A stretch of DNA of 64,000 bases from Anaerosacchariphilus polymeriproducens (GTDB taxonomy: Bacteria; Bacillota; Clostridia; Lachnospirales; Lachnospiraceae). The notes beneath the pieces were generated by a model, which worked only from the letters and a program-made list of their open reading frames with translations, ran no database searches and was not told where the DNA came from. The stretch lies in NCBI RefSeq assembly GCF_003363435.1, contig NZ_QRCT01000050.1, positions 1 through 64,000 of the forward strand, in the 5' to 3' direction. The number at the start of each line of letters is the position of its first letter. Position 1 is the first letter of the stretch. This document shows, in pieces, positions 1 through 64,000 of the stretch. The translations under genes and the position numbers were made by a program.

Positions 1-17
1 ATTCGGGAGGGATAAAG

Positions 18-242
18 ATGTTGGTTAGAAGTCAATTTAAAGAACGTTTAAAAGAACTTAGGTTTGAGAAAAATGTGTCAATGGCGAAGGTGCAGAAAGA
101 TACAGGCATATCGGCGAATATGATTAGCTTCTATGAGCGAGGTGTTTCTGAACCAACAGGAGAAAAAATAATAAAGCTTGCACAATACTTCCGAGTTACA
201 AGTGATTACTTGCTTGGGTTATCAAACAGAAATGAGGTGTAA
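18..242 (+). CDS. XRE-family helix-turn-helix regulator, 74 aa
   Basis: A single Cro/CI-type HTH domain fills the protein: residues about 7-65 hold a basic first helix, the recognition segment around TGISANMISFYERG and the family ending DYLLGLS. It binds DNA and presumably acts within the prophage. A GGGAGG ribosome site lies 7-8 bases before the ATG. It is the first gene of a tightly packed rightward run of small genes preceding the late operon, so it may tune early-to-late switching rather than be the lysogeny repressor, which is expected on the opposite strand outside the window. Target unknown; it is a candidate to bind the palindrome at 23065-23080. Confidence 0.85.
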   Translation: MLVRSQFKERLKELRFEKNVSMAKVQKDTGISANMISFYERGVSEPTGEKIIKLAQYFRVTSDYLLGLSNRNEV

Positions 243-244
243 AT

Positions 245-406
245 ATGTTCGATATAAAAATAGAATTTACGGATGGTACGGAAAAGATAATAGAAAATGT
301 GGAAGATTATGACCTAGATGTTAAATCGCGTTGTTTTCTTATCGAAAAGTCGGGGCATACAAGTGCTGCACCCTGTGAAAATGTTAAATACATAGGCAAG
401 GCTTAG
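245..406 (+). CDS. Small phage protein of unknown function, 53 aa
   Basis: The ATG follows the previous stop by two bases and the ribosome site GAGGTG lies at the end of the upstream gene, the same arrangement as for the next two genes. The product is acidic, begins with an alternating hydrophobic beta-strand pattern (FDIKIEF) and contains two cysteines (C30 and C44). No family is recognised. Position in a compact run of early/middle phage genes supports it being real. Confidence 0.6.
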   Translation: MFDIKIEFTDGTEKIIENVEDYDLDVKSRCFLIEKSGHTSAAPCENVKYIGKA

Positions 407-424
407 AGAGTGAGGTGTAATAGT

Positions 425-637
425 ATGGACACAAATAATATTTTTACAAGACCAGAAAAACCATTCTTAGTTGTTTCACATTTTGAAGAAAACGGAGAAA
501 TAAATATTGAATGGTGCGAAGATTTGGAAGATGTAAAAGAACACATTAATGGTTATAAAGCCGATTTTAAAGATTTTGTGGTTGATGATATTATTGAGAT
601 TGGTTCATGTAGAAGATATTTAGATAGTGAGGTGTAA
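425..637 (+). CDS. Small acidic phage protein of unknown function, 70 aa
   Basis: The start is the ATG at 425, which has GAGGTG seven bases upstream; a GTG at 410 is in frame but sits on the ribosome site itself. The product is strongly acidic (many D and E) and predicted soluble with a short beta-rich start and a helical middle. It resembles the small unnamed proteins that precede the late regulator in Firmicutes prophages, but no family is recognised. The next gene starts two bases after its stop. Confidence 0.65.
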   Translation: MDTNNIFTRPEKPFLVVSHFEENGEINIEWCEDLEDVKEHINGYKADFKDFVVDDIIEIGSCRRYLDSEV

Positions 638-638
638 T

Positions 639-1055
639 ATGACAGCAAAGGAATATTTGTATCAGTTAAAAGACATAGACGACTTAATAAACAGCAATCA
701 GGAGGAAGTGGACAGGCTTAGAGCAATGGCAACTAATATATCCGTTACATATTCAGACGAGCCACATGGTAGCGGAACAAGTGACAAGGTAGGGAATACA
801 GTAGTAAAGATTGCAGACCTTGAAAATGAGATAAACGACCTCATAGACGAACTAGTAGACTTAAAAAGGGAAATAATAAGCATCATAAAGCAGATAAAGG
901 GCATAAGGGAAAGAACAATCTTAATAAAACGGTACATAAACAATAAGACATTGGAACAATCAGCAGTTGAGATGGGAATCTCATACATATGGGCAAGAAA
1001 GATTCATGGAATGGCATTATTAGAATTTGAAAAAGTTAAGAAAACAAAAAGTTAG
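639..1055 (+). CDS. ArpU/RinA-like phage late-transcription regulator (DUF1492 type), 138 aa
   Basis: Residues about 1-30 and 55-95 are helical and coiled-coil-like; the motif SDEPHGSGTSDKVGN in the middle is characteristic of the DUF1492/RinA-like group. Residues about 95-130 form a sigma-region-4-like helix-turn-helix (LIKRYINNKTLEQSAVEMG followed by a recognition helix). Such proteins activate the late promoter upstream of the terminase genes in Gram-positive phages (family knowledge). Its place immediately before the packaging genes fits. The ATG at 639 is chosen because GAGGTG precedes it; an in-frame GTG at 627 is less likely. Confidence 0.8.
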   Translation: MTAKEYLYQLKDIDDLINSNQEEVDRLRAMATNISVTYSDEPHGSGTSDKVGNTVVKIADLENEINDLIDELVDLKREIISIIKQIKGIRERTILIKRYINNKTLEQSAVEMGISYIWARKIHGMALLEFEKVKKTKS

Positions 1056-1418
1056 TATACAAAAGTATCCATGAGTTAATAGAAGTTTATAAAAAAACGT
1101 GAGATAATGGTATAGTAATAATAAAAACAAATGCAAGCTGTTCCCGAAAAACAGAAATGCAATCTTATTATTCAAATCCTCAAAAGGGCTACTGTAAAAG
1201 GTAGCTCTATAAATTTAAAAAGGTAGTGCCTGTCTAGTACAGGAGGGAAAAACAACGTTTCAAAAAAAGCGACTAAGCGGACAGTCAAGGAACGAACAGC
1301 AATATAATAAAACAAGAGTAACGCATATCGGGGTATGTTCCCGAACTCTTCATAACTTTTAATCAAGGCATGGCGAAAAGCTGTGCCTATTTTTATGTGT
1401 AGAATGGAGAGATAGAAA
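1056..1418. other. 363-bp non-coding stretch with several short hairpins upstream of the HNH gene
   Basis: No credible ORF on the + strand. It contains a chain of local hairpins: about 1136-1155 (CTGTT/AACAG), 1187-1206 (GCTAC/GTAGC), 1228-1242 (CCTGT/ACAGG) and 1366-1388 (see terminator). The 10-mer TGTTCCCGAA occurs twice, at 1139-1148 and 1336-1345. A late promoter activated by the upstream ArpU-like protein would be expected here, but I cannot identify it with confidence. The arrangement resembles the RNA scaffolds that accompany phage homing endonucleases, without a recognisable intron core. Confidence 0.4.
1366..1394 (+). terminator. Hairpin with T-run, probable terminator or RNA stem
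   Basis: AGGCATGGC pairs with GCTGTGCCT (9 pairs including two G-U) around a GAAAA loop, followed by ATTTTTATG. It sits 25 bases before the HNH start codon, so it could reduce read-through into the endonuclease gene or cap the structured RNA upstream. Confidence 0.5.
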
Positions 1419-1952
1419 ATGGAGATATGGAAAGACATAGAAGGATATAAGGGGTCATACCAAGTAAGCAACATAGGAAGAATTAAAAGTCTTAAAAGGG
1501 TTATTATGCGTAGCGACGGCAAAGAACAAACAATAAAAGAAAGAATATTAAAACCACTTGTACACACAAATGGTTATTTGCTAGTTGCTTTATATGATAA
1601 TGGAAAACAGAAAAACATGTTAATTCATAGGCTTGTGGCACTTACCTTTATTGACAATCAAGAAAACAAACAAGAAGTAAACCATAAGGACGGAAATAAG
1701 ACCAATAACCATATTAATAATCTCGAATGGAATACATCAAGCGAAAACAAACAACATGCTTATAGTGTATTGAACAGAAAAACGAATGGAAAAGTAATTT
1801 CCCAATTCACAAAAACAGGAGATTACATAAAAACCTACTATAGCACATACCATGCAGAGCGAGAGACAGGAACGAATCAATCGGATATCACAAAGGTGTG
1901 TAAAGGAAAAGCAAAAACAGCAGGCGGTTGCATTTGGCAATATGCCGGTTAG
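1419..1952 (+). CDS. NUMOD4/HNH homing endonuclease, 177 aa
   Basis: Domain order is typical of phage homing endonucleases: NUMOD4 at residues about 1-45 (EIWKDIEGYKGSYQVSNIGR), HNH nuclease at about 65-115 with the catalytic stretch EVNHKDGNKTNNHINNLEW, and a NUMOD1-like DNA-binding helix at about 130-177. It makes a double-strand break in an allele lacking the insertion, promoting its own spread. It is free-standing between the late regulator and the terminase and is preceded by a structured non-coding region. Neighbouring phage ORFs look intact, so it has not visibly interrupted a gene. Ribosome site GGAGA precedes the ATG. Confidence 0.88.
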   Translation: MEIWKDIEGYKGSYQVSNIGRIKSLKRVIMRSDGKEQTIKERILKPLVHTNGYLLVALYDNGKQKNMLIHRLVALTFIDNQENKQEVNHKDGNKTNNHINNLEWNTSSENKQHAYSVLNRKTNGKVISQFTKTGDYIKTYYSTYHAERETGTNQSDITKVCKGKAKTAGGCIWQYAG

Positions 1953-1974
1953 TAAATAAAGGAGTCGTGAGAAA

Positions 1975-2178
1975 ATGAATATAGGTGTATTTTTAATATA
2001 TGTTGTAGTTTATGCGATTATGTGTCTTTTGATGTTTAGGAAAAATATAATTATTGACGAATTGAATCATGAAGCAGAAAAAGACTTGGAGATAATTATT
2101 AGGGCATCAATACAAATCAGTGCAATGGAGCGAAGAATAGAAGAATTAGAAGAAGAAATAGAAAGGTTAAAGGGGTGA
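1975..2178 (+). CDS. Small membrane-anchored coiled-coil phage protein, 67 aa
   Basis: Residues about 3-24 form one transmembrane helix and residues about 30-67 an acidic amphipathic helix ending in a heptad-like run (EELEEEIERL). This layout resembles small accessory or spanin-like phage proteins, but position before the terminase argues against a lysis role. Ribosome site GGAGTCGTGAG lies just upstream. Function unknown. Confidence 0.6.
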   Translation: MNIGVFLIYVVVYAIMCLLMFRKNIIIDELNHEAEKDLEIIIRASIQISAMERRIEELEEEIERLKG

Positions 2179-2182
2179 ATAC

Positions 2183-2347
2183 ATGGAGTACATAGCTTGG
2201 ATATTATTAACCATTTATTTGATAGTAATATACGGAGGACTAAAGGAATTTGTTGCACATAAACAAGATGGTGCTTTTCGGTATATATTTTTAATAATAA
2301 CGTGTTTTTGTACTGTGCTTTTATGCTTAGATAAAATAATAACATAG
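2183..2347 (+). CDS. Small hydrophobic phage protein, 54 aa
   Basis: The ATG follows the previous stop by four bases with AAGGGGTGA as ribosome site. Residues about 4-20 and 33-50 are hydrophobic, separated by a short charged loop (KEFVAHKQDGAFR), so two transmembrane helices are likely. The next gene (terminase) begins 14 bases after the stop. No family is recognised; the gene is supported by spacing, ribosome site and a clean frame. Confidence 0.5.
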   Translation: MEYIAWILLTIYLIVIYGGLKEFVAHKQDGAFRYIFLIITCFCTVLLCLDKIIT

Positions 2348-2361
2348 GATGGTGGTGATAA

Positions 2362-4353
2362 ATGGCAAGAGCAAGAGATCCAAACAGAGATAAAGCATTT
2401 GAAATATATAAAAGTAATCAGGGTATAGAATTAACTGAGATTGCAAGTCAGTTAAACATTCCGGTTACTACAGTTCGTAGTTGGAAAGCAAGAGATAAAT
2501 GGGAATGCAATGCAACGCAATGCAATGCAAGCAGGAAAGCTTTTGATGATGGGACGAGGGAAACAATGTTAAATGAAGACCTCACTCATGAACAAAGGCT
2601 TTTTTGCATTTATTACAGTAAGACATTTAATGCAACGCAGAGTTACTTGAAAGCCTACGGACGCAGTTATGATGTAGCAAATGCAGAAGGGTATAAAATG
2701 CTTGTGAAGCCTTGTGTCAAGAAGGAAATAGAGAGACTCAAGGAGATTAAACGTCAGCAAATAGTAGCTAGTGAATCAGACATAGTAGAAATGCACATGA
2801 AGATAGCCTTTTCAGACATAGGTGATTATCTTAACTTTGGCAGAAAGACAATCGAGAATGATGGAAGTGAGTTTGAAGTAAATTATGTCGATTTCAAAGA
2901 ATCCTCTAATGTAGACACTCAACTTATACAAGAGGTAAAACAAGGCAGAGAAGGAGTCAGCATCAAGCTGGCTGACAAACAGAAATCTCTTGACTGGCTT
3001 GATAAACATTTCATGTATAACCCAATGGACAAGCACAAGATAGAATTTGACAAGCTAAAGCTGGAAATGGAACGCAAGAAGTTGGAACCAGAGGAACGGA
3101 ACGAAGGAGTTAAATATTCCGGTATTCCTGCCACAATGGTTGCGCCGGCATTTAGCAAAGTCATATTTGATATAGAAAATCAGGAACATACAGAATATGT
3201 ATTCCCGGGTGGTCGTGGTTCTACAAAATCTTCATTTATCAGTACAGAGGTAATTGACTTAATTGAAAAGAATCCAGATATGCATGCCTGTGTCTTAAGA
3301 CAGGTAAAAGATACATTAAGGGATTCAGTATATCAACAAATGCTATGGGCAATATCAGCACTAGGACTTGAGGACGAATACAAATGTACTACTTCTCCTT
3401 TGGAAATCACAAAGAAAAGTACAGGGCAAAAGATATTCTTTCGTGGAGCAGACGATCCATTCAAGATTAAATCAATTAAAGCACCATTTGGTTATATTGG
3501 AGTTGCGTGGTTTGAAGAATTAGACCAGTTTAAAGGAGCGGAACAAGTTCGTAATATGGAACAGTCCCTAATCCGTGGCGGTGAGAAAGCTTATATATTT
3601 AAGTCGTTTAACCCTCCTAAAAGTGCTATAAACTGGGCAAATAAATATATTAAGGTTCCAAAAGCTAACAGGCTGATAACACATAGTACTTATTTAGACG
3701 TTCCAAAACAATGGCTAGGAAAACCGTTCATTGATGAAGCAGAGTTTTTAAAAGAAGTCAATCCAACAGCATACGAAAATGAATACATGGGTGTTGCAAA
3801 TGGTACAGGAGGTAATATCTTTGATAACCTTACCGTCAGAACAATAACAAATGAAGAAGCTGCAACATTTGATAGATTGTACTTTGGAGTTGACTGGGGT
3901 TGGTATCCGGACCCGTGGACATTTAATAAAGTCTATTACAATGCGCAGCAACACAAACTTTATATCTTGGATGAAGATAGAAGAAACAAGACCAGCAACG
4001 AGAAAACAGCAAAGATATTGAAAGAAGAACATGGAATAAACCCTAATGACAAGATTGTATGTGATAGTGCAGAGAATAAGTCCATTGAGGATTATAGATC
4101 ATATGGTTTGTTTGCAAGAGGAGCGATAAAGGGTCCCAATAGTGTTGAGTACTCAATGAAATGGCTGCAATCACTAAGTGAAATCATTATTGATAATACA
4201 AGGACACCTAACACAGCGACAGAGTTTCTAGACTATGAATATGAAAGAGATAAAGAAGGAAATGTATTGAGCGGTTATCCAGATGCAAATAACCATCACA
4301 TAGATGCTATTCGTTACGCATTAGAAGAAATTTGGAGAAGGAGAGGTATGTAG
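2362..4353 (+). CDS. Fused phage terminase (small subunit N-terminus, large subunit C-terminus), 663 aa
   Basis: Residues about 1-55 hold a TerS-type HTH (EIASQLNIPVTTVRSWKARD), residues about 70-235 resemble Terminase_2 small-subunit proteins (LTHEQRLFCIYY, FNATQSYLKAYG). Residues about 245-663 are a PBSX/XtmB-type large subunit: Walker A GGRGSTKSS (about 284-292), ATPase acidic motif VAWFEELDQ, and an RNase-H-like nuclease starting YFGVDWGWYPDP with later acidic residues near the C-terminus (NNHHIDAIRYALEE). The protein recognises phage DNA, drives ATP-dependent packaging and cuts concatemers. Usually these are two genes; here they form one continuous frame with no stop or slippage signal. 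The portal gene follows by one base. Confidence 0.92.
   Translation: MARARDPNRDKAFEIYKSNQGIELTEIASQLNIPVTTVRSWKARDKWECNATQCNASRKAFDDGTRETMLNEDLTHEQRLFCIYYSKTFNATQSYLKAYGRSYDVANAEGYKMLVKPCVKKEIERLKEIKRQQIVASESDIVEMHMKIAFSDIGDYLNFGRKTIENDGSEFEVNYVDFKESSNVDTQLIQEVKQGREGVSIKLADKQKSLDWLDKHFMYNPMDKHKIEFDKLKLEMERKKLEPEERNEGVKYSGIPATMVAPAFSKVIFDIENQEHTEYVFPGGRGSTKSSFISTEVIDLIEKNPDMHACVLRQVKDTLRDSVYQQMLWAISALGLEDEYKCTTSPLEITKKSTGQKIFFRGADDPFKIKSIKAPFGYIGVAWFEELDQFKGAEQVRNMEQSLIRGGEKAYIFKSFNPPKSAINWANKYIKVPKANRLITHSTYLDVPKQWLGKPFIDEAEFLKEVNPTAYENEYMGVANGTGGNIFDNLTVRTITNEEAATFDRLYFGVDWGWYPDPWTFNKVYYNAQQHKLYILDEDRRNKTSNEKTAKILKEEHGINPNDKIVCDSAENKSIEDYRSYGLFARGAIKGPNSVEYSMKWLQSLSEIIIDNTRTPNTATEFLDYEYERDKEGNVLSGYPDANNHHIDAIRYALEEIWRRRGM
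2506..2530 (+). repeat. Five tandem 5-bp units inside the terminase small-subunit region
   Basis: TGCAA, TGCAA, CGCAA, TGCAA, TGCAA occur back to back; the units change reading frame because five is not a multiple of three, and encode the odd stretch CNATQCNAS between the HTH and the rest of the TerS region. A further NATQS-like copy occurs about 120 bp downstream. Packaging-start sites of several headful phages lie inside terS, so this is a possible recognition array (inference). Confidence 0.6.
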
Positions 4354-4354
4354 G

Positions 4355-5737
4355 ATGTTAGAAAAACTATTAAACCTCATAAGAAAGGTGGTAAGTAAGT
4401 TGTTTAGTAGTACAACCGTTGAAAAAGAACTAGATACTGATATTATAACGAGTCCTGAAATGTCTGTATCGGTTGACTTGTGGTCTAAAATGTACCAGGG
4501 TGTGCCACCTTGGTTAAGTGGCACAGTAAAAGGATTCAATTTATCGTCTTCAATAGCTGCTGAAATTGCTAGGCTGGTAACACTGGAAATGGAAAGCAAT
4601 GTTGTTAATAATACATATCTTGACGAGCAGTATCAAGTTGTTATTGATGATATTCGTAGATATACAGAATATGCCTGTGCTAAAGGAGGAATAGTATTTA
4701 AACCATATGCAAATGGTGAGAATATCGAGGTAGACATTACACAAGCTGATTACTTTTTCCCTACAGCAACAAATTCCAGAGGAGAAATAACAGGAGCCGT
4801 ATTCCTGGACACAAAAAGCGTAGGTGATTACGTATATACCCGGCTGGAAGAACATTCTTTAGTAGGGACTACATATACCATAAAAAATAGAGCGTTTCTA
4901 AATACGAATGCTGAATATAGCGACAATCTAGGTAAAGAGATACCATTGACAGATGTAGAAGAATGGGCAGAGTTAGCACCGGAAGTTACAATCCAAAACA
5001 TAAAGAAACCATTATTTGCTTACTTCAAGATGCCTTTCGCCAATACGATTGATACCGGGTCCCCTTTAGGTGTCTCCGTGTATTCCAGAGCAGTTGGAGA
5101 CTTGGAAGAACTTGACAAACAGTATTCCAGAATATTGTGGGAGTATGAAGGCTCTGAATTGGCTGTAGATGCAAGTATCGACTGCTTTAAGTTAGATGTA
5201 TATGGGAATCCAATACTACCGCAAGGAAAAGAAAGGCTTTTTAGAAGCTTGTTTTTTTCATCAGATACAGAAAAAGATTCAATAAAGACATTTTCACCGG
5301 ACATAAGAGACGTTAGTTTATTCAACGGATTGGACAAGTTACTACGGCAAATAGAATTTAAGTGTGGACTGGCTTACGGAACATTATCGGATCCACAGAA
5401 TGTAGATAAGACAGCAGAGGAAATAAAGACAAGTAAGCAACGGTCCTATCAAACCATAAAAGATACACAAAAGTCCTTGGAAAAAGCCTTGAAGCATTTA
5501 GTTTATTGCATGGAGGTAGTTGGAAATTTAAGTGGTTTACCTACCGGATTGAATAACGAGGTTACATTTGAGTGGGATGATAGCATTCTAGTGGATGAAG
5601 CAACGGAAAGGCAACAGGACAGGCAGGATGTGGCAATGGGAGTAATGAGTCTGATAGAGTATCGGGTGAAGTGGTATTCAGAAACTAAGGAAGAAGCAGC
5701 TAAAAACATACCGCAACAAGCGGATACTATTCAGTAG
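4355..5737 (+). CDS. Phage portal protein (SPP1 gp6-like), 460 aa
   Basis: Length and order (directly after terminase, before minor capsid protein) match the SPP1-type portal that forms the dodecameric DNA entry channel at one capsid vertex. Visible family features include the N-terminal WSKMYQGVPPWL segment, a central crown/wing region and a C-terminal stem-like helical region with the stretch AYGTLSDPQNVDKTAEEIK followed by SKQRSYQTIKDTQ, typical of Lachnospiraceae phage portals. Translation starts one base after the terminase stop, implying coupling. Confidence 0.88.
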   Translation: MLEKLLNLIRKVVSKLFSSTTVEKELDTDIITSPEMSVSVDLWSKMYQGVPPWLSGTVKGFNLSSSIAAEIARLVTLEMESNVVNNTYLDEQYQVVIDDIRRYTEYACAKGGIVFKPYANGENIEVDITQADYFFPTATNSRGEITGAVFLDTKSVGDYVYTRLEEHSLVGTTYTIKNRAFLNTNAEYSDNLGKEIPLTDVEEWAELAPEVTIQNIKKPLFAYFKMPFANTIDTGSPLGVSVYSRAVGDLEELDKQYSRILWEYEGSELAVDASIDCFKLDVYGNPILPQGKERLFRSLFFSSDTEKDSIKTFSPDIRDVSLFNGLDKLLRQIEFKCGLAYGTLSDPQNVDKTAEEIKTSKQRSYQTIKDTQKSLEKALKHLVYCMEVVGNLSGLPTGLNNEVTFEWDDSILVDEATERQQDRQDVAMGVMSLIEYRVKWYSETKEEAAKNIPQQADTIQ

Positions 5738-5747
5738 GGGGTGTTTT

Positions 5748-5840
5748 ATGAAGAGAGTATTATTGCCTGTAATCAAATTATTAAACAATGTTTTAAAGGT
5801 GGCAAATGAAGCATTATTTAAACTTATAATTAGGCGGTGA
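5748..5840 (+). CDS. Tiny hydrophobic phage peptide, 30 aa
   Basis: ATG with GGGGGTG ribosome site just downstream of the portal stop, ending four bases before the minor capsid gene. The peptide is amphipathic and hydrophobic with basic ends (MKRVLLPVIKLL start, LIIRR end). Similar unnamed miniature ORFs occur between portal and minor capsid genes in related prophages (general recollection, not checked). Role unknown; could be a translation-coupling ORF. Confidence 0.45.
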   Translation: MKRVLLPVIKLLNNVLKVANEALFKLIIRR

Positions 5841-5844
5841 TTAA

Positions 5845-7401
5845 ATGTATACACCATCTGATTTAGAGAAGATGCCAAAGGAGTTTGAAAGACTTCTGTC
5901 AGATGCTGAAATGCGTATCATGGACGATATTGTTCGACGTATCGCAATAAACAAAGAGATAACAAGGTCAGCGGATTGGCAGTTGTTCCGGTTGACTCAA
6001 ATGGGAGAACAAAGGAAGACAATAGATGATATTCTCAAAAGGACATTAGATCTGTCTCATTCAGAAATAAAACATCTGTACGAAGATGTAATTGGGGAAG
6101 GTTATTCGAGGGATGAAGACTTATACAAAGCTACCGGGACAGAGTTTATTCCATTCCGTAAGAACTTGGAATTACAACAGGCCATTAAAGCAGTTAAATC
6201 TCAAACTCTTGACGAACTAAAGAACATAACGAGAACAACAGGGTTCGCTACTAAGGTGGCAGGAAAGACAGTATTTACACCAACAGCGGAATATTTTCAG
6301 AATATCCTTGATGGTGCCATGATGGATATTGAAACAGGAGCATTTGACTACAACTCAACTATCAACCGTGTAATAAAAGAAATGACAGCGAGTGGTTTAA
6401 GAACCGTAGACTATGGCACCGGATGGAGCAATAGAGTAGAAGTCGCAGCGAGAAGGGCGGTCATGACAGGAGTTTCTCAAGTAACCGGCAAGATAAACGA
6501 AATACACGCAAAAGAACTTGATACAGAGTATTTTGAAGTATCATGGCATGGCACAGCAAGACCTTCACACCAGGAGTGGCAAGGTAAAGTATTTAAAAAG
6601 TCTGAACTAGAGTCTAAATGTGGTTTAGGCACTGTAACCGGGTTGTGTGGTGCTAACTGCCGGCATAGTTATTATCCATTTGTTAAAGGAGTTTCTAAAC
6701 GTACATACACAGATAAACAATTAGCTAAAATGAATGCGAAAGAAAATGAAAAAAAGTCTTTTGCCGGGAAAGAATATACTGCATATGAAGCAACACAGCG
6801 CATGAGACAAATGGAAACACAAATGCGAGCACAAAGGCAGAGAATAAAGCTATTAGAGAGTGGAAATGCTGATAATGACGATATTATTACTGCTAAGGTT
6901 AAATACCAAGCTATATCTCAACAATATGTGCAATTTGCAAATGCTATGGATCTACCACAAGAAAGACAAAGAGTCTATGGTGATGGTTTAGGCCGTGTCG
7001 GCGGTGGGAAAGGTATTGCAAAAACTAACCCAAGTGATATAATAAAGGAGAGAATAAAAACCAGCGAGTACAGCACTAAATTGAGTAAGCAGCAATATTA
7101 TAAGCATGTTGAAGGAACAAAACAATATAACGATTATATGAGGTCCAGAACAGCAAAAGGAAACACTCCACAAAGCATAATAACAATCGATGCGGAAACG
7201 GTTCAGGATATTATAAATAATTATTCCGGCTCTGGAAAAGTTAAAGTATTGAATTCAGGTGTAATATCAAATGTGGAATTTGTTACATATAGTGAAATAG
7301 TAGGTAAATATCATAATGGAACTGATTGGACTAATACAAAAAGGTTTGCAATTCACTATGGTAAAAAGGGAACTCATATCGTCCCAGTAAAGGAGGAATA
7401 A
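5845..7401 (+). CDS. Phage minor capsid protein 2 with C-terminal Ntox50-type toxin domain, 518 aa
   Basis: Residues about 1-330 match the Phage_min_cap2/SPP1 gp7-like family that joins the portal and head: a helical N-terminus and a Cys/His-containing segment (WHGTARPSHQEWQGKVF then CGLGTVTGLCGANCRHSYYPF). Residues about 300-370 are a coiled-coil linker. Residues about 405-518 match the polymorphic-toxin type 50 (Ntox50) domain: KQYYKHVEGTKQYNDYMRSR, then a beta-rich end finishing RFAIHYGKKGTHIVP. Ntox50 is a predicted nuclease found on phage head proteins and polymorphic toxins (family knowledge); activity on phage proteins is unproven. The small gene directly downstream may be its partner. 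Confidence 0.88.
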   Translation: MYTPSDLEKMPKEFERLLSDAEMRIMDDIVRRIAINKEITRSADWQLFRLTQMGEQRKTIDDILKRTLDLSHSEIKHLYEDVIGEGYSRDEDLYKATGTEFIPFRKNLELQQAIKAVKSQTLDELKNITRTTGFATKVAGKTVFTPTAEYFQNILDGAMMDIETGAFDYNSTINRVIKEMTASGLRTVDYGTGWSNRVEVAARRAVMTGVSQVTGKINEIHAKELDTEYFEVSWHGTARPSHQEWQGKVFKKSELESKCGLGTVTGLCGANCRHSYYPFVKGVSKRTYTDKQLAKMNAKENEKKSFAGKEYTAYEATQRMRQMETQMRAQRQRIKLLESGNADNDDIITAKVKYQAISQQYVQFANAMDLPQERQRVYGDGLGRVGGGKGIAKTNPSDIIKERIKTSEYSTKLSKQQYYKHVEGTKQYNDYMRSRTAKGNTPQSIITIDAETVQDIINNYSGSGKVKVLNSGVISNVEFVTYSEIVGKYHNGTDWTNTKRFAIHYGKKGTHIVPVKEE

Positions 7402-7403
7402 AA

Positions 7404-7607
7404 ATGGTTAATATATGGGATTTTGCAAATTCTTCTATTGTTAAGCTGAGAACTATCGAAGGAAACGAATATAAAGGAAAGGTTGTCTGTGTTGATGATG
7501 CAGAAGAAGACGAAGAAGTTACAGAAGATAGTATCACGATAGATGTAAAAGGGAAATATATAGGCTTTAATCAATCAGAAATTGAAATAATAGAAGAAGT
7601 AAAATAA
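7404..7607 (+). CDS. Sm/LSM-like small protein next to the capsid toxin domain, 67 aa
   Basis: The sequence has a strand pattern resembling Sm-like barrels: a first strand VKLRTIEGNEYKGKVVCVDD, an acidic loop (EEDEEVTED), and later strands ending in YIGFNQSEIEIIEE. It follows the toxin-tailed minor capsid gene by two bases, with its ribosome site AAGGAGG inside the end of that gene, so the two are translationally coupled. A terminator follows directly. Small acidic proteins in this position are candidates for toxin inhibitors or capsid accessory proteins (inference). Confidence 0.65.
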   Translation: MVNIWDFANSSIVKLRTIEGNEYKGKVVCVDDAEEDEEVTEDSITIDVKGKYIGFNQSEIEIIEEVK

Positions 7608-7608
7608 T

Positions 7609-7642
7609 ACCATCTAGCAAATAAATGTTAGGTGGTTTTTTT
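7609..7642 (+). terminator. Rho-independent terminator after the minor capsid pair
   Basis: ACCATCTAGC pairs with GTTAGGTGGT over ten pairs (three G-U) with an 8-nt loop, followed by seven to eight T residues. It separates the portal/minor-capsid segment from the scaffold/capsid segment. Confidence 0.8.
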
Positions 7643-7732
7643 ATGCTCATTTTTGAAAGGCGGTGACTATATCTTGAAGCTATTTATAGAATTTATGCAG
7701 AAAGGTTAAGGTGATCCTTTTTATCTCCCTAG

Positions 7733-7760
7733 AAGACGTTGGGTTAAACGTCTTATTTTT
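7733..7760 (+). terminator. Second hairpin-T terminator before the scaffold gene
   Basis: AAGACGTT and AACGTCTT form a perfect 8-bp stem with the loop GGGTTA, followed by ATTTTTATG. With the terminator about 100 bp upstream it makes a double barrier, suggesting a separate promoter or antitermination for the scaffold/capsid genes. Confidence 0.75.
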
Positions 7761-7855
7761 ATGCCCTTAGACAGGTGATTAGTCTTAAAACAGTCGATTC
7801 ATGAGCCGAAAGTAACAGGCTTAAAACTACTTAAAAATGAAAGGAAAGAAGATAG
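7761..7855 (+). promoter_or_regulatory. Possible structured leader of the scaffold gene
   Basis: After the second terminator the leader contains GACAGGTGATTAGTC and GCCGAAAGTAACAGGC, each able to fold back on itself, and two related strings AGTCTTAAAACA and GGCTTAAAACTA. No known riboswitch is recognised. The strong ribosome site AAAGGAAAG is at its 3' end. Confidence 0.25.
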
Positions 7856-8452
7856 ATGAAAAAAGAGATTTTAACAGGAATGGGACTTACAGAAGACCAG
7901 ATTGCAACAATCATGGCAGAGAATGGGAAAGACATTGAAAGGGAAAAGGCGAAAATTACAGCAGCAGAGCAGGACAGAGACGAACTAAAAACCCAATTGG
8001 ATGAAACCAAGAAAGCTTTAGAAGGGTTTGACGGGGTTGATATTGATGCTTTAAACAAGCAGATTAACGACCTTAAAACAGACCTAAGTAGTAAAGATGT
8101 CGAATACCAGAAAAAGATTGCTGATATGGAGTTTAATAGCGTGCTAGATGCTGCTATAAGCGAGTACGGAGCAAAGAACGCAAAGGCAGTAAAGGCTTTA
8201 TTGGAAATGGATAGTTTAAAAGAAAGCAAAAACCAAGCTGATGATATTAAAAAGGCGGTTGAAGCTGTGAAAAATGACAATGATTATCTATTTAATTCAA
8301 CGGACACACCTAGATTCGCTCAAGGCACCAACCAGGGGCAGCAATCAATTACAAATAACCCCTGGAAAAAAGACACATTTAACTTAACAGAGCAAGGGAA
8401 GATCATGAGAGAGAATCCGGAACTTGCAAAACAACTAATGAATGCAAAATAA
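7856..8452 (+). CDS. Phage scaffold protein (GP20 family), 198 aa
   Basis: Residues about 1-30 (ILTGMGLTEDQIATIMAENG) match the start of phage minor structural GP20/scaffold proteins. Residues about 30-115 are a long acidic and basic coiled coil, and the C-terminus contains the NNPWKKDTFNLTEQGKI element found in this family. The protein directs assembly of the procapsid around it and leaves before DNA packaging. It lies immediately upstream of the major capsid gene, as expected. Confidence 0.88.
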   Translation: MKKEILTGMGLTEDQIATIMAENGKDIEREKAKITAAEQDRDELKTQLDETKKALEGFDGVDIDALNKQINDLKTDLSSKDVEYQKKIADMEFNSVLDAAISEYGAKNAKAVKALLEMDSLKESKNQADDIKKAVEAVKNDNDYLFNSTDTPRFAQGTNQGQQSITNNPWKKDTFNLTEQGKIMRENPELAKQLMNAK

Positions 8453-8473
8453 GAAAGAGAGAGTGAATAAAAT

Positions 8474-9427
8474 ATGGCAACTACAAGAATAGCAGATGTT
8501 ATTGTACCTGAGGTATTTAACCCTTATGTAATTCAAAGAACAGCGGAATTGTCCGCATTAGTACAGTCTGGAATCATTTCAAATGACCAGCAATTAGACG
8601 CTTTAGCAAGCGCAGGCGGTAAACTTATTAATATGCCTTACTGGAATGATTTAACTGGTGATGATGAAGTATTGAGCGATAGCGCAGCATTGACACCGGA
8701 AAAAATCACAGCAAGCCAAGACGTTGCAGCTCTATTTATGCGTGGTAAGGCTTGGAGCACAAACGATTTAGCAAAAGCTTTAGCTGGTTCCGACCCAATG
8801 ATGGCGATAGGTGACTTAGTAGCAGAATATTGGAGCCGGAGGAGACAAGCTTTGTTATTTGCAATCTTAAAAGGTGTATTTGCATCTGGTACACTTGCTT
8901 CTAACCAATTGGACGTAAGTGCTTTAACAGGTGATGCCGCCACAATTACAGGTAATACCTTTATTGATGCTGTGACTAAATTAGGAGATGCAGCTGGAAA
9001 AGTATCAGCTTTTGCGGTACATTCCGCAGTATACGCAGAACTTAAGAAACAGAACTTAATCACTACAATTAAGCCTTCTGAAAATATAGAGATTGACTCT
9101 TACATGGGTAAACGTATTATCGTAGACGATACTTGCCCGGTGGCTACAGATGTATACACTACATATTTATTTGGAGAGGGTGCGATTGGGTTAGGAAATG
9201 GAGCAGCACCCACACCAACTGAAACAGATAGAGATAGCTTGGCTGGGGATGATATTCTTATCAATCGTCAACACTTCGTATTGCATCCACGTGGAGTCAA
9301 ATTTACGTCTGCAAGTGTAGCAGGCCCTTCTCCTACAAATGCAGAAGCAGAGACAGGCACGAACTGGTCAAGAGTATATGATCCTAAAAATATCAGAATC
9401 ATAGAATTTAAACATAAAATTGGTTAA
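8474..9427 (+). CDS. Phage major capsid protein, 317 aa
   Basis: A single HK97-fold-type coat protein of about the usual length, beginning with the family pattern TRIADVIVPEVFNPYVIQRT and containing the segment KAWSTNDLAKALAGSDPM shared by coat proteins of this phage group. It follows the scaffold gene with the usual spacing and ends with a terminator, consistent with high expression. It self-assembles into the icosahedral head. Confidence 0.9.
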   Translation: MATTRIADVIVPEVFNPYVIQRTAELSALVQSGIISNDQQLDALASAGGKLINMPYWNDLTGDDEVLSDSAALTPEKITASQDVAALFMRGKAWSTNDLAKALAGSDPMMAIGDLVAEYWSRRRQALLFAILKGVFASGTLASNQLDVSALTGDAATITGNTFIDAVTKLGDAAGKVSAFAVHSAVYAELKKQNLITTIKPSENIEIDSYMGKRIIVDDTCPVATDVYTTYLFGEGAIGLGNGAAPTPTETDRDSLAGDDILINRQHFVLHPRGVKFTSASVAGPSPTNAEAETGTNWSRVYDPKNIRIIEFKHKIG

Positions 9428-9430
9428 TCA

Positions 9431-9458
9431 TGAGGGCGGTTATCCGTCCTCTTTTTAT
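9431..9458 (+). terminator. Terminator after the major capsid gene
   Basis: GAGGGCGG pairs with CCGTCCTC (one G-U) around TTAT, followed by TTTTTATT. It probably attenuates transcription so that coat protein is made in excess of the connector proteins. Confidence 0.8.
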
Positions 9459-9472
9459 TGGAGGTGATTAAA

Positions 9473-9586
9473 ATGGGTTTAGCTTCATTTAATCGTATGC
9501 GCAGAGAGCAAGAAAAGAAGAAACAGCAGGAAGAACAAGTAAAAGCAAAACAACCCAAGACAAAAGCAAAAGCTGGTGATAAATAA
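9473..9586 (+). CDS. Small basic phage protein, 37 aa
   Basis: ATG with GGAGGTG eight bases upstream. The product is dominated by Lys and Gln (MRREQEKKKQQEEQVKAKQP) and likely an extended charged helix. Its stop TAA shares one base with the next start ATG, so translation is coupled to the connector gene. Comparable Lys-rich mini-proteins sit after the coat gene in other Firmicutes phages (general recollection). Function unknown. Confidence 0.6.
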   Translation: MGLASFNRMRREQEKKKQQEEQVKAKQPKTKAKAGDK

Positions 9587-9948
9587 TGGCTTATGTAGAT
9601 TATACATACTATTCTCTTAGTTACTTACTAGGTAAACAGGCATCAATAGCAGAAACAGAATTCCCTTATTATGCTATGAAAGCTACGAAGAAGATTGACC
9701 AGTATACTTTTAATAATATTGACTCAACTAATATACCGGAATCAGTAAAGATGTGCTGCTGTGAATTAGCAGAGAGTTTTTACAATCAAGACTCTAACAG
9801 CAATACCAATGTAGCATCTGAAAGAGTTGGCGAATATTCAGTAAGCTATGTTACAGGACAAGCGGTTGAGGATGCTAAGAAAGCCGTGATAAAAGAAATT
9901 ATTTATAATTGGTTATCGGACACAGGATTACTATACAGGGGGTGCTGA
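9586..9948 (+). CDS. Head-tail connector protein (gp6/SPP1 gp15-like adaptor), 120 aa
   Basis: All-helical protein of typical adaptor length with the opening YTYYSLSYLLGK and the MKATKKIDQYTFNNI segment common in this connector family; the C-terminal half carries VGEYSVSYVTGQ before a last long helix. It would form a ring beneath the portal. Genomic position, second after the coat gene, supports this. Confidence 0.78.
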   Translation: MAYVDYTYYSLSYLLGKQASIAETEFPYYAMKATKKIDQYTFNNIDSTNIPESVKMCCCELAESFYNQDSNSNTNVASERVGEYSVSYVTGQAVEDAKKAVIKEIIYNWLSDTGLLYRGC

Positions 9949-9949
9949 T

Positions 9950-10315
9950 ATGTACACAAATGCAGACATAACACTATATCAATATAGTTCCTCTGGTTAT
10001 GTGAGAAAAGTAGTCAATGGAGTGTTCTGGAATGAAGTCAAGCAATCCAATGTCATGAGAAGTGGTATTGCGAATGCTGATTCAGTAGTAATATTTATTC
10101 CTAAAAGCAATGTTACGGATTTAGAGATAACAACAAGTAAAGACTTGGTGGTGAATGGAGTAATAGATTTTGAATTTGATAATGCGACAAGTGCCACTAT
10201 TAGTGCATCAATGTCAACTTTAATCAAGACGTATGACACACATACAATAACAGCGTTTGATAAAAAGATATTTGGCAGCGAGAAAATGCACCATTATCAA
10301 TTATCTTGTAAGTAG
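9950..10315 (+). CDS. Probable head-closure protein (DUF6751-like), 121 aa
   Basis: Beta-rich small protein starting YTNADITLYQY and lacking transmembrane segments. Position 2 after the adaptor is that of the SPP1 gp16/HK97 head-closure protein that plugs the filled head. The name is assigned by synteny and by a remembered resemblance to a small Lachnospiraceae phage family, not by a catalytic motif. Confidence 0.65.
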   Translation: MYTNADITLYQYSSSGYVRKVVNGVFWNEVKQSNVMRSGIANADSVVIFIPKSNVTDLEITTSKDLVVNGVIDFEFDNATSATISASMSTLIKTYDTHTITAFDKKIFGSEKMHHYQLSCK

Positions 10316-10323
10316 GTGATAGG

Positions 10324-10743
10324 ATGGATTTTAAACTAAATATTAAACCAGTAGAAGTCATAAAGAAAAACCACAATATGCAGAACAATGGTAAAGTGCA
10401 AAGGTATATTGATAGCGAATGCATTCGCTTGATGGCTCCATACACACCATTTAAACAAGGAGTGTTGGAAAAGTCAGCAACAGCAGGAACTAAAATCGGA
10501 AGTGGCCAAATAAAACAAAATGCACCATATGCAAGGTATCAATATTATGGAAAGCTTATGGTATCATCTGTTACTGGCAGTGCATGGGCTTCACAGGGAG
10601 AGTCTAAAGTACTTACTGGGAAAGATTTGATATATAATACAGGCAATCACCCAAGAGCAGGGAAAAAATGGTTTGAACGAATGAAAACAGACCACAGAAA
10701 AAGCATCTTGAAAGGTGCTCAAAGAATAGCGAACAGGGGGTAA
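10324..10743 (+). CDS. Minor capsid/tail-completion protein (HK97 gp10-like), 139 aa
   Basis: The protein carries the sequence pattern of Gram-positive phage minor capsid/neck proteins: APYTPFKQGVLEKSATAG, later NAPYARYQYYGKLM and HPRAGKKWFERMK near the C-terminus. These features match the HK97-gp10/minor capsid family at the head-tail interface. Rich in Lys and Tyr. It lies in the usual slot between head closure and tail terminator. Confidence 0.78.
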   Translation: MDFKLNIKPVEVIKKNHNMQNNGKVQRYIDSECIRLMAPYTPFKQGVLEKSATAGTKIGSGQIKQNAPYARYQYYGKLMVSSVTGSAWASQGESKVLTGKDLIYNTGNHPRAGKKWFERMKTDHRKSILKGAQRIANRG

Positions 10744-10745
10744 AG

Positions 10746-11189
10746 ATGAATGTAATTGAAGTAGTGAAGCAAATGTTAACTGATTACCCAAAGATAACAG
10801 AATTTACAAATGATATTCATGTAGATTTTACCGATTCAGAACCAACTAATTTCGGTCTATCATCTACAGGTGACCAGTTATTGAGCGAAGATATTTTAGG
10901 AAATCAAATAAGGCAACACAATTTTGTACTATATGCAGTCAATCAGTCGATTAGTGACTATGACAGACTTGCAAATAGTACTTTTTTATTGGATTTATCC
11001 TATTGGTTGGAAACAGTCAAGGGACAGGAAATAGAAACAACGGTTAACGAGCAAATAAAAACTGGAAAGATAGTAAAAATGAGCAGCGCAAACGCAATGC
11101 TTTATGAAATACCGAACGGAGATATAAATGGCGGTGTAACTTATCAGGTTCAGATATATGCTCAATACACATTAGAAAGTGAGGAATAA
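10746..11189 (+). CDS. Tail terminator/minor capsid protein from phage (Minor_capsid_3-like), 147 aa
   Basis: Two bases after the previous stop. Alpha/beta protein with the segments HNFVLYAVNQSISDYDRLAN and a C-terminal strand VTYQVQIYAQY typical of the small proteins that cap the tail tube. Located directly before the tail tube gene, where tail terminators occur in siphophages. Confidence 0.72.
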   Translation: MNVIEVVKQMLTDYPKITEFTNDIHVDFTDSEPTNFGLSSTGDQLLSEDILGNQIRQHNFVLYAVNQSISDYDRLANSTFLLDLSYWLETVKGQEIETTVNEQIKTGKIVKMSSANAMLYEIPNGDINGGVTYQVQIYAQYTLESEE

Positions 11190-11192
11190 TAG

Positions 11193-11666
11193 ATGGCGAT
11201 TAAAATTGAAAGAAAGTATTTGGCGCACTTTTTGGATTCAAGCTTTGGTGGGACAACCTCTTACATACGTTTAGGACAGGATTTAGAAGAATATACAATT
11301 GAGTTGAATCCAGACGTAGAAACTACTAAAAACATATTAGGTGAAAGTTCTGCAGTAGTAAAAGGATATGAACCTTCCGGTTCAGTTGAGACCTTCTATG
11401 CATATGAAGGGGACGCTTTATTTACACAATTAGCAAGCATTGTAAATAATCGCTCCACTGGTTCATCATTGGAAACGACTGTAGTGGATGTATTAGTAAC
11501 AAGTACCGGTACAGTTACTTGGGCATACAGAGAAGATGTTCTTGTCGTTCCACAGTCTATTGGTGGAGATGGCGCAGGAGTTCAAATTCCTTTTGAAATT
11601 CAATACAGAGGGAATAGAACAGCTGGTACTTTCGATATGGCTACAAAAGAATTTACTCCTGCCTAA
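11193..11666 (+). CDS. Major tail tube protein, 157 aa
   Basis: Beta-rich protein of tail-tube size with ELNPDVETTKNILGESS and the VKGYEPSGSVETFYAYEGD stretch that marks phage tail tube proteins of this group; the end (EIQYRGNRTAGTFDM) forms the last strands. It polymerises in stacked rings. A strong hairpin follows the gene, consistent with high expression relative to downstream tail genes. Confidence 0.82.
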   Translation: MAIKIERKYLAHFLDSSFGGTTSYIRLGQDLEEYTIELNPDVETTKNILGESSAVVKGYEPSGSVETFYAYEGDALFTQLASIVNNRSTGSSLETTVVDVLVTSTGTVTWAYREDVLVVPQSIGGDGAGVQIPFEIQYRGNRTAGTFDMATKEFTPA

Positions 11667-11670
11667 ATTA

Positions 11671-11704
11671 GCGGTGGCTTAGTTCCACCGCCCCTATTTT
11701 GGGG
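11671..11704 (+). terminator. Double hairpin after the tail tube gene
   Basis: GCGGTGG/CCACCGC make a perfect 7-bp stem at 11671-11691, followed by CCCC-TATTTT-GGGG at 11691-11704. There is no clean T-run after the second hairpin, so it may attenuate or protect RNA ends rather than fully terminate; the 74 bp up to the next gene hold no ORF. Confidence 0.6.
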
Positions 11705-11777
11705 TTTAGAAATGTACCCTTAAATAATTTAAATGGCTTAAATCGCAAAATACAAGGTCGAAAAGAAAGGTGATATT

Positions 11778-12215
11778 ATGCAAAGTATTAATTTTGATGA
11801 TGGATATAAAGAGTTTGCAATAAATGGAGACGAATCAAGAGTTATCCGTTTTAACCCTTGTGATATGGGGATATTGGAGAGAATTAAAAAAGCATATGAA
11901 GAAATAGAGAAGGCAGAAGAAGAAAGTAAAGATATTGAATTGAAACCGGATGGCACGGTAAAAGATGATTTAGAGGAGTCCGTAAAAGCATTAGAGGTGT
12001 TTAAAAACGTGATTAATACACAGATAGATTACATTTTTAATAGTGCGGTTGCTGAGATTGCTTTTAACGGTCAGAGTCCATTATCTTTAGTTGGTGGTGT
12101 TCCGTTGTATGAAAGATTTTTAAATGCAATCCTTCCTATTATAGAGAAAGATGTTAAAAAAGAAATGAAAGCGAGTCAAAGGCGCATAAGCAAATACACG
12201 GATGTGGTTAAATGA
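11778..12215 (+). CDS. Tail assembly chaperone-like protein (gpG position), 145 aa
   Basis: A mostly helical acidic protein starting INFDDGYKEFAINGD, with a long charged helix (KKAYEEIEKAEEESKDIEL) and a C-terminal helical domain. In siphophages the two genes between tail tube and tape measure encode tail assembly chaperones. The following gene overlaps by four bases (ATGA), so it is translated by reinitiation rather than by the usual frameshift. Ribosome site AAAGGTG. Confidence 0.72.
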   Translation: MQSINFDDGYKEFAINGDESRVIRFNPCDMGILERIKKAYEEIEKAEEESKDIELKPDGTVKDDLEESVKALEVFKNVINTQIDYIFNSAVAEIAFNGQSPLSLVGGVPLYERFLNAILPIIEKDVKKEMKASQRRISKYTDVVK

Positions 12216-12775
12216 TTGGACAACTTCCAAAAGAATTAAATATTAATGGTGTAAAGAGAGCGATTCGGAGTGATTTCCGTGTGGCTCTTTTAATTTTTCA
12301 AGCATGGAACGATCCAGAACTTACAGAACAAGAAAAATCAATAGTAATGCTAGATTGCCTATACGAAGACCTTGAGACAGCGACAGAGGAAGATTACCAA
12401 ACTTTATTAGAACAAGCTGTCTGCTTCCTTAATGGCGGTGAAGATTCACAGCAGCAGAAACAACCAAAAAAGACTATGGACTGGGAACAAGACGAAAAGC
12501 TGATATTTTCAGCGGTTAACAAGGTAGCAAACATTGAGACAAGGGCGGTCGAGTATCTCCATTGGTGGACATTTCTTAGTTATTTCAATGAGATAGGAGA
12601 AGGACTTTTCACAACCGTCTTAAACATTCGCAGCAAACAGAATAAAGGTAAGAAGTTGGATAAAGCAGAAAAAGACTTTTACCGGGAAAACAAGTCGTTA
12701 ATTGATTTAAAACATAAGTATTCCGCTGAGGAACAAGCTGAAATAGATAAATTGAACGAATTACTGAATTCATAA
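12212..12775 (+). CDS. Phage Gp15-family tail chaperone-like protein, 187 aa
   Basis: The start MIGQLPKELNINGVKRAIRS and the middle HWWTFLSYFNEIGEGLFTTV are typical of the bacteriophage Gp15 family, which sits just upstream of the tape measure gene. Residues about 80-95 are a Gln/Lys-rich linker. The start codon overlaps the upstream stop. It likely binds the tape measure during tail assembly (inference from position). Confidence 0.78.
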   Translation: MIGQLPKELNINGVKRAIRSDFRVALLIFQAWNDPELTEQEKSIVMLDCLYEDLETATEEDYQTLLEQAVCFLNGGEDSQQQKQPKKTMDWEQDEKLIFSAVNKVANIETRAVEYLHWWTFLSYFNEIGEGLFTTVLNIRSKQNKGKKLDKAEKDFYRENKSLIDLKHKYSAEEQAEIDKLNELLNS

Positions 12776-12790
12776 CAAGGGGGTGAGAGA

Positions 12791-15700
12791 ATGGCAGTTG
12801 ATGGAAGTCTCATATTTAACACAAAAGTGGATACAAAAGGCTTTAAAACAGGAGCGAATACAATTAAATCGCAAGCAAGTGGTTTAAAGAGTTCGCTCTT
12901 AGGCATAGGGAAAGCGATAGGCGCAGCTTTTGCGGTTGGCAAAGTAATTGAATTCGGTAAGCAAGCAGTTAAAACAGCGTCAGATTTACAGGAGGTTCAA
13001 AACGTTGTTGACACAGCTTTTGGAGATATGGCTTATAAGATGGAAGACTTTGCAAAGAATTCCATTGAAGCATTTGGTATGTCGAAGTTAACAGCAAAAC
13101 AGGCAGGCTCAACCTTTATGGCTATGGGTGTAGGTATGGGAATAGCGCAGAGTTCAGCGTCCGATATGGCAATAGCATTGACTGGTCTTACAGGTGATAT
13201 GTCAAGTTTTTATAATGTGAGTCAAGACGTGGCAAGTACGGCACTAAAATCCATCTTCACAGGTGAGACTGAAACATTAAAACAATTCGGAATTGTCATG
13301 ACAGAAGCAAATCTACAACAATATGCTTTAAGCCAAGGTATTACAAAGTCAATATCAGCAATGAGCCAAGCGGAAAAAGTGCAGCTTAGATATAGTTTTG
13401 TGATGGCTCAAACAGCGTTGGCGCAGGGTGATTTTGCCCGAACAAGTGATTCGTGGGCGAACCAGACAAGGGTTTTATCCGAACGTTGGAAAGAGTTCTT
13501 AGGTATTCTAGGAGCCGGATTGATACAGATATTAACTCCTGTTGTTAAGTTTTTAAATGGTGTAATGTCTCAATTGATTTCATTCGCTACCACAGCAGGA
13601 AAGGTATTATCTTCTTTATTCAATATCAAGACTGCATCTAAAAGCGCAGCCGGAGCGGTGTCAAACATGGGAAGTGCGGTATCAGATGTTGCGACAGGTG
13701 CAAACAATGCAGGAACAAGCGTTGGAAATTTAGGAAAAGCTACTAAAAAAGCAGCTAAAGAAGCAAAGAAAAGCACAGCCGGATTTGATGAATTAAATGT
13801 CTTAAGCAGCAATATAGCCGATAGTGCTGGTGATGCATCTGACGCTTTAGGCGGTCTAGGTGGTGGCGGTGGTAACTATGGAATGAACGTTACTCCAACT
13901 GTACAAAAGCCGGATACAAAAGAGTTCGATTCTGGAATGTCTGAACTGGGCAAAAGAATAAAATCACTCGCCGTAGAAGTTGGCAACTCATTTATGAAAG
14001 GCTTTAATTCAAGTATTGGAAAACTCAACTTTAAAGAGATCATGGGACATCTTAATGGAATCAAGCAGTCACTTATTGGTATCTTTGGAGATGCAAAAGT
14101 ACAAAGCGCAGCTAAGAACTGGCTTATGTCCGTATCGTATGCTATGGGGCAAGCAGCTGGAAGTATGGCAAGTATTGGCTTGACAGTGGCTGAGTTTTTC
14201 GTTGGCAGCATTGATAAATATTTGCAGCAAAACTCAGACTATATAAAAAATAAGATAATTGAACTATTCGACTTGCATGGAAAGATGGCTCTTATTATTG
14301 GGAGCTGGACACAATTATTTGCCGAACTATTCACAGTATTCAGAAGTGACGATGCCAAACAAGTTGGAGCGGACATAATAGCTATATTTACAACCGCCTT
14401 TTTTGAACTACTTACAATTGCTTATAAGTTTGGCAATGACGTGATGAACGCAATAAAAACACCAATCGAAGAAAACAAAGACGAGATAAAGAACGCACTA
14501 GCAAACTCGATTGGAATAATTTCAGTAATTGTTGGTACTGTAAAGGATGTTGTAAATAATACATTTGAGTCTATCCAGAAATCTTATGACAAATACGTGT
14601 CTCCAGCATTGCAGAAAATCGGTTCAGGATTCAGCATAATATTCAACTCTTTGTTAAACGCTTACAATAAATATTTCGCTCCTGTAATTACTCAAATTTC
14701 GCAGAAGTTGCGTGAGATTGCGAACGGTTCGCTCAAGGACTTAATACAAAACTTTGCCGAATTAGGCGGTAAGATAATTGATGGAGTTGCTACAATTTGG
14801 AAGAAAACAATTGCTCCATTTCTGGCATGGTTTATTGACAAGTTTGTGCCGCCACTAAGCAAGGCTATAGGTATTGTATCAACAATATTTTTAGGGTTAG
14901 TGAATGTTGTTATTGGAATTGTTAGCGGTTTAATAAAATCAATCGGTGGTATTATTGATTTTTTAGTCGGAGTGTTTACATTGGACTGGAAAAAAGCTTG
15001 GAATGGAATCAAGACATTTTTTGCTGGTATTTGGTCTGCAATTAAAGCAATCATAAGTCCTATAGGGAACTTTTTTAAGCAAAAATTTAAAGAGGCATAC
15101 AACAATATTATAAACATATTCAAAAATATTGGAAAGTGGTTTAAAGATAGATATAAAAATGTAACAGACGCTTTTAAAGATGTTGGTACTTGGTTTAAGG
15201 GAAAATTTGACGGTGCTTGGAAGTTTATAAAAGAAGCGTTTTCGTTAAAATCAATTAAATCATTTTTTAATGATGTATGGGACGTTGTTAAAGCACCATT
15301 CGAGTCTGTAGGCACTTGGTTTAAGAATACATTTAGCGCAGCATGGGAGAAAGTAAAAGAGGTATTCAGCACAGGCGGAAAAGTATTTGATGGGATAAAA
15401 GATGGTATAGGCGAAGCTTTTAAGGCAGTAGTTAATACATTGATTCGTGGTATCAATGCAGTTATATCCGTGCCTTTTAAAGTAATCAACGGAGCACTCA
15501 ACACGATTCGCAATATAAGCATTCCAGTAGCAGGTAAAGTGTTTAATGGATTACCAACGATAGACGCTCCACAAATTCCGCAACTAGCAACCGGAACCGT
15601 TGTTCCTGCTAACTATGGTAACTTTTTGGCTATCTTAGGAGATAACAAACGAGAAGCGGAAGTTGTTTCCCCATTATCCACCATGAAACAGGCGCTCAAG

Positions 15701-15835
15701 GAAACCATGCAAGAGTTTGGTGGCGGTGGAGATATTCACCTCACGGTGAACCTAGACGGACAACCAGTGTATCAAACAGTGGTTAAATATAACAAACAAA
15801 ATACACGCAGGACTGGCAAAAATGCTTTAGCGTAG
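12791..15835 (+). CDS. Tape measure protein, 1014 aa
   Basis: Long protein with an N-terminal Ala/Gly-rich helical part (residues about 1-330, including a low-complexity Gly-rich stretch near 358-370), several hydrophobic helices in the middle (about 560-760) and repeated aromatic units GTWFKxxF around residues 790-860. It sets tail length and is ejected into the host membrane during DNA entry. The C-terminal tail (GGGDIHLTVNLDGQPVY) is the conserved end of this family. Long ORFs on the opposite strand here are shadows. Confidence 0.92.
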   Translation: MAVDGSLIFNTKVDTKGFKTGANTIKSQASGLKSSLLGIGKAIGAAFAVGKVIEFGKQAVKTASDLQEVQNVVDTAFGDMAYKMEDFAKNSIEAFGMSKLTAKQAGSTFMAMGVGMGIAQSSASDMAIALTGLTGDMSSFYNVSQDVASTALKSIFTGETETLKQFGIVMTEANLQQYALSQGITKSISAMSQAEKVQLRYSFVMAQTALAQGDFARTSDSWANQTRVLSERWKEFLGILGAGLIQILTPVVKFLNGVMSQLISFATTAGKVLSSLFNIKTASKSAAGAVSNMGSAVSDVATGANNAGTSVGNLGKATKKAAKEAKKSTAGFDELNVLSSNIADSAGDASDALGGLGGGGGNYGMNVTPTVQKPDTKEFDSGMSELGKRIKSLAVEVGNSFMKGFNSSIGKLNFKEIMGHLNGIKQSLIGIFGDAKVQSAAKNWLMSVSYAMGQAAGSMASIGLTVAEFFVGSIDKYLQQNSDYIKNKIIELFDLHGKMALIIGSWTQLFAELFTVFRSDDAKQVGADIIAIFTTAFFELLTIAYKFGNDVMNAIKTPIEENKDEIKNALANSIGIISVIVGTVKDVVNNTFESIQKSYDKYVSPALQKIGSGFSIIFNSLLNAYNKYFAPVITQISQKLREIANGSLKDLIQNFAELGGKIIDGVATIWKKTIAPFLAWFIDKFVPPLSKAIGIVSTIFLGLVNVVIGIVSGLIKSIGGIIDFLVGVFTLDWKKAWNGIKTFFAGIWSAIKAIISPIGNFFKQKFKEAYNNIINIFKNIGKWFKDRYKNVTDAFKDVGTWFKGKFDGAWKFIKEAFSLKSIKSFFNDVWDVVKAPFESVGTWFKNTFSAAWEKVKEVFSTGGKVFDGIKDGIGEAFKAVVNTLIRGINAVISVPFKVINGALNTIRNISIPVAGKVFNGLPTIDAPQIPQLATGTVVPANYGNFLAILGDNKREAEVVSPLSTMKQALKETMQEFGGGGDIHLTVNLDGQPVYQTVVKYNKQNTRRTGKNALA

Positions 15836-15846
15836 AAAGGAGTATC

Positions 15847-16221
15847 ATGGCGCAATTTACCCCAGTATTTAAAGTAGCAGGAATAACCGTTCCTATGCCG
15901 GATAATTATAGTCAAGTTGTATCTGATCTATCAAGCGAAGAATCCGGGAGAACATTAGACGGAACAATGCACAAAGATGTTATAGCAGTAAAGTCAAGTG
16001 TCCCACTTGAATGGTCAAATATGGAATGGGACACAGCTTCTGCTCTGGCTAAAGCGGTAGATGGAAAAACAAGTGTAATATGCGAATACATTGATGTTCG
16101 CAACACATACCAAATGACTGCTATGACCATTTACATAGGTGACAGGACTTTTACCCCAACGACATTTACAACTGACGGTAAAGTATATTGGAAGGTATCA
16201 TTTAGTGAAATCGAGGTGTAA
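15847..16221 (+). CDS. Small tail protein downstream of tape measure (DUF6711-like), 124 aa
   Basis: Beta-rich protein with VFKVAGITVPMPDNYSQV at the start and RTLDGTMHKDVIAVKSSVPL in the middle, a pattern seen in distal-tail-associated proteins of Clostridia phages. It lies where a distal tail (Dit) protein is expected, but is shorter than classic Dit. The GAGGTG inside its last codons serves as ribosome site for the next gene. Confidence 0.65.
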   Translation: MAQFTPVFKVAGITVPMPDNYSQVVSDLSSEESGRTLDGTMHKDVIAVKSSVPLEWSNMEWDTASALAKAVDGKTSVICEYIDVRNTYQMTAMTIYIGDRTFTPTTFTTDGKVYWKVSFSEIEV

Positions 16222-16224
16222 CAG

Positions 16225-18657
16225 ATGATAAATGCATCACAAGAATTTAATAATATAGTGTATGGGCAAGGCGATAAAAATTTTCTTGGCAAAGCAGAAG
16301 TAACTTTGGCAAACAACACATCATTTACACTAGATAGTACAGAAATATGGGACGGTGGAATCCAAATATCAAGCCAAACTACCGATAGTGGTAGTTTTGG
16401 TATTGGGTTCTGCGCGTGCAATCAATTAATATTAAAAGTAAATAATACGAATGATAAATATACCGCTAGTGACTTTAGAGGTGCTGTCATTCGTCCGTAT
16501 ATTGGTTTAAAACTGGCAGACGAAACAATCGAATATGTTAAACGTGGGGTGTTTACTTGTGACATTTCGGAACAAATAGGAAATTATATAAGCATTACCT
16601 GTTTTGATAACATGTATAAGTTAGATAAAGAACTACAAAATATTAGTGGTTTAGCAGCAGGGGCGAAAATAGCCGATATATGCGACTCATGCGGTGTATC
16701 TCTTAAAACAATGGACTTTGATGGCTATGACCGACAGCTAATACTTAATGGTACATTTCCAGAAGGTTGTACATATAGGCAAGCCTTATCTTTTGTCTGC
16801 CAAGCGATTGGGAAATTTGCAAGATTCGACCAGAATGGCCAATTAGAAATAATATGGTATGACAATACTGCTTTTGTTGATAATAACATTCAATTAGATG
16901 GCGGTAAGTTTGATGCAAACGAACCTTATTATTTGACAGGAGATAATGAAGACGGTGGAGACTTTTCTTTTCTTGAAACCGATTCTTGCGACGCAGGAAG
17001 TTTTGAAGCAACAAAGGCTCACTACTTGTACCAGTTGAGTAGTTTAACATGTGCAATTAATGATGTATACATATCAGGTATTAAAGTGAGTTATGATGAA
17101 TCCGCTTATTTATGCGGTACTGCTGATTATGCACTAGCAATAGAAGATAATCCTTATACAGCAGGATTCGAAGAAGAAACTGCTATTTATTTATACACAA
17201 GAATGGCAGGAATGTCATTCCAACCTTTATCGGTATCTTGCTTAAGCAATCCACTGATAGAAGAAGGGGACGCTGTATTTGTCATTGATAGAAAAGGAAA
17301 TATCCACAAAACCTTTGCAACGAATGTCAATTTTACTATACGACAAAATACACAAATAACTTGTGACGCTGAAACACCACAAGCGAACAGTTCAGAATTT
17401 GGCTCCAACACACAGACAATTATACAAACAAGAAATATAGTCAAGAAAGAAATGACCAGTTATGATGTGGCGGTACAATGCTTTAATGACCTTATTTCTC
17501 ACAGTTTTGGATTGTATAAAACCGAAGAAGTACAAACAGATGGCTCTGTCATTTACTACATGCATAATAAACCGACATTAGCGGAATCAATGACTGTATG
17601 GAAACAGACAGCGGATGCTTTTGCAGTTTCCACAGACGGAGGGCAAACCTGGAACGCTGGTTTTGATGCGCAAGGCAACGCAATATTAAATGTATTAAGT
17701 GCAATCGGCATCAATGCGGAATGGATAAAAGTCTTAACTGAATTCAATGTCAATGATAATTTTATTGTAAATTCAAGCGGTCAAATGTCATGTAAAGGCG
17801 CAGTAATCGATAATACTAATTTTAATGTGACAGCTAGCGGAGACACAACTGTAAAATCCATGACAATTGTAAATGATGGATATATAAAACAGGTAGTTGG
17901 CGAACAAAGTAGCAGTTCCATAAAATTTATATCTGGTTCTCTGATTGGTGACATTGGCTCTACTTTAGGTTTTACAATTGGTAGAGTAGACGAAGGGGCT
18001 TATATATTTTTTAGAACAAGCGGTGGAGTAATTAGCGAACCAGAAATGCCACGCAAAAGAATGAAAATATTTGCTGACCGATTGGATATATCAGGAATCG
18101 ACCAAAGCCCAGTCATTTACTTTGACGGTTATAGGTTTAGTGATCCATCATCAACCACAGATACATGGGGAACAATACCAAGAATCGGGAAAAATGACGG
18201 AGTTATGGAAGTGGGTAAATACATTGACTTCCACAATTCAGATGGTAGCACAAGTGACTATGATGCTAGGTTGAATTGTGTAGGCAACACATTAGTATTA
18301 ACTGGTGGCTTAAGTGTATCAGGGACTAAAAACCGTATCGTACAAACCGAACACTATGGCATACGTGCACTTAGCGCATATGAAACAGCAACACCTTACT
18401 TTGGTGATATTGGTAGCGGAAAGACGGACGAAAACGGAGAATGTAGAATCGATATTGAGCCTATATTTTTAGAAACAATTGAAAAAGATTACAAGGTATT
18501 TATACAGCCTTGTGGAATCGGTAGCCTTTATGCAGAAAAGCATGAGGGTTTTTTTATTGTGAAAGGTGCTGTAAACCTTGAATTTGATTTTGAAATCAAG
18601 GGCTATCAAAAAGGGTACAAAGATACAAGATTAACAGAATACATAGAGGAGGAATAA
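16225..18657 (+). CDS. Tail tip/baseplate hub and spike protein, 810 aa
   Basis: Residues about 1-330 resemble the hub fold of gp27/gpD-type tail proteins (IWDGGIQISSQTTDSGSFGIG, then KRGVFTCDISEQIGNYISI); the middle contains a NVLSAIGINAEWIKVLTEFN element common to tail spikes of Firmicutes phages, and the C-terminal third is a beta-rich adhesin-like region. No clear peptidase motif was seen. It likely forms the tail tip that holds receptor-binding proteins encoded downstream. Confidence 0.75.
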   Translation: MINASQEFNNIVYGQGDKNFLGKAEVTLANNTSFTLDSTEIWDGGIQISSQTTDSGSFGIGFCACNQLILKVNNTNDKYTASDFRGAVIRPYIGLKLADETIEYVKRGVFTCDISEQIGNYISITCFDNMYKLDKELQNISGLAAGAKIADICDSCGVSLKTMDFDGYDRQLILNGTFPEGCTYRQALSFVCQAIGKFARFDQNGQLEIIWYDNTAFVDNNIQLDGGKFDANEPYYLTGDNEDGGDFSFLETDSCDAGSFEATKAHYLYQLSSLTCAINDVYISGIKVSYDESAYLCGTADYALAIEDNPYTAGFEEETAIYLYTRMAGMSFQPLSVSCLSNPLIEEGDAVFVIDRKGNIHKTFATNVNFTIRQNTQITCDAETPQANSSEFGSNTQTIIQTRNIVKKEMTSYDVAVQCFNDLISHSFGLYKTEEVQTDGSVIYYMHNKPTLAESMTVWKQTADAFAVSTDGGQTWNAGFDAQGNAILNVLSAIGINAEWIKVLTEFNVNDNFIVNSSGQMSCKGAVIDNTNFNVTASGDTTVKSMTIVNDGYIKQVVGEQSSSSIKFISGSLIGDIGSTLGFTIGRVDEGAYIFFRTSGGVISEPEMPRKRMKIFADRLDISGIDQSPVIYFDGYRFSDPSSTTDTWGTIPRIGKNDGVMEVGKYIDFHNSDGSTSDYDARLNCVGNTLVLTGGLSVSGTKNRIVQTEHYGIRALSAYETATPYFGDIGSGKTDENGECRIDIEPIFLETIEKDYKVFIQPCGIGSLYAEKHEGFFIVKGAVNLEFDFEIKGYQKGYKDTRLTEYIEEE

Positions 18658-18659
18658 AC

Positions 18660-19436
18660 ATGGCCATACAAAATAGGAGAGGTTTAAAGGCTAATTTCAA
18701 CGCAAATAAAATGTTGCCCGGGGAATTCGCATTTTGCACTGATACCGGAGAAGTATTTTATTGCTACAGTGCTGGTAATGTAAAAAGACTAACTACTGTG
18801 GAGGGAGTACAAACATTGTTAAGTTCTTCCCAAGAAGCTTATACAGCATTACAACAGTTAATTGCGGACTTGCAAGAGCAGACAGTATTGACTGGAATCC
18901 TTGCAGATATAGACGCGCTTCAAAACGGCAAGCTTGATAAAACAGGAGATAGTAAAGACAACACGGTTACATTTGCAGAAGCATCCACAGACACGAATAT
19001 AGCAAGCGGTGAGACACATACAACTTTATTCGGAAAACTGTTAAAGAATATAAAGACATTGCGCAGTTTGATAGGTACTCTTGCAAACCTTACAACAACC
19101 GAAAAAAGTAACTTAGTAGGTGCAATAAACGAAATAGCAGGTCAATATGGGAAAAAGATTGACATAAACAACAGTGGTTACGAACAGAACACAAGAGGTT
19201 TAAGAACAGTAACTAATGCGAATATAAATGAGGTGGCGCACACTGGTGATTATTATTGTGTAGGATGCACGAACAGACCGGTAGAAGTCAATGGAATCCT
19301 TGAAGTCAAAGCACAGGACTATGACACGATCTGGCAAGTATACACACCATACACTTCGGAAATCATATACACTCGCAAGAAAGTGCCTGGTTCCGGCTGG
19401 CTTGCGTGGAAGAAGATAACACCAGTAGCATTATAG
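18660..19436 (+). CDS. Tail fibre protein with pyocin-knob-like C-terminus, 258 aa
   Basis: The N-terminus (RRGLKANFNANKMLPGEFAF) is a widespread tail-fibre attachment start. Residues about 45-165 are helical and coiled-coil-like with TTEKSNLVGAINE. The C-terminal 80 residues (GDYYCVGCTNRPVE ... PGSGWLAWKKI) fit the pyocin_knob carbohydrate-binding fold. It probably contributes to host binding at the tail tip. Starts two bases after the previous stop. Confidence 0.78.
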   Translation: MAIQNRRGLKANFNANKMLPGEFAFCTDTGEVFYCYSAGNVKRLTTVEGVQTLLSSSQEAYTALQQLIADLQEQTVLTGILADIDALQNGKLDKTGDSKDNTVTFAEASTDTNIASGETHTTLFGKLLKNIKTLRSLIGTLANLTTTEKSNLVGAINEIAGQYGKKIDINNSGYEQNTRGLRTVTNANINEVAHTGDYYCVGCTNRPVEVNGILEVKAQDYDTIWQVYTPYTSEIIYTRKKVPGSGWLAWKKITPVAL

Positions 19437-19451
19437 ACAAGGAGTTGAGAC

Positions 19452-21569
19452 ATGAGAGAAATTACTATAACGCAAAAAGAGCAAGCTTTAACTTGTTCTG
19501 AACCAATAACTTTGCAACAGTACGAAAGCAATATAACAAAATTGATTTTCCAGACAGATGCAAATATAAATGATTTTGTTTATGCCGGTTTTGGTAGAAG
19601 TGGGACGAATGACTACATATTAAAAGAATTAGATGATAAATATGGGGTTGCAATTGATTCAAGTATCACAAGAACACCGGGTAGAGTACAAGTGATATTA
19701 CTTTGTACAAATAAAGAAATTATAGATGGAAAATTGAGTAATACAGGGTATGTATATATTACGAAGCCGAAAGAATTAATAACAGTGTCTAAAAACTTTA
19801 TTAATGGAGCCATTAGTGTTATTCCGCAGATTGTAACAGACACAAGCCATATTGTACCTACTATATCCGTGGAGGAAACAGACACAGGGGTATCGATAAA
19901 GGTAGAAGATAGGGACGGTGTAAAAACTGCTAATATCCCAAAAGGTACAGGCTCAACCGTTGATTTGACCGGATATGCAACAAAAGACTATGTTACAGAA
20001 ACAATAAACGAAATACAGATACCGGAATCAACACCGGTTAAAGGAAAGAAGTTCTTGTTTATGGGGGATTCCATTACGGCAAACCCCAATGGTTATATTT
20101 CATATGTGGCAAATATTTTAGGAATTACTACAACAAATATGGCGGTGAATGGTGCGACTTGGCGAGATCGTAACGACTCAACAAATACGATTTACTCCCA
20201 GCTTAAAAATGTAGTTGAAAATCAGCAAAATTACATCCCGGATGCGATAGTTATAAGTGCAGGAACGAATGATAGCATAGCAACGATTTATTCCGCAGAT
20301 ACGCTTTACACGGCAATGGAACCATTTTACACAAACGCAGGAGGTGTTGTTAACTTAGAAACTGTTGACAGAAAAAACATTTTCGGAGCAACCAGGTATG
20401 TTGTAGAAACTTTGAAAAAGATATATCCAAATGCAGATATTTTCCTGTTATCACCAATTCAGAGCGCAATCAATGTCAAGGACTATAAAGTTGCACTTTC
20501 GACAGGAATCATATTGCAGGAGGTGGCCAAGAGGTTATCTGTTAATTTTATAGATTGTAATAATTGTGGTATTACAACCATGAATGCAGATCTGACGCTT
20601 GTGGATGGTCTACACCCAAATGATACAGGGGCAAAACTGCATGGGCAGTATGTGGCTAATAAGATTCTTAACTTTTATACCACTCAAAGGTTCGCAGTAT
20701 TTTCCAATACAGTGCAAAGTATCATCACTTTAGATTCGACAACAGTATCGACAACAGTGGGAGCCTATCAGCAGATAAAAGCGAGTGTTTATCCATATAC
20801 CGTGGAAAACAAAAACATTATTTGGAGTTCGAGCAATGAAGTAGTTGCAACGGTCTCTAATGGCTATATTACTGGCGCAGGAATTGGAACTTGTACGGTT
20901 ACTGCAAAAGCAGAAGCAGACCAAACCAAAACACTTGTATTTAATGTTACAATTTCCGTAGCAGTTGACACCGGTTTAATATTTGAAGCAAATGAACTAG
21001 GAATTACAGGTGATACGTGGAAAGATAATATAACTAATATTCCGGCAAACTTAGCAAGCCCTGTCACAGCGTCTAGCGGAGTTGTGGTCAATGGTAAGTT
21101 TGACTTCAATGTATCAGGCTTAAATCTTGGTACAAAAACAGACTTTGCAGTTGTTGTAGATGCATATATACCAGACGATTTGACAGACGATTCCTTATTA
21201 TTGGCTATTGGCTCCGACACTATAACAGGAGGTGACGAAAACGACAATATATTATTTTTTGTAGATGCATGGAACTATGATATGGGTTGTTGCCGAGTTA
21301 TTTCAAATTGGACTTATTCGGAGCAGAAATCAACAACATATGTTAAAAATGCAAGCAATAAAATAGTGCTCAATGTATCCCTAGCGAATAATACCGTTAC
21401 TATTTACACAAATGGGACATTATCGACTACGGTAACTCATGCAATCAATGCAAGTCAGTTAAAAACAATCTCAAATGCTTCTGGAACTTCAACACCATTC
21501 AGTGGTAGATACAACAGCATTCAGATATATAATCACTTATTGACAAGTGAAGAAATAGCAAGTTTATAA
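19452..21569 (+). CDS. Receptor-binding protein: SGNH hydrolase, Ig-like and lectin domains, 705 aa
   Basis: Residues about 1-190 are an N-terminal tail-attachment region. Residues about 197-410 are an SGNH/GDSL hydrolase: the nucleophile block GDSIT (S207), oxyanion-type GTND, and catalytic pair in VDGLHPND (D385, H388). Residues about 425-510 are a bacterial Ig-like (Big_2) domain (IIWSSSNEVVATVSNGYITG). Residues about 515-705 resemble a concanavalin/LamG lectin. The likely role is deacylation (for example O-acetyl removal) and binding of host surface polysaccharide during adsorption; substrate is unknown. Confidence 0.82.
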   Translation: MREITITQKEQALTCSEPITLQQYESNITKLIFQTDANINDFVYAGFGRSGTNDYILKELDDKYGVAIDSSITRTPGRVQVILLCTNKEIIDGKLSNTGYVYITKPKELITVSKNFINGAISVIPQIVTDTSHIVPTISVEETDTGVSIKVEDRDGVKTANIPKGTGSTVDLTGYATKDYVTETINEIQIPESTPVKGKKFLFMGDSITANPNGYISYVANILGITTTNMAVNGATWRDRNDSTNTIYSQLKNVVENQQNYIPDAIVISAGTNDSIATIYSADTLYTAMEPFYTNAGGVVNLETVDRKNIFGATRYVVETLKKIYPNADIFLLSPIQSAINVKDYKVALSTGIILQEVAKRLSVNFIDCNNCGITTMNADLTLVDGLHPNDTGAKLHGQYVANKILNFYTTQRFAVFSNTVQSIITLDSTTVSTTVGAYQQIKASVYPYTVENKNIIWSSSNEVVATVSNGYITGAGIGTCTVTAKAEADQTKTLVFNVTISVAVDTGLIFEANELGITGDTWKDNITNIPANLASPVTASSGVVVNGKFDFNVSGLNLGTKTDFAVVVDAYIPDDLTDDSLLLAIGSDTITGGDENDNILFFVDAWNYDMGCCRVISNWTYSEQKSTTYVKNASNKIVLNVSLANNTVTIYTNGTLSTTVTHAINASQLKTISNASGTSTPFSGRYNSIQIYNHLLTSEEIASL

Positions 21570-21592
21570 AGGCCTAAACGGTCTTTTTTTAT
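21569..21592 (+). terminator. Terminator between tail and lysis genes
   Basis: AGGCC and GGTCT form a short 5-bp stem around TAAAC, followed by seven T. Separates the receptor-binding gene from the holin. Confidence 0.65.
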
Positions 21593-21620
21593 TACAAAAA
21601 ACAGAAAGAGAGGAATTATC

Positions 21621-22058
21621 ATGGAAAAAATCAACAGCTTTAAAATTATTTTATTAACAGTATTCGGAGTTGCAGGAAGTGGACTATCAAAATTACTTGG
21701 AGGATTTGACATGACATTACAAATATTAATAGTTCTTATGATTGCTGACTACATCACTGGTCTTATTGTGGCAGGAGTGTTTAAAAAGTCAGGAAAAACT
21801 GAAACAGGTGCCTTAGAGAGTAGAGCAGGATGGAAAGGCTTGTGTCGCAAAGGCATGGTTCTATTAATTGTTTTGGTAGCAACTCAACTAGATAAGGTTA
21901 CAGGAATCGATTTTATAAGAAATACAGTCATTTTAGGATATGTTGCAAATGAAGCTATTAGCATCACAGAAAATGCTGGCTTAATGGGCGTACCTTTACC
22001 AGGTGTGCTAACAAACGCAATAAATGTATTAAAACAAAAAGCAGAAAGTGAGGAATAG
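21621..22058 (+). CDS. Phage holin (toxin secretion/lysis holin family), 145 aa
   Basis: Membrane protein with hydrophobic helices at about residues 8-27, 34-55, 75-95 and around 105-120, plus the family stretch MIADYITGLIVAGVFKKSGK and the SRAGWKGLCRK loop that define the Phage_holin_4/Cph1-type holins. It makes membrane holes at a programmed time so the endolysin reaches the wall. The endolysin gene follows after three bases. Confidence 0.9.
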   Translation: MEKINSFKIILLTVFGVAGSGLSKLLGGFDMTLQILIVLMIADYITGLIVAGVFKKSGKTETGALESRAGWKGLCRKGMVLLIVLVATQLDKVTGIDFIRNTVILGYVANEAISITENAGLMGVPLPGVLTNAINVLKQKAESEE

Positions 22059-22061
22059 AGT

Positions 22062-22991
22062 ATGAGAGACATCACAGCATTACAACCAGAGGTGCAAGCA
22101 ATAGCGAATAGGTTAGTAGAAAAATGCAGAGAACAAGGTTTAATCATTAAAATAACCGATTGTGTGCGCACCAAAGATGAACAAGACGCTTTATATGCAC
22201 AAGGCAGGACAAGAGCAGGCTCTATTATTACCAATGTTACATACCCACGTTCCAACCATTGTTGGGGCATAGCTTTTGACTTTTGCCGAAATGACGGAAC
22301 AGGCGCATACAACGATACTGACGGATTCTTTACAAAAGTAGGACAGGTAGGAAAGTCACTAGGTTTATTCTGGGGAGGTGATTGGACAAGCATCAAGGAT
22401 AAACCACATTTTCAACTTGAGACCTATGGAACGTGGAGCAGTCTGCAAGCTAGATATGGCACACCAAGCCGATACTTCGCATCATGGGGCGGTTCTATTC
22501 CTGTGATTCAAAAGGAAGAAGCGAAAGTGGTAGTAAATGATGATATTGTCGCAATTAAAGTTTTACAAAAATTCTTGAACAAAAAAGGTTATCGGGACAA
22601 TGAGGGCAAGAAGTTAGTTGAAGATGGTCTAAAAGGAAATAAGACAGTATTCGCAAATACTAAGTTTTTACAAACTATGTTAAATAAAGACGGTTATGCA
22701 GATGCAGAAGGAAGAAAGCTATATGTAGATGGCTATAAGGGCGAAAAGACAGAACAAGCCATGAGAAAGGTTATTTGCAAGGTGCCCGATAAAGATTCTA
22801 AAGGAAGAAACATCTGGAAAGCACCAAAAAATAAAGGCAACGTTGTATTTTACATTCAGACGAACGTCAGTACCAAAAATGATAAATATTATGGCTTTAA
22901 TACTCAAAATGCTGTAATAAGACAGCAAGCGAATCATAACATATCACAAGATGGTATCACAGGATTTAATACACTGAATAGTACATTATAA
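22062..22991 (+). CDS. Endolysin: M15-type peptidase with C-terminal wall-binding repeats, 309 aa
   Basis: Residues about 1-145 are a peptidase M15/VanY-like domain: zinc site motif SNHCWGIAFDF (His and Asp ligands) and KDKPHFQLE (third ligand). It cleaves peptide cross-links (L-Ala-D-Glu or D-Ala bonds) in peptidoglycan. Residues about 165-309 hold repeated units resembling peptidoglycan-binding domains (KVLQKFLNKKGYRDNEGKKL and FLQTMLNKDGYADAEGRKLY). No signal peptide, consistent with holin-dependent release. Confidence 0.88.
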   Translation: MRDITALQPEVQAIANRLVEKCREQGLIIKITDCVRTKDEQDALYAQGRTRAGSIITNVTYPRSNHCWGIAFDFCRNDGTGAYNDTDGFFTKVGQVGKSLGLFWGGDWTSIKDKPHFQLETYGTWSSLQARYGTPSRYFASWGGSIPVIQKEEAKVVVNDDIVAIKVLQKFLNKKGYRDNEGKKLVEDGLKGNKTVFANTKFLQTMLNKDGYADAEGRKLYVDGYKGEKTEQAMRKVICKVPDKDSKGRNIWKAPKNKGNVVFYIQTNVSTKNDKYYGFNTQNAVIRQQANHNISQDGITGFNTLNSTL

Positions 22992-22993
22992 TT

Positions 22994-23023
22994 AGAGGGG
23001 TGGAGAAATCCACCTCTTTTTTA
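22994..23023 (+). terminator. Terminator after the lysis genes
   Basis: GGTGGA/TCCACC stem with GAAA loop, extended by AGAG/CTCT, then six T. It closes the late operon. Confidence 0.85.
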
Positions 23024-23056
23024 TTGCAAATTTTTAAAAAAGTTTATTGGAAAGTG

Positions 23057-23085
23057 TTGACATCACTACTTTAAAGTAGTATAAT
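23057..23085 (+). promoter_or_regulatory. Consensus promoter with a 16-bp palindromic operator between -35 and -10
   Basis: TTGACA (23057-23062) and TATAAT (23080-23085) are both perfect and 17 bp apart. The spacer contains ACTACTTT/AAAGTAGT (23065-23080), a perfect palindrome ending on the first base of the -10. A dimeric repressor bound there would block RNA polymerase, so expression of the three downstream small genes is probably repressor controlled. Confidence 0.85.
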
Positions 23086-23113
23086 AAATATATCAAATGA
23101 AGGAGGTTAAAGG

Positions 23114-23224
23114 ATGAAGAAAAAGCAAAAGAAGAAACTGAAAAAAGACATTTCCGAAATCATCAAAGTTGTGGTCGCAACAATGATATGTGAGATTATC
23201 AGAAACATCTTTTTCAAAAACTAA
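23114..23224 (+). CDS. Small basic amphipathic peptide, 36 aa
   Basis: Preceded by AGGAGG eight or nine bases upstream and by a perfect promoter. Residues 1-11 are almost all Lys (MKKKQKKKLKK), residues about 13-33 form a hydrophobic helix that could insert in the membrane (ISEIIKVVVATMICEIIRNI). Followed by a strong stem-loop. Size and promoter resemble phage-borne small toxins or lysogeny-expressed peptides; no family is recognised. Confidence 0.6.
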   Translation: MKKKQKKKLKKDISEIIKVVVATMICEIIRNIFFKN

Positions 23225-23230
23225 ACAATG

Positions 23231-23255
23231 GGGGAGAGTACTTCTCCCTCTCCCC
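23231..23255 (+). terminator. GC-rich stem-loop after the 36-aa gene
   Basis: GGGGAGAG and CTCTCCCC pair perfectly around TACTTCTCC. A T-run is lacking (TAACTTTAAC follows), so it may be an attenuator or stability stem rather than a full terminator. Confidence 0.5.
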
Positions 23256-23285
23256 TAACTTTAACATAGAAAGCGAGGAATTTCA

Positions 23286-23444
23286 ATGAGAAATAAAATA
23301 TTATTTGGAATTTATTTGACACTATTTTTAATATCAATTATTACTAAGAACAATATAATAAACGGATTCACAACCACATACGCGACTTGCATGATAACAT
23401 ATCTATTATTTAGATTATATGATAAACGGAAAAGGAGTGAATAA
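23286..23444 (+). CDS. Small membrane protein, 52 aa
   Basis: ATG with GCGAGGAA upstream. Two hydrophobic segments (about residues 4-20 and 30-44) flanked by basic ends (YDKRKRSE) predict a two-helix membrane protein. Its C-terminal codons carry the AAAGGAG ribosome site of the next gene, so the two are coupled. No family recognised. Confidence 0.5.
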   Translation: MRNKILFGIYLTLFLISIITKNNIINGFTTTYATCMITYLLFRLYDKRKRSE

Positions 23445-23445
23445 T

Positions 23446-23616
23446 ATGGAGGAATTAATCCCACTTGCAGATTACGCAAGGATGCACGGAATTACAACAG
23501 CCACAGCCAGACAGCGAGCAGCGAGAGGTTCATTCAAAACAGCCAGAAAAATGGGGAGAGATTGGGTTATAGACAAAAACGAACCTTATATTGATAATAG
23601 AAAAAAAGAACAATAA
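23446..23616 (+). CDS. Excisionase-like HTH DNA-binding protein, 56 aa
   Basis: The start at 23446 has AAAGGAG nine bases upstream; an in-frame ATG at 23419 lies inside the previous gene and lacks a site. The sequence (IPLADYARMHGITTATARQR then a basic wing ARKMGRDWVID) is a MerR/excisionase-type winged HTH as used by Xis proteins. Small Xis-like proteins close to an attachment site often control recombination direction; this one lies 1.1 kb from the proposed right attachment site, so it is a candidate directionality factor (inference). Confidence 0.7.
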   Translation: MEELIPLADYARMHGITTATARQRAARGSFKTARKMGRDWVIDKNEPYIDNRKKEQ

Positions 23617-23617
23617 A

Positions 23618-23642
23618 AGGGCGGTTCATTGCGAACCGTCCT
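23618..23642. terminator. Bidirectional terminator between convergent genes
   Basis: AGGGCGGTTC and GAACCGTCCT pair over ten positions (one G-U) around ATTGC. On the minus strand it is followed by a T-rich tract, serving the leftward cassette; on the plus strand the tail is AT-rich. Confidence 0.8.
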
Positions 23643-23644
23643 AA

Positions 23645-23839
23645 TTACTTGTCTTTATTTAGTTTTTTTATTGCTCCTTGTATCAAAGATACAATAACAT
23701 AAGTAATAGCGAATATTAATAAGTCGAAAAAGAAATTTTGAATGAAATTGCCAGTAAACAGGCTTGTGTTATCTTCAATAATTCCTCTAGCTATACGACT
23801 TATAATATAAGTAAAAATAAACCTAACTGCTATATCCAT
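23645..23839 (-). CDS. Small membrane protein downstream of the GG-leader peptide, 64 aa
   Basis: Start ATG at 23839 with AAGGCGG seven bases upstream; a TTG at 23842 is in frame but less likely. Two hydrophobic helices (about residues 3-20 and 33-56) flank a polar loop (EDNTSLFTGN), ending in basic KKLNKDK. It begins 12 bases after the stop of the peptide gene, so they are one operon. By position it could be an immunity protein for the peptide (inference). Confidence 0.55.
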   Translation of the reverse strand: MDIAVRFIFTYIISRIARGIIEDNTSLFTGNFIQNFFFDLLIFAITYVIVSLIQGAIKKLNKDK

Positions 23840-23851
23840 CAAAGTACCGCC

Positions 23852-24112
23852 TTATTTCTTTCGATATGTATCACATGTATGACTAAAGATTTTAAAATAT
23901 TCTGTTTGCCTCATTGGATCGTCTGCTTTCGGACCTCTTTTTAAATTATTCCATATTTCGTTTTTATGAGCGATTACCCAATCAAGTCCCTTCCCGATTA
24001 TATAGCCACCAATAAATTCAGCTATCTTAGTTTGAACTGCTGTTCCACCAGATACGTCAATCATTTCTTCTTTATTCAACATGTTACTGTTTTTAGGTAA
24101 TGTTAATTTCAT
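23852..24112 (-). CDS. Double-glycine-leader peptide, putative bacteriocin or signal precursor, 86 aa
   Basis: The ATG at 24112 has a perfect TAAGGAGG ribosome site. Residues 1-23 look like a class II bacteriocin leader: MLNKEEMIDVSGG ends with the Gly-Gly cleavage motif and has hydrophobic residues at the usual positions before it. Residues 24-86 would be the mature 63-residue peptide, with an amphipathic Gly-containing first half (EFIGGYIIGKGLDWVI) and a basic tail with one Cys. No processing ABC transporter is visible nearby, so export would use a transporter elsewhere. A good promoter and a small membrane protein gene flank it. Confidence 0.65.
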   Translation of the reverse strand: MKLTLPKNSNMLNKEEMIDVSGGTAVQTKIAEFIGGYIIGKGLDWVIAHKNEIWNNLKRGPKADDPMRQTEYFKIFSHTCDTYRKK

Positions 24113-24181
24113 TATTTCCTCCTTAGAATACCATTTTATAGTTACATGCACTATACTAGAAAACACTTTTTTACAACATAC

Positions 24182-24210
24182 ATTATAAAATGAAAGATTT
24201 ATCCTTGCAA
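24182..24210 (-). promoter_or_regulatory. Promoter of the GG-leader peptide operon
   Basis: On the minus strand TTGCAA (24210-24205) and TATAAT (24187-24182) are 17 bp apart. Transcription would start about 60 bases before the ATG. This suggests expression by the housekeeping sigma factor in the lysogen. Confidence 0.65.
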
Positions 24211-24237
24211 TATTTTTATGTTGACATAATTCTACAA

Positions 24238-24265
24238 TTAAAAAACCCCACGCAATAGCGCAGGG
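24238..24265 (-). terminator. Terminator for the zinc-ribbon gene
   Basis: Read leftward, CCCTGCGC pairs with GCGTGGGG around TATT and is followed by six T. It insulates the zinc-ribbon gene from the GG-peptide operon. Confidence 0.8.
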
Positions 24266-24344
24266 CATGTATGTGTAATAGGTGAGACATTTTTAATATA
24301 TATGTAGACCGGTTGAAAGTAAAGTTATTTTAATCGACTAATTT

Positions 24345-24632
24345 TTAATTATTAGATCGCCACATAATTCTTAATATAATTCCGATAATAAAATAAGTAC
24401 CACAAGTTAATATACCAAGAACAATTATCCAGAAAGTTCTTAAGTACCACGGCAATCTTCTTACTTTGTCATTTGTAACTGCAGAGGCATTGCTTGAAGC
24501 AGTATTATTAATTACTATATTTTTATCATCCGTTTTCAATTCCTCTACTTGCTTACCGCATTTGGGACAAATAATACAATCAATATCAATAATTTCACCG
24601 CAATGTTTACAATATTTCGTTTCTTTTTCCAA
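24345..24632 (-). CDS. Zinc-ribbon membrane protein, about 95 aa
   Basis: An N-terminal zinc ribbon (YCKHCGEIIDIDCIICPKCGK, two CxxC pairs, shortened here by one reading) is followed by a polar linker and a C-terminal hydrophobic region (WYLRTFWIIVLGILTCGTYF, then IIGIILRIMW). The start is probably a TTG at 24632 with AGGGAAGG upstream; another TTG at 24662 would add ten residues. No ATG is available. Similar zinc-ribbon/TM proteins are common in Clostridia and phages without assigned role. It is the prophage gene closest to the cotJC junction. Confidence 0.6.
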   Translation of the reverse strand: MEKETKYCKHCGEIIDIDCIICPKCGKQVEELKTDDKNIVINNTASSNASAVTNDKVRRLPWYLRTFWIIVLGILTCGTYFIIGIILRIMWRSNN

Positions 24633-24742
24633 AATCCTTCCCTCTTTCTTTCGTTTTCGCAATTAGTTAAATAATTGACTTTATTCCATAATATTACATT
24701 TCTAGGTGTTTAGTCAATAGTTTGTTTAGTGGTTAATGTCAA

Positions 24743-24952
24743 TCATTTATGAGCCAATTCTTCTGTGCCAATATCATTTAATGTAGCGATTGCTTCCGGA
24801 GTAATCATAGTAAATCTTTGACTTAAATATCTTACGGCAGCTCCTAGTTCACCATCAGGTCCTCCGTATTGAGAAATAATATTCGTTGCCATAGCAGGAT
24901 TGGGATTTTTAATTTTAACTGGATATTCTAATATCTTTTCATAAGTCCACAT
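24743..24952 (-). pseudogene. cotJC: 5' fragment of cotJC (spore coat Mn-catalase family), interrupted by the prophage
   Basis: The 69 residues match the start of CotJC: MWTYEKILEYPVKIKNPNP, ISQYGGPDGELGAAVRYLSQR and IGTEELAH. Full-length CotJC is about 190-220 residues and continues after ELAH with the remaining di-manganese helices; here the frame reads one Lys and stops. A proper ribosome site (AAAGGAG) and a mother-cell-type promoter precede it, so the 5' end is intact. Everything left of it belongs to the prophage, so the 3' part of cotJC is expected beyond the other prophage end, outside the window. CotJC is an inner coat protein with manganese catalase homology. Confidence 0.85.
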
Positions 24953-24984
24953 TAATTAAACTCCTTTAAGTAATATTCATAGGT

Positions 24985-25011
24985 TATTATATGATGTATT
25001 TATATATAAGT
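24985..25011 (-). promoter_or_regulatory. Candidate SigK-type promoter of cotJC
   Basis: On the minus strand AC (25011-25010), 16 bp, then CATATAATA (24993-24985) matches the B. subtilis SigK pattern AC-N16-CATANNNTA. The -10 also resembles the SigE element. Consistent with mother-cell expression during sporulation; matched by eye only. Confidence 0.45.
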
Positions 25012-25090
25012 TCGAAATGTTTTTTGAAAGTATCATAATCTCTTTCAAGAAACATAAAATATATAATAAAATATTAGCTAAGAGGTTTTT

Positions 25091-26797
25091 ATGCCGCCTG
25101 ATGAACAAGAACGCATGATGAGTGATCAATATGCAGACATACTTATAGAATATGGTGGAGATGAATCTATTTTTGAACAATTTCCTGATTCTGCTGTAAA
25201 AATTATAAATTTCTTATATGCTGTAGTTCATATACCTGTTGAATTATTTACGTTAGATTTTTTTGAAAAGTGGGGATATTCAATTATACCGAACTGTTTT
25301 GGGATTATTAGTCATTCAAGTATTGAGTCAACAGGAATTCCAAGGATTAGAAGAATTTCAAATTATAGTCTTAGAGGTCAGGGGGTTTTGATTGGTGTCA
25401 TAGATACTGGAATTGATTATTTAAATCCGGTATTTCAGAATGCAGACAATACAACTAGAATAGTTTCAATTTGGGATCAGACTATTTCCAGTGATAAAAG
25501 TCCAAAGAACTTTGAGTATGGAACCGAATATACGAAAGAAGATATTAATCTGGCGTTAAAAAGCGAACAACCTTTTAATATCGTACCAAGTATGGACGAA
25601 AATGGCCATGGTACAATGGTGGCCGGTATTGCAGCTGGAAATGAGGTGCCGGAAAGCAATTTTTATGGAATTGCAACGGATTCTGAATTAGTAGTTGTAA
25701 AATTAAAACAAGCCAAATCTTATTTGAGAGAATTTTTTTTGATTCCTGAAGGTACTGTATGTTACTCTGAGGTAGATATTTTGTTTGGATTATACTATTT
25801 GTTAGAGGCTGCAAATGAATTAAAACGGCCATTGGTGATTTGCATAGCAGTAGGTTCTTCGAAAGGGGGACATGATGGAAGAGGTATATTATGTGATGTA
25901 CTTTCTCAGATTGCTTCCAGACCCGGAATTGGAGTTGTGGTCGCAGCAGGAAATGAGGGAAATGAAAGAAGACATTATTATGGAAGTATTGATCAAAGAA
26001 GAGGCAGCGATGCTGTAGAAATTATGGTTGGAAACAATGAAAAGGGTATGATTTTAGAGTTATGGGGAGAGTCTCCCAATATTTATTCGGTAGATATTAT
26101 TTCTCCATCCGGTGAATATGTGCCTAGAGTACCTGTTTCATTAAGTGATGTAACTGAAATATCTTTTATATTTGAAAGAACGAAAATATATTTGCTTAAT
26201 GAATTGGTTGAAACTCAAACGGGAGATCAGGTTTTTTTATTTCGCTTTGTAGAACCATCTCCTGGTATCTGGAGAATAAATGTATTTGAAAAAGGAGACT
26301 TAAATCGAGGGTTTCACATGTGGCTGCCTATGGATAAGTTTATATCAGATGATACTTTTTTTATAGATCCAGATATCTATACTACGGTATTAGCGCTTGG
26401 AAATACATTTGTACCTATTACTGTCACAGCATATAATGATATTGATGAAAGCTTATATTTATTTGCCAGTAGAGGATATACAAGAACCAATGCAATTAAA
26501 CCGGATTTAGCTGCTCCCGGTGTGAATGTAATAGGTCCTGCACCTGGAAATGGTTTTGTGGCTTATACTGGAACCAGTGTTGCAGCTGCGCATACTGCCG
26601 GAGTTACTGCTATGATATTAGAATGGGCGAATACTAGTAAAGCGATACCAAATATAAGTACGATAGAATTAAAAAAATTATTGTTGAGAGGAGCCAGAAG
26701 AAAGACTGATGTAGAATACCCTAACAGGGAATGGGGTTATGGGATATTAGATATTTACAATGTATTTAATGCATTACGTACTGAATTTTTCCAATAA
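25091..26797 (+). CDS. CspB-like subtilisin (S8) protease of the spore germination type, 568 aa
   Basis: Subtilase with an intact triad: D105 in VIDTGIDY, H173 in NGHGTMVAG and S496 in GTSVAAAHTAG. Residues about 1-95 form a prodomain; residues about 310-470, between the catalytic His/Asn and Ser, are a beta-rich insert fitting the jellyroll domain of Clostridia Csp proteases. Csp proteases activate the cortex hydrolase SleC during germination (family knowledge), and a SleC-like gene lies 1.4 kb downstream. The gene runs opposite to cotJA/B and cotJC and separates them. A terminator follows. Confidence 0.82.
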   Translation: MPPDEQERMMSDQYADILIEYGGDESIFEQFPDSAVKIINFLYAVVHIPVELFTLDFFEKWGYSIIPNCFGIISHSSIESTGIPRIRRISNYSLRGQGVLIGVIDTGIDYLNPVFQNADNTTRIVSIWDQTISSDKSPKNFEYGTEYTKEDINLALKSEQPFNIVPSMDENGHGTMVAGIAAGNEVPESNFYGIATDSELVVVKLKQAKSYLREFFLIPEGTVCYSEVDILFGLYYLLEAANELKRPLVICIAVGSSKGGHDGRGILCDVLSQIASRPGIGVVVAAGNEGNERRHYYGSIDQRRGSDAVEIMVGNNEKGMILELWGESPNIYSVDIISPSGEYVPRVPVSLSDVTEISFIFERTKIYLLNELVETQTGDQVFLFRFVEPSPGIWRINVFEKGDLNRGFHMWLPMDKFISDDTFFIDPDIYTTVLALGNTFVPITVTAYNDIDESLYLFASRGYTRTNAIKPDLAAPGVNVIGPAPGNGFVAYTGTSVAAAHTAGVTAMILEWANTSKAIPNISTIELKKLLLRGARRKTDVEYPNREWGYGILDIYNVFNALRTEFFQ

Positions 26798-26826
26798 AAA
26801 GAGCTGATGTGCTGCATCAGCTCTTT
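26798..26826. terminator. Bidirectional terminator between the S8 protease and cotJB
   Basis: AAAGAGCTGATG and CATCAGCTCTTT form a perfect 12-bp stem around TGCTG, with A/T tracts outside on both strands. Confidence 0.9.
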
Positions 26827-26838
26827 GCTCAAATAAAA

Positions 26839-27102
26839 TTATAAACGAAAATTAGCTTCATAATCCCAAGGCCAAGGTTCGTTGATCCATTGCCACGGAT
26901 AAGGACTCATACTATGAGAACTAATCATACCATAATTCTGATTGTATTCATCGGTCAGATGGCTCAATTGTTTCACATAAGCATTGTATTTGGATAGCGC
27001 TTCCTGATCAGAAGGATGAGTATTGAGATACAATTTCAGATCTACTAACATTACATGGACTGCTGAAATTTCTTTTTTTAAGTTCATACTGTCGTTTCTC
27101 AA
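26839..27102 (-). CDS. cotJB: Spore coat protein CotJB, 87 aa
   Basis: Matches CotJB along its length: VMLVDLKLYLNTHPSDQEAL, then YNAYVKQLSHLTDEYNQNYG and the aromatic C-terminus PYPWQWINEPWPWDYE. It is a small structural protein of the spore coat in the mother cell. The TTG at 27102 is the likely start because AAAGGAGGG lies eight bases upstream and it overlaps the cotJA stop by four bases; the first ATG (27087) is too far from a site. Normally cotJC follows cotJB directly; here the protease gene intervenes. Confidence 0.9.
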   Translation of the reverse strand: MRNDSMNLKKEISAVHVMLVDLKLYLNTHPSDQEALSKYNAYVKQLSHLTDEYNQNYGMISSHSMSPYPWQWINEPWPWDYEANFRL

Positions 27103-27350
27103 AATAGACCCTCCTTTTGTTGACTGAAATAACGCTGATCTGAACCATTATATGGACTGAATAATTCAGGAAATGCAGTCCCTTTTTTCAGAGCATCCAT
27201 AGGACTATATAGGGAGCACATAAATTGATAAGGCACATAGGCAGCGGCTAATCTTACATTTTTTATCATCATCTCTTGTGGGATACAATTCATGTTATTA
27301 TTGTATTCTATATCATACATTTCTTTATTTGGCATTCTGCAATTTGCCAT
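27099..27350 (-). CDS. cotJA: Spore coat-associated protein CotJA, 83 aa
   Basis: Carries the CotJA core LAAAYVPYQFMCSLYSPMDA followed by KKGTAFPELFSPY. A small spore coat component, usually the first gene of cotJABC. Ribosome site AGAAGGAGA precedes the ATG. Overlaps cotJB by four bases and lies downstream of the rubrerythrin gene, probably co-transcribed from the SigE-like promoter at 28048-28020. Confidence 0.9.
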   Translation of the reverse strand: MANCRMPNKEMYDIEYNNNMNCIPQEMMIKNVRLAAAYVPYQFMCSLYSPMDALKKGTAFPELFSPYNGSDQRYFSQQKEGLF

Positions 27351-27447
27351 TTCTCTATCTCCTTCTAGGTTTTACATAAAATAATATATGTATCATATAG
27401 AATAAAGTTACTTAAAGATAAGCAGTTTATTAGTCAAAAAGACCTTT

Positions 27448-27987
27448 CTAATATACATTTTGAAACAATTTATAATAACCTTGTGGAAATCCGCAAACAG
27501 GACAAATTAAGGGGGCACATTCTCCCGATAAAATATTGCCGCATTGTAGACATATCCAAAGTACATTAACGGGTTTGCAAAAATACTGCTCATTCATTAT
27601 ATTTTCATAAATCGTTGAGAATGTTGCAGCATGAAAATAATCTATATTGGCAACTCCGCTAAATAGTGCTGCAATTTCAAGAAAACCTTCTCTTCTGGCA
27701 GTTTCAGCAAATTGTTGATACATATCACTTGCCATCTGTGTTTCGATTCGGGTAGATTCTAAAAGATTTTGGACTGTAGTAGGTAAATTCCCCTGGTTCA
27801 TTTTTCTCAACCAGATTCTGGCATGCTGCCTATTGTTATTAGCAGTAAACATAAAGAGATTTCTAATTTCTATATAGGTTTCATACTGAGCTATGTCAGC
27901 GTTAATTTCGAATTTTGCACTGGTAAGAAGTTCTGCTTCATAAGCTTTCAATAAGTTTTTATATGTCTCACTTTGCTGAAAATCCAT
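27448..27987 (-). CDS. Rubrerythrin-like spore-locus protein with altered diiron site, 179 aa
   Basis: Residues about 1-130 are a ferritin-like four-helix domain and residues about 143-172 a rubredoxin-like zinc/iron knuckle (WICLQCG then ICPVCGFPQG). In ordinary rubrerythrins each half has an ExxH ligand pair; here the first is N52-x-x-H55 and the second D116-x-x-H119, so the peroxide-reducing site is changed. The gene leads the cotJA-cotJB operon and has a SigE-like promoter, so it is likely a sporulation protein. It may bind metal differently or be structural. Confidence 0.82.
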   Translation of the reverse strand: MDFQQSETYKNLLKAYEAELLTSAKFEINADIAQYETYIEIRNLFMFTANNNRQHARIWLRKMNQGNLPTTVQNLLESTRIETQMASDMYQQFAETARREGFLEIAALFSGVANIDYFHAATFSTIYENIMNEQYFCKPVNVLWICLQCGNILSGECAPLICPVCGFPQGYYKLFQNVY

Positions 27988-28019
27988 AATTTCTCCAAGT
28001 CTAACGAAAACTTTGATAT

Positions 28020-28048
28020 ATCATATGATACTGAGTATCTTAATATTC
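28020..28048 (-). promoter_or_regulatory. Candidate SigE-type promoter of the rubrerythrin-cotJA-cotJB operon
   Basis: On the minus strand GAATATT (28048-28042) matches the SigE -35 KMATATT perfectly; 14 bp later CATATGAT (28027-28020) matches CATACAHT at six of eight positions. Supports early mother-cell expression. Judged by eye. Confidence 0.5.
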
Positions 28049-28147
28049 TATATACTTATTAAGGAAGAGTTAATAAGTAACACTATAAATTATCTTTGAA
28101 TATCATATAAAAATAAGTTAAATTCGTATAAAAGGAATTAATAAAGT

Positions 28148-29449
28148 ATGGGTGAATATAAAAAAAATAAAACAGACGTTAAAGGCAGCAGGAATATAGT
28201 ATACCCGGCACAGTTAGATACGCAGTATTTTGGGAATCTGCGGGTTCATTGTACGAGTGAAAATTTTATGCCGATAGAGGGTGCAACTGTTCAAGTTTCA
28301 TCAACTGCAACGCCAGGAACTGTTTTAGGAGAGTTTCAAACGAACAATTTAGGTTTTACGGATGAAATTATTTTACCTGCACCTGCAATGGAATATAGTT
28401 ATGAACCTGGTTCGACAGCGCAGCCTTATTCCGATTATACTTTGACAATAAATGCAGAGAATTTTGTTCCGGTCACTGTTTCTAATATTGAAGTATTACC
28501 AGAGGTAACGGCAGTTCAGGATGCGTCTTTGCGTGTGCAGAGCGAATTGAGCGAGCCTGAATTGTATGTAATACCACCGCATACATTATATGGTGATTAT
28601 CCTCCCAAAATTGCTGAGGCGGAAATTAAACCTACAACAGAAACCGGCGAAATTGTATTGCAGCAGGTCGTCATACCTGAATTTGTAGTTGTACATGATG
28701 GACCACCTACTGATACAGCTGCTAAGAATTATTATATTCGATTTAGAGATTATATTAAGAATGTTGCATCTAGTGAAATTTATGCTACGTGGCCGGATCC
28801 AACAATTTATGCAAATGTATTAGCAATATTATCTTTTACATTAAACAGGGTGTACACAGAATGGTATCGAAATAAAGGCTACAATTTCACAATAACTTCG
28901 TCGACAGCATTTGATCACAAATGGATTAATGGAAGAAATATTTTTGATAATATTGGATTAATTGTTGATGAAATTTTCGTAAATTATTTATCCAGACCCA
29001 ATGTGAAACAACCGATTTTGACCCAATATTGTGATGGCTATAAAGTCGAATGTCCGAACTGGATGACACAGTGGGGCTCAAAAGATTTAGGAGAACAAGG
29101 TTTGAGCGCAATTGAAATTCTGCGTCATTTTTACGGTGATACCATGTTCATCAATTCGGCTACCCAGGTTGCAGGAGTTCCGGTATCTTGGCCCGGAAGT
29201 AATTTGACTCTGGGTTCTAGCGGCCCGAATGTTAGAATGATACAAGAACAACTGAATAAAATTGCGGAGGCGTATACGGCAATTCCAAAAGTAGCAGTCA
29301 ATTCACAGTTTGATCAACAAACTCAAGAAGCAGTAAAAAAATTTCAAGAAGTTTTTGGCATGCCGGCATCAGGAATCGTGGATCTGCCCACATGGTATAA
29401 AATTTCTGCTATTTATGTAGCAGTATCACGAATTGCTGAAATTGGGTAA
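28148..29449 (+). CDS. sleC: SleC-like spore cortex-lytic enzyme precursor, 433 aa
   Basis: Residues about 20-175 are the pre/pro region, residues about 180-335 match the SleC catalytic (SpoIID/LytB-like lytic transglycosylase) domain with VIPEFVVVHDGPP, YIKNVASSEIYATWPDPTIY, LNRVYTEWYRNKGYNF and CPNWMTQWGSKDL, and residues about 350-425 are a peptidoglycan-binding domain (GSSGPNVRMIQEQLN ... FQEVFGMPASGIVDLPTW). SleC degrades cortex peptidoglycan during germination after Csp cleavage (known in C. perfringens and C. difficile). The CspB-like gene nearby fits. Length is close to the usual 420-440. Confidence 0.9.
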   Translation: MGEYKKNKTDVKGSRNIVYPAQLDTQYFGNLRVHCTSENFMPIEGATVQVSSTATPGTVLGEFQTNNLGFTDEIILPAPAMEYSYEPGSTAQPYSDYTLTINAENFVPVTVSNIEVLPEVTAVQDASLRVQSELSEPELYVIPPHTLYGDYPPKIAEAEIKPTTETGEIVLQQVVIPEFVVVHDGPPTDTAAKNYYIRFRDYIKNVASSEIYATWPDPTIYANVLAILSFTLNRVYTEWYRNKGYNFTITSSTAFDHKWINGRNIFDNIGLIVDEIFVNYLSRPNVKQPILTQYCDGYKVECPNWMTQWGSKDLGEQGLSAIEILRHFYGDTMFINSATQVAGVPVSWPGSNLTLGSSGPNVRMIQEQLNKIAEAYTAIPKVAVNSQFDQQTQEAVKKFQEVFGMPASGIVDLPTWYKISAIYVAVSRIAEIG

Positions 29450-29471
29450 TGCATATCAAGGAGGAGCTTAA

Positions 29472-29909
29472 TTGGAAAATAGTGAAAATTTTATAAGTAA
29501 TGGTAAATATAATTATAGGTATTTAAGACTAGAAGCACTAGTAAATGCAATGATACCCCGGACACCGGATCTTGCACAATTATATGGTACTAACATGTAT
29601 TATGGTGCATTGGATTTTTTAACTGCAGAATATTTAACTATGGTTTTAAATTATATCAAGGCTAACATATTAGAAACTATGAATTGGGAGGAGAGACTAA
29701 GTTCCTCCTTAATTAGATTTACGATGCTTGGATATTACTCGGAATGGTTTGGTTACGGTACTACACGTTTAAATAATCCTAATCAGCGGATTTTAGAATT
29801 TTATCCATTAAGCTGGGAACAGGTCGATTATCCCGGACCTGCTTTTAGTTATATTTCCTATGAAAAAGAGTATAATCAAATAAACAAAGAGATACTCAAT
29901 GAATTTTAA
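29472..29909 (+). CDS. Gluconate 2-dehydrogenase subunit 3-like protein, 145 aa
   Basis: Helical protein starting at a TTG (29472) with AAGGAGGAG upstream. It resembles the small gamma/subunit-3 partner of FAD-dependent GMC dehydrogenases: an N-terminal RLEALVNAMIPRTPDLAQLYG segment and compact helices. No Tat or Sec signal is visible, unlike periplasmic relatives, so the complex would be cytoplasmic or mother-cell located. The GMC oxidoreductase gene follows 20 bases later, supporting a two-subunit enzyme. Confidence 0.7.
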   Translation: MENSENFISNGKYNYRYLRLEALVNAMIPRTPDLAQLYGTNMYYGALDFLTAEYLTMVLNYIKANILETMNWEERLSSSLIRFTMLGYYSEWFGYGTTRLNNPNQRILEFYPLSWEQVDYPGPAFSYISYEKEYNQINKEILNEF

Positions 29910-29929
29910 AATTAGAATGGGAGAAAGAA

Positions 29930-31627
29930 ATGGACGCTGATGTTGTTATTATTGGTGCAGGTGGCGGTGGTGCTGTTGCAGCTAATGAATTAGGTCAGAA
30001 AGGAATAAAAGTTTTAGTACTTGAAGCAGGACCTTGGTATGGTAATAAAAAGTGGCCAGATCCTAATGCGGATCATGGAGCGGTAAGTAGTTCAAGTTAT
30101 GAAGATTTAAGTATTGAGATTTTGAAAAAAAATTTTACAGACTTAGAAGATGATATGAATAATTTTGAATATGGGAAATTTCGATGGGGACCTGCAAATA
30201 GAGAAAAACCTTCATGGCCGCGTATACAGGGTGATAGAGGCTTTTCCTGGCAGAATTCCGGAGTCGGTGGAAGCACACTGCACTATTTTGCAAATTCTCC
30301 TCGTGCATTTCCGGAAGCGGTTGATAATGTCTGGCCTATTTCCTATCAAGAATTAATTCCGTATTATGAAAAAGTAGAAGCAGCTTTGCCTGTTGCCTCT
30401 GCTCCTTCTACACCTAAAGAAGATATTTTTTATTACGGTGCAGCGAAAGCGGGCTGGGAATTATTAGATTCCAAAGATGTAAGAACTCCTGGCTATCGTC
30501 CGCAGCCCAATGCTATACTGCGTCCTAATTTAAATGGAGAGGGTACAGAGTCAGTGAATCCTAATTTGCAGCCGGTAGGATGTACGTTAAGGGGTCACTG
30601 TGTGAATGGCTGCCATATAGGTCCTACGGTAGAAGGGGTAGCCAAAAGATCTACATTAGTAAGTTATATACCCCGTGCACTTCGCACCGGTAATGTGGAA
30701 ATCCGTCCTAACGCATTTGTAATACAGGTATTAACAGATGCAGATAACGAAGGTCTGCATGCAGCTGGTGTTTTATACAGGGATACCTGGACAGGAGAAA
30801 TAGTAGAAGTAAGAGCAAAAGTAGTTGTTATGTCAGCCGGAGGAGTAGAAAGTCCTCGTCTTTGGCTAAATTCAGATCTACCTTTTAATGAATGGGTTGG
30901 TAAAGGGTTAATCAATCATTGGTTTGATTGTGTATCTGGGATATTTGATGAAGAAGTTTTATTAGATGCGATAGGAATTGGAGAAATTAAACCATTTGTT
31001 GGGCAAAATGCAGCTGCAAGATTCGATTATCCAGGGCTTGGTGTCGCAGAAACTTTTGGATTTAGTCCCGGATTATATTCTTCTTTGCTATATGGAACCA
31101 GCTATAAAGGAAATAGTATCTATAACAGGGTTACTGAAACGGAGCCATGGGATGTAGAAGGCTTGGTAACAGGGGAACAACTGAAAGTATTCATGAAAGA
31201 TTATAAAAGGACGTTAAGCATATTAATATTTACAGATGATCAAGTAAATCCCAATAATTATGTTACTATCGATCCTGTTATAAAAGATGAAAATGGTTCT
31301 ATTCCGGTGATAAAATATATTCCAAATAAAATTGATCAGGAAAAAAGAAATGAACTGGCATATATTTCTTCTGATATTTTAAGAAAGGCCGGAGCTAAAA
31401 TCGTAATACGTTCGAATTGGCCTCCTGATATCTTTATACATATCGCATGTACCATGAGAATGGGTTATGTTACAGATACAAATTGCGAGGCATTTCAGGT
31501 CAAAAGACTTTTCATAGCAGATAATAGTGTTTTGTTTAACGGATTGGGTGGGCCGAATCCCACACTAACAACTCAGGCATTGGCTGTTCGTACTTCGGAA
31601 AAGATCTCCGAATTATATTTTAGCTAA
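29930..31627 (+). CDS. GMC-family FAD-dependent oxidoreductase, 565 aa
   Basis: FAD-binding Rossmann start VVIIGAGGGGAVAANELGQKG, the GMC signature region NSGVGGSTLHYFANSP and the C-terminal catalytic region IHIACTMRMG and FNGLGGPNPTLTTQ. A cysteine cluster C218-x5-C224-x3-C228 (GCTLRGHCVNGC) matches where FAD-dependent sugar dehydrogenases carry a 3Fe-4S cluster. Likely oxidises an alcohol or sugar hydroxyl and passes electrons via Fe-S. No Tat signal. It follows sleC and its small subunit within a sporulation island, so a spore-related role is possible; the substrate is unknown. Confidence 0.82.
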   Translation: MDADVVIIGAGGGGAVAANELGQKGIKVLVLEAGPWYGNKKWPDPNADHGAVSSSSYEDLSIEILKKNFTDLEDDMNNFEYGKFRWGPANREKPSWPRIQGDRGFSWQNSGVGGSTLHYFANSPRAFPEAVDNVWPISYQELIPYYEKVEAALPVASAPSTPKEDIFYYGAAKAGWELLDSKDVRTPGYRPQPNAILRPNLNGEGTESVNPNLQPVGCTLRGHCVNGCHIGPTVEGVAKRSTLVSYIPRALRTGNVEIRPNAFVIQVLTDADNEGLHAAGVLYRDTWTGEIVEVRAKVVVMSAGGVESPRLWLNSDLPFNEWVGKGLINHWFDCVSGIFDEEVLLDAIGIGEIKPFVGQNAAARFDYPGLGVAETFGFSPGLYSSLLYGTSYKGNSIYNRVTETEPWDVEGLVTGEQLKVFMKDYKRTLSILIFTDDQVNPNNYVTIDPVIKDENGSIPVIKYIPNKIDQEKRNELAYISSDILRKAGAKIVIRSNWPPDIFIHIACTMRMGYVTDTNCEAFQVKRLFIADNSVLFNGLGGPNPTLTTQALAVRTSEKISELYFS

Positions 31628-31698
31628 GGTAAATGTTTTGTAATTAAGCATAGATTGTTGAAAAAAGAGCATACTAAATAGAAAAAGCAGAGGTATAA

Positions 31699-32388
31699 AT
31701 GAATGATTATATAGCATTAATTATCAGAACGACAGCCATTTTCATTTTTTTATTGCTCTTGACCAGGCTGTTAGGGAAAAGGCAGATGAGTCAATTAACA
31801 TTTTTGAACTATATCGTAGGAATAACGATAGGAAATGTTGCGGCTAGTATTATTATAGAATCTGAACATACGTTATATAAGTTTGTTGGATTATTTTGGT
31901 GGGTCATTTTAGCCGGAATAATAGGATTTATTTCTTTAAAATGGCCAAATTTTAAAGTTCTTGTTGATGGACAGCCGACAATTATTATAAAAAATGGAAC
32001 ATTGGTTAAAAAAGCATTAAAAGCCTGTCGTTTAAATATGGATGATGTGTCAATGATGTTAAGAGAAAGAAGTATTTTTTCCGTTCAAGATGTGGACTAT
32101 GCAATTCTTGAAGCGAACGGTAGATTAAGTATTATGAAAAAATCAGAAAAATTAGAAGTAACAAAAGAAAATATGAATATTAAAGTATATCCTTCCAAAT
32201 ATTTGCCGTCGGAAATAATAGTGGATGGTACCATTATGAAAAAAAATCTGGCAGAGTATAATTTAAATGAAATCTGGCTGAAAGAGCAGTTAAAAAAGCA
32301 AAATATAAAATCTGAAAAAGAAGTATTTTTTGCGCAGCTTCAAGAAGATGGATGTCTGTATATAGAAAAGAATAAAAATGAAAAGTAA
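31699..32388 (+). CDS. DUF421 membrane protein (YetF type), 229 aa
   Basis: Three N-terminal transmembrane helices (about residues 5-22, 33-55 and 60-80) with the family string TRLLGKRQMSQLTFLNYIVG, then a cytoplasmic alpha/beta domain (residues about 85-225) with VDGQPTIIIKNG and LRERSIFSVQDVDYAILEANG. YetF/DUF421 proteins are widespread in spore formers; some are linked to spore or envelope functions, biochemistry unknown. It follows the GMC gene by 71 bp. Confidence 0.85.
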   Translation: MNDYIALIIRTTAIFIFLLLLTRLLGKRQMSQLTFLNYIVGITIGNVAASIIIESEHTLYKFVGLFWWVILAGIIGFISLKWPNFKVLVDGQPTIIIKNGTLVKKALKACRLNMDDVSMMLRERSIFSVQDVDYAILEANGRLSIMKKSEKLEVTKENMNIKVYPSKYLPSEIIVDGTIMKKNLAEYNLNEIWLKEQLKKQNIKSEKEVFFAQLQEDGCLYIEKNKNEK

Positions 32389-32434
32389 GTAGATAATATT
32401 AAAGAAATACAATAAAAACAAAGGAGTAAGAAGA

Positions 32435-32776
32435 ATGTCATTAACAAAAGTTATCGAAAAATACCAGCCATGTATTGATGCATGTTCAAAATGTACTCAG
32501 GCATGTTATGAATGTTTTCATGCATGTTTAAATGAACCTGATGTAGCCGAGAGAAGAAACTGCATCAGTATGTTAACAGAATGTGCAATGATGTGTCAAA
32601 TGTCAGTAGCTATGATGTCCATGAACGGACAGTTTTCAGCACAGCATTGTCAGCTATGTGCACAAATTTGCGACCAGTGTGCACAGGATTGTTCCAAGTT
32701 TCAAGACGATCATTGCCAGAAATGTGCAAAAATCTGTCAGTCATGTGCAGAGGAATGCAGAAATATGTCTAAATAA
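32435..32776 (+). CDS. Four-helix-bundle copper-binding protein (DUF326/Csp-like), 113 aa
   Basis: Contains 19 cysteines in spaced motifs along four helices, for example CIDACSKCTQACYECFHAC and CQLCAQICDQCAQDC. DUF326/copper storage proteins hold many Cu(I) ions inside the helix bundle. No signal peptide, hence a cytosolic copper sink. A strong terminator follows, so it is monocistronic. AAAGGAG ribosome site. Confidence 0.88.
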   Translation: MSLTKVIEKYQPCIDACSKCTQACYECFHACLNEPDVAERRNCISMLTECAMMCQMSVAMMSMNGQFSAQHCQLCAQICDQCAQDCSKFQDDHCQKCAKICQSCAEECRNMSK

Positions 32777-32788
32777 ATCATTAGAAAA

Positions 32789-32817
32789 TCGAGGCAAAAA
32801 TAGCCTCGGTTTTTTTC
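32789..32817 (+). terminator. Terminator after the copper-binding protein gene
   Basis: CGAGGC/GCCTCG stem, loop AAAAATA, then eight T. Confidence 0.85.
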
Positions 32818-32826
32818 ATTTTCATC

Positions 32827-32855
32827 TTGACAAAAGATTATTTCGGTTGTAGAAT
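32827..32855 (+). promoter_or_regulatory. Promoter of the marR-arsA run, with a nearby inverted repeat
   Basis: TTGACA and TAGAAT are 17 bp apart. Just downstream (32856-32882) lies the imperfect inverted repeat AATTACTTCGAAG...AATTAAT centred on TTCGAA, a plausible operator for the MarR protein encoded directly after it. Confidence 0.65.
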
Positions 32856-32892
32856 TAAATTACTTCGAAGAAAGAATTAATTGGTGATATAA

Positions 32893-33378
32893 ATGAAAAT
32901 GAACGAAGAAGTTTTTAGACAAGACATGTTTCAATATGTAGACCGTATCAAAGATCTGTTATCTATGGAAGTTTGGCAGAATGTATTACTGGATTGTTCG
33001 AAAAATGAAATATTTGTTCTTTGGCTGCTTTATCGCAAAAAGGAAGTGAATATGACACAGATTGCGGAATACATCCATGTTCCACTTAATACAGCAACTG
33101 GAATTATCAGCCGAATGGAGAAAAGAGATTTAGTCAGCCGGGAACGAAGCAGGGATGACAAAAGAATCGTAACAATCCGATTGGGGCTGAATGGAGAAGA
33201 GCAGATACAGGTCATGATGAAAGAATTTATGTTTTATTCCAGAAAAATGATTGAAGTATTCAGCGCTGAAGAAATGGAGCTTTTCTTTCGTATCATGAAT
33301 AAATTGGAAGAAATCATGAAAGAAGAACGTAATACAGGTAAAGAGAAGAAAAAAGTCAAAAAAATCCTAATTGAATAA
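32893..33378 (+). CDS. MarR-family transcriptional regulator, 161 aa
   Basis: Winged HTH: VNMTQIAEYIHVPLNTATGI recognition helices at about residues 55-80 and the wing RMEKRDLVSRERSRDDKRIV at about 80-105, flanked by dimerisation helices. The C-terminus is very basic (KEKKKVKKI). It probably represses itself and the ArsA-like genes starting about 100 bp downstream until a ligand or thiol stress is sensed. The ligand cannot be inferred from sequence. Confidence 0.85.
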   Translation: MKMNEEVFRQDMFQYVDRIKDLLSMEVWQNVLLDCSKNEIFVLWLLYRKKEVNMTQIAEYIHVPLNTATGIISRMEKRDLVSRERSRDDKRIVTIRLGLNGEEQIQVMMKEFMFYSRKMIEVFSAEEMELFFRIMNKLEEIMKEERNTGKEKKKVKKILIE

Positions 33379-33475
33379 AAGTCATTAGCTGTTATCAGGA
33401 GATAACAGCATTATTCAAAATAAATACTTCGACAACAGAACTATTCAAACATGGAAATAAAAGGAGGAAAATTGA

Positions 33476-34651
33476 ATGAAGAAAAGAATTTATATTTTTA
33501 CAGGCAAGGGTGGCGTAGGGAAAACGAGTGTTGCTGCCGCTCATGCGATAAAAAGTGCCCAAGAAGGTTATAGGACACTTCTGGTAAGCACAGACATGGC
33601 ACATAATCTGGGTGATTTGTTTGAAATGACTCTTGGAAAAGAACCGGTAAAGATTGTTAATGATCTGGATGCATATGAAATTGATCCCAATTATGTAATG
33701 GAGAATGACTTTGAAGACATGATAAAATGTTTAGAAAAGATGATTCCAATTAGTAATGGGTTAGAAAGTTTCGGTATGTTTCCGGGTATGGAAGAACTAT
33801 TTTCATTACTTAAAATTGGTGAGATCTACAAAGAAGGTAAGTATGAAAGAATTATGGTAGACTGTGCTCCGACTGGTGAAACTTTATCCTTATTAAAATT
33901 TCCTGAACTTCTTTCCTGGTATATGGAAAAGTTGTTTCCAATAGGAAAAGTAGCTGTTCGAATATTGGCACCGGTATCGAAACAGTTTTTTAAAGTAGAA
34001 TTACCGAATAAGGCGGCGATGACGGATATAGAAAAGATGTACCTTAAATTATCTGAATTACAGGAGTTATTAAAAGACAGAGAGACAACGAGCATAAGAT
34101 TAGTGACCATTCCCGAAAAAATGGTAGTAGAAGAAACGAAGAGAAACTATATGTATATGAATCTTTACAATTTTAATGTAGATGGAATATATATTAATCG
34201 GATCCTACCTAGTGAAATAAATAATAAATTCTTTGAAGACTGGCTGAAGATTCAAAAAAAATATATTACACAATTGAAAGAAAGTTTTGCGGGGCTGCCA
34301 ATTTATGAGATTCCCTGGTACGATGAAGAACTTCGAGGAATGAAAGCGGTGAAAAGGATTTGTTCGGATGCTCTTACGACAGATATAATTTTTGAACCGA
34401 AAGTAATGACTCAAAGAGAATCTTTTGAGAAAAATGAGAATGGGTATGTTCTTACTGTGTTTGTACCAAATGCAAAAAAGGAAGATTTGGATTTGTTTCA
34501 GTCAGAGACAGATGTTGTAATAAAACTTGGTAATTTCAAAAGAAATATACCGCTTCCAAATGTATTGCGCATTTATAACATTACAACAGCAAACTTAGAA
34601 GAAGGTAGTTTGACGATTCAATTTGAGAAGGGAGAAAAAGAGGATGAATAA
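33476..34651 (+). CDS. ArsA/Get3-like ATPase with small-heat-shock-like C-terminus (copy 1), 391 aa
   Basis: Deviant Walker A GKGGVGKTS (about residues 9-17), switch region DMAHNLGD and the family block DCAPTGETLSLLKFPELL are present, defining a single ATPase domain of the ArsA/Get3 group. Residues about 315-391 resemble the HSP20/alpha-crystallin-like domain found at the end of bacterial ArsA-like proteins (GYVLTVFVPNAKKEDLDLFQ). No arsenic genes are nearby and the E. coli ArsA cysteine triad is not evident, so a role in membrane-protein or client targeting is as likely as metal export. Paired with a paralogue downstream. Confidence 0.85.
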   Translation: MKKRIYIFTGKGGVGKTSVAAAHAIKSAQEGYRTLLVSTDMAHNLGDLFEMTLGKEPVKIVNDLDAYEIDPNYVMENDFEDMIKCLEKMIPISNGLESFGMFPGMEELFSLLKIGEIYKEGKYERIMVDCAPTGETLSLLKFPELLSWYMEKLFPIGKVAVRILAPVSKQFFKVELPNKAAMTDIEKMYLKLSELQELLKDRETTSIRLVTIPEKMVVEETKRNYMYMNLYNFNVDGIYINRILPSEINNKFFEDWLKIQKKYITQLKESFAGLPIYEIPWYDEELRGMKAVKRICSDALTTDIIFEPKVMTQRESFEKNENGYVLTVFVPNAKKEDLDLFQSETDVVIKLGNFKRNIPLPNVLRIYNITTANLEEGSLTIQFEKGEKEDE

Positions 34652-34871
34652 AGATATGATCAGAAGATTACAAGAAGCGAAAAAATATGAATGGATGGCG
34701 GTGAAAGCTCTGTTTCCGGAATCTGCAACGGCACATATTGAAGTGATAGAGAAAGAATTGAAAGAAATGCTAATGGAATGTATGCTGGATTTTTTGAAGT
34801 CTAACGATGAAAAAGACAAAAGTGAACAGAAAAAGGAAGCTAAAGATGTGAAAAAGGTAACGATTGGCTAA
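34644..34871 (+). CDS. Small helical protein between the two ArsA-like genes, 75 aa
   Basis: Starts inside the end of the upstream gene (ATG at 34644, eight-base overlap), implying coupled translation. The product is a single charged helical protein (KKYEWMAVKALFPESATAHI, then EVIEKELKEMLMECM) with a Lys/Glu-rich tail. No family recognised. Fixed between two paralogous ATPases, it may bridge or regulate them (inference). Confidence 0.6.
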   Translation: MNKDMIRRLQEAKKYEWMAVKALFPESATAHIEVIEKELKEMLMECMLDFLKSNDEKDKSEQKKEAKDVKKVTIG

Positions 34872-34886
34872 AAGGAGGTTTAGAAA

Positions 34887-36044
34887 ATGAGAATTATTTT
34901 ATATACAGGAAAAGGCGGAGTCGGCAAGACAAGTATAGCGGCAGCAAGTGCATGTCTGATAGCGGAATCAGGAAAAAAAGTACTAATCATGAGTACAGAT
35001 CAGGCTCATAGTTTGGGGGACTCTTTTGATAAAAAATTAGAGAAAGAGCCTATGAAAATAATGGATAATCTATATGCGATGGAAATTGATACCGTTTATG
35101 AAAGTGAAAAGAGCTGGGGACATTTAAAAGAATATATGAAAGAAATGTTGACAATGAAGGGGGACGGAGGGATTGAAGTAGAAGAACTTCTTGTCTTTCC
35201 CGGCTTGGAGGAACTCTTTTCTATGTTTAAAATCCTGGAGGTCTATGAAAAAGGAGAATTCGATGTTCTGATTGTAGATTGTGCGCCTACCGGAGAGACA
35301 TTATCACTTTTAAAATATCCGGAAATGCTGTCAGATTTTATGGAAAAAGTGCTTCCTATCAAGAGAAAAGGAGCAAAGCTGGCAGGACCTGCGGTGGAAA
35401 AGCTGATGAAAATTCCTATGCCCGATGATAACGTATTTGATGATATTGAATATGTTATGGAGAAAATGGATCGCTTGCAGCAATTAATGTTAAACAAAGA
35501 AATTGTAAGTCTTAGAATCATTACAACACCTGAGAAAATAGTAATTAATGAGGCGAAAAGAAATTTCACCTGTTTACATCTCTATAATTATAACGTGGAT
35601 GCAGTAATTGTGAACCGAATTTATCCAAAAGAAGCGATGGAGGGATACTTTAACAAATGGATAGCAATGCAGGAAGAAGGATTGAAAGAAATTTCTGAAA
35701 GTTTTTCAGAAGTCCCTAGATTTTATTTAGAACTTCAAAAAGAAGAAATCCGAACAATAGAAGTTTTGAAAAAAGCAGGAAGATTAGTTTTTGGAAAGCA
35801 AGATCCGGCTCCGGTTCTTTTTCAAAAAGAAATATTCTCAATAGAAAAAAATGAAGAAGCGTTCCATTTAAAGATTCTTCTGCCATTTGCCGAGAAAACA
35901 GATCTGGATTTAAGGCAAGATAGAAATGAATTGATACTTAGTGTTAGAAATGAGACAAGGCGCTTTCCGTTACCAATTGAACTTGCTGACAAAGAAATTC
36001 AGGGAGCCAAGTTTGAAGGCGGATATTTGATCATAAAGTTTTAA
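34887..36044 (+). CDS. ArsA/Get3-like ATPase with small-heat-shock-like C-terminus (copy 2), 385 aa
   Basis: Same layout as copy 1: Walker A GKGGVGKTS at about residues 8-16, DQAHSLGDSF, DCAPTGETLSLLKYPEML, and a C-terminal alpha-crystallin-like region (HLKILLPFAEKTDLDLRQDR). AAAGGAGG ribosome site. ArsA acts as two ATPase halves and Get3 as a homodimer, so the two encoded single-domain proteins could form a heterodimer. The run ends here; a TetR gene with its own leader follows. Confidence 0.85.
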   Translation: MRIILYTGKGGVGKTSIAAASACLIAESGKKVLIMSTDQAHSLGDSFDKKLEKEPMKIMDNLYAMEIDTVYESEKSWGHLKEYMKEMLTMKGDGGIEVEELLVFPGLEELFSMFKILEVYEKGEFDVLIVDCAPTGETLSLLKYPEMLSDFMEKVLPIKRKGAKLAGPAVEKLMKIPMPDDNVFDDIEYVMEKMDRLQQLMLNKEIVSLRIITTPEKIVINEAKRNFTCLHLYNYNVDAVIVNRIYPKEAMEGYFNKWIAMQEEGLKEISESFSEVPRFYLELQKEEIRTIEVLKKAGRLVFGKQDPAPVLFQKEIFSIEKNEEAFHLKILLPFAEKTDLDLRQDRNELILSVRNETRRFPLPIELADKEIQGAKFEGGYLIIKF

Positions 36045-36142
36045 TAAAATATTCATAAAGAAAAGAAAGCCAATATGATAGAATTTAAGTAGTTATTTTT
36101 TTCATAATTACTGAATATGTAAATTAAAAAGGAGAAGAACAT

Positions 36143-36709
36143 ATGTCACAGACAACAAAAAGGGCGTTAGCGGCCTCTTTGAAAAAACTTCTGACAAAAA
36201 ATACATTAGATAAAATCACAGTGATTGATATTGTGGAAGATTGTGAAGTGAACCGTCAAACATTTTATTATCATTTTCAGGATATTTATGATCTTATCGA
36301 TTGGCTTTTTATCAATGAAGCTTCTGAGGCAATGAATGGAATGAAGACCTCTGATACCTGGAAACAGGGGTTTTTACGAATGTTTGAATGGACTCTTGAG
36401 AATAAATCTTTGGTTATCAATGTATATCATTCAATTAGTCGGGAAAAAATGGAGCGATTTCTTAATGAAGTAACTTTTAATCTTTTGATTGGCGTAATTG
36501 ACGAAAAAGCGGTTGGATTACCGGTAAGAGAAGAGGATAAAAAGTTCATTGCCGATGTTTATAAATTTGCTTTTGTTGGTATTTTGTTAGAGTGGATACG
36601 GCTTGGTATGAAGGAAAATCCGCATAAAATAATGGATCGTTTTAGTAATTTAATGGATGGCGTTTTCGAAAGAGCATTAGATAAGTTTCGGGCAGATCGA
36701 CCTGTTTAG
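36143..36709 (+). CDS. TetR/AcrR-family regulator, 188 aa
   Basis: N-terminal HTH with TLDKITVIDIVEDCEVNRQT and the FYYHFQDIYDLIDWLF helix typical of TetR regulators with a DhaS-like C-terminal domain. It lies 111 bp upstream of the oleate hydratase gene in the same direction and is its likely regulator, responding to fatty acids or membrane-active compounds (inference). Confidence 0.85.
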   Translation: MSQTTKRALAASLKKLLTKNTLDKITVIDIVEDCEVNRQTFYYHFQDIYDLIDWLFINEASEAMNGMKTSDTWKQGFLRMFEWTLENKSLVINVYHSISREKMERFLNEVTFNLLIGVIDEKAVGLPVREEDKKFIADVYKFAFVGILLEWIRLGMKENPHKIMDRFSNLMDGVFERALDKFRADRPV

Positions 36710-36820
36710 ACAGAAGGACAGATTTGTATGAAGTTTTTACATTCCTACATTATTGTCTATGGTAAATACTAGAAGAGATAGTTATGATTTAATTATAAAT
36801 TATATTTCGGAGGTGTTTAC

Positions 36821-38590
36821 ATGTATTATTCAAACGGAAATTATGAAGCATTTGCACGACCAGAAAAGCCGGCAGATGTAGACAAAAAAAGTGCATATTT
36901 GGTAGGGTCAGGTTTAGCCTCTTTGGCTGCTGCTTGTTTTTTGGTCCGAGATGGACAGATGAAAGGTGAGCATATTCATATATTAGAAGAATTGAAAATT
37001 CCTGGTGGTGCCTGTGATGGGATTGATGATCCCCAAAAAGGTTTTGTGATCCGTGGAGGACGTGAAATGGAGAATCACTTTGAGTGTTTATGGGATTTAT
37101 TTCACTCCATTCCTTCACTGGAAATTGAAGGAGCGTCGGTTCTTGACGAGTTTTATTGGCTTAATAAGCATGATCCGAACTATTCTTTGATGCGTGCGAT
37201 CATAAATCGCGGAGAAGATGCACATACAGATAGAAAATTTGCACTTTCTGAAAAGGGTTCCATGGAAATTGTTCAGTTATTTATGACAAGGGATGAAGAT
37301 TTGTATGATAAGACGATTGATGATGTGTTTGACGAAGAATTTTATTCATCAAACTTTTGGTTATACTGGCAGACAATGTTTGCTTTTGAAAAATGGCATA
37401 GTGCCCTTGAAATGAAACTTTATCTTCAACGATTTATACATCACATAGGAGGACTGCCTGATTTTTCGGCACTCAAATTCACGAAGTATAACCAATATGA
37501 GTCACTGATATTACCAATGGTTAAATATTTAGAAGCACATAATGTTCAATTTCAGTATGATACCAGAGTGACAAATGTACTCTTTGAAATGGATGGAGAA
37601 AAAAAGATTGCAAGAAAAATAGTATGCGAACATGCTGGTAACGAAGAAGAAATTGATTTAATTGAAGAGGATCTGGTCTTTGTTACAAATGGAAGCTGTA
37701 CCGAAAATGCAGCATTAGGAGACAACGATCATGTACCTGAATTTAAGGTAGAGAACGGTGGCTGCTGGGAGTTGTGGAGAAATATTGCGAAACAGCATCC
37801 ATCCTTTGGAAATCCGGATAAATTCTGTACCAATACGAAGGCGACCAATTGGGAAAGTGCAACGGTTACAACACTAGATGAGAAAATACCCAAATACATA
37901 GAGAAAATCTGTAAACGTGATCCGTTTTCAGGAAAAGTGGTTACAGGGGGCATCGTTACAGTGAAAGACTCTTCCTGGTTGATGAGTTTCACCTTAAATA
38001 GACAGCCGCATTTTAAAGAACAGCCGAATCATCAATTAGTTGTATGGGTTTACGGCCTATATACAGATGTTCCGGGTGATTATATTAAAAAGCCAATGAA
38101 AGATTGTACAGGAATTGAAATAACTCAGGAATGGCTTTATCATATGGGAGTTCCAGAGTCAGATATATTGGAGCTTGCTACAAATTCTGCCAGCTGTATT
38201 CCTTGTATGATGCCTTATATCACAGCGTTCTTTATGCCGAGAACGAAAGGAGATCGTCCTAAAGTGGTTCCGGATGGATGTACAAATTTTGCTTTTATTG
38301 GTCAGTTTTCAGATACGGTACGTGATACTGTTTTTACAACTGAATATTCTGTTAGAACAGCGATGGAAGCGGTTTATACTTTGCTGGATGTGGATCGTGG
38401 AGTGCCGGAAGTCTTCAATTCCTGTTATGACATCAGGGCTCTGTTGGATGCTACATCAAAAATGATGGATGGGAAAAAACTTACGGATATTAAATTGCCG
38501 TTTGGTGCAAATCTTTTAGAGAAAAAAATGCTTAAAAAAGTGTCAGGAACAATAATTGAAGAACTCTTACAAAGGTATCATTTGATTTGA
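36821..38590 (+). CDS. ohyA: Oleate hydratase, 589 aa
   Basis: FAD enzyme of the myosin-cross-reactive antigen family: Rossmann motif [18 protein letters not shown], the substrate/acid region [20 protein letters not shown], and the family hallmarks [17 protein letters not shown] and [20 protein letters not shown]. Length (589) is normal. It hydrates cis-9 double bonds of oleate and linoleate to 10-hydroxy fatty acids, a detoxification reaction of gut bacteria at the membrane. GGAGG ribosome site; closed by a terminator shared with the convergent BI-1 gene. Confidence 0.95.
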
Positions 38591-38600
38591 GTATAAATGT

Positions 38601-38646
38601 AAAAGGAGTAATCAGATTCTTAGAGAAGTAATCTGATTGCTCCTTT
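38601..38646. terminator. Bidirectional terminator between oleate hydratase and BI-1 genes
   Basis: AAAGGAG plus AATCAGATT pair with AATCTGATT plus CTCCTTT over about 16 bp, with A/T tracts on both sides. Confidence 0.88.
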
Positions 38647-38657
38647 ATTTGTTTATG

Positions 38658-39437
38658 TTACTTTCTTTTACCAAAAATACGAAGTAAGTATAAAAACAAG
38701 TTAATAAAGTCTAAATATAATTGAAATGCCCCAAATAAAGAAAGTGTAAGAACATTTTGTTCATTGGAATACGTTGCCATTTTCTTTATTTTCTGTGTAT
38801 CGTAAGCAGTTAGTCCGACAAAAATTAATACAGCCACGATAGAAATTGCAAAATCTAATGAATCACTTTTCAGGAGAAAAATATTAACAAAACTCATAAT
38901 AATAATCCCAAATAAGCCCATAATACATAGATTGCCTACTTTTGATAAATCTGTTTTTGTAACTAATCCTATGATTGCCATGATGGCGAATAGCACTGCA
39001 GTTGTAACGAAAATATAAAAGATAGATGCGGTTGTATAAATCATAAAAATAAGGGATAATGTAATACCATTTAAGCAGGAATAAGCGATAAACAATATAC
39101 CGGCAAGAAGCGCGTTATTCTTTTTGATTGCGTAATTGGACAAAAAAACAATTAATAATTCTGCACCTATAAAAATGTAAAAGCGACCGTTACTCATTAA
39201 TAGAATAAAACTGCTTGGTGTAATACTTAAAGATGTAACTGCAGTAATGATAAGTGCTGCAAACATAAACAAGAATGATTTGGAAATTACTTCTTCATGC
39301 ATACATGACTTCAAGATTTTGGATGTCTCTGATAAACCGATGACATATGGATTTCCACTTTCAAAATTTGGTCCAATATCATCATAATCATTGTTATAAT
39401 CATACTTCTTAGTAGTTTCTGTATCGTAATGATTCAT
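38658..39437 (-). CDS. Bax inhibitor-1/YccA-family membrane protein, 259 aa
   Basis: About seven transmembrane helices and the family stretches LSNYAIKKNNALLAGILFIA, YSCLNGITLSLIFMIYT and LIFVGLTAYDTQKIKKMA (the conserved YDTQ motif with Asp of the pH-sensing pair). Bacterial BI-1 proteins are calcium-leak/pH-responsive membrane proteins, or regulators of membrane proteases. ATG at 39437 has AAGAGGG upstream; a longer frame to 39497 lacks a site. It is transcribed leftward, convergent with oleate hydratase. Confidence 0.88.
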   Translation of the reverse strand: MNHYDTETTKKYDYNNDYDDIGPNFESGNPYVIGLSETSKILKSCMHEEVISKSFLFMFAALIITAVTSLSITPSSFILLMSNGRFYIFIGAELLIVFLSNYAIKKNNALLAGILFIAYSCLNGITLSLIFMIYTTASIFYIFVTTAVLFAIMAIIGLVTKTDLSKVGNLCIMGLFGIIIMSFVNIFLLKSDSLDFAISIVAVLIFVGLTAYDTQKIKKMATYSNEQNVLTLSLFGAFQLYLDFINLFLYLLRIFGKRK

Positions 39438-39530
39438 AAAAATCCCTCTTTTCCTTAAAACTGAGAATATATTAGCATATTTTAGTGAAAAATACAAATA
39501 CTAATATTAAAAAAATATAGGAGGATACCT

Positions 39531-40955
39531 ATGCAAAAAGAAAATAATGGTCTTTCTGCAGGACAATTAACTATGATGGCTTTGGGAACTGTGATAGGCG
39601 GTTCGTTTTTTCTTGGGTCATCCGTTGCAGTTAAGGCGACAGGTCCCAGTATCATTCTTACTTATATTGTTTGTGGTGTAATGGTTTACTTTATACTTTT
39701 TGCACTGTCAGAAATGACGGTATCAAATCCAAATGCAGATTCCTTTCGAAAGTTTGCTTCTCAATATTTAGGGAATGGGATGGGGTTCGTCATTGGCTGG
39801 GTCTATTGGACAGGTATGGTCATTGCTATGTCAAGTGAAGCAACAGCAGTATCTATTTTGGTGAAAGAATGGATTCCGAATATATCGATCCCGCTTTTGG
39901 GAAGTTCAATTATCATCGGCGTTACGTTGTTGAATCTTTTGGGAGCCAGACAATTAAGCAGTTTAGAAAGCGTACTTGCGGGAATTAAAATTGTTACGAT
40001 TATAGCATTCATCATACTTGGATTATTATTAATATTAGGAATTTTTCCTAATGTAAATAGAATTGGTGGTAATGTTATGGCATCCGAGTCATTTTTGCCG
40101 GGAGGTTTGACAAGTCTGGCAGGAAGTATGCTTCTGGTTTTGTTTTCATATGCAGGTTTTGAGATCATCGGTCTTGCAGCTTCAGAAACAAAGGATAAGC
40201 AAAAGACAATTCCAAGAGCGATTCATTTTACGGTGTTTTGGTTGGTAGGGCTGTATATAATGTCAGTTCTGGTATTACTATTACTCATACCAACAAACGA
40301 AATAAGCGAAAGTGTAAGCCCGATGGTAGCGGCATTAAGACGTTATCGGATTACTTGGGTCGGCTCAGTGATGAATTTAATATTAATCAGTGCTATCCTC
40401 TCAACGATGTTGGCTGCAATGTTTGGATTAGGTAGAATGTTACGTTCTCTGATAGGTGACGGACTTGGTCCTCATCTATTAAAAGATAAAACGGATGTAC
40501 CGTATAAAGGAATTTTATTTTCGGGATTTATTATGCTAGTGTCCTTATTTATTGGATTACTATTCCCGAAAGTATATTTATTCTTGATTAGTTCAGGGGG
40601 ATTTTCTCTAATATTTACGTATATCGTATTAATGTTGACACATATACGTTTTCGTAAAAAAAACGGTTTACCGGAAGGGAAATGCCGTTTGGGAGGATTT
40701 CCATATAGTTCATTTTTTACGCTAATCGGACTTTTGATTGCGATATTTAGTATGCCATTTGTTGCGGGGCAGACGTCAGGTTTTTTGGCCGGTATATTAT
40801 TGGTCGGGTTCTATAGTGTATGTTATCTCATTATGAAAGTTGTTGCCAAGAAGATATTGGAAAATCCTGAAAAATATGATCCTAAAACATTAAATAGTAC
40901 GTTTTTAACTGAGTTTTCAAAAGAATTTTACGATGATAAAAGGGGTGATAAATAG
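39531..40955 (+). CDS. APC-superfamily amino acid permease, 474 aa
   Basis: Twelve hydrophobic helices and the APC hallmark in helix 1 (GTVIGGSFFLGSSVAVKATG) and FSYAGFEIIGLAASETKD in helix 6. It imports or exchanges amino acids across the cytoplasmic membrane; the exact substrate is not predictable. It is divergent from the BI-1 gene with a 93-bp space and ends at a strong terminator, so it is monocistronic. Confidence 0.88.
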   Translation: MQKENNGLSAGQLTMMALGTVIGGSFFLGSSVAVKATGPSIILTYIVCGVMVYFILFALSEMTVSNPNADSFRKFASQYLGNGMGFVIGWVYWTGMVIAMSSEATAVSILVKEWIPNISIPLLGSSIIIGVTLLNLLGARQLSSLESVLAGIKIVTIIAFIILGLLLILGIFPNVNRIGGNVMASESFLPGGLTSLAGSMLLVLFSYAGFEIIGLAASETKDKQKTIPRAIHFTVFWLVGLYIMSVLVLLLLIPTNEISESVSPMVAALRRYRITWVGSVMNLILISAILSTMLAAMFGLGRMLRSLIGDGLGPHLLKDKTDVPYKGILFSGFIMLVSLFIGLLFPKVYLFLISSGGFSLIFTYIVLMLTHIRFRKKNGLPEGKCRLGGFPYSSFFTLIGLLIAIFSMPFVAGQTSGFLAGILLVGFYSVCYLIMKVVAKKILENPEKYDPKTLNSTFLTEFSKEFYDDKRGDK

Positions 40956-40977
40956 GAGTATTAATAGTTTTGCTTTG

Positions 40978-41026
40978 AAGTGCCTTAGTGTTGTTATACA
41001 AATCAACAATTAAGGCACTTATTTTG
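40978..41026 (+). terminator. Terminator after the APC permease gene
   Basis: AAGTGCCTTA ... TAAGGCACTT pair perfectly, extended by TGTTG/CAACA inside, followed by ATTTTGTTT. Confidence 0.88.
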
Positions 41027-41035
41027 TTTGAAGTG

Positions 41036-41064
41036 TTGAAAAAATTCTGCGACCTGTGTATAAT
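41036..41064 (+). promoter_or_regulatory. Promoter of the chemoreceptor gene
   Basis: TTGAAA and a perfect TATAAT with a 17-bp spacer, 31 bp before the ATG at 41096. A GGAGGAG ribosome site lies between. Confidence 0.8.
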
Positions 41065-41095
41065 TGTCGTATAAAAACACTTTGGAGGAGCAATT

Positions 41096-42817
41096 ATGAG
41101 TATTAAAAAGAGAATCATGTCTATTTTGGTAATATTAACCTTATTGTTGCTAATTTTGTCAGGAGGTTTGAGTGCTTATTTATACCAAAAAGCGATTATG
41201 GAAAAAGTGACTGCCGGATATGGAATCCTAAAAACAGCAGAGAAATTTATAGATCCGGAAAAATATATGACATTAGTAGAAAAACAGGATCCTAAAAATC
41301 CATATTATTTAGAAATTGGTAAAACATTTCAAGAAATAGTAGATGCCAATGATATATTATATATATACTCGGAAAGTTTAAATAAAGATGGAAATACAAT
41401 TTATGTCTTAGATACTGTTACAGATGTAGCAGATGCTACCCTTGGAGACGTTGTAAATGAGACAGAAGTAATGGATACAAAAGAATTATTGGAAACATTG
41501 TCGAAAGGGACAAACAATTATAGCATAGATAAAACGAAAGAGTATGGAACGATTCTTTCCTGTTATACACCTATCAAAAGCGATGATGGTAAAGTGATTG
41601 GAGTTTTAAGTCTGGATTTGAAAATGAAAGAAGTGATCAAAGATGCTGTCAGGTCGATTATGAAGGTAGTAGGGATTATTTTGCTATTGTGTATTTTTAT
41701 GAGTGTTTTTATGTATTATATTTTGGATAAACATATTTCAAAACCTATCCTCCAATTTGCCGGAAATTTAGAAGTTATAACAAAAGGTGATTTTTCGAAT
41801 TCTCTGCCTAAATCATTATGTGAGGGCAAAAGTGAAATAGCAAAGCTAGCAAAGGCATTTGAACGAATGAGGCTGTACATATGCGAATTAATTACAAATA
41901 TAAGAGCAGAGGCGGATACGATAAGAAATGCAATTGAACAGGTCAATCTAGAAACTGATAAGCTCAATTATGAAATTAAAGGAGCAGCTGATATAACGAA
42001 CCAGCTCGCAGGTGGAATGGAAAATACATCTTATTCTGCACAATCTATTGAACATGCTTCAAATGAAATAGCCGAAGTAGCACGTAACATTGCAATGCGT
42101 TCTCAAGAAGGAGTAGAGCATTCAACAAATATTACAGAACGGGCAAGGGAAACGCAAAGAGGAGTAGAGAATTCCATTCTTGAAGCAAATAAAATTCGTA
42201 CTGAAATCAATGCTCAGTTGTCGGAAGCTTTTTCGCGTATTGAAGTTCTAGATAAAATTTCAGTATTATCTGAAGCGATTATGAGTATTACATCACAAAC
42301 GAACCTGCTTGCATTAAATGCTTCTATTGAAGCTGCAAGAGCCGGTGAATCAGGAAGGGGTTTTGCTGTTGTAGCCAATGAAATCGGTACACTTGCAAAT
42401 CAATCACAAAAAAATGTTCTTGAAATTCAGGAAGTGTTAGAAGAAGTATATACAGCCACTAAATTTTTGACCGACAGCGCACGTTTTTCGCTTTCTTTTA
42501 TAGAAAATGAAGTATTTAAGGATTATAATAAATTATCAGATGTGGCTATGAATTACAATAACGATGCAGCATTCGTTAATGAATTGGTCAGTGATTTTAG
42601 TGCGACCTCAGAAGAACTTCTTGCATCGATTGAAAATATCTTAAATGCTATTAGTCAAGTAACAGAAGCCTCTGAAGAAGGAACCGCCGGTACAAAAAAT
42701 ATTGTTGATAGAAATAAAACGATTATTCTGAATTCAAATAATGTGACAAAAGAAATGAGCACAGTAATTAATAGCATCAATGCTCTATTAGAGCATACTT
42801 CCAAATTCAGAGTATGA
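41096..42817 (+). CDS. Methyl-accepting chemotaxis protein, 573 aa
   Basis: Transmembrane helices at about 8-30 and 188-210 flank an extracellular sensor of about 155 residues. A HAMP-like stretch follows ([20 protein letters not shown]), then the signalling domain with the hairpin tip [30 protein letters not shown] (cited in pieces: [26 protein letters not shown]). It relays ligand signals to CheA. No other chemotaxis genes are nearby, so it is an orphan receptor. Confidence 0.92.
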
Positions 42818-42878
42818 TTTTAAAACAACTTGACTATTTTACACATTTTTAATCTTAATAATAACTTAATAATTGTTC

Positions 42879-42917
42879 AAAAGAGGCAGATTTCCAATGG
42901 TTATCGGCCTCTTTTTG
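42879..42917 (+). terminator. Terminator after the chemoreceptor gene
   Basis: AAAGAGGC pairs with GCCTCTTT (8 bp) around a 19-nt loop, followed by TT and GGG; the T-run is part of the stem end. Confidence 0.7.
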
Positions 42918-43358
42918 GGTATATTTTATGAATGTCAAATTGACAAAAAAATAACGTCATGTTAATATTTGGGAAACTTAAAGAAGTAATTGTGTATATT
43001 TCCTTAATAAACAAAAAAAGGAATGATTGTCAGTTTTTTTATAATTAGAAAACCTAAGTCAATGGGGACTTAAGTGAGTTTTCGGATGTTTATTCCATTA
43101 GAAATTATTTCTTTCATTCTAATGGGATTCTTGTTTCCTTTTTTAGTGGAATACATAATTAAATTTGTTAACCATAGTATGTCGAATTTGTAACTACTAT
43201 TGGAATAAAAAAGAAACAATCTGGGAGGTGGTATTATGATTTGATTTTAATTTAAAAAAGAATTTTACAAATGATAAATTTTCTTAATAGAAAATAGGTA
43301 AAATGGGTAGGGGTTTACGTAGCAAAAAGGAATTTCACGTTTTTAAGGAGGTATAGGT
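42918..43358 (+). other. 441-bp AT-rich non-coding leader upstream of the amylase gene
   Basis: No ORF of note. Two hairpins are visible: TAAGTC-AATGGG-GACTTA near 43054-43071 and CCATTAGAA/TTCTAATGG at 43095-43125, the latter followed by TTCTTGTTTCCTTTTTTAG and perhaps a weak terminator. At about 43224-43240 a GGGAGGTGG ribosome site precedes the minimal ORF ATG-ATT-TGA. Could be a regulatory leader; no known riboswitch recognised. Confidence 0.35.
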
Positions 43359-44696
43359 ATGAAAAGAAGGCAAAAACTATATGCAATTATATTAACACTG
43401 GTATTGGCAGTAAGTTTTACACCGAATGTTATTTCTAACCAATTTCTAATTGTTTCACAAGCGGCTTATGGGCTGCCGGCAAAAACAGATGATGGGGTTA
43501 TTTTCCACGCATATATGTGGAAATTTGCTGATATACAAAGTAATTTAAAAGCGTTTGCAGATGCAGGCTATAATTCTATTCAAGTTTCACCAGTACAAGG
43601 GATCAAACCTGGAAAAGACTGGTATATGTTTTACCAGCCTTGTAATTATAGGATTGGAAATCCACGCCTTGGAGATGAAAATGCGTTTAAATCACTGTGT
43701 GCTGAAGCTGATAAATATGGCATTAAGATTATTGTAGATGCAGTATTGAATCATGTTGCAGATAATGGAAATGATGGACAATGGTATGATGGTATCGATT
43801 CTAGCTTGAAACGTTCAGATTTCTATCATAATCAGGGAAGTTGTAAGGATTATACAAATAGAAATGATGTTACACAAAAAAATGTGGGTAACCTTCCTGA
43901 TCTTGCAACACAAAGGCATGATGTTCAAGATATGCAAATTAGTTTTTTGAATAATTGTATTGCAGATGGAGCAGACGGCTTCCGTTTCGATGCAGCGAAA
44001 CATATCGAAACTAATCGCGGTGAAGATTCAGGTCAAAGCTGTGCAGGCGATTATTGGGATAGGGTATTAGGCAGTCTGAATAACAAAAATAAATTATATC
44101 TTTATGGGGAAGTTTTACCGGATAAAGCAGATAATGATGAAGTGTACAGATCTTATTTTGATATTACTGCACATGGTTATGGTGGAGATCTTAGAAATGC
44201 TGTATTCAATAAAGATTTAACTAATTTAATGAATATTAAACATTACGATCATAATATTTCACCAAAAGAAGCGCTTTGTTATCTAGAAAATCATGATGAT
44301 TATGAACATGGCGTAACGACCAATATGACAGAATGGCAGAGAAAAATGGGTTGGAGCATATTAAATGCAAGAGCTCAATTAACTCCATTATATTTTGCTC
44401 GTCCAAATGATACGCTTTGGAAAGATAAAGATTTAGTTGCAGTTAATAAATTCCATAATGCAATGGCAGGACAAAATGAATATTTACGTTATCCAAGAAA
44501 AGAAGCGATGGTTATCGATCGTGGAAATACAGGTTCAGTTATTGTAAATGTTGGCGATGGTTTTCACCTAGATACTCCAACTAATTTAAAAGACGGTACT
44601 TATGCAAACAAGGGAAATGCAAGCTGTACAGTACGTGTTTCTGGTGGCAGAATGACAGGAAATATACCTGGCGGCAGTGTAGTAGTATTTTATTAA
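43359..44696 (+). CDS. Secreted alpha-amylase (GH13), 445 aa
   Basis: Signal peptide at residues about 1-36 (KRRQKLYAIILTLVLAVSF, cleavage after SQA). GH13 motifs: DAVLNHV (region I), GFRFDAAKH with nucleophile D211, LYGEV with acid E251, and ENHDD with D313, so the triad is intact. It cleaves alpha-1,4 linkages of starch outside the cell. The beta-barrel runs to about residue 360 with a short C-terminal beta domain to 445, compact for the family. Strong AAGGAGG ribosome site. Confidence 0.93.
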   Translation: MKRRQKLYAIILTLVLAVSFTPNVISNQFLIVSQAAYGLPAKTDDGVIFHAYMWKFADIQSNLKAFADAGYNSIQVSPVQGIKPGKDWYMFYQPCNYRIGNPRLGDENAFKSLCAEADKYGIKIIVDAVLNHVADNGNDGQWYDGIDSSLKRSDFYHNQGSCKDYTNRNDVTQKNVGNLPDLATQRHDVQDMQISFLNNCIADGADGFRFDAAKHIETNRGEDSGQSCAGDYWDRVLGSLNNKNKLYLYGEVLPDKADNDEVYRSYFDITAHGYGGDLRNAVFNKDLTNLMNIKHYDHNISPKEALCYLENHDDYEHGVTTNMTEWQRKMGWSILNARAQLTPLYFARPNDTLWKDKDLVAVNKFHNAMAGQNEYLRYPRKEAMVIDRGNTGSVIVNVGDGFHLDTPTNLKDGTYANKGNASCTVRVSGGRMTGNIPGGSVVVFY

Positions 44697-44790
44697 AAAA
44701 TCAGAATAAGAGGTATTTAATTAGAAACTGCAAATTTTATGGGAGAAGGAATAATATAAATTAATTAGAAATCAAATGATAGCCAAAAAT

Positions 44791-44842
44791 AAGTGCACTT
44801 CCACATTTAGTGATTCACTAAATGTGAAGGTGCATTTGTTTT
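44791..44842 (+). terminator. Long-stem terminator between amylase and phospholipase genes
   Basis: TGCACTTCCACATTTAGTG pairs almost perfectly with CACTAAATGTGAAGGTGCA, then TTTGTTTT. The stem is unusually long (about 19 bp). Confidence 0.85.
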
Positions 44843-44946
44843 AATTCCAATTAAGTTTTACAAGAAAAGAGTTAATTTTAACAACTTATGAAAGAAATAT
44901 AATTATTATGTTATGGTAAACCTAAAAATCAAGGAGGGTAAATTAT

Positions 44947-45846
44947 ATGCATAAAAAATTAAAACAAATTTTTATTGGGTGCCTGTTAATAATACTAATG
45001 GTTAGCAGTAATGTATATGCTGGAACAGAAAAAACTCTAAAAGGGGAACTGCCATCTAAAGTAATCGATATTATGAATGGACATAATGTTATTTATGGAA
45101 GTGGTGTTCCTTTAGCGCATAACAAAGGACCAGTCAACAAGACAAAGATCAGAGACAATTCAGGCAAAATAAGGTTAACTTTCGAGAGCGGTGGGGTGGA
45201 TCATACTCACCAATATATTGTGGCTAATGCAGTTGGTATATTGCTGCATGATAAAGGAGACTCTGTTTTATCAAATAAAAAAAATGTAGAGCTTTTATTA
45301 ACTTATACAGATTGGCCCGACAAATTTGGAAATGAAACAGATTATGGTACTTTTGTTGGACATTTCTATGACCCAAATACCGGGAAAAACTGGCTTGGGA
45401 GAAAATCACCTACAGCAAAAGGGAGGGCTGTTTCTTATTTTAATGCTGCTATCAGTGAATATAAGAAGGGTAATATAGAATCTGCTATCATAAATCTTGG
45501 AAAAGGAAGCCACTACATAGCAGATTTAAACGAACCCCATCATGCTTCGAATCTAACTGCGCTTAATAGTAATCATACGAAATTTGAAAAGTATCTTGAT
45601 GTTAATAGGGCGTTATTTAAAGTTCCAGGTAATTCATTAGATAAGGCATTATATATAGAAGCTTTAAATCTAAACATTGATGATTTTGCACATTTGGCAG
45701 CAGTATATTCCAATGGTTTGGTTGGAAAGGCTCAAGATAAGAGTACATATTATGAAGCGGCTGAAAAAAGCGTGCAGCATGCAATTATAAATACAGTACA
45801 ATATTTTTATAAATTTAGTGTTTCAGTAGGAGAGTTAAAGTTTTAA
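44947..45846 (+). CDS. Secreted zinc-dependent phospholipase C family protein, 299 aa
   Basis: Signal peptide at about 1-25 (LLIILMVSSNVYA). Residues about 65-290 match the Zn-PLC fold: DHTHQYIVANAVGILLHD (metal His), TDWPD, GHFYDPNTGKNWLG, then LGKGSHYIADLNEPHHASN and NSNHTKFEKYLD, providing the trinuclear zinc ligands. The family includes C. perfringens alpha-toxin and B. cereus PLC; this protein lacks the C-terminal C2-like domain of alpha-toxin and so is like the shorter enzymes. It may hydrolyse phospholipids or be a nuclease-like relative. Confidence 0.88.
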   Translation: MHKKLKQIFIGCLLIILMVSSNVYAGTEKTLKGELPSKVIDIMNGHNVIYGSGVPLAHNKGPVNKTKIRDNSGKIRLTFESGGVDHTHQYIVANAVGILLHDKGDSVLSNKKNVELLLTYTDWPDKFGNETDYGTFVGHFYDPNTGKNWLGRKSPTAKGRAVSYFNAAISEYKKGNIESAIINLGKGSHYIADLNEPHHASNLTALNSNHTKFEKYLDVNRALFKVPGNSLDKALYIEALNLNIDDFAHLAAVYSNGLVGKAQDKSTYYEAAEKSVQHAIINTVQYFYKFSVSVGELKF

Positions 45847-45869
45847 AATTCATATAGAAAAATATTCTA

Positions 45870-45908
45870 AGTGCGTGGTACGGATATATTATCTGATACC
45901 GCGCCTTT
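45870..45908 (+). terminator. Terminator after the phospholipase gene
   Basis: GCGTGGTA (45873-45880) and TACCGCGC (45897-45904) pair with one G-U, followed by CTTTGTTTCGTTTT. Confidence 0.75.
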
Positions 45909-45980
45909 GTTTCGTTTTAATAGGTATAATAAAAATAGGGGAAGGAAATAGTAAATTAAAGTTCAAAGATAGGAGTAAAT

Positions 45981-46700
45981 ATGAATTTAAATAGTAAACG
46001 TGGTTTTGTCCCGAAAGATGAAATGGAATTTCGAGGAGATCAATTGGAAAAATTAAAAAACGGAGCAGAAGAATTGTTTTATTTGCTAAATAGAGATTAT
46101 AAGATAAAAAGTGCATCTACTTTTATAGGAAATCATTACATGTTTTCTGAACGTCAGAGATTAGCTCTTGCAAGGACTATTTCTTCTACAAAAGATATTC
46201 AATTGCGAAAAAGGAAGCAGGTCATGGAAGCGAAAAAGAGCAAGGAAGTCTATATTGATGGTTTTAACACAATTATTACATTAGAGACAGCACTTTCAGG
46301 ATCTTTGCTGTTGGAATGTATGGATGAGACGATTCGGGATATGGCGGGACTTAGAGGTACCTATAGACTAATTGATAAGACAGTATTAGCAGTGGAACTG
46401 ATTTTAAAATATTTAGACAAAAATATGATACAAAGAGCAATCATTTATTTAGATGCTCCGGTTTCAAATTCCGGAAGGTTGAAACAGTTGATAATAAAGC
46501 AATCAGAAGAATATAAGGTTGATATTACCGTTGAAGTGATTAATGAAGTAGACCGGATACTAGAGAAATTACCATTTGTTATCACCAGTGATGCAATTAT
46601 ATTAAATAGATGTACAAGCTGGATTAATATGAATCGGGATATTATAAAAAATGAAATAGAAGGGCATTGGAAAATAAAATTGTATGATTTTCACGAATAG
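45981..46700 (+). CDS. DUF434/DUF5616 domain protein, 239 aa
   Basis: Residues about 1-65 match DUF434 (RGFVPKDEMEFRGDQLEKLKNGAEELFYLLNRDY in parts) and residues about 65-235 the DUF5616 domain (VYIDGFNTIITLETALSGSL, MRDMAGLRGTYR-like stretch). The pattern with a DGFN motif and acidic residues resembles a PIN/Toprim-like nucleic-acid domain, but the function is not known. Single gene. Confidence 0.8.
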   Translation: MNLNSKRGFVPKDEMEFRGDQLEKLKNGAEELFYLLNRDYKIKSASTFIGNHYMFSERQRLALARTISSTKDIQLRKRKQVMEAKKSKEVYIDGFNTIITLETALSGSLLLECMDETIRDMAGLRGTYRLIDKTVLAVELILKYLDKNMIQRAIIYLDAPVSNSGRLKQLIIKQSEEYKVDITVEVINEVDRILEKLPFVITSDAIILNRCTSWINMNRDIIKNEIEGHWKIKLYDFHE

Positions 46701-46823
46701 GGTTATTTTTTTACTTATCTTTTACGATATTAAGATATTAGGTTTAACATAAGAAATTTATAATGAAACTGCAAGAAAATTTTGGAAACTAAAATAAAGA
46801 GAACGAGGAATGGAGGAATTAAG

Positions 46824-48851
46824 TTGAGAAAAGGGAAATTAAAAATTGTTGTGATGGCAGCTACGGCCATACTTGCGGTTTCTGGGGAAAAGTCATTTGC
46901 AGCTACAAGTCATTGGAATGATGCTTCACAGTCTTCTGATGTATCTGCATGGGAAGACTGGAAAGTAAGATGGAAAACGATTGAAGGTGATTATGAGCGG
47001 ATTTCAATTGCACCGGGCGTAGATGAAACACACCTCAATTTTGCGTGGTATTCTCATACAAAGGAAATTCCTAAGGTACGCTATGCAACTACAATAAAAG
47101 GACTTTTGGAATCGAAGATTTATGATGGAACACAAATAAACACAACCGTTAATTTCAGCAACGTTTTAAAAGAAAGTCTGGGAGGTAAGGATGGTACCTA
47201 TTATTCTAATAAAGTAAGCATTTCCGGATTAAAAGAAAATACAAATTATTATTATCAAGTTTTCCAAAATGGAAAATGGTGTCAAGCAAAAAAATACAAA
47301 ACAGGTGATTTTGACAGTTATTCAATCTTATATTGTGCAGATCCTCAGATTGGTGCTTGTAAAAATCAAGTAAGCTCAGAGAATGAGCTTTTGAAAGGCT
47401 CTACAGCCGCAAGAAATGATTCTTATAATTGGAATGAAATTATAACGGATGCCTTGAATCGTTACAATGTAAATTTTGTGCTTTCTGCAGGAGACCAGGT
47501 AAATGCTGCTGATAGTGAGTACGAATATGCCGGATTTTTATATCCTTCTATAATGGATTCAACGCCACTGGCATCTGTTATTGGAAATCATGACAGTAAT
47601 TCATATTCATTTTCTTGGCATTTTAATAATCCTAACAATTTTGATATGAATAATATAAGCCAGAACAGTTATACGGATGGACATACCAAAGCTGGAACAG
47701 ATTATTATTATACATATGGAAATGTACTTTATATCGTTTTAGATTCGAATAATTATAATTGCAAAACTCACGAAAATGTTATGGCCAAAGCAGTAAAAGA
47801 AAATCCAGACTGTACTTGGAGAGTAGTAGCTTTGCATCATGATATTTATGGACCGGGCGGGCACTCAGTTTCAGATGGTATGATACTTCGAACTCAACTT
47901 ACCCCATTAATGGATAAGTTTGATATCGATGTAGTTTTTCAAGGACATGATCATACATATTCTAGAAGCTTTCAGCTAAAAAGCGATGGCAAAAAACACA
48001 CTGCCTACGATAAAAATAATTATAAAAACGATGTGAATTATCTGAAAGAAAACAATTGCTATATTTTATGTAGTTCAAAGGCAGATGGTAATCGAGTAGT
48101 GAATCCGGAAGGAACAGTATATTTTGAAGGGAATTCTGTTTCGGGTTCTAAATTTTATGAGCTAAATGAGGAACCTCAGGATTATATTGCTGAAAGGAGT
48201 CAAGTTTGGTCACCGAGTTATTCCATTATTAATGTGACAGATACAACATTTACGATAACCACTTATGATGCAGCTACGAATGCAGTCTTACAAAATACAG
48301 CCCCTTACACAATTGTTAAAAATAAAGAACAAAAACCAAAACGTATTGATATTTCGAAGCAGGGAAAAGTCGAGAAAATCGGCCCCAAAGATTATACAGG
48401 AAAGGCAATTAGACCTAGGTGCAAGGTATCCGCAGAAGGTAAAAAGTTAAAAGAGGGAAAAGATTTTAAAGTTTTTTATAAATCTAATAAAAAAATTGGA
48501 ACAGCAAAAGTAATAATTCAAGGAATTGGTAATTATACAGGAAAAGTATCCAAATCATTTAAAATCGTATTGAAGGCACCTAAGTTAAAAGTAACAGCCA
48601 GAAAGAACATGGTAGCAATGAAATGGAGAAAAATTCCAGGAGCGGATGGTTATATTATTTATTCTTCATTAAAAAATAATGGAAAATTTACTAAAATTAA
48701 ATCCGTTAAAAAAGTAACGTCCGCAAATTACATTGATAAAAAACTGAAAAGGGGAAAAACTTATTATTACAAAATAAAAGCATATAAAAAAGTAAAAGGA
48801 AAGAGAGTGAAAAGTAAATATAGCAGACCAGTTAAAGTAAAAATGAAATAA
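46824..48851 (+). CDS. Secreted purple-acid-phosphatase-like metallophosphoesterase with C-terminal Fn3-like domain, 675 aa
   Basis: Start TTG at 46824 with GGAGGAA five to eight bases upstream; an upstream in-frame start at 46782 lacks a site. Signal peptide about 1-27 (IVVMAATAILAVSG). Residues about 55-150 are a PAP N-terminal Fn3-like domain; about 165-430 a calcineurin-like phosphoesterase with CADPQIGA, LSAGDQVNA, IGNHDSN, LHHDIYGPG and QGHDHTYSRS metal ligands. Residues about 490-675 contain an Ig/MBG-like repeat and an Fn3-like domain (KWRKIPGADGYIIYSS). Likely releases phosphate from extracellular esters. The tail is strongly Lys-rich. Confidence 0.88.
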   Translation: MRKGKLKIVVMAATAILAVSGEKSFAATSHWNDASQSSDVSAWEDWKVRWKTIEGDYERISIAPGVDETHLNFAWYSHTKEIPKVRYATTIKGLLESKIYDGTQINTTVNFSNVLKESLGGKDGTYYSNKVSISGLKENTNYYYQVFQNGKWCQAKKYKTGDFDSYSILYCADPQIGACKNQVSSENELLKGSTAARNDSYNWNEIITDALNRYNVNFVLSAGDQVNAADSEYEYAGFLYPSIMDSTPLASVIGNHDSNSYSFSWHFNNPNNFDMNNISQNSYTDGHTKAGTDYYYTYGNVLYIVLDSNNYNCKTHENVMAKAVKENPDCTWRVVALHHDIYGPGGHSVSDGMILRTQLTPLMDKFDIDVVFQGHDHTYSRSFQLKSDGKKHTAYDKNNYKNDVNYLKENNCYILCSSKADGNRVVNPEGTVYFEGNSVSGSKFYELNEEPQDYIAERSQVWSPSYSIINVTDTTFTITTYDAATNAVLQNTAPYTIVKNKEQKPKRIDISKQGKVEKIGPKDYTGKAIRPRCKVSAEGKKLKEGKDFKVFYKSNKKIGTAKVIIQGIGNYTGKVSKSFKIVLKAPKLKVTARKNMVAMKWRKIPGADGYIIYSSLKNNGKFTKIKSVKKVTSANYIDKKLKRGKTYYYKIKAYKKVKGKRVKSKYSRPVKVKMK

Positions 48852-48864
48852 ACAGTTAAAATTT

Positions 48865-48933
48865 TACCACTTAAAGTAGAATACTTACCTCTTAGCATAT
48901 GGTTATTTACATTCCTGGTTTAGTTGATATAAT
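48865..48933 (+). promoter_or_regulatory. Promoter with paired direct repeats, probable LytTR operator
   Basis: TTACCACTTA (48865-48874) and TTACCTCTTA (48886-48895) repeat at a 21-bp interval, two helical turns, directly upstream of a -35 TTTACA (48906-48911) and perfect -10 TATAAT (48928-48933, 16-bp spacer). LytTR domains bind paired direct repeats at this spacing, so the LytTR protein encoded 20 bp downstream likely activates itself. Confidence 0.6.
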
Positions 48934-48953
48934 GGAATCATGGAGATGAGGAA

Positions 48954-49415
48954 ATGAAAGTAAGAATAGATATTGATGAAAAACTGCAGGAAGAGGAAGT
49001 GATTATCCGGTGCAGAAAATTAGATGAAAAAGCTCAAAAAGTTTATGACACTCTGGTAGATGTCACGAAAGAATCCAGACATCTTATGTTGTATAAAGAA
49101 AATACAGAATATTATCTTCCACTAGATTGTATTTTATTTTTTGAGACGACGGAGCATGTGATTAGTGCCCATACGGTAGACAATATTTATCAGACAGATT
49201 ATCGTCTATATGAATTGGAAGAAATACTGCCGGGTTGTTTTATGAGGGTTTCGAAGTCTACAATTTTAAATTTGAACCATATCTATTCTATAACACGGAA
49301 TTTAACTGCATCCAGTGTAGTACAGCTTATGAATACACATAAACAGGTTTATGTCTCCAGATATTATTATAAACCATTAAAATGTAGATTAGATGAAAAG
49401 AGGACAGGATTATGA
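48954..49415 (+). CDS. LytTR-domain transcriptional regulator without receiver, 153 aa
   Basis: Residues about 50-150 are a LytTR DNA-binding domain (YYLPLDCILFFETTEHVISA, then CFMRVSKSTILNLNHI); the N-terminal 45 residues are a short helical region in place of a response-regulator receiver. Such stand-alone LytTR proteins usually sit with a small membrane protein gene, as here, and control it. The stop overlaps the next start by four bases, so the two are translationally coupled. Confidence 0.87.
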   Translation: MKVRIDIDEKLQEEEVIIRCRKLDEKAQKVYDTLVDVTKESRHLMLYKENTEYYLPLDCILFFETTEHVISAHTVDNIYQTDYRLYELEEILPGCFMRVSKSTILNLNHIYSITRNLTASSVVQLMNTHKQVYVSRYYYKPLKCRLDEKRTGL

Positions 49416-50110
49416 AAAAGAAAGATATATTTTGGGGATTGCTTTTAATCATTGCAGCGGTACTCATTATTGTGAACAAGTTGGGTTTTTATACGAATAT
49501 CAGTATGTTTGAAGTGGTGGCTACTATAATTCTTTTGGGAATTTTGATAAAGAGCATCATTCATATAAGTTTTCCGGGCATACTGTTTCCGGCAGCATTT
49601 CTTTGCATTATTTATGCAGATGAATGGAATATTACACAATTAACTCCTTGGTCGGTCTTATTAACTGCATTATTGGGTAGTATAGGACTTTCAATGATTT
49701 TCAAAAAGCATAGGTTCTATAAACATCACTGTAATTTTCATAAGGAAAATTTTAGTGAAGTGATCAATCATCCTGATGAGAGTGAGGTAAACTGTTCTGT
49801 TAGCTTTAGTTCAAGCATGAAATACATTAATACAGATAGGTTTGAAAGAGCGAATATTAAGAGTTCATTTGGTGCTATGAAAGTATATTTCGATAATGCA
49901 GTGATTCAATCTCAAAATGCAGAAATTTACTTAGATGTTTCTTTTAGCGGTGTAGAATTATACATTCCAAAAACATGGAAAGTTGTAAATGAAGTAAGTG
50001 CTTCTTTTGGAGCTGTAAGTGAAAAAAACAGTAAAATAGTTTCTGATTTTCCTGTTGTTACAATTAAAGGAAAAGTAAGCTTTGGTGGAGTTGAAATTAT
50101 TTATATTTAA
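49412..50110 (+). CDS. LiaF-like membrane protein, 232 aa
   Basis: Four hydrophobic helices at about residues 6-25, 33-50, 53-68 and 76-95, then a cytoplasmic or surface beta-helix-like domain (residues about 125-232) with repeating FGAMKVYFDNA, FSGVELYIPK, FGAVSE and FGGVEIIYI turns typical of the YvqF/LiaF C-terminal domain. LiaF proteins inhibit envelope-stress signalling. Together with the LytTR regulator it likely forms an envelope-sensing pair. Confidence 0.82.
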   Translation: MKKKDIFWGLLLIIAAVLIIVNKLGFYTNISMFEVVATIILLGILIKSIIHISFPGILFPAAFLCIIYADEWNITQLTPWSVLLTALLGSIGLSMIFKKHRFYKHHCNFHKENFSEVINHPDESEVNCSVSFSSSMKYINTDRFERANIKSSFGAMKVYFDNAVIQSQNAEIYLDVSFSGVELYIPKTWKVVNEVSASFGAVSEKNSKIVSDFPVVTIKGKVSFGGVEIIYI

Positions 50111-50124
50111 ATTAAAATAATTTA

Positions 50125-50152
50125 GTGGGCAGTCTCGTAGGGACTGCCTGCT
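50125..50152 (+). terminator. Stem-loop after the LiaF-like gene
   Basis: GGGCAGTC and GACTGCC pair over seven bp around TCGTAGG; the following tract is only AATTATTT. Confidence 0.65.
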
Positions 50153-50233
50153 AATTATTTGAGCAACTTTACTTGTATTTTCCGGAATTTTGTTTATAAT
50201 AAGGAAAAATGGTAATAGGGTAAAGGAGGCTTT

Positions 50234-51544
50234 ATGGGGTTATTCGAAAAATTTTCAAACAAAAATCAAAGACTAGAGGATTTAAAGAAGGGCAAAATTG
50301 AAAAAGTTCCATCTTATGTTATGGCAATTCCCAAAAATGATATCGTTCTTGATGATTTGGAACTTATGGTTGATCAAATACGGAAAATAGAAGGTTTAAC
50401 GATAATAGGAAAAAGAATAAACAATATTCTGACAGTAGTTTTTAAATATAAAAATTTGGAATATAGTGTTGATATATTTGTAGAAGATTTTCAACTGCCG
50501 CCACTGTTTCGGATCACGCATGACTTTGGTGATGAAGAGGTAGAAATTATGGAAGGGGCTGTAAGGGGACTTTTGACCCGAATGACATTCAGTGAAAATA
50601 AAATGGATTCTTTTCATATCCAAATCAAACTATTATATGCAATGATACCGGAATTGGCAGGAGTAGTGGATTTTAGTGCTGAGAAAATCTTATCAGGAAA
50701 GTGGGTAGAACTTACTGCGAAATCTAATGTTCATCCTGCTCCATCTTATTTGTATACGATACAAGCGGTCACTGATAAAAATGAAGTATGGTTACATACT
50801 CATGGAATGAATCGTTGTGGGAGTATAGAACTTGAAGTTTTAAAATCAGATAAGATTAATTTCAACAATCATTATGAAGTTCTAGCATCTTTTGCAGAAC
50901 GCATGATAACAGATAATGTTACAATAGATGAAGGAGAAGCTTTATATATTGGTACGATAGGCAGTAATCAGGATCTGGTAGTGACGTGGATTGACTTTAA
51001 ACGAGTTATTAAAAAGATGAAAAGAAGCGCGCTTGGTGGGACAAAGGATCGTATTGATGGACACAATGAAAACTCGGGCATCATATTTGTTTATCCAACA
51101 GAAGAAGACTATAATATAAAGAAAATGGTACATATATCACAATTTAATTCATTATTGAATCAAAATCCGGTTTTTATGAAAACAACTGAGGAGACAATAC
51201 GTATGCAGAATTTGGCACTGGAAAGGATTCCGTTTTTGCATAAATTGTGGAAAGCAATAGACGAAAAACAGGTTTTGATCAAAGTGGGAATGAAAGTGAA
51301 TGAAGAATATAATAGCAGTGATAACAAAGAACATATATGGTTCGAAGTGATTGATTTAGGGGAAAAAACTTTTCGAGGAATTTTATTGCAGGAGGCTTAT
51401 TATATAACAAATTTGAGAAAAGGCGATGAATTTGAATTTCCAATAGAAGAGTTGACAGATTGGCTGGCGTATACCAAAATAGGAACTATAAAACCTGATA
51501 ATGTTTACCGATTATTATCGATTGAGGCATGGTGTGAAATATGA
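50234..51544 (+). CDS. DUF4026 protein with C-terminal DUF2314 domain, 436 aa
   Basis: Residues about 1-330 match DUF4026 (VMAIPKNDIVLDDLELMVDQ; VELTAKSNVHPAPSYLYTI; WLHTHGMNRCGSIELEVL), residues about 350-436 a DUF2314 domain (DNKEHIWFEVIDLGEKTFRG, LRKGDEFEFPIEELTDW). Such proteins are soluble and of unknown role. The stop overlaps the response regulator start by four bases, so it belongs to the regulatory operon that follows, which is unusual for this family (judged from general knowledge). AAAGGAGG ribosome site. Confidence 0.8.
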   Translation: MGLFEKFSNKNQRLEDLKKGKIEKVPSYVMAIPKNDIVLDDLELMVDQIRKIEGLTIIGKRINNILTVVFKYKNLEYSVDIFVEDFQLPPLFRITHDFGDEEVEIMEGAVRGLLTRMTFSENKMDSFHIQIKLLYAMIPELAGVVDFSAEKILSGKWVELTAKSNVHPAPSYLYTIQAVTDKNEVWLHTHGMNRCGSIELEVLKSDKINFNNHYEVLASFAERMITDNVTIDEGEALYIGTIGSNQDLVVTWIDFKRVIKKMKRSALGGTKDRIDGHNENSGIIFVYPTEEDYNIKKMVHISQFNSLLNQNPVFMKTTEETIRMQNLALERIPFLHKLWKAIDEKQVLIKVGMKVNEEYNSSDNKEHIWFEVIDLGEKTFRGILLQEAYYITNLRKGDEFEFPIEELTDWLAYTKIGTIKPDNVYRLLSIEAWCEI

Positions 51545-52245
51545 ATTTTATAGTAGAAACAGCAAAGATTTTGATTGTTGAAGACGATACAGATATTAAT
51601 AATTTAATAGCTAAGATTGTTGAAAAAGCCGGACATCAGGTAGTTCAGGCTTTTTCTGGTACAGAGGCTCAATTAAGATTAGAAATGGATAGTTTTGATT
51701 TGATTATACTGGATCTTATGCTTCCCGGTATTACTGGAGAAGAATTAATAGAGCTTATACGTGAAAAAGCACAGATGCCAATTTTGGTTCTGTCAGCTAA
51801 GAATGGGTTAGAGAATCGCGTGAATGTTTTGAATTTGGGAGCAGATGATTATTTGATGAAACCTTTTGAAAACGAGGAAGTAGCTGCAAGAGTTAATGCT
51901 TCGCTCAGAAGATACAAGAAGTTCTCACCGGATAAAAATAAGAAGGCAGAAGTACTGAATCATAAAAATATAGAAATAAATAATGATGCTAGAGAAGTTT
52001 TTGTATGCAGCAAAAGAATAGCACTGACCGGATACGAATATGATATTCTCTATTTATTATTAAAGAACCCTAATAAAGTTTTTTCTAGAGAAAGTCTTTA
52101 TGAGGAGATTTGGAACGGTGGATTTTATGGTGAGGATAATACGGTCAATGTTCATATAAGTAATTTGCGTAAAAAAATTGCAGAATTCGATAAGGAAGAA
52201 GAATACATAAAGACAGTATGGGGTATCGGATTTAAATTAGTCTGA
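51541..52245 (+). CDS. OmpR-type response regulator, 234 aa
   Basis: Receiver domain at about residues 8-120 with acidic pair EDD, phosphorylation site D58 in LIILDLMLPG, and LSAK/K near the end, followed by an OmpR winged-helix output domain (residues about 135-234: TGYEYDILYLLLKNPNKVFS). Coupled to DUF4026 upstream. It is likely phosphorylated by the histidine kinase encoded three genes on, and controls the ABC transporter between them. Confidence 0.92.
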   Translation: MNFIVETAKILIVEDDTDINNLIAKIVEKAGHQVVQAFSGTEAQLRLEMDSFDLIILDLMLPGITGEELIELIREKAQMPILVLSAKNGLENRVNVLNLGADDYLMKPFENEEVAARVNASLRRYKKFSPDKNKKAEVLNHKNIEINNDAREVFVCSKRIALTGYEYDILYLLLKNPNKVFSRESLYEEIWNGGFYGEDNTVNVHISNLRKKIAEFDKEEEYIKTVWGIGFKLV

Positions 52246-52342
52246 GTCATCTTTACGATTTCTTTAAACTTTCTTGAGTACTTATTTATAGAAATCTTTT
52301 AAAATGGTAAAAGAAAAAGGTAAAGAGAAAGGAATATGCAAT

Positions 52343-53281
52343 ATGAGGGAAAAAATCGTTGTCAAAGCAATGAATTTGACGAAAAAATATAAGCAGGTAG
52401 TTGCTTTGAATCAGGTGGATATTACCGTAAAAAAAGGTGATATATATGGATTGGTGGGCAACAACGGGGCAGGTAAAACAACCTTTTTAAAGATGCTTAC
52501 CGGGCAGATACAGCCTACTGATGGACAGTTGAATCTTCTTGACGCCCAGAGCGAGACGGAAATGAATCATGTGAGAAGAAAGATTGGAGCTATCATTGAA
52601 ACCCCTAGTTTTTACCCTAATCTTTCAATAGAAAAAAACCTTGAGTATTATAGGATACAGAGGGGGATTCCCGGTAAGAAAGCAGTTACAAAGGCTTTGG
52701 AAGAAGTTGGATTATTAGAAGTAAAGAAGAGAAAGTATTCAGCACTTTCGTTGGGGATGAAACAACGACTTGGTCTTGCGCTTGCACTTATGGGAGAACC
52801 CGAAGTATTGATTCTGGATGAACCGATTAATGGTCTGGATCCGTCCGGAATTATAGAAATACGGAATTTATTGCTAAAGCTAAATCGTGAAAAGTATATT
52901 ACCATTTTGATATCAAGTCATATTTTAATGGAATTAGAAAACGTGGCAAGCCATTATGGATTTTTGGACAAGGGTAAAATAAAAGAAGAAATATCAGCGG
53001 AAAAACTAAAAGAAAAGTGTACTAATTATTTGGAATTAAAAGTAACAGATGCAGAGAAATATGCAGCATTACTTGAATTAAAATTAAATTGTAAAGATTA
53101 TAAAGTATTATCGGGAAATTGTATTCAAATTATGAACGTTAAGGATAGAGAAGAAAACCTTTCTGATTATAGTGCTTTGGCAATCAAAAATGATATCGGT
53201 CTATTATCGATGGATATGAGAAAGATTGATTTGGAAAATTATTATATGAACTTGATCAGTGGAATTAGAGAGGAGAGATAG
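52343..53281 (+). CDS. ABC transporter ATP-binding protein (antimicrobial-peptide type), 312 aa
   Basis: Walker A GNNGAGKTT, signature LSLGMKQRLGLALAL, Walker B LILDEPINGLDPSG and H-loop SSH are all present. Start at the ATG 52343 with GAAAGGA upstream; the in-frame start at 52304 lacks a site. The C-terminal 90 residues resemble BcrA/lantibiotic-immunity ATPases. It powers the permease encoded directly after it. Confidence 0.92.
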   Translation: MREKIVVKAMNLTKKYKQVVALNQVDITVKKGDIYGLVGNNGAGKTTFLKMLTGQIQPTDGQLNLLDAQSETEMNHVRRKIGAIIETPSFYPNLSIEKNLEYYRIQRGIPGKKAVTKALEEVGLLEVKKRKYSALSLGMKQRLGLALALMGEPEVLILDEPINGLDPSGIIEIRNLLLKLNREKYITILISSHILMELENVASHYGFLDKGKIKEEISAEKLKEKCTNYLELKVTDAEKYAALLELKLNCKDYKVLSGNCIQIMNVKDREENLSDYSALAIKNDIGLLSMDMRKIDLENYYMNLISGIREER

Positions 53282-53282
53282 G

Positions 53283-54062
53283 ATGTCTAATTATATAAAA
53301 AGTGAATTTTACCGTAATATAAATTCAAAAAGCATTTGGATTTTAATTGGGATATTTAGTATGCTTATAGTATTAATGAATGTAGTACTTGCAATTTCGA
53401 ATCAGCAAATAGAAAATTTTCCATATGCGACAACAGCTTTTTCTTTTGGTATGGTATCTGCTGATACTAGTAGTTTGATTTTTATTACATTTATTATAGT
53501 TAGTATTGTATTTGGTGATGAAAATAAACACAATACATTAAAAAATGTAGTTTCTTATGGTATCACTAGGAAGCAGATAATTTTAGGGAAGATTATTACT
53601 GCTATATTTTTTAGCTTAGTTTGTCTTTTAATTGTGCTTTTATTTTATATTTCCAGTGCTTACTTGCTATTGCAAAATAGTGGAATTGCAGCTTTCCATG
53701 TGTTCTTAATAGCAATTTTATCGAGTTTACCTAGTTGTGTAGCAGTACTTATTTTGATCATTGCATTATTTTTAATAATTGATAATTCTATGACAGCCAG
53801 CATGATATGTTTTTCTATTATTATTTTAATACCTACCGTGTTTTCTTTGGTAGGTAGAAAGGTAGAAATTTTTCGTCAGATTTGTCGTTGGTTACCATAT
53901 TGTTTGTTAAAAGAAGTAGATTACAGCAGTATAAATAATACATATTCTGGTATTTGGGATACACCGGAAGGGTTGGCAAGGTGCATCGCAGCGGGGATTC
54001 TTTGGAGTCTGATCTTTGGAGCCTTTGGTTTAATTGTATTTAAAAAGAAAGAATTGAAATAA
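53283..54062 (+). CDS. ABC-2-type permease, 259 aa
   Basis: Six hydrophobic segments (about residues 16-38, 55-75, 100-125, 135-160, 170-190 and 232-255) with a Glu-Asn-Lys rich turn (FGDENKHNTLKNVVSYG), as in lantibiotic/bacitracin resistance permeases. The start at ATG 53283 follows GAGGAGA and is one base after the ATPase stop. Together with it likely exports or detoxifies a peptide antibiotic. Confidence 0.85.
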   Translation: MSNYIKSEFYRNINSKSIWILIGIFSMLIVLMNVVLAISNQQIENFPYATTAFSFGMVSADTSSLIFITFIIVSIVFGDENKHNTLKNVVSYGITRKQIILGKIITAIFFSLVCLLIVLLFYISSAYLLLQNSGIAAFHVFLIAILSSLPSCVAVLILIIALFLIIDNSMTASMICFSIIILIPTVFSLVGRKVEIFRQICRWLPYCLLKEVDYSSINNTYSGIWDTPEGLARCIAAGILWSLIFGAFGLIVFKKKELK

Positions 54063-54084
54063 TGATGTTAGGAGCGTATTGATT

Positions 54085-54975
54085 ATGATTTTTATCTTAA
54101 TGGGTCTTGGAGTGATAGGATTGTATTTTGCAATACGCTTCTTTGCGTTGCAAGAATCAATTAAAAAATCGAATGAAAATTTAAAAGAAGTTCTTAAAGA
54201 TTTAGAGGCAAACCGAAGAGTCCGGATTGTGGTTCCGAATAAAAAAATGGAAGAATTTTTAGAAACAGTAAATGAGTATTTAGAGGTAGCACAAAATGAA
54301 AGAATTCATCATTTAAGAAAAGAACAGGAATTTAAAAGGCAGATAGAAAATGTAAGCCACGATCTTAGAACTCCATTAACAGCGGTTTTAGGTTATATAA
54401 ATTTAATTGATTTAGATACTCTTAAACAGGATGAAAAGGAATATATTGAAATTATTAAAAAGAAAGCAAAGGCTTTACAAAGGTTAATCTCTCATTTCTA
54501 TGATTTAAGTAGATTGGAGTCTAGTAATTATCAATTAAATTTCATAGAAATAGATATCAAGAAGTATCTTCGCGAAATATTACTTACTTATTATCAAGAA
54601 TTTGAAAACAGGCATATTGATGTGAATTTGGAATTGGAAGAGAACGCAGTGCTGGCAAAACTTGATGAGGAAGCGTTAGAGAGAATTCTGACCAATCTGA
54701 TTCAAAATGCAATTAAATATGCCGAATCTGATTTAAAGATAACATTAACGCAAGGTAATAATAGAATACAAATCGTATTTGAAAACGACAGCTCAGAATT
54801 ATGTGAAGAAGATATTGGACATTTATTTGAACGCTTTTATAGGAAAGACAGTTCCAGAAACAGCCAAAGTACAGGACTTGGACTTACCATTACCCAGTAT
54901 TTGGTGGAAGCCATGGGAGGGAAAATAAAGGCTGAATTGTTGAATCAAAGGCTGCGAATAAGTATCATATTTTAA
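54085..54975 (+). CDS. Sensor histidine kinase, intramembrane-sensing type, 296 aa
   Basis: One N-terminal transmembrane helix (about residues 2-20), a coiled-coil linker, HisKA with H92 in NVSHDLRTPLTAVLG, and HATPase with N box (LTNLIQNAIKYAE), G1 FENDSSELCEEDIG and FERFYRKDSSRNSQSTGLGL. With almost no extracellular loop it resembles BceS/LiaS-like sensors that read transporter activity. Start chosen at ATG 54085 with TAGGAG ten bases upstream; a TTG at 54079 is too close to the site. Confidence 0.9.
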   Translation: MIFILMGLGVIGLYFAIRFFALQESIKKSNENLKEVLKDLEANRRVRIVVPNKKMEEFLETVNEYLEVAQNERIHHLRKEQEFKRQIENVSHDLRTPLTAVLGYINLIDLDTLKQDEKEYIEIIKKKAKALQRLISHFYDLSRLESSNYQLNFIEIDIKKYLREILLTYYQEFENRHIDVNLELEENAVLAKLDEEALERILTNLIQNAIKYAESDLKITLTQGNNRIQIVFENDSSELCEEDIGHLFERFYRKDSSRNSQSTGLGLTITQYLVEAMGGKIKAELLNQRLRISIIF

Positions 54976-55074
54976 AAATTAATTTGACGATATAAAAGCG
55001 TATCGATATACTGAATATATGAGATAATTAGATAAATCTGGAAAAAGTGTTTATACGTGAAGGGAGAGAACGGC

Positions 55075-57042
55075 ATGAAGTACAAAGAGATTTTTAAAGA
55101 AGGCAAAATTGGTAATCTGACATTAAAAAACAGAATGGTAATGTGTTCATTAGCTATGGGGGTATCGGATGAAAGGCAATGTATTGGTGAAGATTTTTTG
55201 TCTTATCTTATGGAAAGGGCAAAAGGCGGCGTTGGACTGATTGTCTTGGAAAATACCAGAGTGGATGATGAGCATGGAGTGGCAGCACCCAGGCAGGCAA
55301 GTCTTGCCAGAGAGGAACAGATAGAACCATTGGCGAAGGCTGTTGAAAAAATTCATAAAGAAGGAGTGAAGTTGTTTGTTCAGCTGCATCATCCGGGCAG
55401 AGAAACTTTTTCAAATTTAAATAGTAATGAACCGGTTTGGTCTTCTTCTAATAAAGCTTGTGGTGTCTGTCAGCAGGAAACACATGAAATGACTACGGCT
55501 GAAGTCGAGCAAGTAATTCAAAAATTTATTAATGCTGCTGTCAGGGCGCAAAAAGCAGGTGTTGACGGGATTGAATTACATGGTGCACATGGATATTTGA
55601 TTTCACAATTTCTAAGCCCATATACCAATCAGAGGACAGATCGTTTTGGTGGTTCGTTTGAAAATAGATTGCAGTTTGTTAAAGAAATAATTGAAGGAAT
55701 AAAAAGAGAATGTAAAAATACATTAACGTTAGGTATCCGCTTGACAGTAGATGAGTTGTTAGATAGTAATGGAATAAAGGAATATCTTACTTTAAAGGAT
55801 GGGGTCAAGGTCTGTAAAGAACTAGAAAAACTGGGCTTAGATTTCATAGATGTATCGAATGGTATTTATGAGTCTTTCAATTCTCTATCTGAGCCCACTA
55901 CATATCCACAGGGATGTCGTTCACAGCGTATCCGTGCAGTCAAGGAAGCAGTTAATATTCCGGTGATTGCAGTTAATATGGTGAAAGAACCATGGTTCGC
56001 TCAGAAGATGCTGGAAGAAGGATTGGTTGATTTTGTAGGACTCGGGCGTGCAGTTGTTGCTGATCCGGAGTGGGTCAACAAGGCGAAGGAAGGAAGAGAA
56101 AAGGAGATAAACCGATGTATTTCCTGTACGTTCTGTTTCGAAACATTAGTCAGTGACACGATACCTGGAAAGGGACCAGTAAAATGTGCGGTCAATCCTC
56201 GTGCAGGTCGTGAGCTTCGATATCAGTCATATGTAAAAGATGGAAAGGGAAGAACCGTTGTGGTAGTCGGAGCCGGTGTAGCCGGATTAGAAGCTGCCAG
56301 AGTTTTGGCAGAGCGGGAGTTTCATGTTATTGTTTTAGAAAAGGAAGGAAAAGTCGGTGGTCAAATTAATATTGCGGATAAGCCTCCTCATAAAGAGAAA
56401 ATGGACTGGCTGGTGGATTATGAGTTAGTACAGCTAAAGAAACTTGGAGTTGATATCCGTGTTAACATAGACGCTGACAAAGAATTAATTTCTTCTTTTA
56501 AACCTTATGGAATTATTTTGGCCACAGGAGGCGTTCCTGTCAAACCTCAAATTCCAGGTATGGATCTAGAAAATGCATTAACTTTTAAAGAAGTACTTTG
56601 TGAGGAGAAAAGACTTGAAAATGTCAAAGCAGCAGTAATAGGTTCTGGTGCAACAGGACTGGAAACGGCAGAATATTTATGTAATAAGGGAAATGACGTT
56701 ACTATAATAGAGATGCTTGATTCTATTGGAGAAGGAGTATATGTGCAGCATTATCTGGATGCGATGGATAAATTATCTCATTATCCTGTTACATACAAAG
56801 ACAAAACAAAATTACTGGAGATTAAAAAAGATGCAGTTATTTTAGAAAACGTGAAAACGAAAAAAGTTGAGGAATACTCTGTAGATTATGTTGTGATGGC
56901 AATTGGGGTTCATTCAGTTCGTGATTTGGAAGGAACTTGTAAAGATATTTGCTCAAATACAATTGTAATTGGAGATGCAAAAGTTGTGGGGCGTATTGAA
57001 GGCGCTGTACGCAGTGGATTTGAAGCAGGTTATTTCTTTTAA
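55075..57042 (+). CDS. Enoate-reductase-type FMN/Fe-S/FAD oxidoreductase, 655 aa
   Basis: Residues about 1-365 are an old-yellow-enzyme TIM barrel (IELHGAHGYLISQFLSPYTN with catalytic region, GGSFENRL), residues about 348-371 supply an Fe-S cluster (C348, C351, C354, C371), residues about 390-655 are an FAD/NAD(P)H domain (VVVVGAGVAGLEAARVLAER and AAVIGSGATGLETAEYL). The family includes 2,4-dienoyl-CoA reductase and the bile-acid enzymes BaiCD/BaiH. It reduces an activated C=C bond; substrate unknown. Cysteine spacing x2-x2-x16 differs from the usual x2-x3-x11. Start at 55075 with AGGGAG upstream. Confidence 0.85.
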   Translation: MKYKEIFKEGKIGNLTLKNRMVMCSLAMGVSDERQCIGEDFLSYLMERAKGGVGLIVLENTRVDDEHGVAAPRQASLAREEQIEPLAKAVEKIHKEGVKLFVQLHHPGRETFSNLNSNEPVWSSSNKACGVCQQETHEMTTAEVEQVIQKFINAAVRAQKAGVDGIELHGAHGYLISQFLSPYTNQRTDRFGGSFENRLQFVKEIIEGIKRECKNTLTLGIRLTVDELLDSNGIKEYLTLKDGVKVCKELEKLGLDFIDVSNGIYESFNSLSEPTTYPQGCRSQRIRAVKEAVNIPVIAVNMVKEPWFAQKMLEEGLVDFVGLGRAVVADPEWVNKAKEGREKEINRCISCTFCFETLVSDTIPGKGPVKCAVNPRAGRELRYQSYVKDGKGRTVVVVGAGVAGLEAARVLAEREFHVIVLEKEGKVGGQINIADKPPHKEKMDWLVDYELVQLKKLGVDIRVNIDADKELISSFKPYGIILATGGVPVKPQIPGMDLENALTFKEVLCEEKRLENVKAAVIGSGATGLETAEYLCNKGNDVTIIEMLDSIGEGVYVQHYLDAMDKLSHYPVTYKDKTKLLEIKKDAVILENVKTKKVEEYSVDYVVMAIGVHSVRDLEGTCKDICSNTIVIGDAKVVGRIEGAVRSGFEAGYFF

Positions 57043-57073
57043 TTTAACAGTAAATGAAAAATATTTTTAGAGA

Positions 57074-57106
57074 TTGACAGACCGCGTTGGCGGTCTGTCA
57101 TTTTTT
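57074..57106 (+). terminator. Terminator after the enoate-reductase-like gene
   Basis: TGACAGACCGC and GCGGTCTGTCA form a perfect 11-bp stem around GTTG, followed by six T. Confidence 0.92.
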
Positions 57107-57352
57107 GAATACAGGTAAACATATAATTATTATACTTAGTTTTGAGATTTACAAAATAATATCAAAATAAAGAGAGATGAAATGGTCGTAAATTGTCAAT
57201 AAAAAAATAATTATTAAATTATGAAAAAACAATGAAAACAACTTGAAATTATACAAAAAATGAGATACGATTATTTTAGTATTTAGAATTGAATGGTAAG
57301 TCCTATTGTGTAGCAAGCATAATAAAATGCTTAATATAAAGGAGGTAGCAAA
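57107..57352. other. AT-rich intergenic region before the pyrophosphatase gene
   Basis: No ORF. It contains the promoter at 57243-57271 and a small hairpin AAGCAT/ATGCTT near 57317-57334 about 10 bases before the AAAGGAGG ribosome site. Nothing else recognised. Confidence 0.5.
57243..57271 (+). promoter_or_regulatory. Probable promoter of hppA
   Basis: TTGAAA and TACGAT are separated by 17 bp, about 80 bp before the start codon. Confidence 0.5.
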
Positions 57353-59419
57353 ATGATAAATACTTTTTGGCAGATTAGCGCAATCTTAGTTTCGGTACTG
57401 GCACTTGGCGTAGCTTTTTGGTTATATACATGGATTAAGGCGCAGCCATCTTCCAACGAAACAGTTCAACACGTGGGAGATTTAATCAGAAAAGGTGCGA
57501 ATACATTTCTTAGAAGAGAATATGTATTATTGGCACGTTTTGCAGGAGTTATTGCAATTCTGATACTAATTTTTCTGCCCAGTCCTATATGGTCTGGAAA
57601 TTGGACTAAAAACTTAACGATGGCATTCGCGTATATTTGTGGTACTGCACTCTCTGCACTAGCGGGGAAAATTGGGATTCAAGTAGCTACAATTGCTAAT
57701 GTCAAATCAGCAGAAGCAGCGAAAAAAGATATAAAATTATCCTTCATGGCAGGCTTCCGTGGTGGTGCAGTTATGGGTATGGCAGTCGTTGGCTTTTGTC
57801 TACTTGGAGTTACGGTCTTGCTTAGCTTTACAAAAGATTCTTCTGCGATTTTAGGCTTTTCTTTTGGAGCCTCTTCCTTAGCATTATTCGCGAAAGCCGG
57901 AGGCGGAATTTTTACGAAGACAGCCGATATCAGTGCTGATTTAGTTGGTAAAGTCGAGCTGGGAATTCCGGAAGATGATCCAAGGAACCCTGCTGTTATC
58001 GCAGATAATGTAGGTGATAATGTAGGCGATGTAGCAGGTATGGGAGCAGATTTGTTTGATTCCAATGTCGCTTCGATGGCTGCAGCGTTAATTGTGGGAA
58101 TGGCTTTGGCAAAAGACAACGCGAACATTGTTCTTGCATATGCTGGAATCGGGCTTCTGGCTTCTATTATAGGGGTTTTTTGTGCCAGAATGGGATCATC
58201 GAAAGACCCAACTACCGCATTAAACAAGAACACATATATTACAACAGGTGTTTATCTTTTGTTAACAGCACTTGCAACATTTATGTTTGGATTTGAATGG
58301 AGAATCTGGGGAGCTACTATGGTAGGGCTATTGGTAGGCTTGATTATCGGGATTGCAACAGATTATTTCACCAATGACAAAAAGAAACCGGTACAGCTTA
58401 CAGCCGAAGCATCTAAATCCGGACCTGCATTAACAATACTTTCGGGTTTTGCTTATGGGTTTTTTAGTGTATTGCCGGCATTGATTGGTATTGCAATCTC
58501 TTCTTTGGCAGCATATAAAATTTGTGAACCATTAGGAGGGAACTACCCATTATTCGGTATTTCCATGGCAGCGGTAGGAATGTTATCAATCGTTGCAATG
58601 ATTATTTCCAATGACGCTTATGGTCCTATTGTTGATAATGCAAGAGGTTTAGTTGAAATGGGGAATCTGGGTGAAGAGGCACTTAATATTACAGATGAAT
58701 TGGATTCAGCAGGAAATACTGTAAAGGCCATGACAAAAGGTTTTGCGATTGGTGCAGCAGGTCTTACGGTTATAGCTCTTTTGGGAACCTTTATGAATGA
58801 AGTTAATGTTGCTGCAGCTATTGCTGGGAAAGAAATTATTAGTGGTTTTGATATTATGAATCCGGTCGTTTTCTTTGGTTTGATGATTGGTATTCCAATT
58901 CCAGCAGTATTTTCTGCTATGTTGATACTGGGAGTTGATCGTAATGCGCAACGTATGGTGAAAGAAATAAGGCGTCAGTTTAAGGAAATACCGGGATTGC
59001 GTGAAGGGAAAGCAGGAGTCGTACCTGATTATAGTAAGTGTATTGATATTGCGACTACCGGTGCATTAAGAGAATTAATACCAGCAGGTTTAATGGCAAT
59101 TATAACAACTATTCTTGTTGGTTTTATCGGTGGAGTACAGGCAATTGGTGGATTTTTAACCGGAAATATAGTGAGTGGATTATTGCTAGCATTGTTTATG
59201 TCTAATGCCGGCGGGCTTTGGGATAATGGCAAAAAGTTCGTAGAAGCTGGACATTGTGGTGGAAAAGGCTCAGATGCACATAAGGCGGCTGTTGTTGGAG
59301 ATACCGTAGGTGATCCGTTTAAAGATACTGCGGGGCCATCAATTAATACGCAGATCACTGTAGTTTCACTTGTGTCTTCTTTGTTAGCGGTAGCTTTCTT
59401 AAGCTATAGTCTCTTTTGA
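57353..59419 (+). CDS. hppA: Membrane-bound H+-translocating pyrophosphatase, 688 aa
   Basis: About sixteen hydrophobic helices with the M-PPase signatures GGGIFTKTADISADLVGKVE, DDPRNPAVIADNVGDNVGD and near the C-terminus GGLWDNGKKFVE and DTVGDPFKDTAGPS. It hydrolyses pyrophosphate to pump ions outward. The position that separates K+-dependent from K+-independent enzymes reads GNTVKA, i.e. Lys rather than Ala, which points to a K+-independent proton pump (family rule). Monocistronic. Confidence 0.93.
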   Translation: MINTFWQISAILVSVLALGVAFWLYTWIKAQPSSNETVQHVGDLIRKGANTFLRREYVLLARFAGVIAILILIFLPSPIWSGNWTKNLTMAFAYICGTALSALAGKIGIQVATIANVKSAEAAKKDIKLSFMAGFRGGAVMGMAVVGFCLLGVTVLLSFTKDSSAILGFSFGASSLALFAKAGGGIFTKTADISADLVGKVELGIPEDDPRNPAVIADNVGDNVGDVAGMGADLFDSNVASMAAALIVGMALAKDNANIVLAYAGIGLLASIIGVFCARMGSSKDPTTALNKNTYITTGVYLLLTALATFMFGFEWRIWGATMVGLLVGLIIGIATDYFTNDKKKPVQLTAEASKSGPALTILSGFAYGFFSVLPALIGIAISSLAAYKICEPLGGNYPLFGISMAAVGMLSIVAMIISNDAYGPIVDNARGLVEMGNLGEEALNITDELDSAGNTVKAMTKGFAIGAAGLTVIALLGTFMNEVNVAAAIAGKEIISGFDIMNPVVFFGLMIGIPIPAVFSAMLILGVDRNAQRMVKEIRRQFKEIPGLREGKAGVVPDYSKCIDIATTGALRELIPAGLMAIITTILVGFIGGVQAIGGFLTGNIVSGLLLALFMSNAGGLWDNGKKFVEAGHCGGKGSDAHKAAVVGDTVGDPFKDTAGPSINTQITVVSLVSSLLAVAFLSYSLF

Positions 59420-59446
59420 TAATTAGTAATTTTAAAGTCCAGTATG

Positions 59447-59483
59447 AAAAAGCCGGAATTTCTTTGAGAATTTCGGCTTTTTT
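59447..59483 (+). terminator. Terminator after hppA
   Basis: AAAAAGCCG and CGGCTTTTT pair around a partly paired loop, with the T-run inside and after the stem. Confidence 0.82.
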
Positions 59484-59484
59484 A

Positions 59485-59513
59485 TTGACAAAAAATGAAA
59501 GTAGAGCTAATCT
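59485..59513 (+). promoter_or_regulatory. Promoter of the flavodoxin-ogt pair
   Basis: Perfect TTGACA and a weaker TAATCT 17 bp later. It overlaps the end of the preceding terminator. Confidence 0.55.
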
Positions 59514-59632
59514 GGAGTAGGAGCATAATTTAGAGTATAATTAGGATGAAAACTGGGAACCAATTGGGGTGTATTACGTTCTTAGATTTATATTGTTATT
59601 TTGTAACAAGATTCATAATAAGGAGGTTTTAT

Positions 59633-60118
59633 ATGAAAACATTAATTATTTATTACTCGTTAGAAGGTAACACAGAAATGATTGCAAATAAAATGAGAGA
59701 ACATCTTCAGGCTGATATTGTGCGTCTTATGCCAAAAAAAGATATACCTGCAGGAAATATTAAAAAATATATTTGGGGCGGAAAAAGTGCGTTGTTTGGG
59801 GAGAAGCCCGAGTTGGAACCATATGAGGCCAAAATCGAAGATTATGATATCATTGTCATTGGAACTCCGGTGTGGGCAAGTACGTATGCTCCTGCAATAG
59901 GAACATTTTTATCAGAAAATAAGATACAGGGAAAAGACATTTACCTGGTTGCCTGCCATGGAGGAGGAGGATCAGACAAGTGTTTTAATAAATTAGAAGA
60001 AAAACTGCAAGGAAATCAAATAAAAGGAAAAATAGAATTTGTTGATCCGACCAAAGGATCTAATATGGAAATAAATGAAAGAATTAAAGAGTTTTGTAAA
60101 AATATTTTAAATCCATAA
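59633..60118 (+). CDS. Flavodoxin-like protein, 161 aa
   Basis: FMN-binding P-loop YYSLEGNTEMIA near the N-terminus and FMN-loop stretches VIGTPVWASTYAPAIGTF and ACHGGGGSDKCF. Small single-domain electron carrier or flavoprotein reductase. The start is the ATG at 59633 with AAGGAGG seven bases upstream; an in-frame extension to 59546 has no site. The methyltransferase gene follows by 12 bases. Confidence 0.85.
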   Translation: MKTLIIYYSLEGNTEMIANKMREHLQADIVRLMPKKDIPAGNIKKYIWGGKSALFGEKPELEPYEAKIEDYDIIVIGTPVWASTYAPAIGTFLSENKIQGKDIYLVACHGGGGSDKCFNKLEEKLQGNQIKGKIEFVDPTKGSNMEINERIKEFCKNILNP

Positions 60119-60130
60119 TAGGAAATTAGT

Positions 60131-60598
60131 ATGAAGATAGATAAATATTGTTATGTATATAAAGAAAAAATTGGAGAAATTACAATCGGATCAGATGGGG
60201 AATTTATAACGAAATTACTTTTTGGAAATCATGCAGATTTATTTTTGAATACGAAAGAGATTCCGTTAATAGAAAAAACCGCTTGCCAGTTGAAAGAGTA
60301 TCTAAACGGTAATTCGGAATTGGTCCAAGTACCTATCAAATTAAGAGGTACGAATTTTCAAATGAAAGTTTGGAATGTTTTAAAGCAGATTCCTTATGGA
60401 CAAACAAGAAGTTATAAAGAAATAGCAATGATGATAGATAATCCAAAGGCATGTAGAGCAGTAGGAATGGCCAATAATAGAAATCCTATTCCTATCATTA
60501 TTCCTTGTCATAGAGTAATAGGTTCCGATGGTTCACTAGTTGGATATGGTGGTGGAATGAGGTTAAAACAATATTTACTAAATTTAGAAGGAAAATGA
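60131..60598 (+). CDS. ogt: Methylated-DNA-protein-cysteine methyltransferase, 155 aa
   Basis: Active-site motif IPCHRVIGSDG with nucleophile C126, and the helix-turn-helix region YGQTRSYKEIAMMI, plus the N-terminal RNase-H-like subdomain. It repairs O6-methylguanine by transferring the methyl group to its own cysteine. Compact size is normal for the Ogt/AdaB type. Co-transcribed with the flavodoxin gene. Confidence 0.93.
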   Translation: MKIDKYCYVYKEKIGEITIGSDGEFITKLLFGNHADLFLNTKEIPLIEKTACQLKEYLNGNSELVQVPIKLRGTNFQMKVWNVLKQIPYGQTRSYKEIAMMIDNPKACRAVGMANNRNPIPIIIPCHRVIGSDGSLVGYGGGMRLKQYLLNLEGK

Positions 60599-60702
60599 AA
60601 AATTAAAATGTAATAAATTCCTAAGTACGTAATAATTTGGAATAAATTATGTTTAAAGATTAGTATTAAATAGAATTTTGTATATTTTAAGAATAATTTT
60701 GC

Positions 60703-60731
60703 TTGGAGTTCTTTTGGCTATGAGGTATTAT
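60703..60731 (+). promoter_or_regulatory. Promoter of the antiterminator-PTS operon
   Basis: TTGGAG and TATTAT with a 17-bp spacer; transcription would start about 25 bases before the first RAT sequence. Confidence 0.6.
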
Positions 60732-60757
60732 ATATGATATAACAGATAAATGTATAT

Positions 60758-60786
60758 GGATTGTGACTGGTAATGCAGGCAAGACC
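60758..60786 (+). promoter_or_regulatory. Ribonucleic antiterminator (RAT) 1
   Basis: The 29-nt element GGATTGTGACTG ... GCAGGCAAGACC has the conserved BglG/LicT-type RAT arrangement. Its last six bases are also the left arm of the terminator at 60781, so the two structures exclude each other; binding of the antiterminator protein would allow read-through. Confidence 0.9.
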
Positions 60787-60828
60787 ATCTTTGTAACAAA
60801 TGAATTTTTTACAAAGCAGGTCTTTTTT
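60781..60828 (+). terminator. RAT-controlled terminator 1
   Basis: AAGACC...TTTGTA pairs with TACAAA...GGTCTT, followed by TTTT. It lies directly upstream of the antiterminator gene, giving autoregulation. Confidence 0.88.
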
Positions 60829-60854
60829 GCGACTTATAAGAGGGGTGGCATGGG

Positions 60855-61700
60855 GTGTATTACATTACAAAAGTAATAAATAATAACATTGTATGTTCTG
60901 TAGATTCCGGTGGAAATGAAATTATACTGCGTGGTCTTGGAATAGGTTTTCAAAAGAAAGTAAAAGATGAAATACCTAAGGAAAAGATTGAGAAGATTTA
61001 TAAAATTTCAAACGCATCTACATCAAACAAACTTCAGGAATTGTTGAAAAATATTCCTTTGGAGTATGTAAGTACTTGTACGGAAATTATTGAGTATGCG
61101 AAGAAAGTATTAGGAAAACGACTCAATGATAATATTTACATTACATTAACAGATCATATAAGTTTTGCAATTGAGAGAAAACAACAGGATTTGGAATATA
61201 CCAATGCACTTCTGTCAGAAATCCGAAGCTTTTATTCTCAAGAGTATGAGATTGGTATACAGGCACTTGCAATTATTGAAGAGAAATTGGGGATACGGCT
61301 CTCCTTGGACGAAGCGGGATTCATAGCATTGCATATTATCAATGCTGAATTGGATACTGATATGAGTAATATGGTCAGTATCACAAATTTAATACAGAAT
61401 GCAATTTTAATAGTGAAAGAATATTATAATATCGAATGGGATGAAGAATCACTGCATTGTGTACGATTTGTAACTCATTTGAAGTTTTTTGGACAGAGAT
61501 TGTTTCAAAATAAAATTACAAAAGATGATGATATCGGATTTCAGAACATGGTGAAAAAGAGATATCCAAAAGATTACGGCTGTGCATTAAAGATAAAAGA
61601 ATATATAGAAGGAACTTTTAAGAGAAAAATTACGGAAGAAGAAATGGTTTTTCTCACAGTTCATTTGCGTAGAATAACTAGCAATTCGGATTGTGACTGA
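60855..61700 (+). CDS. BglG/LicT/GlcT-family transcription antiterminator, 281 aa
   Basis: RNA-binding CAT domain at residues about 1-55 (YYITKVINNNIVCSV, GLGIGFQKK), PRD1 at about 65-165 and PRD2 at about 175-278 with histidines at conserved phosphorylation positions (TDHISFAIE, LHIINAEL, HCVRFVTHLKFFGQRL, TVHLRR). PTS-dependent phosphorylation sets its dimerisation and RAT binding. A GTG (60855) follows AGGGGTGG; no in-frame ATG fits. Located just before a glucose-type PTS gene and ptsH, it is GlcT-like in context. Its stop codon lies inside the second RAT. Confidence 0.92.
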   Translation: MYYITKVINNNIVCSVDSGGNEIILRGLGIGFQKKVKDEIPKEKIEKIYKISNASTSNKLQELLKNIPLEYVSTCTEIIEYAKKVLGKRLNDNIYITLTDHISFAIERKQQDLEYTNALLSEIRSFYSQEYEIGIQALAIIEEKLGIRLSLDEAGFIALHIINAELDTDMSNMVSITNLIQNAILIVKEYYNIEWDEESLHCVRFVTHLKFFGQRLFQNKITKDDDIGFQNMVKKRYPKDYGCALKIKEYIEGTFKRKITEEEMVFLTVHLRRITSNSDCD

Positions 61701-61716
61701 TTTAGCAGGCAAGACC
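61688..61716 (+). promoter_or_regulatory. Ribonucleic antiterminator (RAT) 2, overlapping the antiterminator stop codon
   Basis: A second 29-nt RAT, identical to RAT1 except at a few central positions, begins in the last codons of the antiterminator gene; the TGA stop (61698-61700) is within it. Thus the structure and the end of translation may influence one another. Confidence 0.88.
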
Positions 61717-61778
61717 GAAGTAGTGGAATAGAAGGTATAATTTTACCTTTTTATTTGATTACTTTGGTCTTTTTTTAT
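61711..61778 (+). terminator. RAT-controlled terminator 2 before the PTS gene
   Basis: AAGACCGAAGTAGT pairs with ATTACTTTGGTCTT (with a few mismatches) around an inner hairpin GGTATAATTTTACC, followed by TTTTT. Shares AAGACC with RAT2. Confidence 0.85.
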
Positions 61779-61802
61779 AAATAAAAAGGAGGATTTTACA
61801 TT

Positions 61803-63899
61803 ATGAAAGATCAAATTTTTGGGGTATTGCAACGAGTTGGTAGATCGTTTATGTTACCTATTGCCATTTTGCCTGTGGCAGGACTATTTTTGGGAATTGG
61901 TGGTTCATTCACCAATGAAACGATGTTAGAAACTTATGGATTAGTTGAGTTTATGGGAAAAGGAACCATAATGTATGCAATTTTATCGGTTTTAAATGCA
62001 GCCGGAAGCATAGTTTTTGCCAATCTGCCTATTTTATTTGCAATGGGTGTAGCAATTGGTATGGCTAGAAAAGAAAAAGAAGTTGCAGCATTAGCAGCAG
62101 CAATTGCATTTTTAATTATGCATGCATCAATTGGCTGTATGATTGATATTAACGGTGGAACCGATTCAATGCTTGCAGGTTCCACTACATCAGTACTTGG
62201 AATCACTTCACTTCAAATGGGAGTGTTTGGAGGTATTATTGTCGGGCTTGGTGTATCGGCCTTACATAATCGTTTTTATAAGATTGAACTGCCTCAAGTA
62301 TTGTCATTCTTTGGAGGTACCAGATTTGTACCTATCATAAGTTCAATAGTATTTTTATTTGTTGGAATTGGGATGTTTTTTGTTTGGCCTCCAATTCAGA
62401 CTGGAATTTATAAAGTTGGAGATTTAGTTTTAAGATCAGGATATGGCGGAACATTTATATATGGAGTTATGGAAAGAGCATTGATTCCTTTTGGGCTTCA
62501 TCATGTATTCTATTTACCGTTCTGGCAGACAGCAGTTGGTGGTGTCGCAACAGTAAATGGCCAGTTAATTGAAGGTGCTCAGAATATTTTCTTTGCAGAA
62601 CTTGGAACTAAGGGAATTGAACATTTCAGTGTGTCAGCTACCAGATTTATGTCAGGTAAATTCCCTCTTATGATATTTGGTTTAGCAGGTGCTGCTTTGG
62701 CAATGTATAAATGTGCAAAACCTGAAAAGAAAAAACTGGTAGGTGGATTATTACTATCTGCAGCGTTGACTTCTATGTTGACCGGAATTACAGAACCTAT
62801 TGAATTTACATTTTTATTTGTAGCACCGATTTTATATGTGATTCACTGTGCTTTGGCAGGTTTATCCTACATGTTAATGCATATTCTTAACGTTGGAGTT
62901 GGTATGACTTTCTCAGGAGGACTTATTGACTTAACTCTATTTGGTATTTTACAGGGAAATCAAAAAACCAGTTGGGTATGGATTGTAATCGTGGGAATTG
63001 GATATTTTATTGTTTACTATTTTGGATTCAGTTTCTTAATTAATAAATTCAACTTTAAAACACCGGGTCGTGAAGAAGGAGACGCTGAAACAAAACTTTA
63101 TACCAGGGCAGACGTAAATGCCAAAAAGGGTAAAAAGGGTGAGAATGCATCAGGCGGAAGCGATGATGTAACTTCAGCAATGATTACAAAAGGATTAGGT
63201 GGAAAAGACAATATCAGTGATGTTGACTGTTGTGCAACAAGGTTACGTACGACTGTTTTTGATGCATCTAAAGTTGATGAAAGTACATTAAAGCAAAGTG
63301 GTGCAGCCGGAGTTATTAAAAAAGGTAATGGTATTCAAATTATTTATGGACCAAGAGTAACAGTTATTAAGTCTAATTTAGAAGATTATTTACACAGTTC
63401 AGCAAGTGATATCGTAGAAGAAGAAACAAACGTCGAAGCAACAAAAGTAGAAGCAAAGGTACTTGCACCTTTAACGGGTAAAGTACTTACACTTCAAGAA
63501 GTAAATGACGGTGTATTTTCAGAAGGAATGCTTGGAGAAGGAATTGCGATAGAACCGGAAGATGGATTAGTGGTTGCACCATTTGACGGAGAAGTATCCA
63601 TGGTATTTGATACGAAACATGCAATTGGATTAGTTGATGAGAATGGAGTTGAATTATTAATCCATGTAGGAATTGATACGGTACAGTTGAATGGAAAATA
63701 TTACGAAGTAATGGTAAAAGATGGACAGAAGGTGAAAGCTGGAGACGAAATGTTAAAGGTGGATTTAGAAGGAATTAAAAAAGAAGGGTATCGCACAATT
63801 ACTCCTATTATTGTTACTAATACAGATAATTTCCAATCTATTACTCACACAAATCAAAATCAGGCCAAGAAATTAGATGAGATCTTAGATATAAAATAA
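61803..63899 (+). CDS. ptsG: Glucose-type PTS transporter, EIICBA, 698 aa
   Basis: Order IIC (residues about 1-410, with the FGLHHVFYLPFWQTAVGG substrate loop and TGITEPIEFTF), IIB (about 450-530; phosphorylated cysteine C477 in CCATRLR) and IIA (about 550-698; H621 in LLIHVGIDTVQL). It phosphorylates and imports glucose or a related hexose. IIC and IIB are joined by a Lys/Gly-rich linker. Expression is gated by RAT2/terminator 2. HPr follows 17 bases after its stop. Confidence 0.93.
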   Translation: MKDQIFGVLQRVGRSFMLPIAILPVAGLFLGIGGSFTNETMLETYGLVEFMGKGTIMYAILSVLNAAGSIVFANLPILFAMGVAIGMARKEKEVAALAAAIAFLIMHASIGCMIDINGGTDSMLAGSTTSVLGITSLQMGVFGGIIVGLGVSALHNRFYKIELPQVLSFFGGTRFVPIISSIVFLFVGIGMFFVWPPIQTGIYKVGDLVLRSGYGGTFIYGVMERALIPFGLHHVFYLPFWQTAVGGVATVNGQLIEGAQNIFFAELGTKGIEHFSVSATRFMSGKFPLMIFGLAGAALAMYKCAKPEKKKLVGGLLLSAALTSMLTGITEPIEFTFLFVAPILYVIHCALAGLSYMLMHILNVGVGMTFSGGLIDLTLFGILQGNQKTSWVWIVIVGIGYFIVYYFGFSFLINKFNFKTPGREEGDAETKLYTRADVNAKKGKKGENASGGSDDVTSAMITKGLGGKDNISDVDCCATRLRTTVFDASKVDESTLKQSGAAGVIKKGNGIQIIYGPRVTVIKSNLEDYLHSSASDIVEEETNVEATKVEAKVLAPLTGKVLTLQEVNDGVFSEGMLGEGIAIEPEDGLVVAPFDGEVSMVFDTKHAIGLVDENGVELLIHVGIDTVQLNGKYYEVMVKDGQKVKAGDEMLKVDLEGIKKEGYRTITPIIVTNTDNFQSITHTNQNQAKKLDEILDIK

Positions 63900-63916
63900 G
63901 AGAAGGAGAATAAATA

Positions 63917-64000
63917 ATGAAAAGTTTTAATTACGTAATTACAGATGAAGTAGGGATTCATGCCAGACCTGCAGGAACTCTTGTGAAAGAAGCAAAAAAT
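63917..64000 (+). CDS. ptsH: HPr (phosphocarrier), 5' part only
   Basis: The first 28 codons are visible and the gene runs off the window end. The start MKSFNYVITDEVGIHARPAG shows the EI phosphorylation histidine H15. AGAAGGAG ribosome site. HPr passes phosphate to the preceding EIICBA protein; its presence in the same operon explains the GlcT-like control. Confidence 0.92.
   Translation, partial: MKSFNYVITDEVGIHARPAGTLVKEAKN

Follow-up and report, generated by a model that had tools for sequence, protein, structure and literature searches.

Does a dormant virus carry a secreted antibacterial peptide together with the protein that would protect its host, and by which route would such a peptide leave the cell? 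The question is raised by two small adjoining genes in a window of 64,000 nt, the whole stretch of DNA that was analyzed, which covers positions 1 to 64,000 of contig NZ_QRCT01000050.1 of Anaerosacchariphilus polymeriproducens (Lachnospiraceae; assembly GCF_003363435.1). This two-gene cassette resides in a prophage of a gut-type bacterium, and its first gene encodes a precursor with a double-glycine (GG) leader. We consider it reasonably probable that the cassette specifies an unmodified class II-type bacteriocin and its cognate immunity protein, the peptide being exported in trans by an exporter of the host.

A two-gene cassette at the right end of a prophage

The right end of the prophage is marked by a holin and an endolysin gene at 21621..22991 on the forward strand (PF05105, 9e-36; PF13539, 1e-13). 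Between these lysis genes and the prophage end, in the orientation opposite to the late genes, lies a 598-bp segment (23641..24238, reverse strand) that forms a two-gene operon enclosed by two terminators. The same genome harbors a sibling prophage with the same flanks and a lysin that is 95% identical (L074, G000:C47:85104-85604). According to BLASTN, window positions 23608-23640 and 24239-24276 are 97 and 87% identical, respectively, to adjacent sites in this sibling, where both flanking terminators are present without the cassette and 8 bp apart, whereas in the window they are separated by exactly the two genes. The segment is also poorer in GC than the prophage late genes (29 versus 37%). 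Since the sibling has the same terminators but lacks this AT-richer segment, the latter is, as judged from the alignment, a moron that has been inserted cleanly. It is absent in a related phage, deviates in base composition and has transcription signals, the promoter among them a plausible one. Relatives of the lysin and the zinc-ribbon have other cargo or none in the corresponding slot.

In the sibling prophage, a sequence resembling tRNA-Leu was noted by eye about 1.4 kb beyond the corresponding site. Elsewhere in the genome, a 57-bp relic with 91% identity to the 3' end of the cassette, starting exactly at the cassette boundary, is found in the first bases of contig C19 beside chromosomal genes (L069, G000:C19:51-107), which indicates that the cassette or its partner gene was once present there too.

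The gene for the precursor of 86 aa (23852..24112, reverse strand) is preceded by the ribosome site AAGGAGG, five bases upstream of the ATG. Its partner (23645..23839, reverse strand; ATG start at 23839) begins 12 nt beyond the stop codon of the peptide gene and encodes a small membrane protein of 64 aa, a putative immunity protein, for which hydropathy and a single-sequence AlphaFold2 model give two helices (residues 3-22 and 30-63, mean pLDDT 82). A hairpin 3' of the partner gene (-17.3 kcal/mol, z -4.4) represents the intrinsic terminator of the operon at 23622..23638 (reverse strand) and overlaps the terminator of the convergent phage genes. The terminator upstream of the cassette (24245..24266, reverse strand) is, according to the terminator scan and the alignment to L074, common to both prophages. 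A promoter-like TTGCAA-17-TATAAT site (24182..24210, reverse strand; 10/12 in the consensus scan) is located about 70 bases upstream of the precursor ATG. Four promoter-like matches were found in the region versus 4.0 expected in shuffled sequence, a count equal to chance, so that the promoter is plausible rather than demonstrated. The initial annotation, which was made from the sequence alone, had placed the peptide gene on a prophage, behind a strong ribosome site and ahead of a two-helix membrane protein, and was right on each point; the housekeeping-type promoter that it also described is present as a sequence, yet such matches do not exceed chance in number.

The double-glycine leader and the exporters of the host

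The translated precursor starts with a leader of 23 aa, MKLTLPKNSNMLNKEEMIDVSGG (24044..24112, reverse strand), after which the predicted cut point precedes a mature part of 63 aa beginning with TAVQTKIAEF. Leaders of PCAT substrates end in GG or GA, with hydrophobic residues at -4, -7 and -12 and a glutamate near -8. The phage leader has this canonical layout, with L at -12, E at -8, M at -7 and V at -4 in front of GG, while position -15 is occupied by S, a non-hydrophobic residue. A strict motif ([LIVMF]xxx[DE][LIVMF]xx[LIVMF]xGG near the N terminus), counted in ORFs with an SD-like site, occurs in one ORF of the 64-kb window as compared to a mean of 0.0 in 30 shuffles; even a looser motif yields on average 0.07 ORFs per shuffle. 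When 172 kb of host sequence, for the most part from the vicinity of exporter genes, was searched with the strict motif, two peptides emerged, both beside a PCAT gene; the motif thus picks the right kind of gene. Both the GG leader and the length of 63 residues behind it, counted from the translation, therefore stand as initially annotated.

The predicted product is cationic (pI 9.4, charge about +3.6) and has a calculated mass of about 7343 Da. Its glycine-rich, hydrophobic start contains GxxxG and is followed by an amphipathic middle with a hydrophobic moment of up to 0.42. The structure model of the precursor shows a disordered leader and, with lower confidence (mean pLDDT 68), a helical mature part. 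The mature part thus combines the positive charge with the partly hydrophobic, amphipathic helical character of class II peptides.

A GG peptide requires a PCAT in the cell. The initial annotation had noted that no exporter is present locally and had suggested a search for PCAT/ComA-like transporters in the genome. There is indeed no exporter gene in the 64-kb window, but the genome encodes eight C39-peptidase (GG-exporter, PCAT) loci above cut-off, including a truncated one (C12:2263, a 158-aa ORF). Three full-length loci (L012, L016, L018) exceed the cut-off of TIGR01193, 'peptide cleavage/export'.

One host locus deserves particular attention. At C50:134834 a PCAT is accompanied by a peptide with the leader MELNLPSNSVALENAEMSYVDGG and, by eye, by histidine-kinase-like and LytTR-regulator-like ORFs. 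The alignment of the phage leader with this C50 leader scores 51, while shuffles average 16.7 and none of 5000 scored as high; the mature parts of the two peptides, by contrast, are unrelated (p 0.25). In pneumococcus, the leader residues at -15, -12, -7 and -4 steer export through ComAB/BlpAB (PMC7018657). The phage leader and the C50 leader share S, L, M and V at these four positions, whereas the leader of a host peptide on contig C13, MNNFEFLSEEEMYTIEGG, deviates at two of them, with F at -15 and I at -4. Such a close match to the leader of an exported host peptide suggests that the virus probably uses the export pump of the host, and the precursor would most likely be exported in trans via the C50 PCAT. 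Export by a non-cognate PCAT has a precedent in ComAB, which exports BlpC (PMC4739728); in these pneumococcal systems, too, leader residues set the choice of exporter and peptide and exporter can be unlinked, although the peptides are host genes while the peptide described here is located on a prophage (PMC7018657, PMC4739728). The codons of the two leaders differ, hence the phage leader is no recent copy of the C50 leader. Shared ancestry of the leader type is as possible an origin of the likeness as adaptation by the phage. A regulatory site shared by the cassette and the C50 operon was sought, and none was found.

The remaining exporter loci are diverse. The truncated PCAT (L017:2263-2739, G000:C12) comprises the C39 domain only, is situated beside a response-regulator-like gene and has the appearance of a paralogue of the C50 locus that has decayed. 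Two other PCATs (L013 and L015, on G000:C19 and C14) are found beside LanM-sized ORFs of 1038 and 1013 aa, respectively, and L013 also includes a mersacidin-type precursor with a His/Ser-rich core (PF16934, 3e-8).

Possible functions and known counterparts

As we picture it, the cassette would act as a module of lysogenic conversion that consists of a class II-type precursor with its cognate membrane immunity protein directly behind. It would be transcribed in the lysogen, probably from its own promoter, and a host PCAT, most likely that at C50:134834, would recognize the precursor via its GG leader, cleave it after GG and export a cationic peptide of 63 aa. The exported peptide may permeabilize or otherwise inhibit related bacteria without the prophage, whereas the 64-aa two-helix protein would shield the lysogens. 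Expression, export by this PCAT, antibacterial activity and immunity are thus what we infer from the two genes and their setting. The initial annotation had proposed an antimicrobial or signaling peptide with a partner that could give immunity, a reading that our results support in part.

Among class II bacteriocins with GG leaders the immunity gene is usually found directly behind the peptide gene. The order observed here, with a small membrane protein gene at a distance of 12 nt, counts in favor of a bacteriocin and its immunity protein. On the other hand, a mature part of 63 aa is long for class II, which counts against this reading, as do the promoter count at chance level and the lack of family matches above cut-off and of homologues. 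The precursor reaches 13.2 bits with PF10439 (cut-off 27.1) and 13.1 bits with PF08129 (cut-off 25), both at E ~0.09; no curated bacteriocin family is matched above cut-off and the mature part alone has no match in Pfam. When the leader was combined with shuffled cores, none of nine controls matched a bacteriocin family, which counts in favor of the bacteriocin reading, but one matched an unrelated family at 4.5e-6, so that E-values of this kind are no proof. We therefore do not assign the peptide to any named bacteriocin family.

Homologues of the peptide or its partner were found neither in 195 genomes of relatives nor in 397 genomes of the family, 392 of the order and 391 of the class (overlapping samples). 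Phage records, plasmid records and IMG/VR gave none beyond the contig of the same genome, and a scan of the genome contigs gave none either. Searches with the full peptide, the leader, the mature part and the partner returned the own locus or chance-level matches, the matches at E 0.003-0.02 being isolated, 28-39% identical and inside longer frames, and hence treated as chance. The partner 'hits' in 84 genomes at E <= 1 were discarded as weak transmembrane-type matches, with the exception of the DNA relic on C19. A leader-motif scan of viral contigs revealed no further GG peptide of strict layout in a phage, and a sequence search of the PDB gave chance matches alone.

The same evidence has to be weighed for other functions. 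GG leaders are common to pheromones and bacteriocins, and the kinase-like and regulator-like ORFs belong to the very C50 cluster whose leader resembles that of the phage. The peptide might be a pheromone, secreted via the host PCAT, that signals the density of lysogens or disturbs the peptide-sensing kinase of C50, with the partner as an accessory. However, 63 aa is long for a pheromone as well, the cassette comprises neither receptor nor regulator and the mature part is unlike the C50 peptide, and we regard such a signal as unlikely. Small prophage membrane proteins often block superinfection, and no exporter adjoins the two genes, as would fit a module of superinfection exclusion or toxin-antitoxin type that acts inside the cell, with the membrane protein as effector. 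The leader motif would then be coincidental. Against this, the leader agrees with the core consensus and resembles a GG leader of the host far more closely than chance would allow; an intracellular role is about as unlikely as a signal. The orphan status of the sequence and the relic on C19 are compatible with decaying or spurious genes left by another element. Yet the ORF is intact, ribosome sites and a terminator are present and the insertion is clean with its own flanks, which makes such a remnant very improbable.

A bacteriocin with cognate immunity that depends on a host exporter thus remains our preferred interpretation. A further-reaching version, which we put forward tentatively and with considerable doubt, holds that the export tag, whether evolved by the phage or recruited, is tailored to the C50 PCAT, so that the phage carries weapon and shield alone and borrows the secretion machinery of the host. 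The mature peptide and the partner would then constitute a new bacteriocin family and a new type of immunity protein, respectively.

The nearest precedent for this interpretation is sublancin from the Bacillus prophage SPbeta, in which a prophage-borne antimicrobial precursor (SunA), the leader of which is cleaved off by the exporter, is combined with the dedicated immunity protein SunI (PMC6391423). In contrast to the cassette described here, SPbeta carries genes for an exporter of its own (SunT) and for modification enzymes, and sunI has its own promoter while our partner gene shares one operon with the peptide gene. No sequence kinship between the cassette and sublancin or SunI was found. 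A modified RiPP (lanthipeptide, glycocin) was rejected, as the partner is the sole other gene in the 598-bp cassette and no modification enzyme is encoded there.

In the case of the lactococcin G/enterocin 1071 type (PF08129, PF11632), the likeness consists of the GG leader, the glycine-rich hydrophobic start with GxxxG and the sub-threshold PF08129 match. The host has a genuine class IIb cluster on C13 (L016, 6603-10907, reverse strand), with one peptide that matches LcnG-beta (1.8e-11), another that matches the alpha/beta enterocin family (1.4e-6), a PCAT and an HlyD-like protein, and its presence counts in favor of the bacteriocin reading. The phage peptide differs from this type in being single, in its longer C-terminal tail and in scoring below every cut-off; its mature part weakly resembles the alpha-type peptide of the host (p 0.012). 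A two-peptide class IIb bacteriocin was rejected given the one GG peptide in the window. The C13 cluster also encodes a sub-threshold CAAX-protease-like (PF02517) protein.

According to a review (PMC7616364, citing Dragos et al., 2021), biosynthetic clusters, mostly of bacteriocins, have been reported in as many as 3% of prophages. The present cassette has in common with those the principle of a phage-carried interbacterial weapon, but it is reduced to two genes without an exporter. Bacteriocin-carrying prophages shape which strains prevail in a community. The best-studied example, sublancin, brings its own exporter. A cassette of two genes that depends on the exporter of the host, in contrast, could easily be missed by genome mining and would arm lysogens at a cost of about 600 bp. 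The leader match sharply predicts the transporter that would be used, the PCAT of C50.

Interruption of cotJC by the prophage

At the host/prophage junction the window contains the N-terminal fragment of cotJC (24743..24952, reverse strand; PF05067, 8e-20), a gene for a Mn-catalase-like spore-coat protein. From 24952 downwards the fragment comprises the start of the gene, with about 62 host codons up to a shared ACA. The remainder is located on another contig (G000:C33, about 6014-6434, L070), behind an ORF resembling a large serine recombinase (L070:4470-6002), and joining both flanks at the shared ACA results in an in-frame CotJC of 200 aa. SPbeta splits spsM, is excised in sporulation and integrates by means of a large serine recombinase (PMC4191935). 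The prophage described here is likewise inserted in a sporulation gene and is a candidate for a new intervening element of sporulation genes, comparable to skin or SPbeta. cotJC is absent from the interrupted sporulation genes listed in PMC10747680. The C. difficile prophage phi027 adjoins a cotJC-like gene.

Follow-up and report, generated by a model that had tools for sequence, protein, structure and literature searches.

The window analysed here, a 64,000-nucleotide stretch of the Anaerosacchariphilus polymeriproducens genome, opens with the late module of a prophage (packaging, head, tail and lysis genes), which lies to the left of the 5' part of the spore coat gene cotJC (Table 1). This cotJC piece is a 69-aa ORF (MWTYEKILEYP...IGTEELAHK) that matched only positions 1–69 of the 284-position Pfam Mn_catalase profile (PF05067; E 8e-20). 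Likeness to cotJC stopped at H68 and was followed by a lysine codon and a stop codon, in agreement with a sequence-only reading of the same DNA, which had noted that only the first 69 codons are present and that family likeness is lost after IGTEELAH. That reading had also placed cotJC beside cotJA and cotJB; both are indeed near, but they are not contiguous with it, as a subtilase gene (25091-26797, opposite orientation) sits between cotJC and cotJAB.

Table 1. Positions of prophage genes and of the cotJC region in the window.
Feature	Position	Strand
Prophage, right part, with its late genes and right end (contig start lies within the phage)	1..24748	
Terminase; a single ORF with both small- and large-subunit domains	2362..4353	+
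Portal protein	4355..5737	+
Minor head protein	5845..7401	+
Head scaffolding protein	7856..8452	+
Major capsid protein	8474..9427	+
Tail tape measure protein	12791..15835	+
Tail protein	16225..18657	+
Holin	21621..22058	+
Endolysin, M15 peptidase and peptidoglycan-binding domain	22062..22991	+
cotJC 5' exon, codons 1-68, plus one phage-derived codon and stop	24743..24952	-
Attachment-site region, GAATTGGCTCAT, codons 65-68; counterpart GAATTAGCTCAT at the 3' exon on contig C33	24749..24760	-
cotJC upstream region with ribosome site; divergently shared with the subtilase gene	24953..25090	-
cotJB	26839..27102	-
cotJA	27099..27350	-

The two halves of cotJC and the prophage between them

A PF05067 search of the whole genome to which the window belongs returned two matches only, the window ORF and a second piece on another contig (G000:C33:6012-6380, forward strand; profile 62-197, E 6e-31), and no third cotJC sequence was found in this assembly by the profile search. 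The piece on C33 reads KELAHLEIVGTMVRQ... up to the natural CotJC end and starts directly after the stop codon of a 510-aa large serine integrase (L003, C33 4470-6002). The remaining codons, from about ELAHxE, had been predicted to lie at the far end of the prophage beside a recombinase of the serine or tyrosine type, and they were found there; the outcome that would have refuted the prediction, a complete cotJC elsewhere without a 3' half at that end, was excluded in this assembly. Both cotJC ends have in common a short direct repeat, GAATT[G/A]GCTCAT (codons 65-68). When joined in frame, the halves give a 200-aa CotJC of the Mn-catalase type, which aligned with solved Mn catalases without a gap over the joint. 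The orientation is also consistent: once C33 is reverse-complemented, the 3' part sits at the prophage's left end and is read leftward like the 5' part. The criterion for a split sporulation gene, phage DNA flanked by cotJC codons 1-68 on one side and by the remainder on the other, was met, and Spo0A, cotJA and cotJB are all encoded in this genome.

The integrase carried resolvase, recombinase and zinc-ribbon domains (PF00239, PF07508 and PF13408) and matched the phage integrase family phrog_95. Upstream of it, C33 encodes an HTH repressor and an ImmA-like peptidase, which together with the integrase and the late genes of the window fulfilled the gene-content criterion for a temperate tailed phage; from its gene content, the prophage looks like an ordinary temperate phage. 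No recognisable sporulation promoter was found before the integrase, which lies within the repressor/ImmA operon, and no directionality factor was identified in the assembled parts of the prophage, although one could be encoded in the unassembled middle. Both cotJC pieces are contiguous with phage DNA, but the assembly leaves the prophage unjoined between them and lacks its replication region; the break is probably explained by ~92%-identical DNA that occurs on C11 and C33. C11 (L028) carries a second prophage end with a tyrosine-type integrase and shares this DNA with C33:1-2700. Assignment of the missing middle to a contig was attempted and abandoned, as C38 and C41 proved to be two related phage modules and C8 and C35 also look phage-like. 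No match was obtained when the phage part was compared by megablast with 50,697 phage records.

Split cotJC genes and their recombinases in related genomes

The family was sampled with 397 genomes, of which 244 had a PF05067 match; the 77 with only a weak or partial best match were searched again. A gene was called split by automatic pairing of complementary, separated cotJC pieces, and contiguous or frameshifted cases (G037, G453, G603, G619 and G661) were left out of the count. By this measure, cotJC was split in 53 of the 244 family genomes that have it, which is a lower bound because genomes also holding an intact copy were left out of the second search, and a class-wide draw gave 34 more genomes with a split gene. 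Where both pieces were on one contig (49 joints), the strand was always the same, the order was correct in 48 cases, and the distance between the pieces was 1.6 to 157 kb. The single-copy control gene RRF showed no split pattern in 385 genomes, four of which had an uncharacterised second match. Rejoining was in frame for 30 of the 31 first-fetched pairs, the exception (G281) needing manual reading; in three of these 30 (G261, G348 and G272) the 3' piece itself ends at about codon 178, where another break is apparently present.

The joints clustered in three regions of the PF05067 profile, namely A (~32), B (~62-69, which includes the window) and C (~150). The corresponding break codons lie near 31, 62-65 or 136, with further breaks near codons 104 and 178. 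No crossover point was read from the longest stretch of identity at any one locus; instead, the identity tracts of each class intersect at a conserved codon, from which we infer crossover at ~Gly31 (A), Gly62 (B1), Glu65 (B2, the window class) and Glu136 (C).

Several genomes carried cotJC in more than two pieces. G258, G396 and G110 have the order exon 1, A element, exon 2, B element, exon 3, and the closed chromosomes of G513 and G767, from one genus, likewise have three exons with A and B elements on one strand; in G532 the gene is in four pieces. If the interruptions are truly serial, sporulating cells would assemble cotJC by several DNA excisions. Three arrangements were unusual. The pieces are 675 kb apart and in the wrong order on G733:C1 and 157 kb apart on G426:C1, both possibly through rearrangement between att sites, and on G060:C68 (L345) two near-identical 3' exons, each beginning at the site-B joint, lie ~3.5 kb apart.

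A large serine recombinase was present in the intervening DNA of all 31 first-fetched split pairs, usually near a joint. As an independent test, 80 genome loci were picked solely by likeness to the window integrase (41-50% identity) and then scanned for cotJC. At least 51 of them abut a cotJC fragment broken at codons ~62-68, and the same holds for 15 of 67 viral contigs. Cultured, non-pathogenic strains among the carriers include Lachnotalea glycerini DSM 28816, Clostridium methylpentosum DSM 5476 and Blautia parvula NBRC 113351. About 28 of the 80 homologues (L197, L203, L217, L221 and others) had no adjoining cotJC fragment. In a maximum-likelihood tree, 55 recombinases were grouped by target region, with 3 changes compared to 19.6 in shuffles; the C clade and the window-integrase clade had full support, and the A and B labels each occurred in two places. 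SigmaK-like sites were found upstream of 6 of the 55 recombinases, against an expectation of 0.84 and a level that was not reached in any of 400 shuffles, which suggests direct sporulation control of the recombinase in some elements. This is weak evidence, because a simple consensus was used and two of these matches are orthologous.

Element erosion, selection on the exons and probable excision in the mother cell

The elements ranged in size from 1.6 kb up to whole prophages, and eroded elements of a few kb, without phage structural genes, retained a recombinase and intact exons. Shorter elements tended to have shorter recombinases (Spearman 0.52, p 0.003): among elements below 4 kb, 4 of 7 had a recombinase of less than 440 aa, compared to 2 of 23 larger ones (p 0.016). 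At L161 (G309) and L336 (the A element of G396), the recombinase had kept the zinc ribbon and lacked most of the coiled-coil region. A Listeria integrase stripped of its coiled coil has been reported to recombine attL with attR, which the wild-type enzyme does not (PMC3783163). By analogy, recombinases lacking the coiled coil are plausibly domesticated, excision-only enzymes that would need no directionality factor; if they work as predicted, they would illustrate a route from phage integrase to developmental excisase. Some truncated recombinases may equally be dead, and those in the small elements of G154 and G349, where both exons are intact, may be inactive. Overall, we lean towards a view of cotJC as a recurrently and serially interrupted gene of Clostridia. 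In this view, the serine recombinases form about five lineages, each specific for one of some four codons; a single gene accumulates as many as three elements, leaving four exons; and elements shrink to little more than a recombinase, in some cases without the coiled-coil motif.

The separated exons were under strong purifying selection overall (dN/dS 0-0.11). Between G012 and G336, the 198 cotJC codons compared differ by 20 synonymous changes and by none that is non-synonymous, and dN/dS was 0.029 for the 3' exon of G105/G396 and 0.022 for the 5' exon of G030/G347, with 0.05 for the recombinase of the latter pair. The three exons of G513/G767 gave values of 0.093, 0.106 and 0.054, and the recombinase of the A element that these genomes share gave 0.109. 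From these comparisons, the interruption of cotJC in G513 and G767 apparently predates the divergence of the two species, and the gene has nonetheless stayed conserved.

Taken together, the purifying selection on separated exons, the eroded elements that keep a recombinase and the occurrence of a common element in congeners strongly suggest that cotJC elements are excised in the mother cell, although excision was not observed. For the window, we have good confidence in the following reading: as sporulation proceeds, the mother cell most likely loses the phage with its integrase from cotJC by excision, as happens with skin and SPbeta, and CotJC is restored. A temperate phage with a large serine integrase would have inserted into cotJC at the conserved EELAH segment, near codon 65, so that the sequenced chromosome carries cotJC as two exons; because the target gene is used only in the mother cell, lysogeny would be of little cost during growth. 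A directionality factor would switch the integrase to excision in the mother cell, where the joined cotJC would be expressed, providing intact CotJC for the spore coat, with the prophage being kept in the forespore. Everything that follows integration is inferred, including when and in which cell type excision takes place, the existence of a directionality factor and whether the system is active in this strain. In C. difficile, skin excision needs the recombinase CD1231, which is constitutive, and the directionality factor CD1234, which is under sigmaE and SpoIIID (PMC5025042). A comparable division between a constitutive recombinase and a regulated directionality factor would fit the window integrase in its repressor operon.

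It is possible, but in our judgement unlikely, that cotJC is a mere conserved landing site that is dead in lysogens, with precise excision occurring only on induction or by rare loss. In B. subtilis and C. difficile, proteins of the CotJC type have been reported as dispensable or redundant (PMC11222575, PMC12122855), the ordinary appearance of the window prophage would suit such inactivation, and a split copy can decay, judging from G165, in which both pieces have diverged and the GGPDGE motif is lost. However, the strength of purifying selection in several species pairs sharing the split is difficult to reconcile with a dead gene, as are the few-kb elements that lack structural genes and still have recombinases and intact exons, and the piling up of two and three elements in one gene without decay.

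Alternatively, each element may have been inserted after species divergence, such that exon conservation reflects selection before insertion and splits are short-lived. Congeners often differ in whether cotJC is split or intact, and in G012/G336 the recombinase dS (0.083) is lower than that of cotJC (0.13-0.24), so this element may be younger than the species split. We nevertheless regard recent insertion as quite improbable, since the A element common to G513 and G767 has the same cargo gene and a recombinase dS of 0.82, similar to that of the exons (0.43-0.91), the elements of G030 and G347 share cargo at a recombinase dS of 2.9, and element sizes indicate long erosion. An assembly or binning artefact, through contamination or contig breaks inside cotJC, could be invoked only from the placement of the window genome's two pieces on different contigs of a draft assembly and is scarcely credible given that phage DNA is contiguous with both pieces, that closed single-contig chromosomes (G513, G767, G318, G390, G281 and G559) have the same one-strand arrangement and that the control gene was unsplit; for the phenomenon at large, it is already refuted.

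Relation to known intervening elements, and element cargo

Excision of the cotJC prophage from the mother cell, as preferred here, would have close precedents. The skin element in sigK of B. subtilis and C. difficile is likewise phage-derived, has a large serine recombinase and splits a mother-cell gene, but its target is a sigma factor gene and not a coat-protein gene; in cotJC, several recombinase lineages act at different codons, and a directionality factor and excision have not been shown. SPbeta in spsM of B. subtilis is similar in being an apparently complete temperate prophage that interrupts a gene for the spore envelope and carries a serine recombinase at one of its ends, and its mother-cell excision was shown experimentally (PMC4191935), although gene, phage and host class differ. 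Single elements with serine recombinases also interrupt the sporulation genes yabG (yin, in C. botulinum; PMC10747680) and spoVFB, spoVR and gerE (vfbin, vrin and gin, respectively; PMC5595907). These four are known from one or a few cases each, whereas cotJC splits occur in 22% of the sampled family genomes that have the gene, at several codons and serially. Outside this phylum, the cyanobacterial heterocyst genes nifD, fdxN and hupL carry excised elements. These resemble the cotJC elements, in resemblance only, as several independent elements in developmental genes that are removed in a terminal cell, but the developmental programme is a different one.

The interrupted sporulation genes named in the literature consulted are sigK, spsM, spoVFB, spoVR, gerE and yabG (PMC4191935, PMC5595907, PMC10747680), a handful of genes with mostly single cases, whereas cotJC is interrupted in about one-fifth of the sampled family members having it. 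No report of an interrupted cotJC was found in the open-licence full-text literature, subscription papers being outside the scope of the search. Prophage phi027 of C. difficile R20291, located by cotG, resembles our case in adjoining a CotJC-like gene and was considered as prior art, but was rejected because it is inserted outside that gene, which is described as an intact ORF lying downstream (PMC11222575, PMC12122855). The window is thus a further case of the known intervening elements of sporulation genes, and the recurrent, serial interruption of one gene by multiple lineages is likely new; this is not proved, because only open-licence literature was searched. Whether phages settle in mother-cell genes because such sites are safe for the phage or because the host benefits can be tested by comparison and at the bench, and the loci collected here provide many serine integrases with inferred attB sites. 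For annotation, many truncated cotJC genes may be exons.

Several elements carried additional genes. Next to the recombinase, the site-B elements of the congeners G030 (L145) and G347 (L337) encode a full-length Spo0A paralogue (receiver and Spo0A_C domains) and an HTH regulator, and the element of G349 (L142) encodes a stand-alone Spo0A_C protein. Spo0A_C proteins were rejected as a general element regulator, being found inside the elements of these three genomes only. The 4.7-kb A element of G513 and G767 (L349/L350) encodes an 861-aa secreted-type protein that by eye looks like a dockerin-bearing glycoside hydrolase. Also judged by eye, the small cotJC element of G121 (L144) carries a CidA/LrgB-like pair and a phosphatase-like protein, and that of G154 (L157) a SulP-like transporter.
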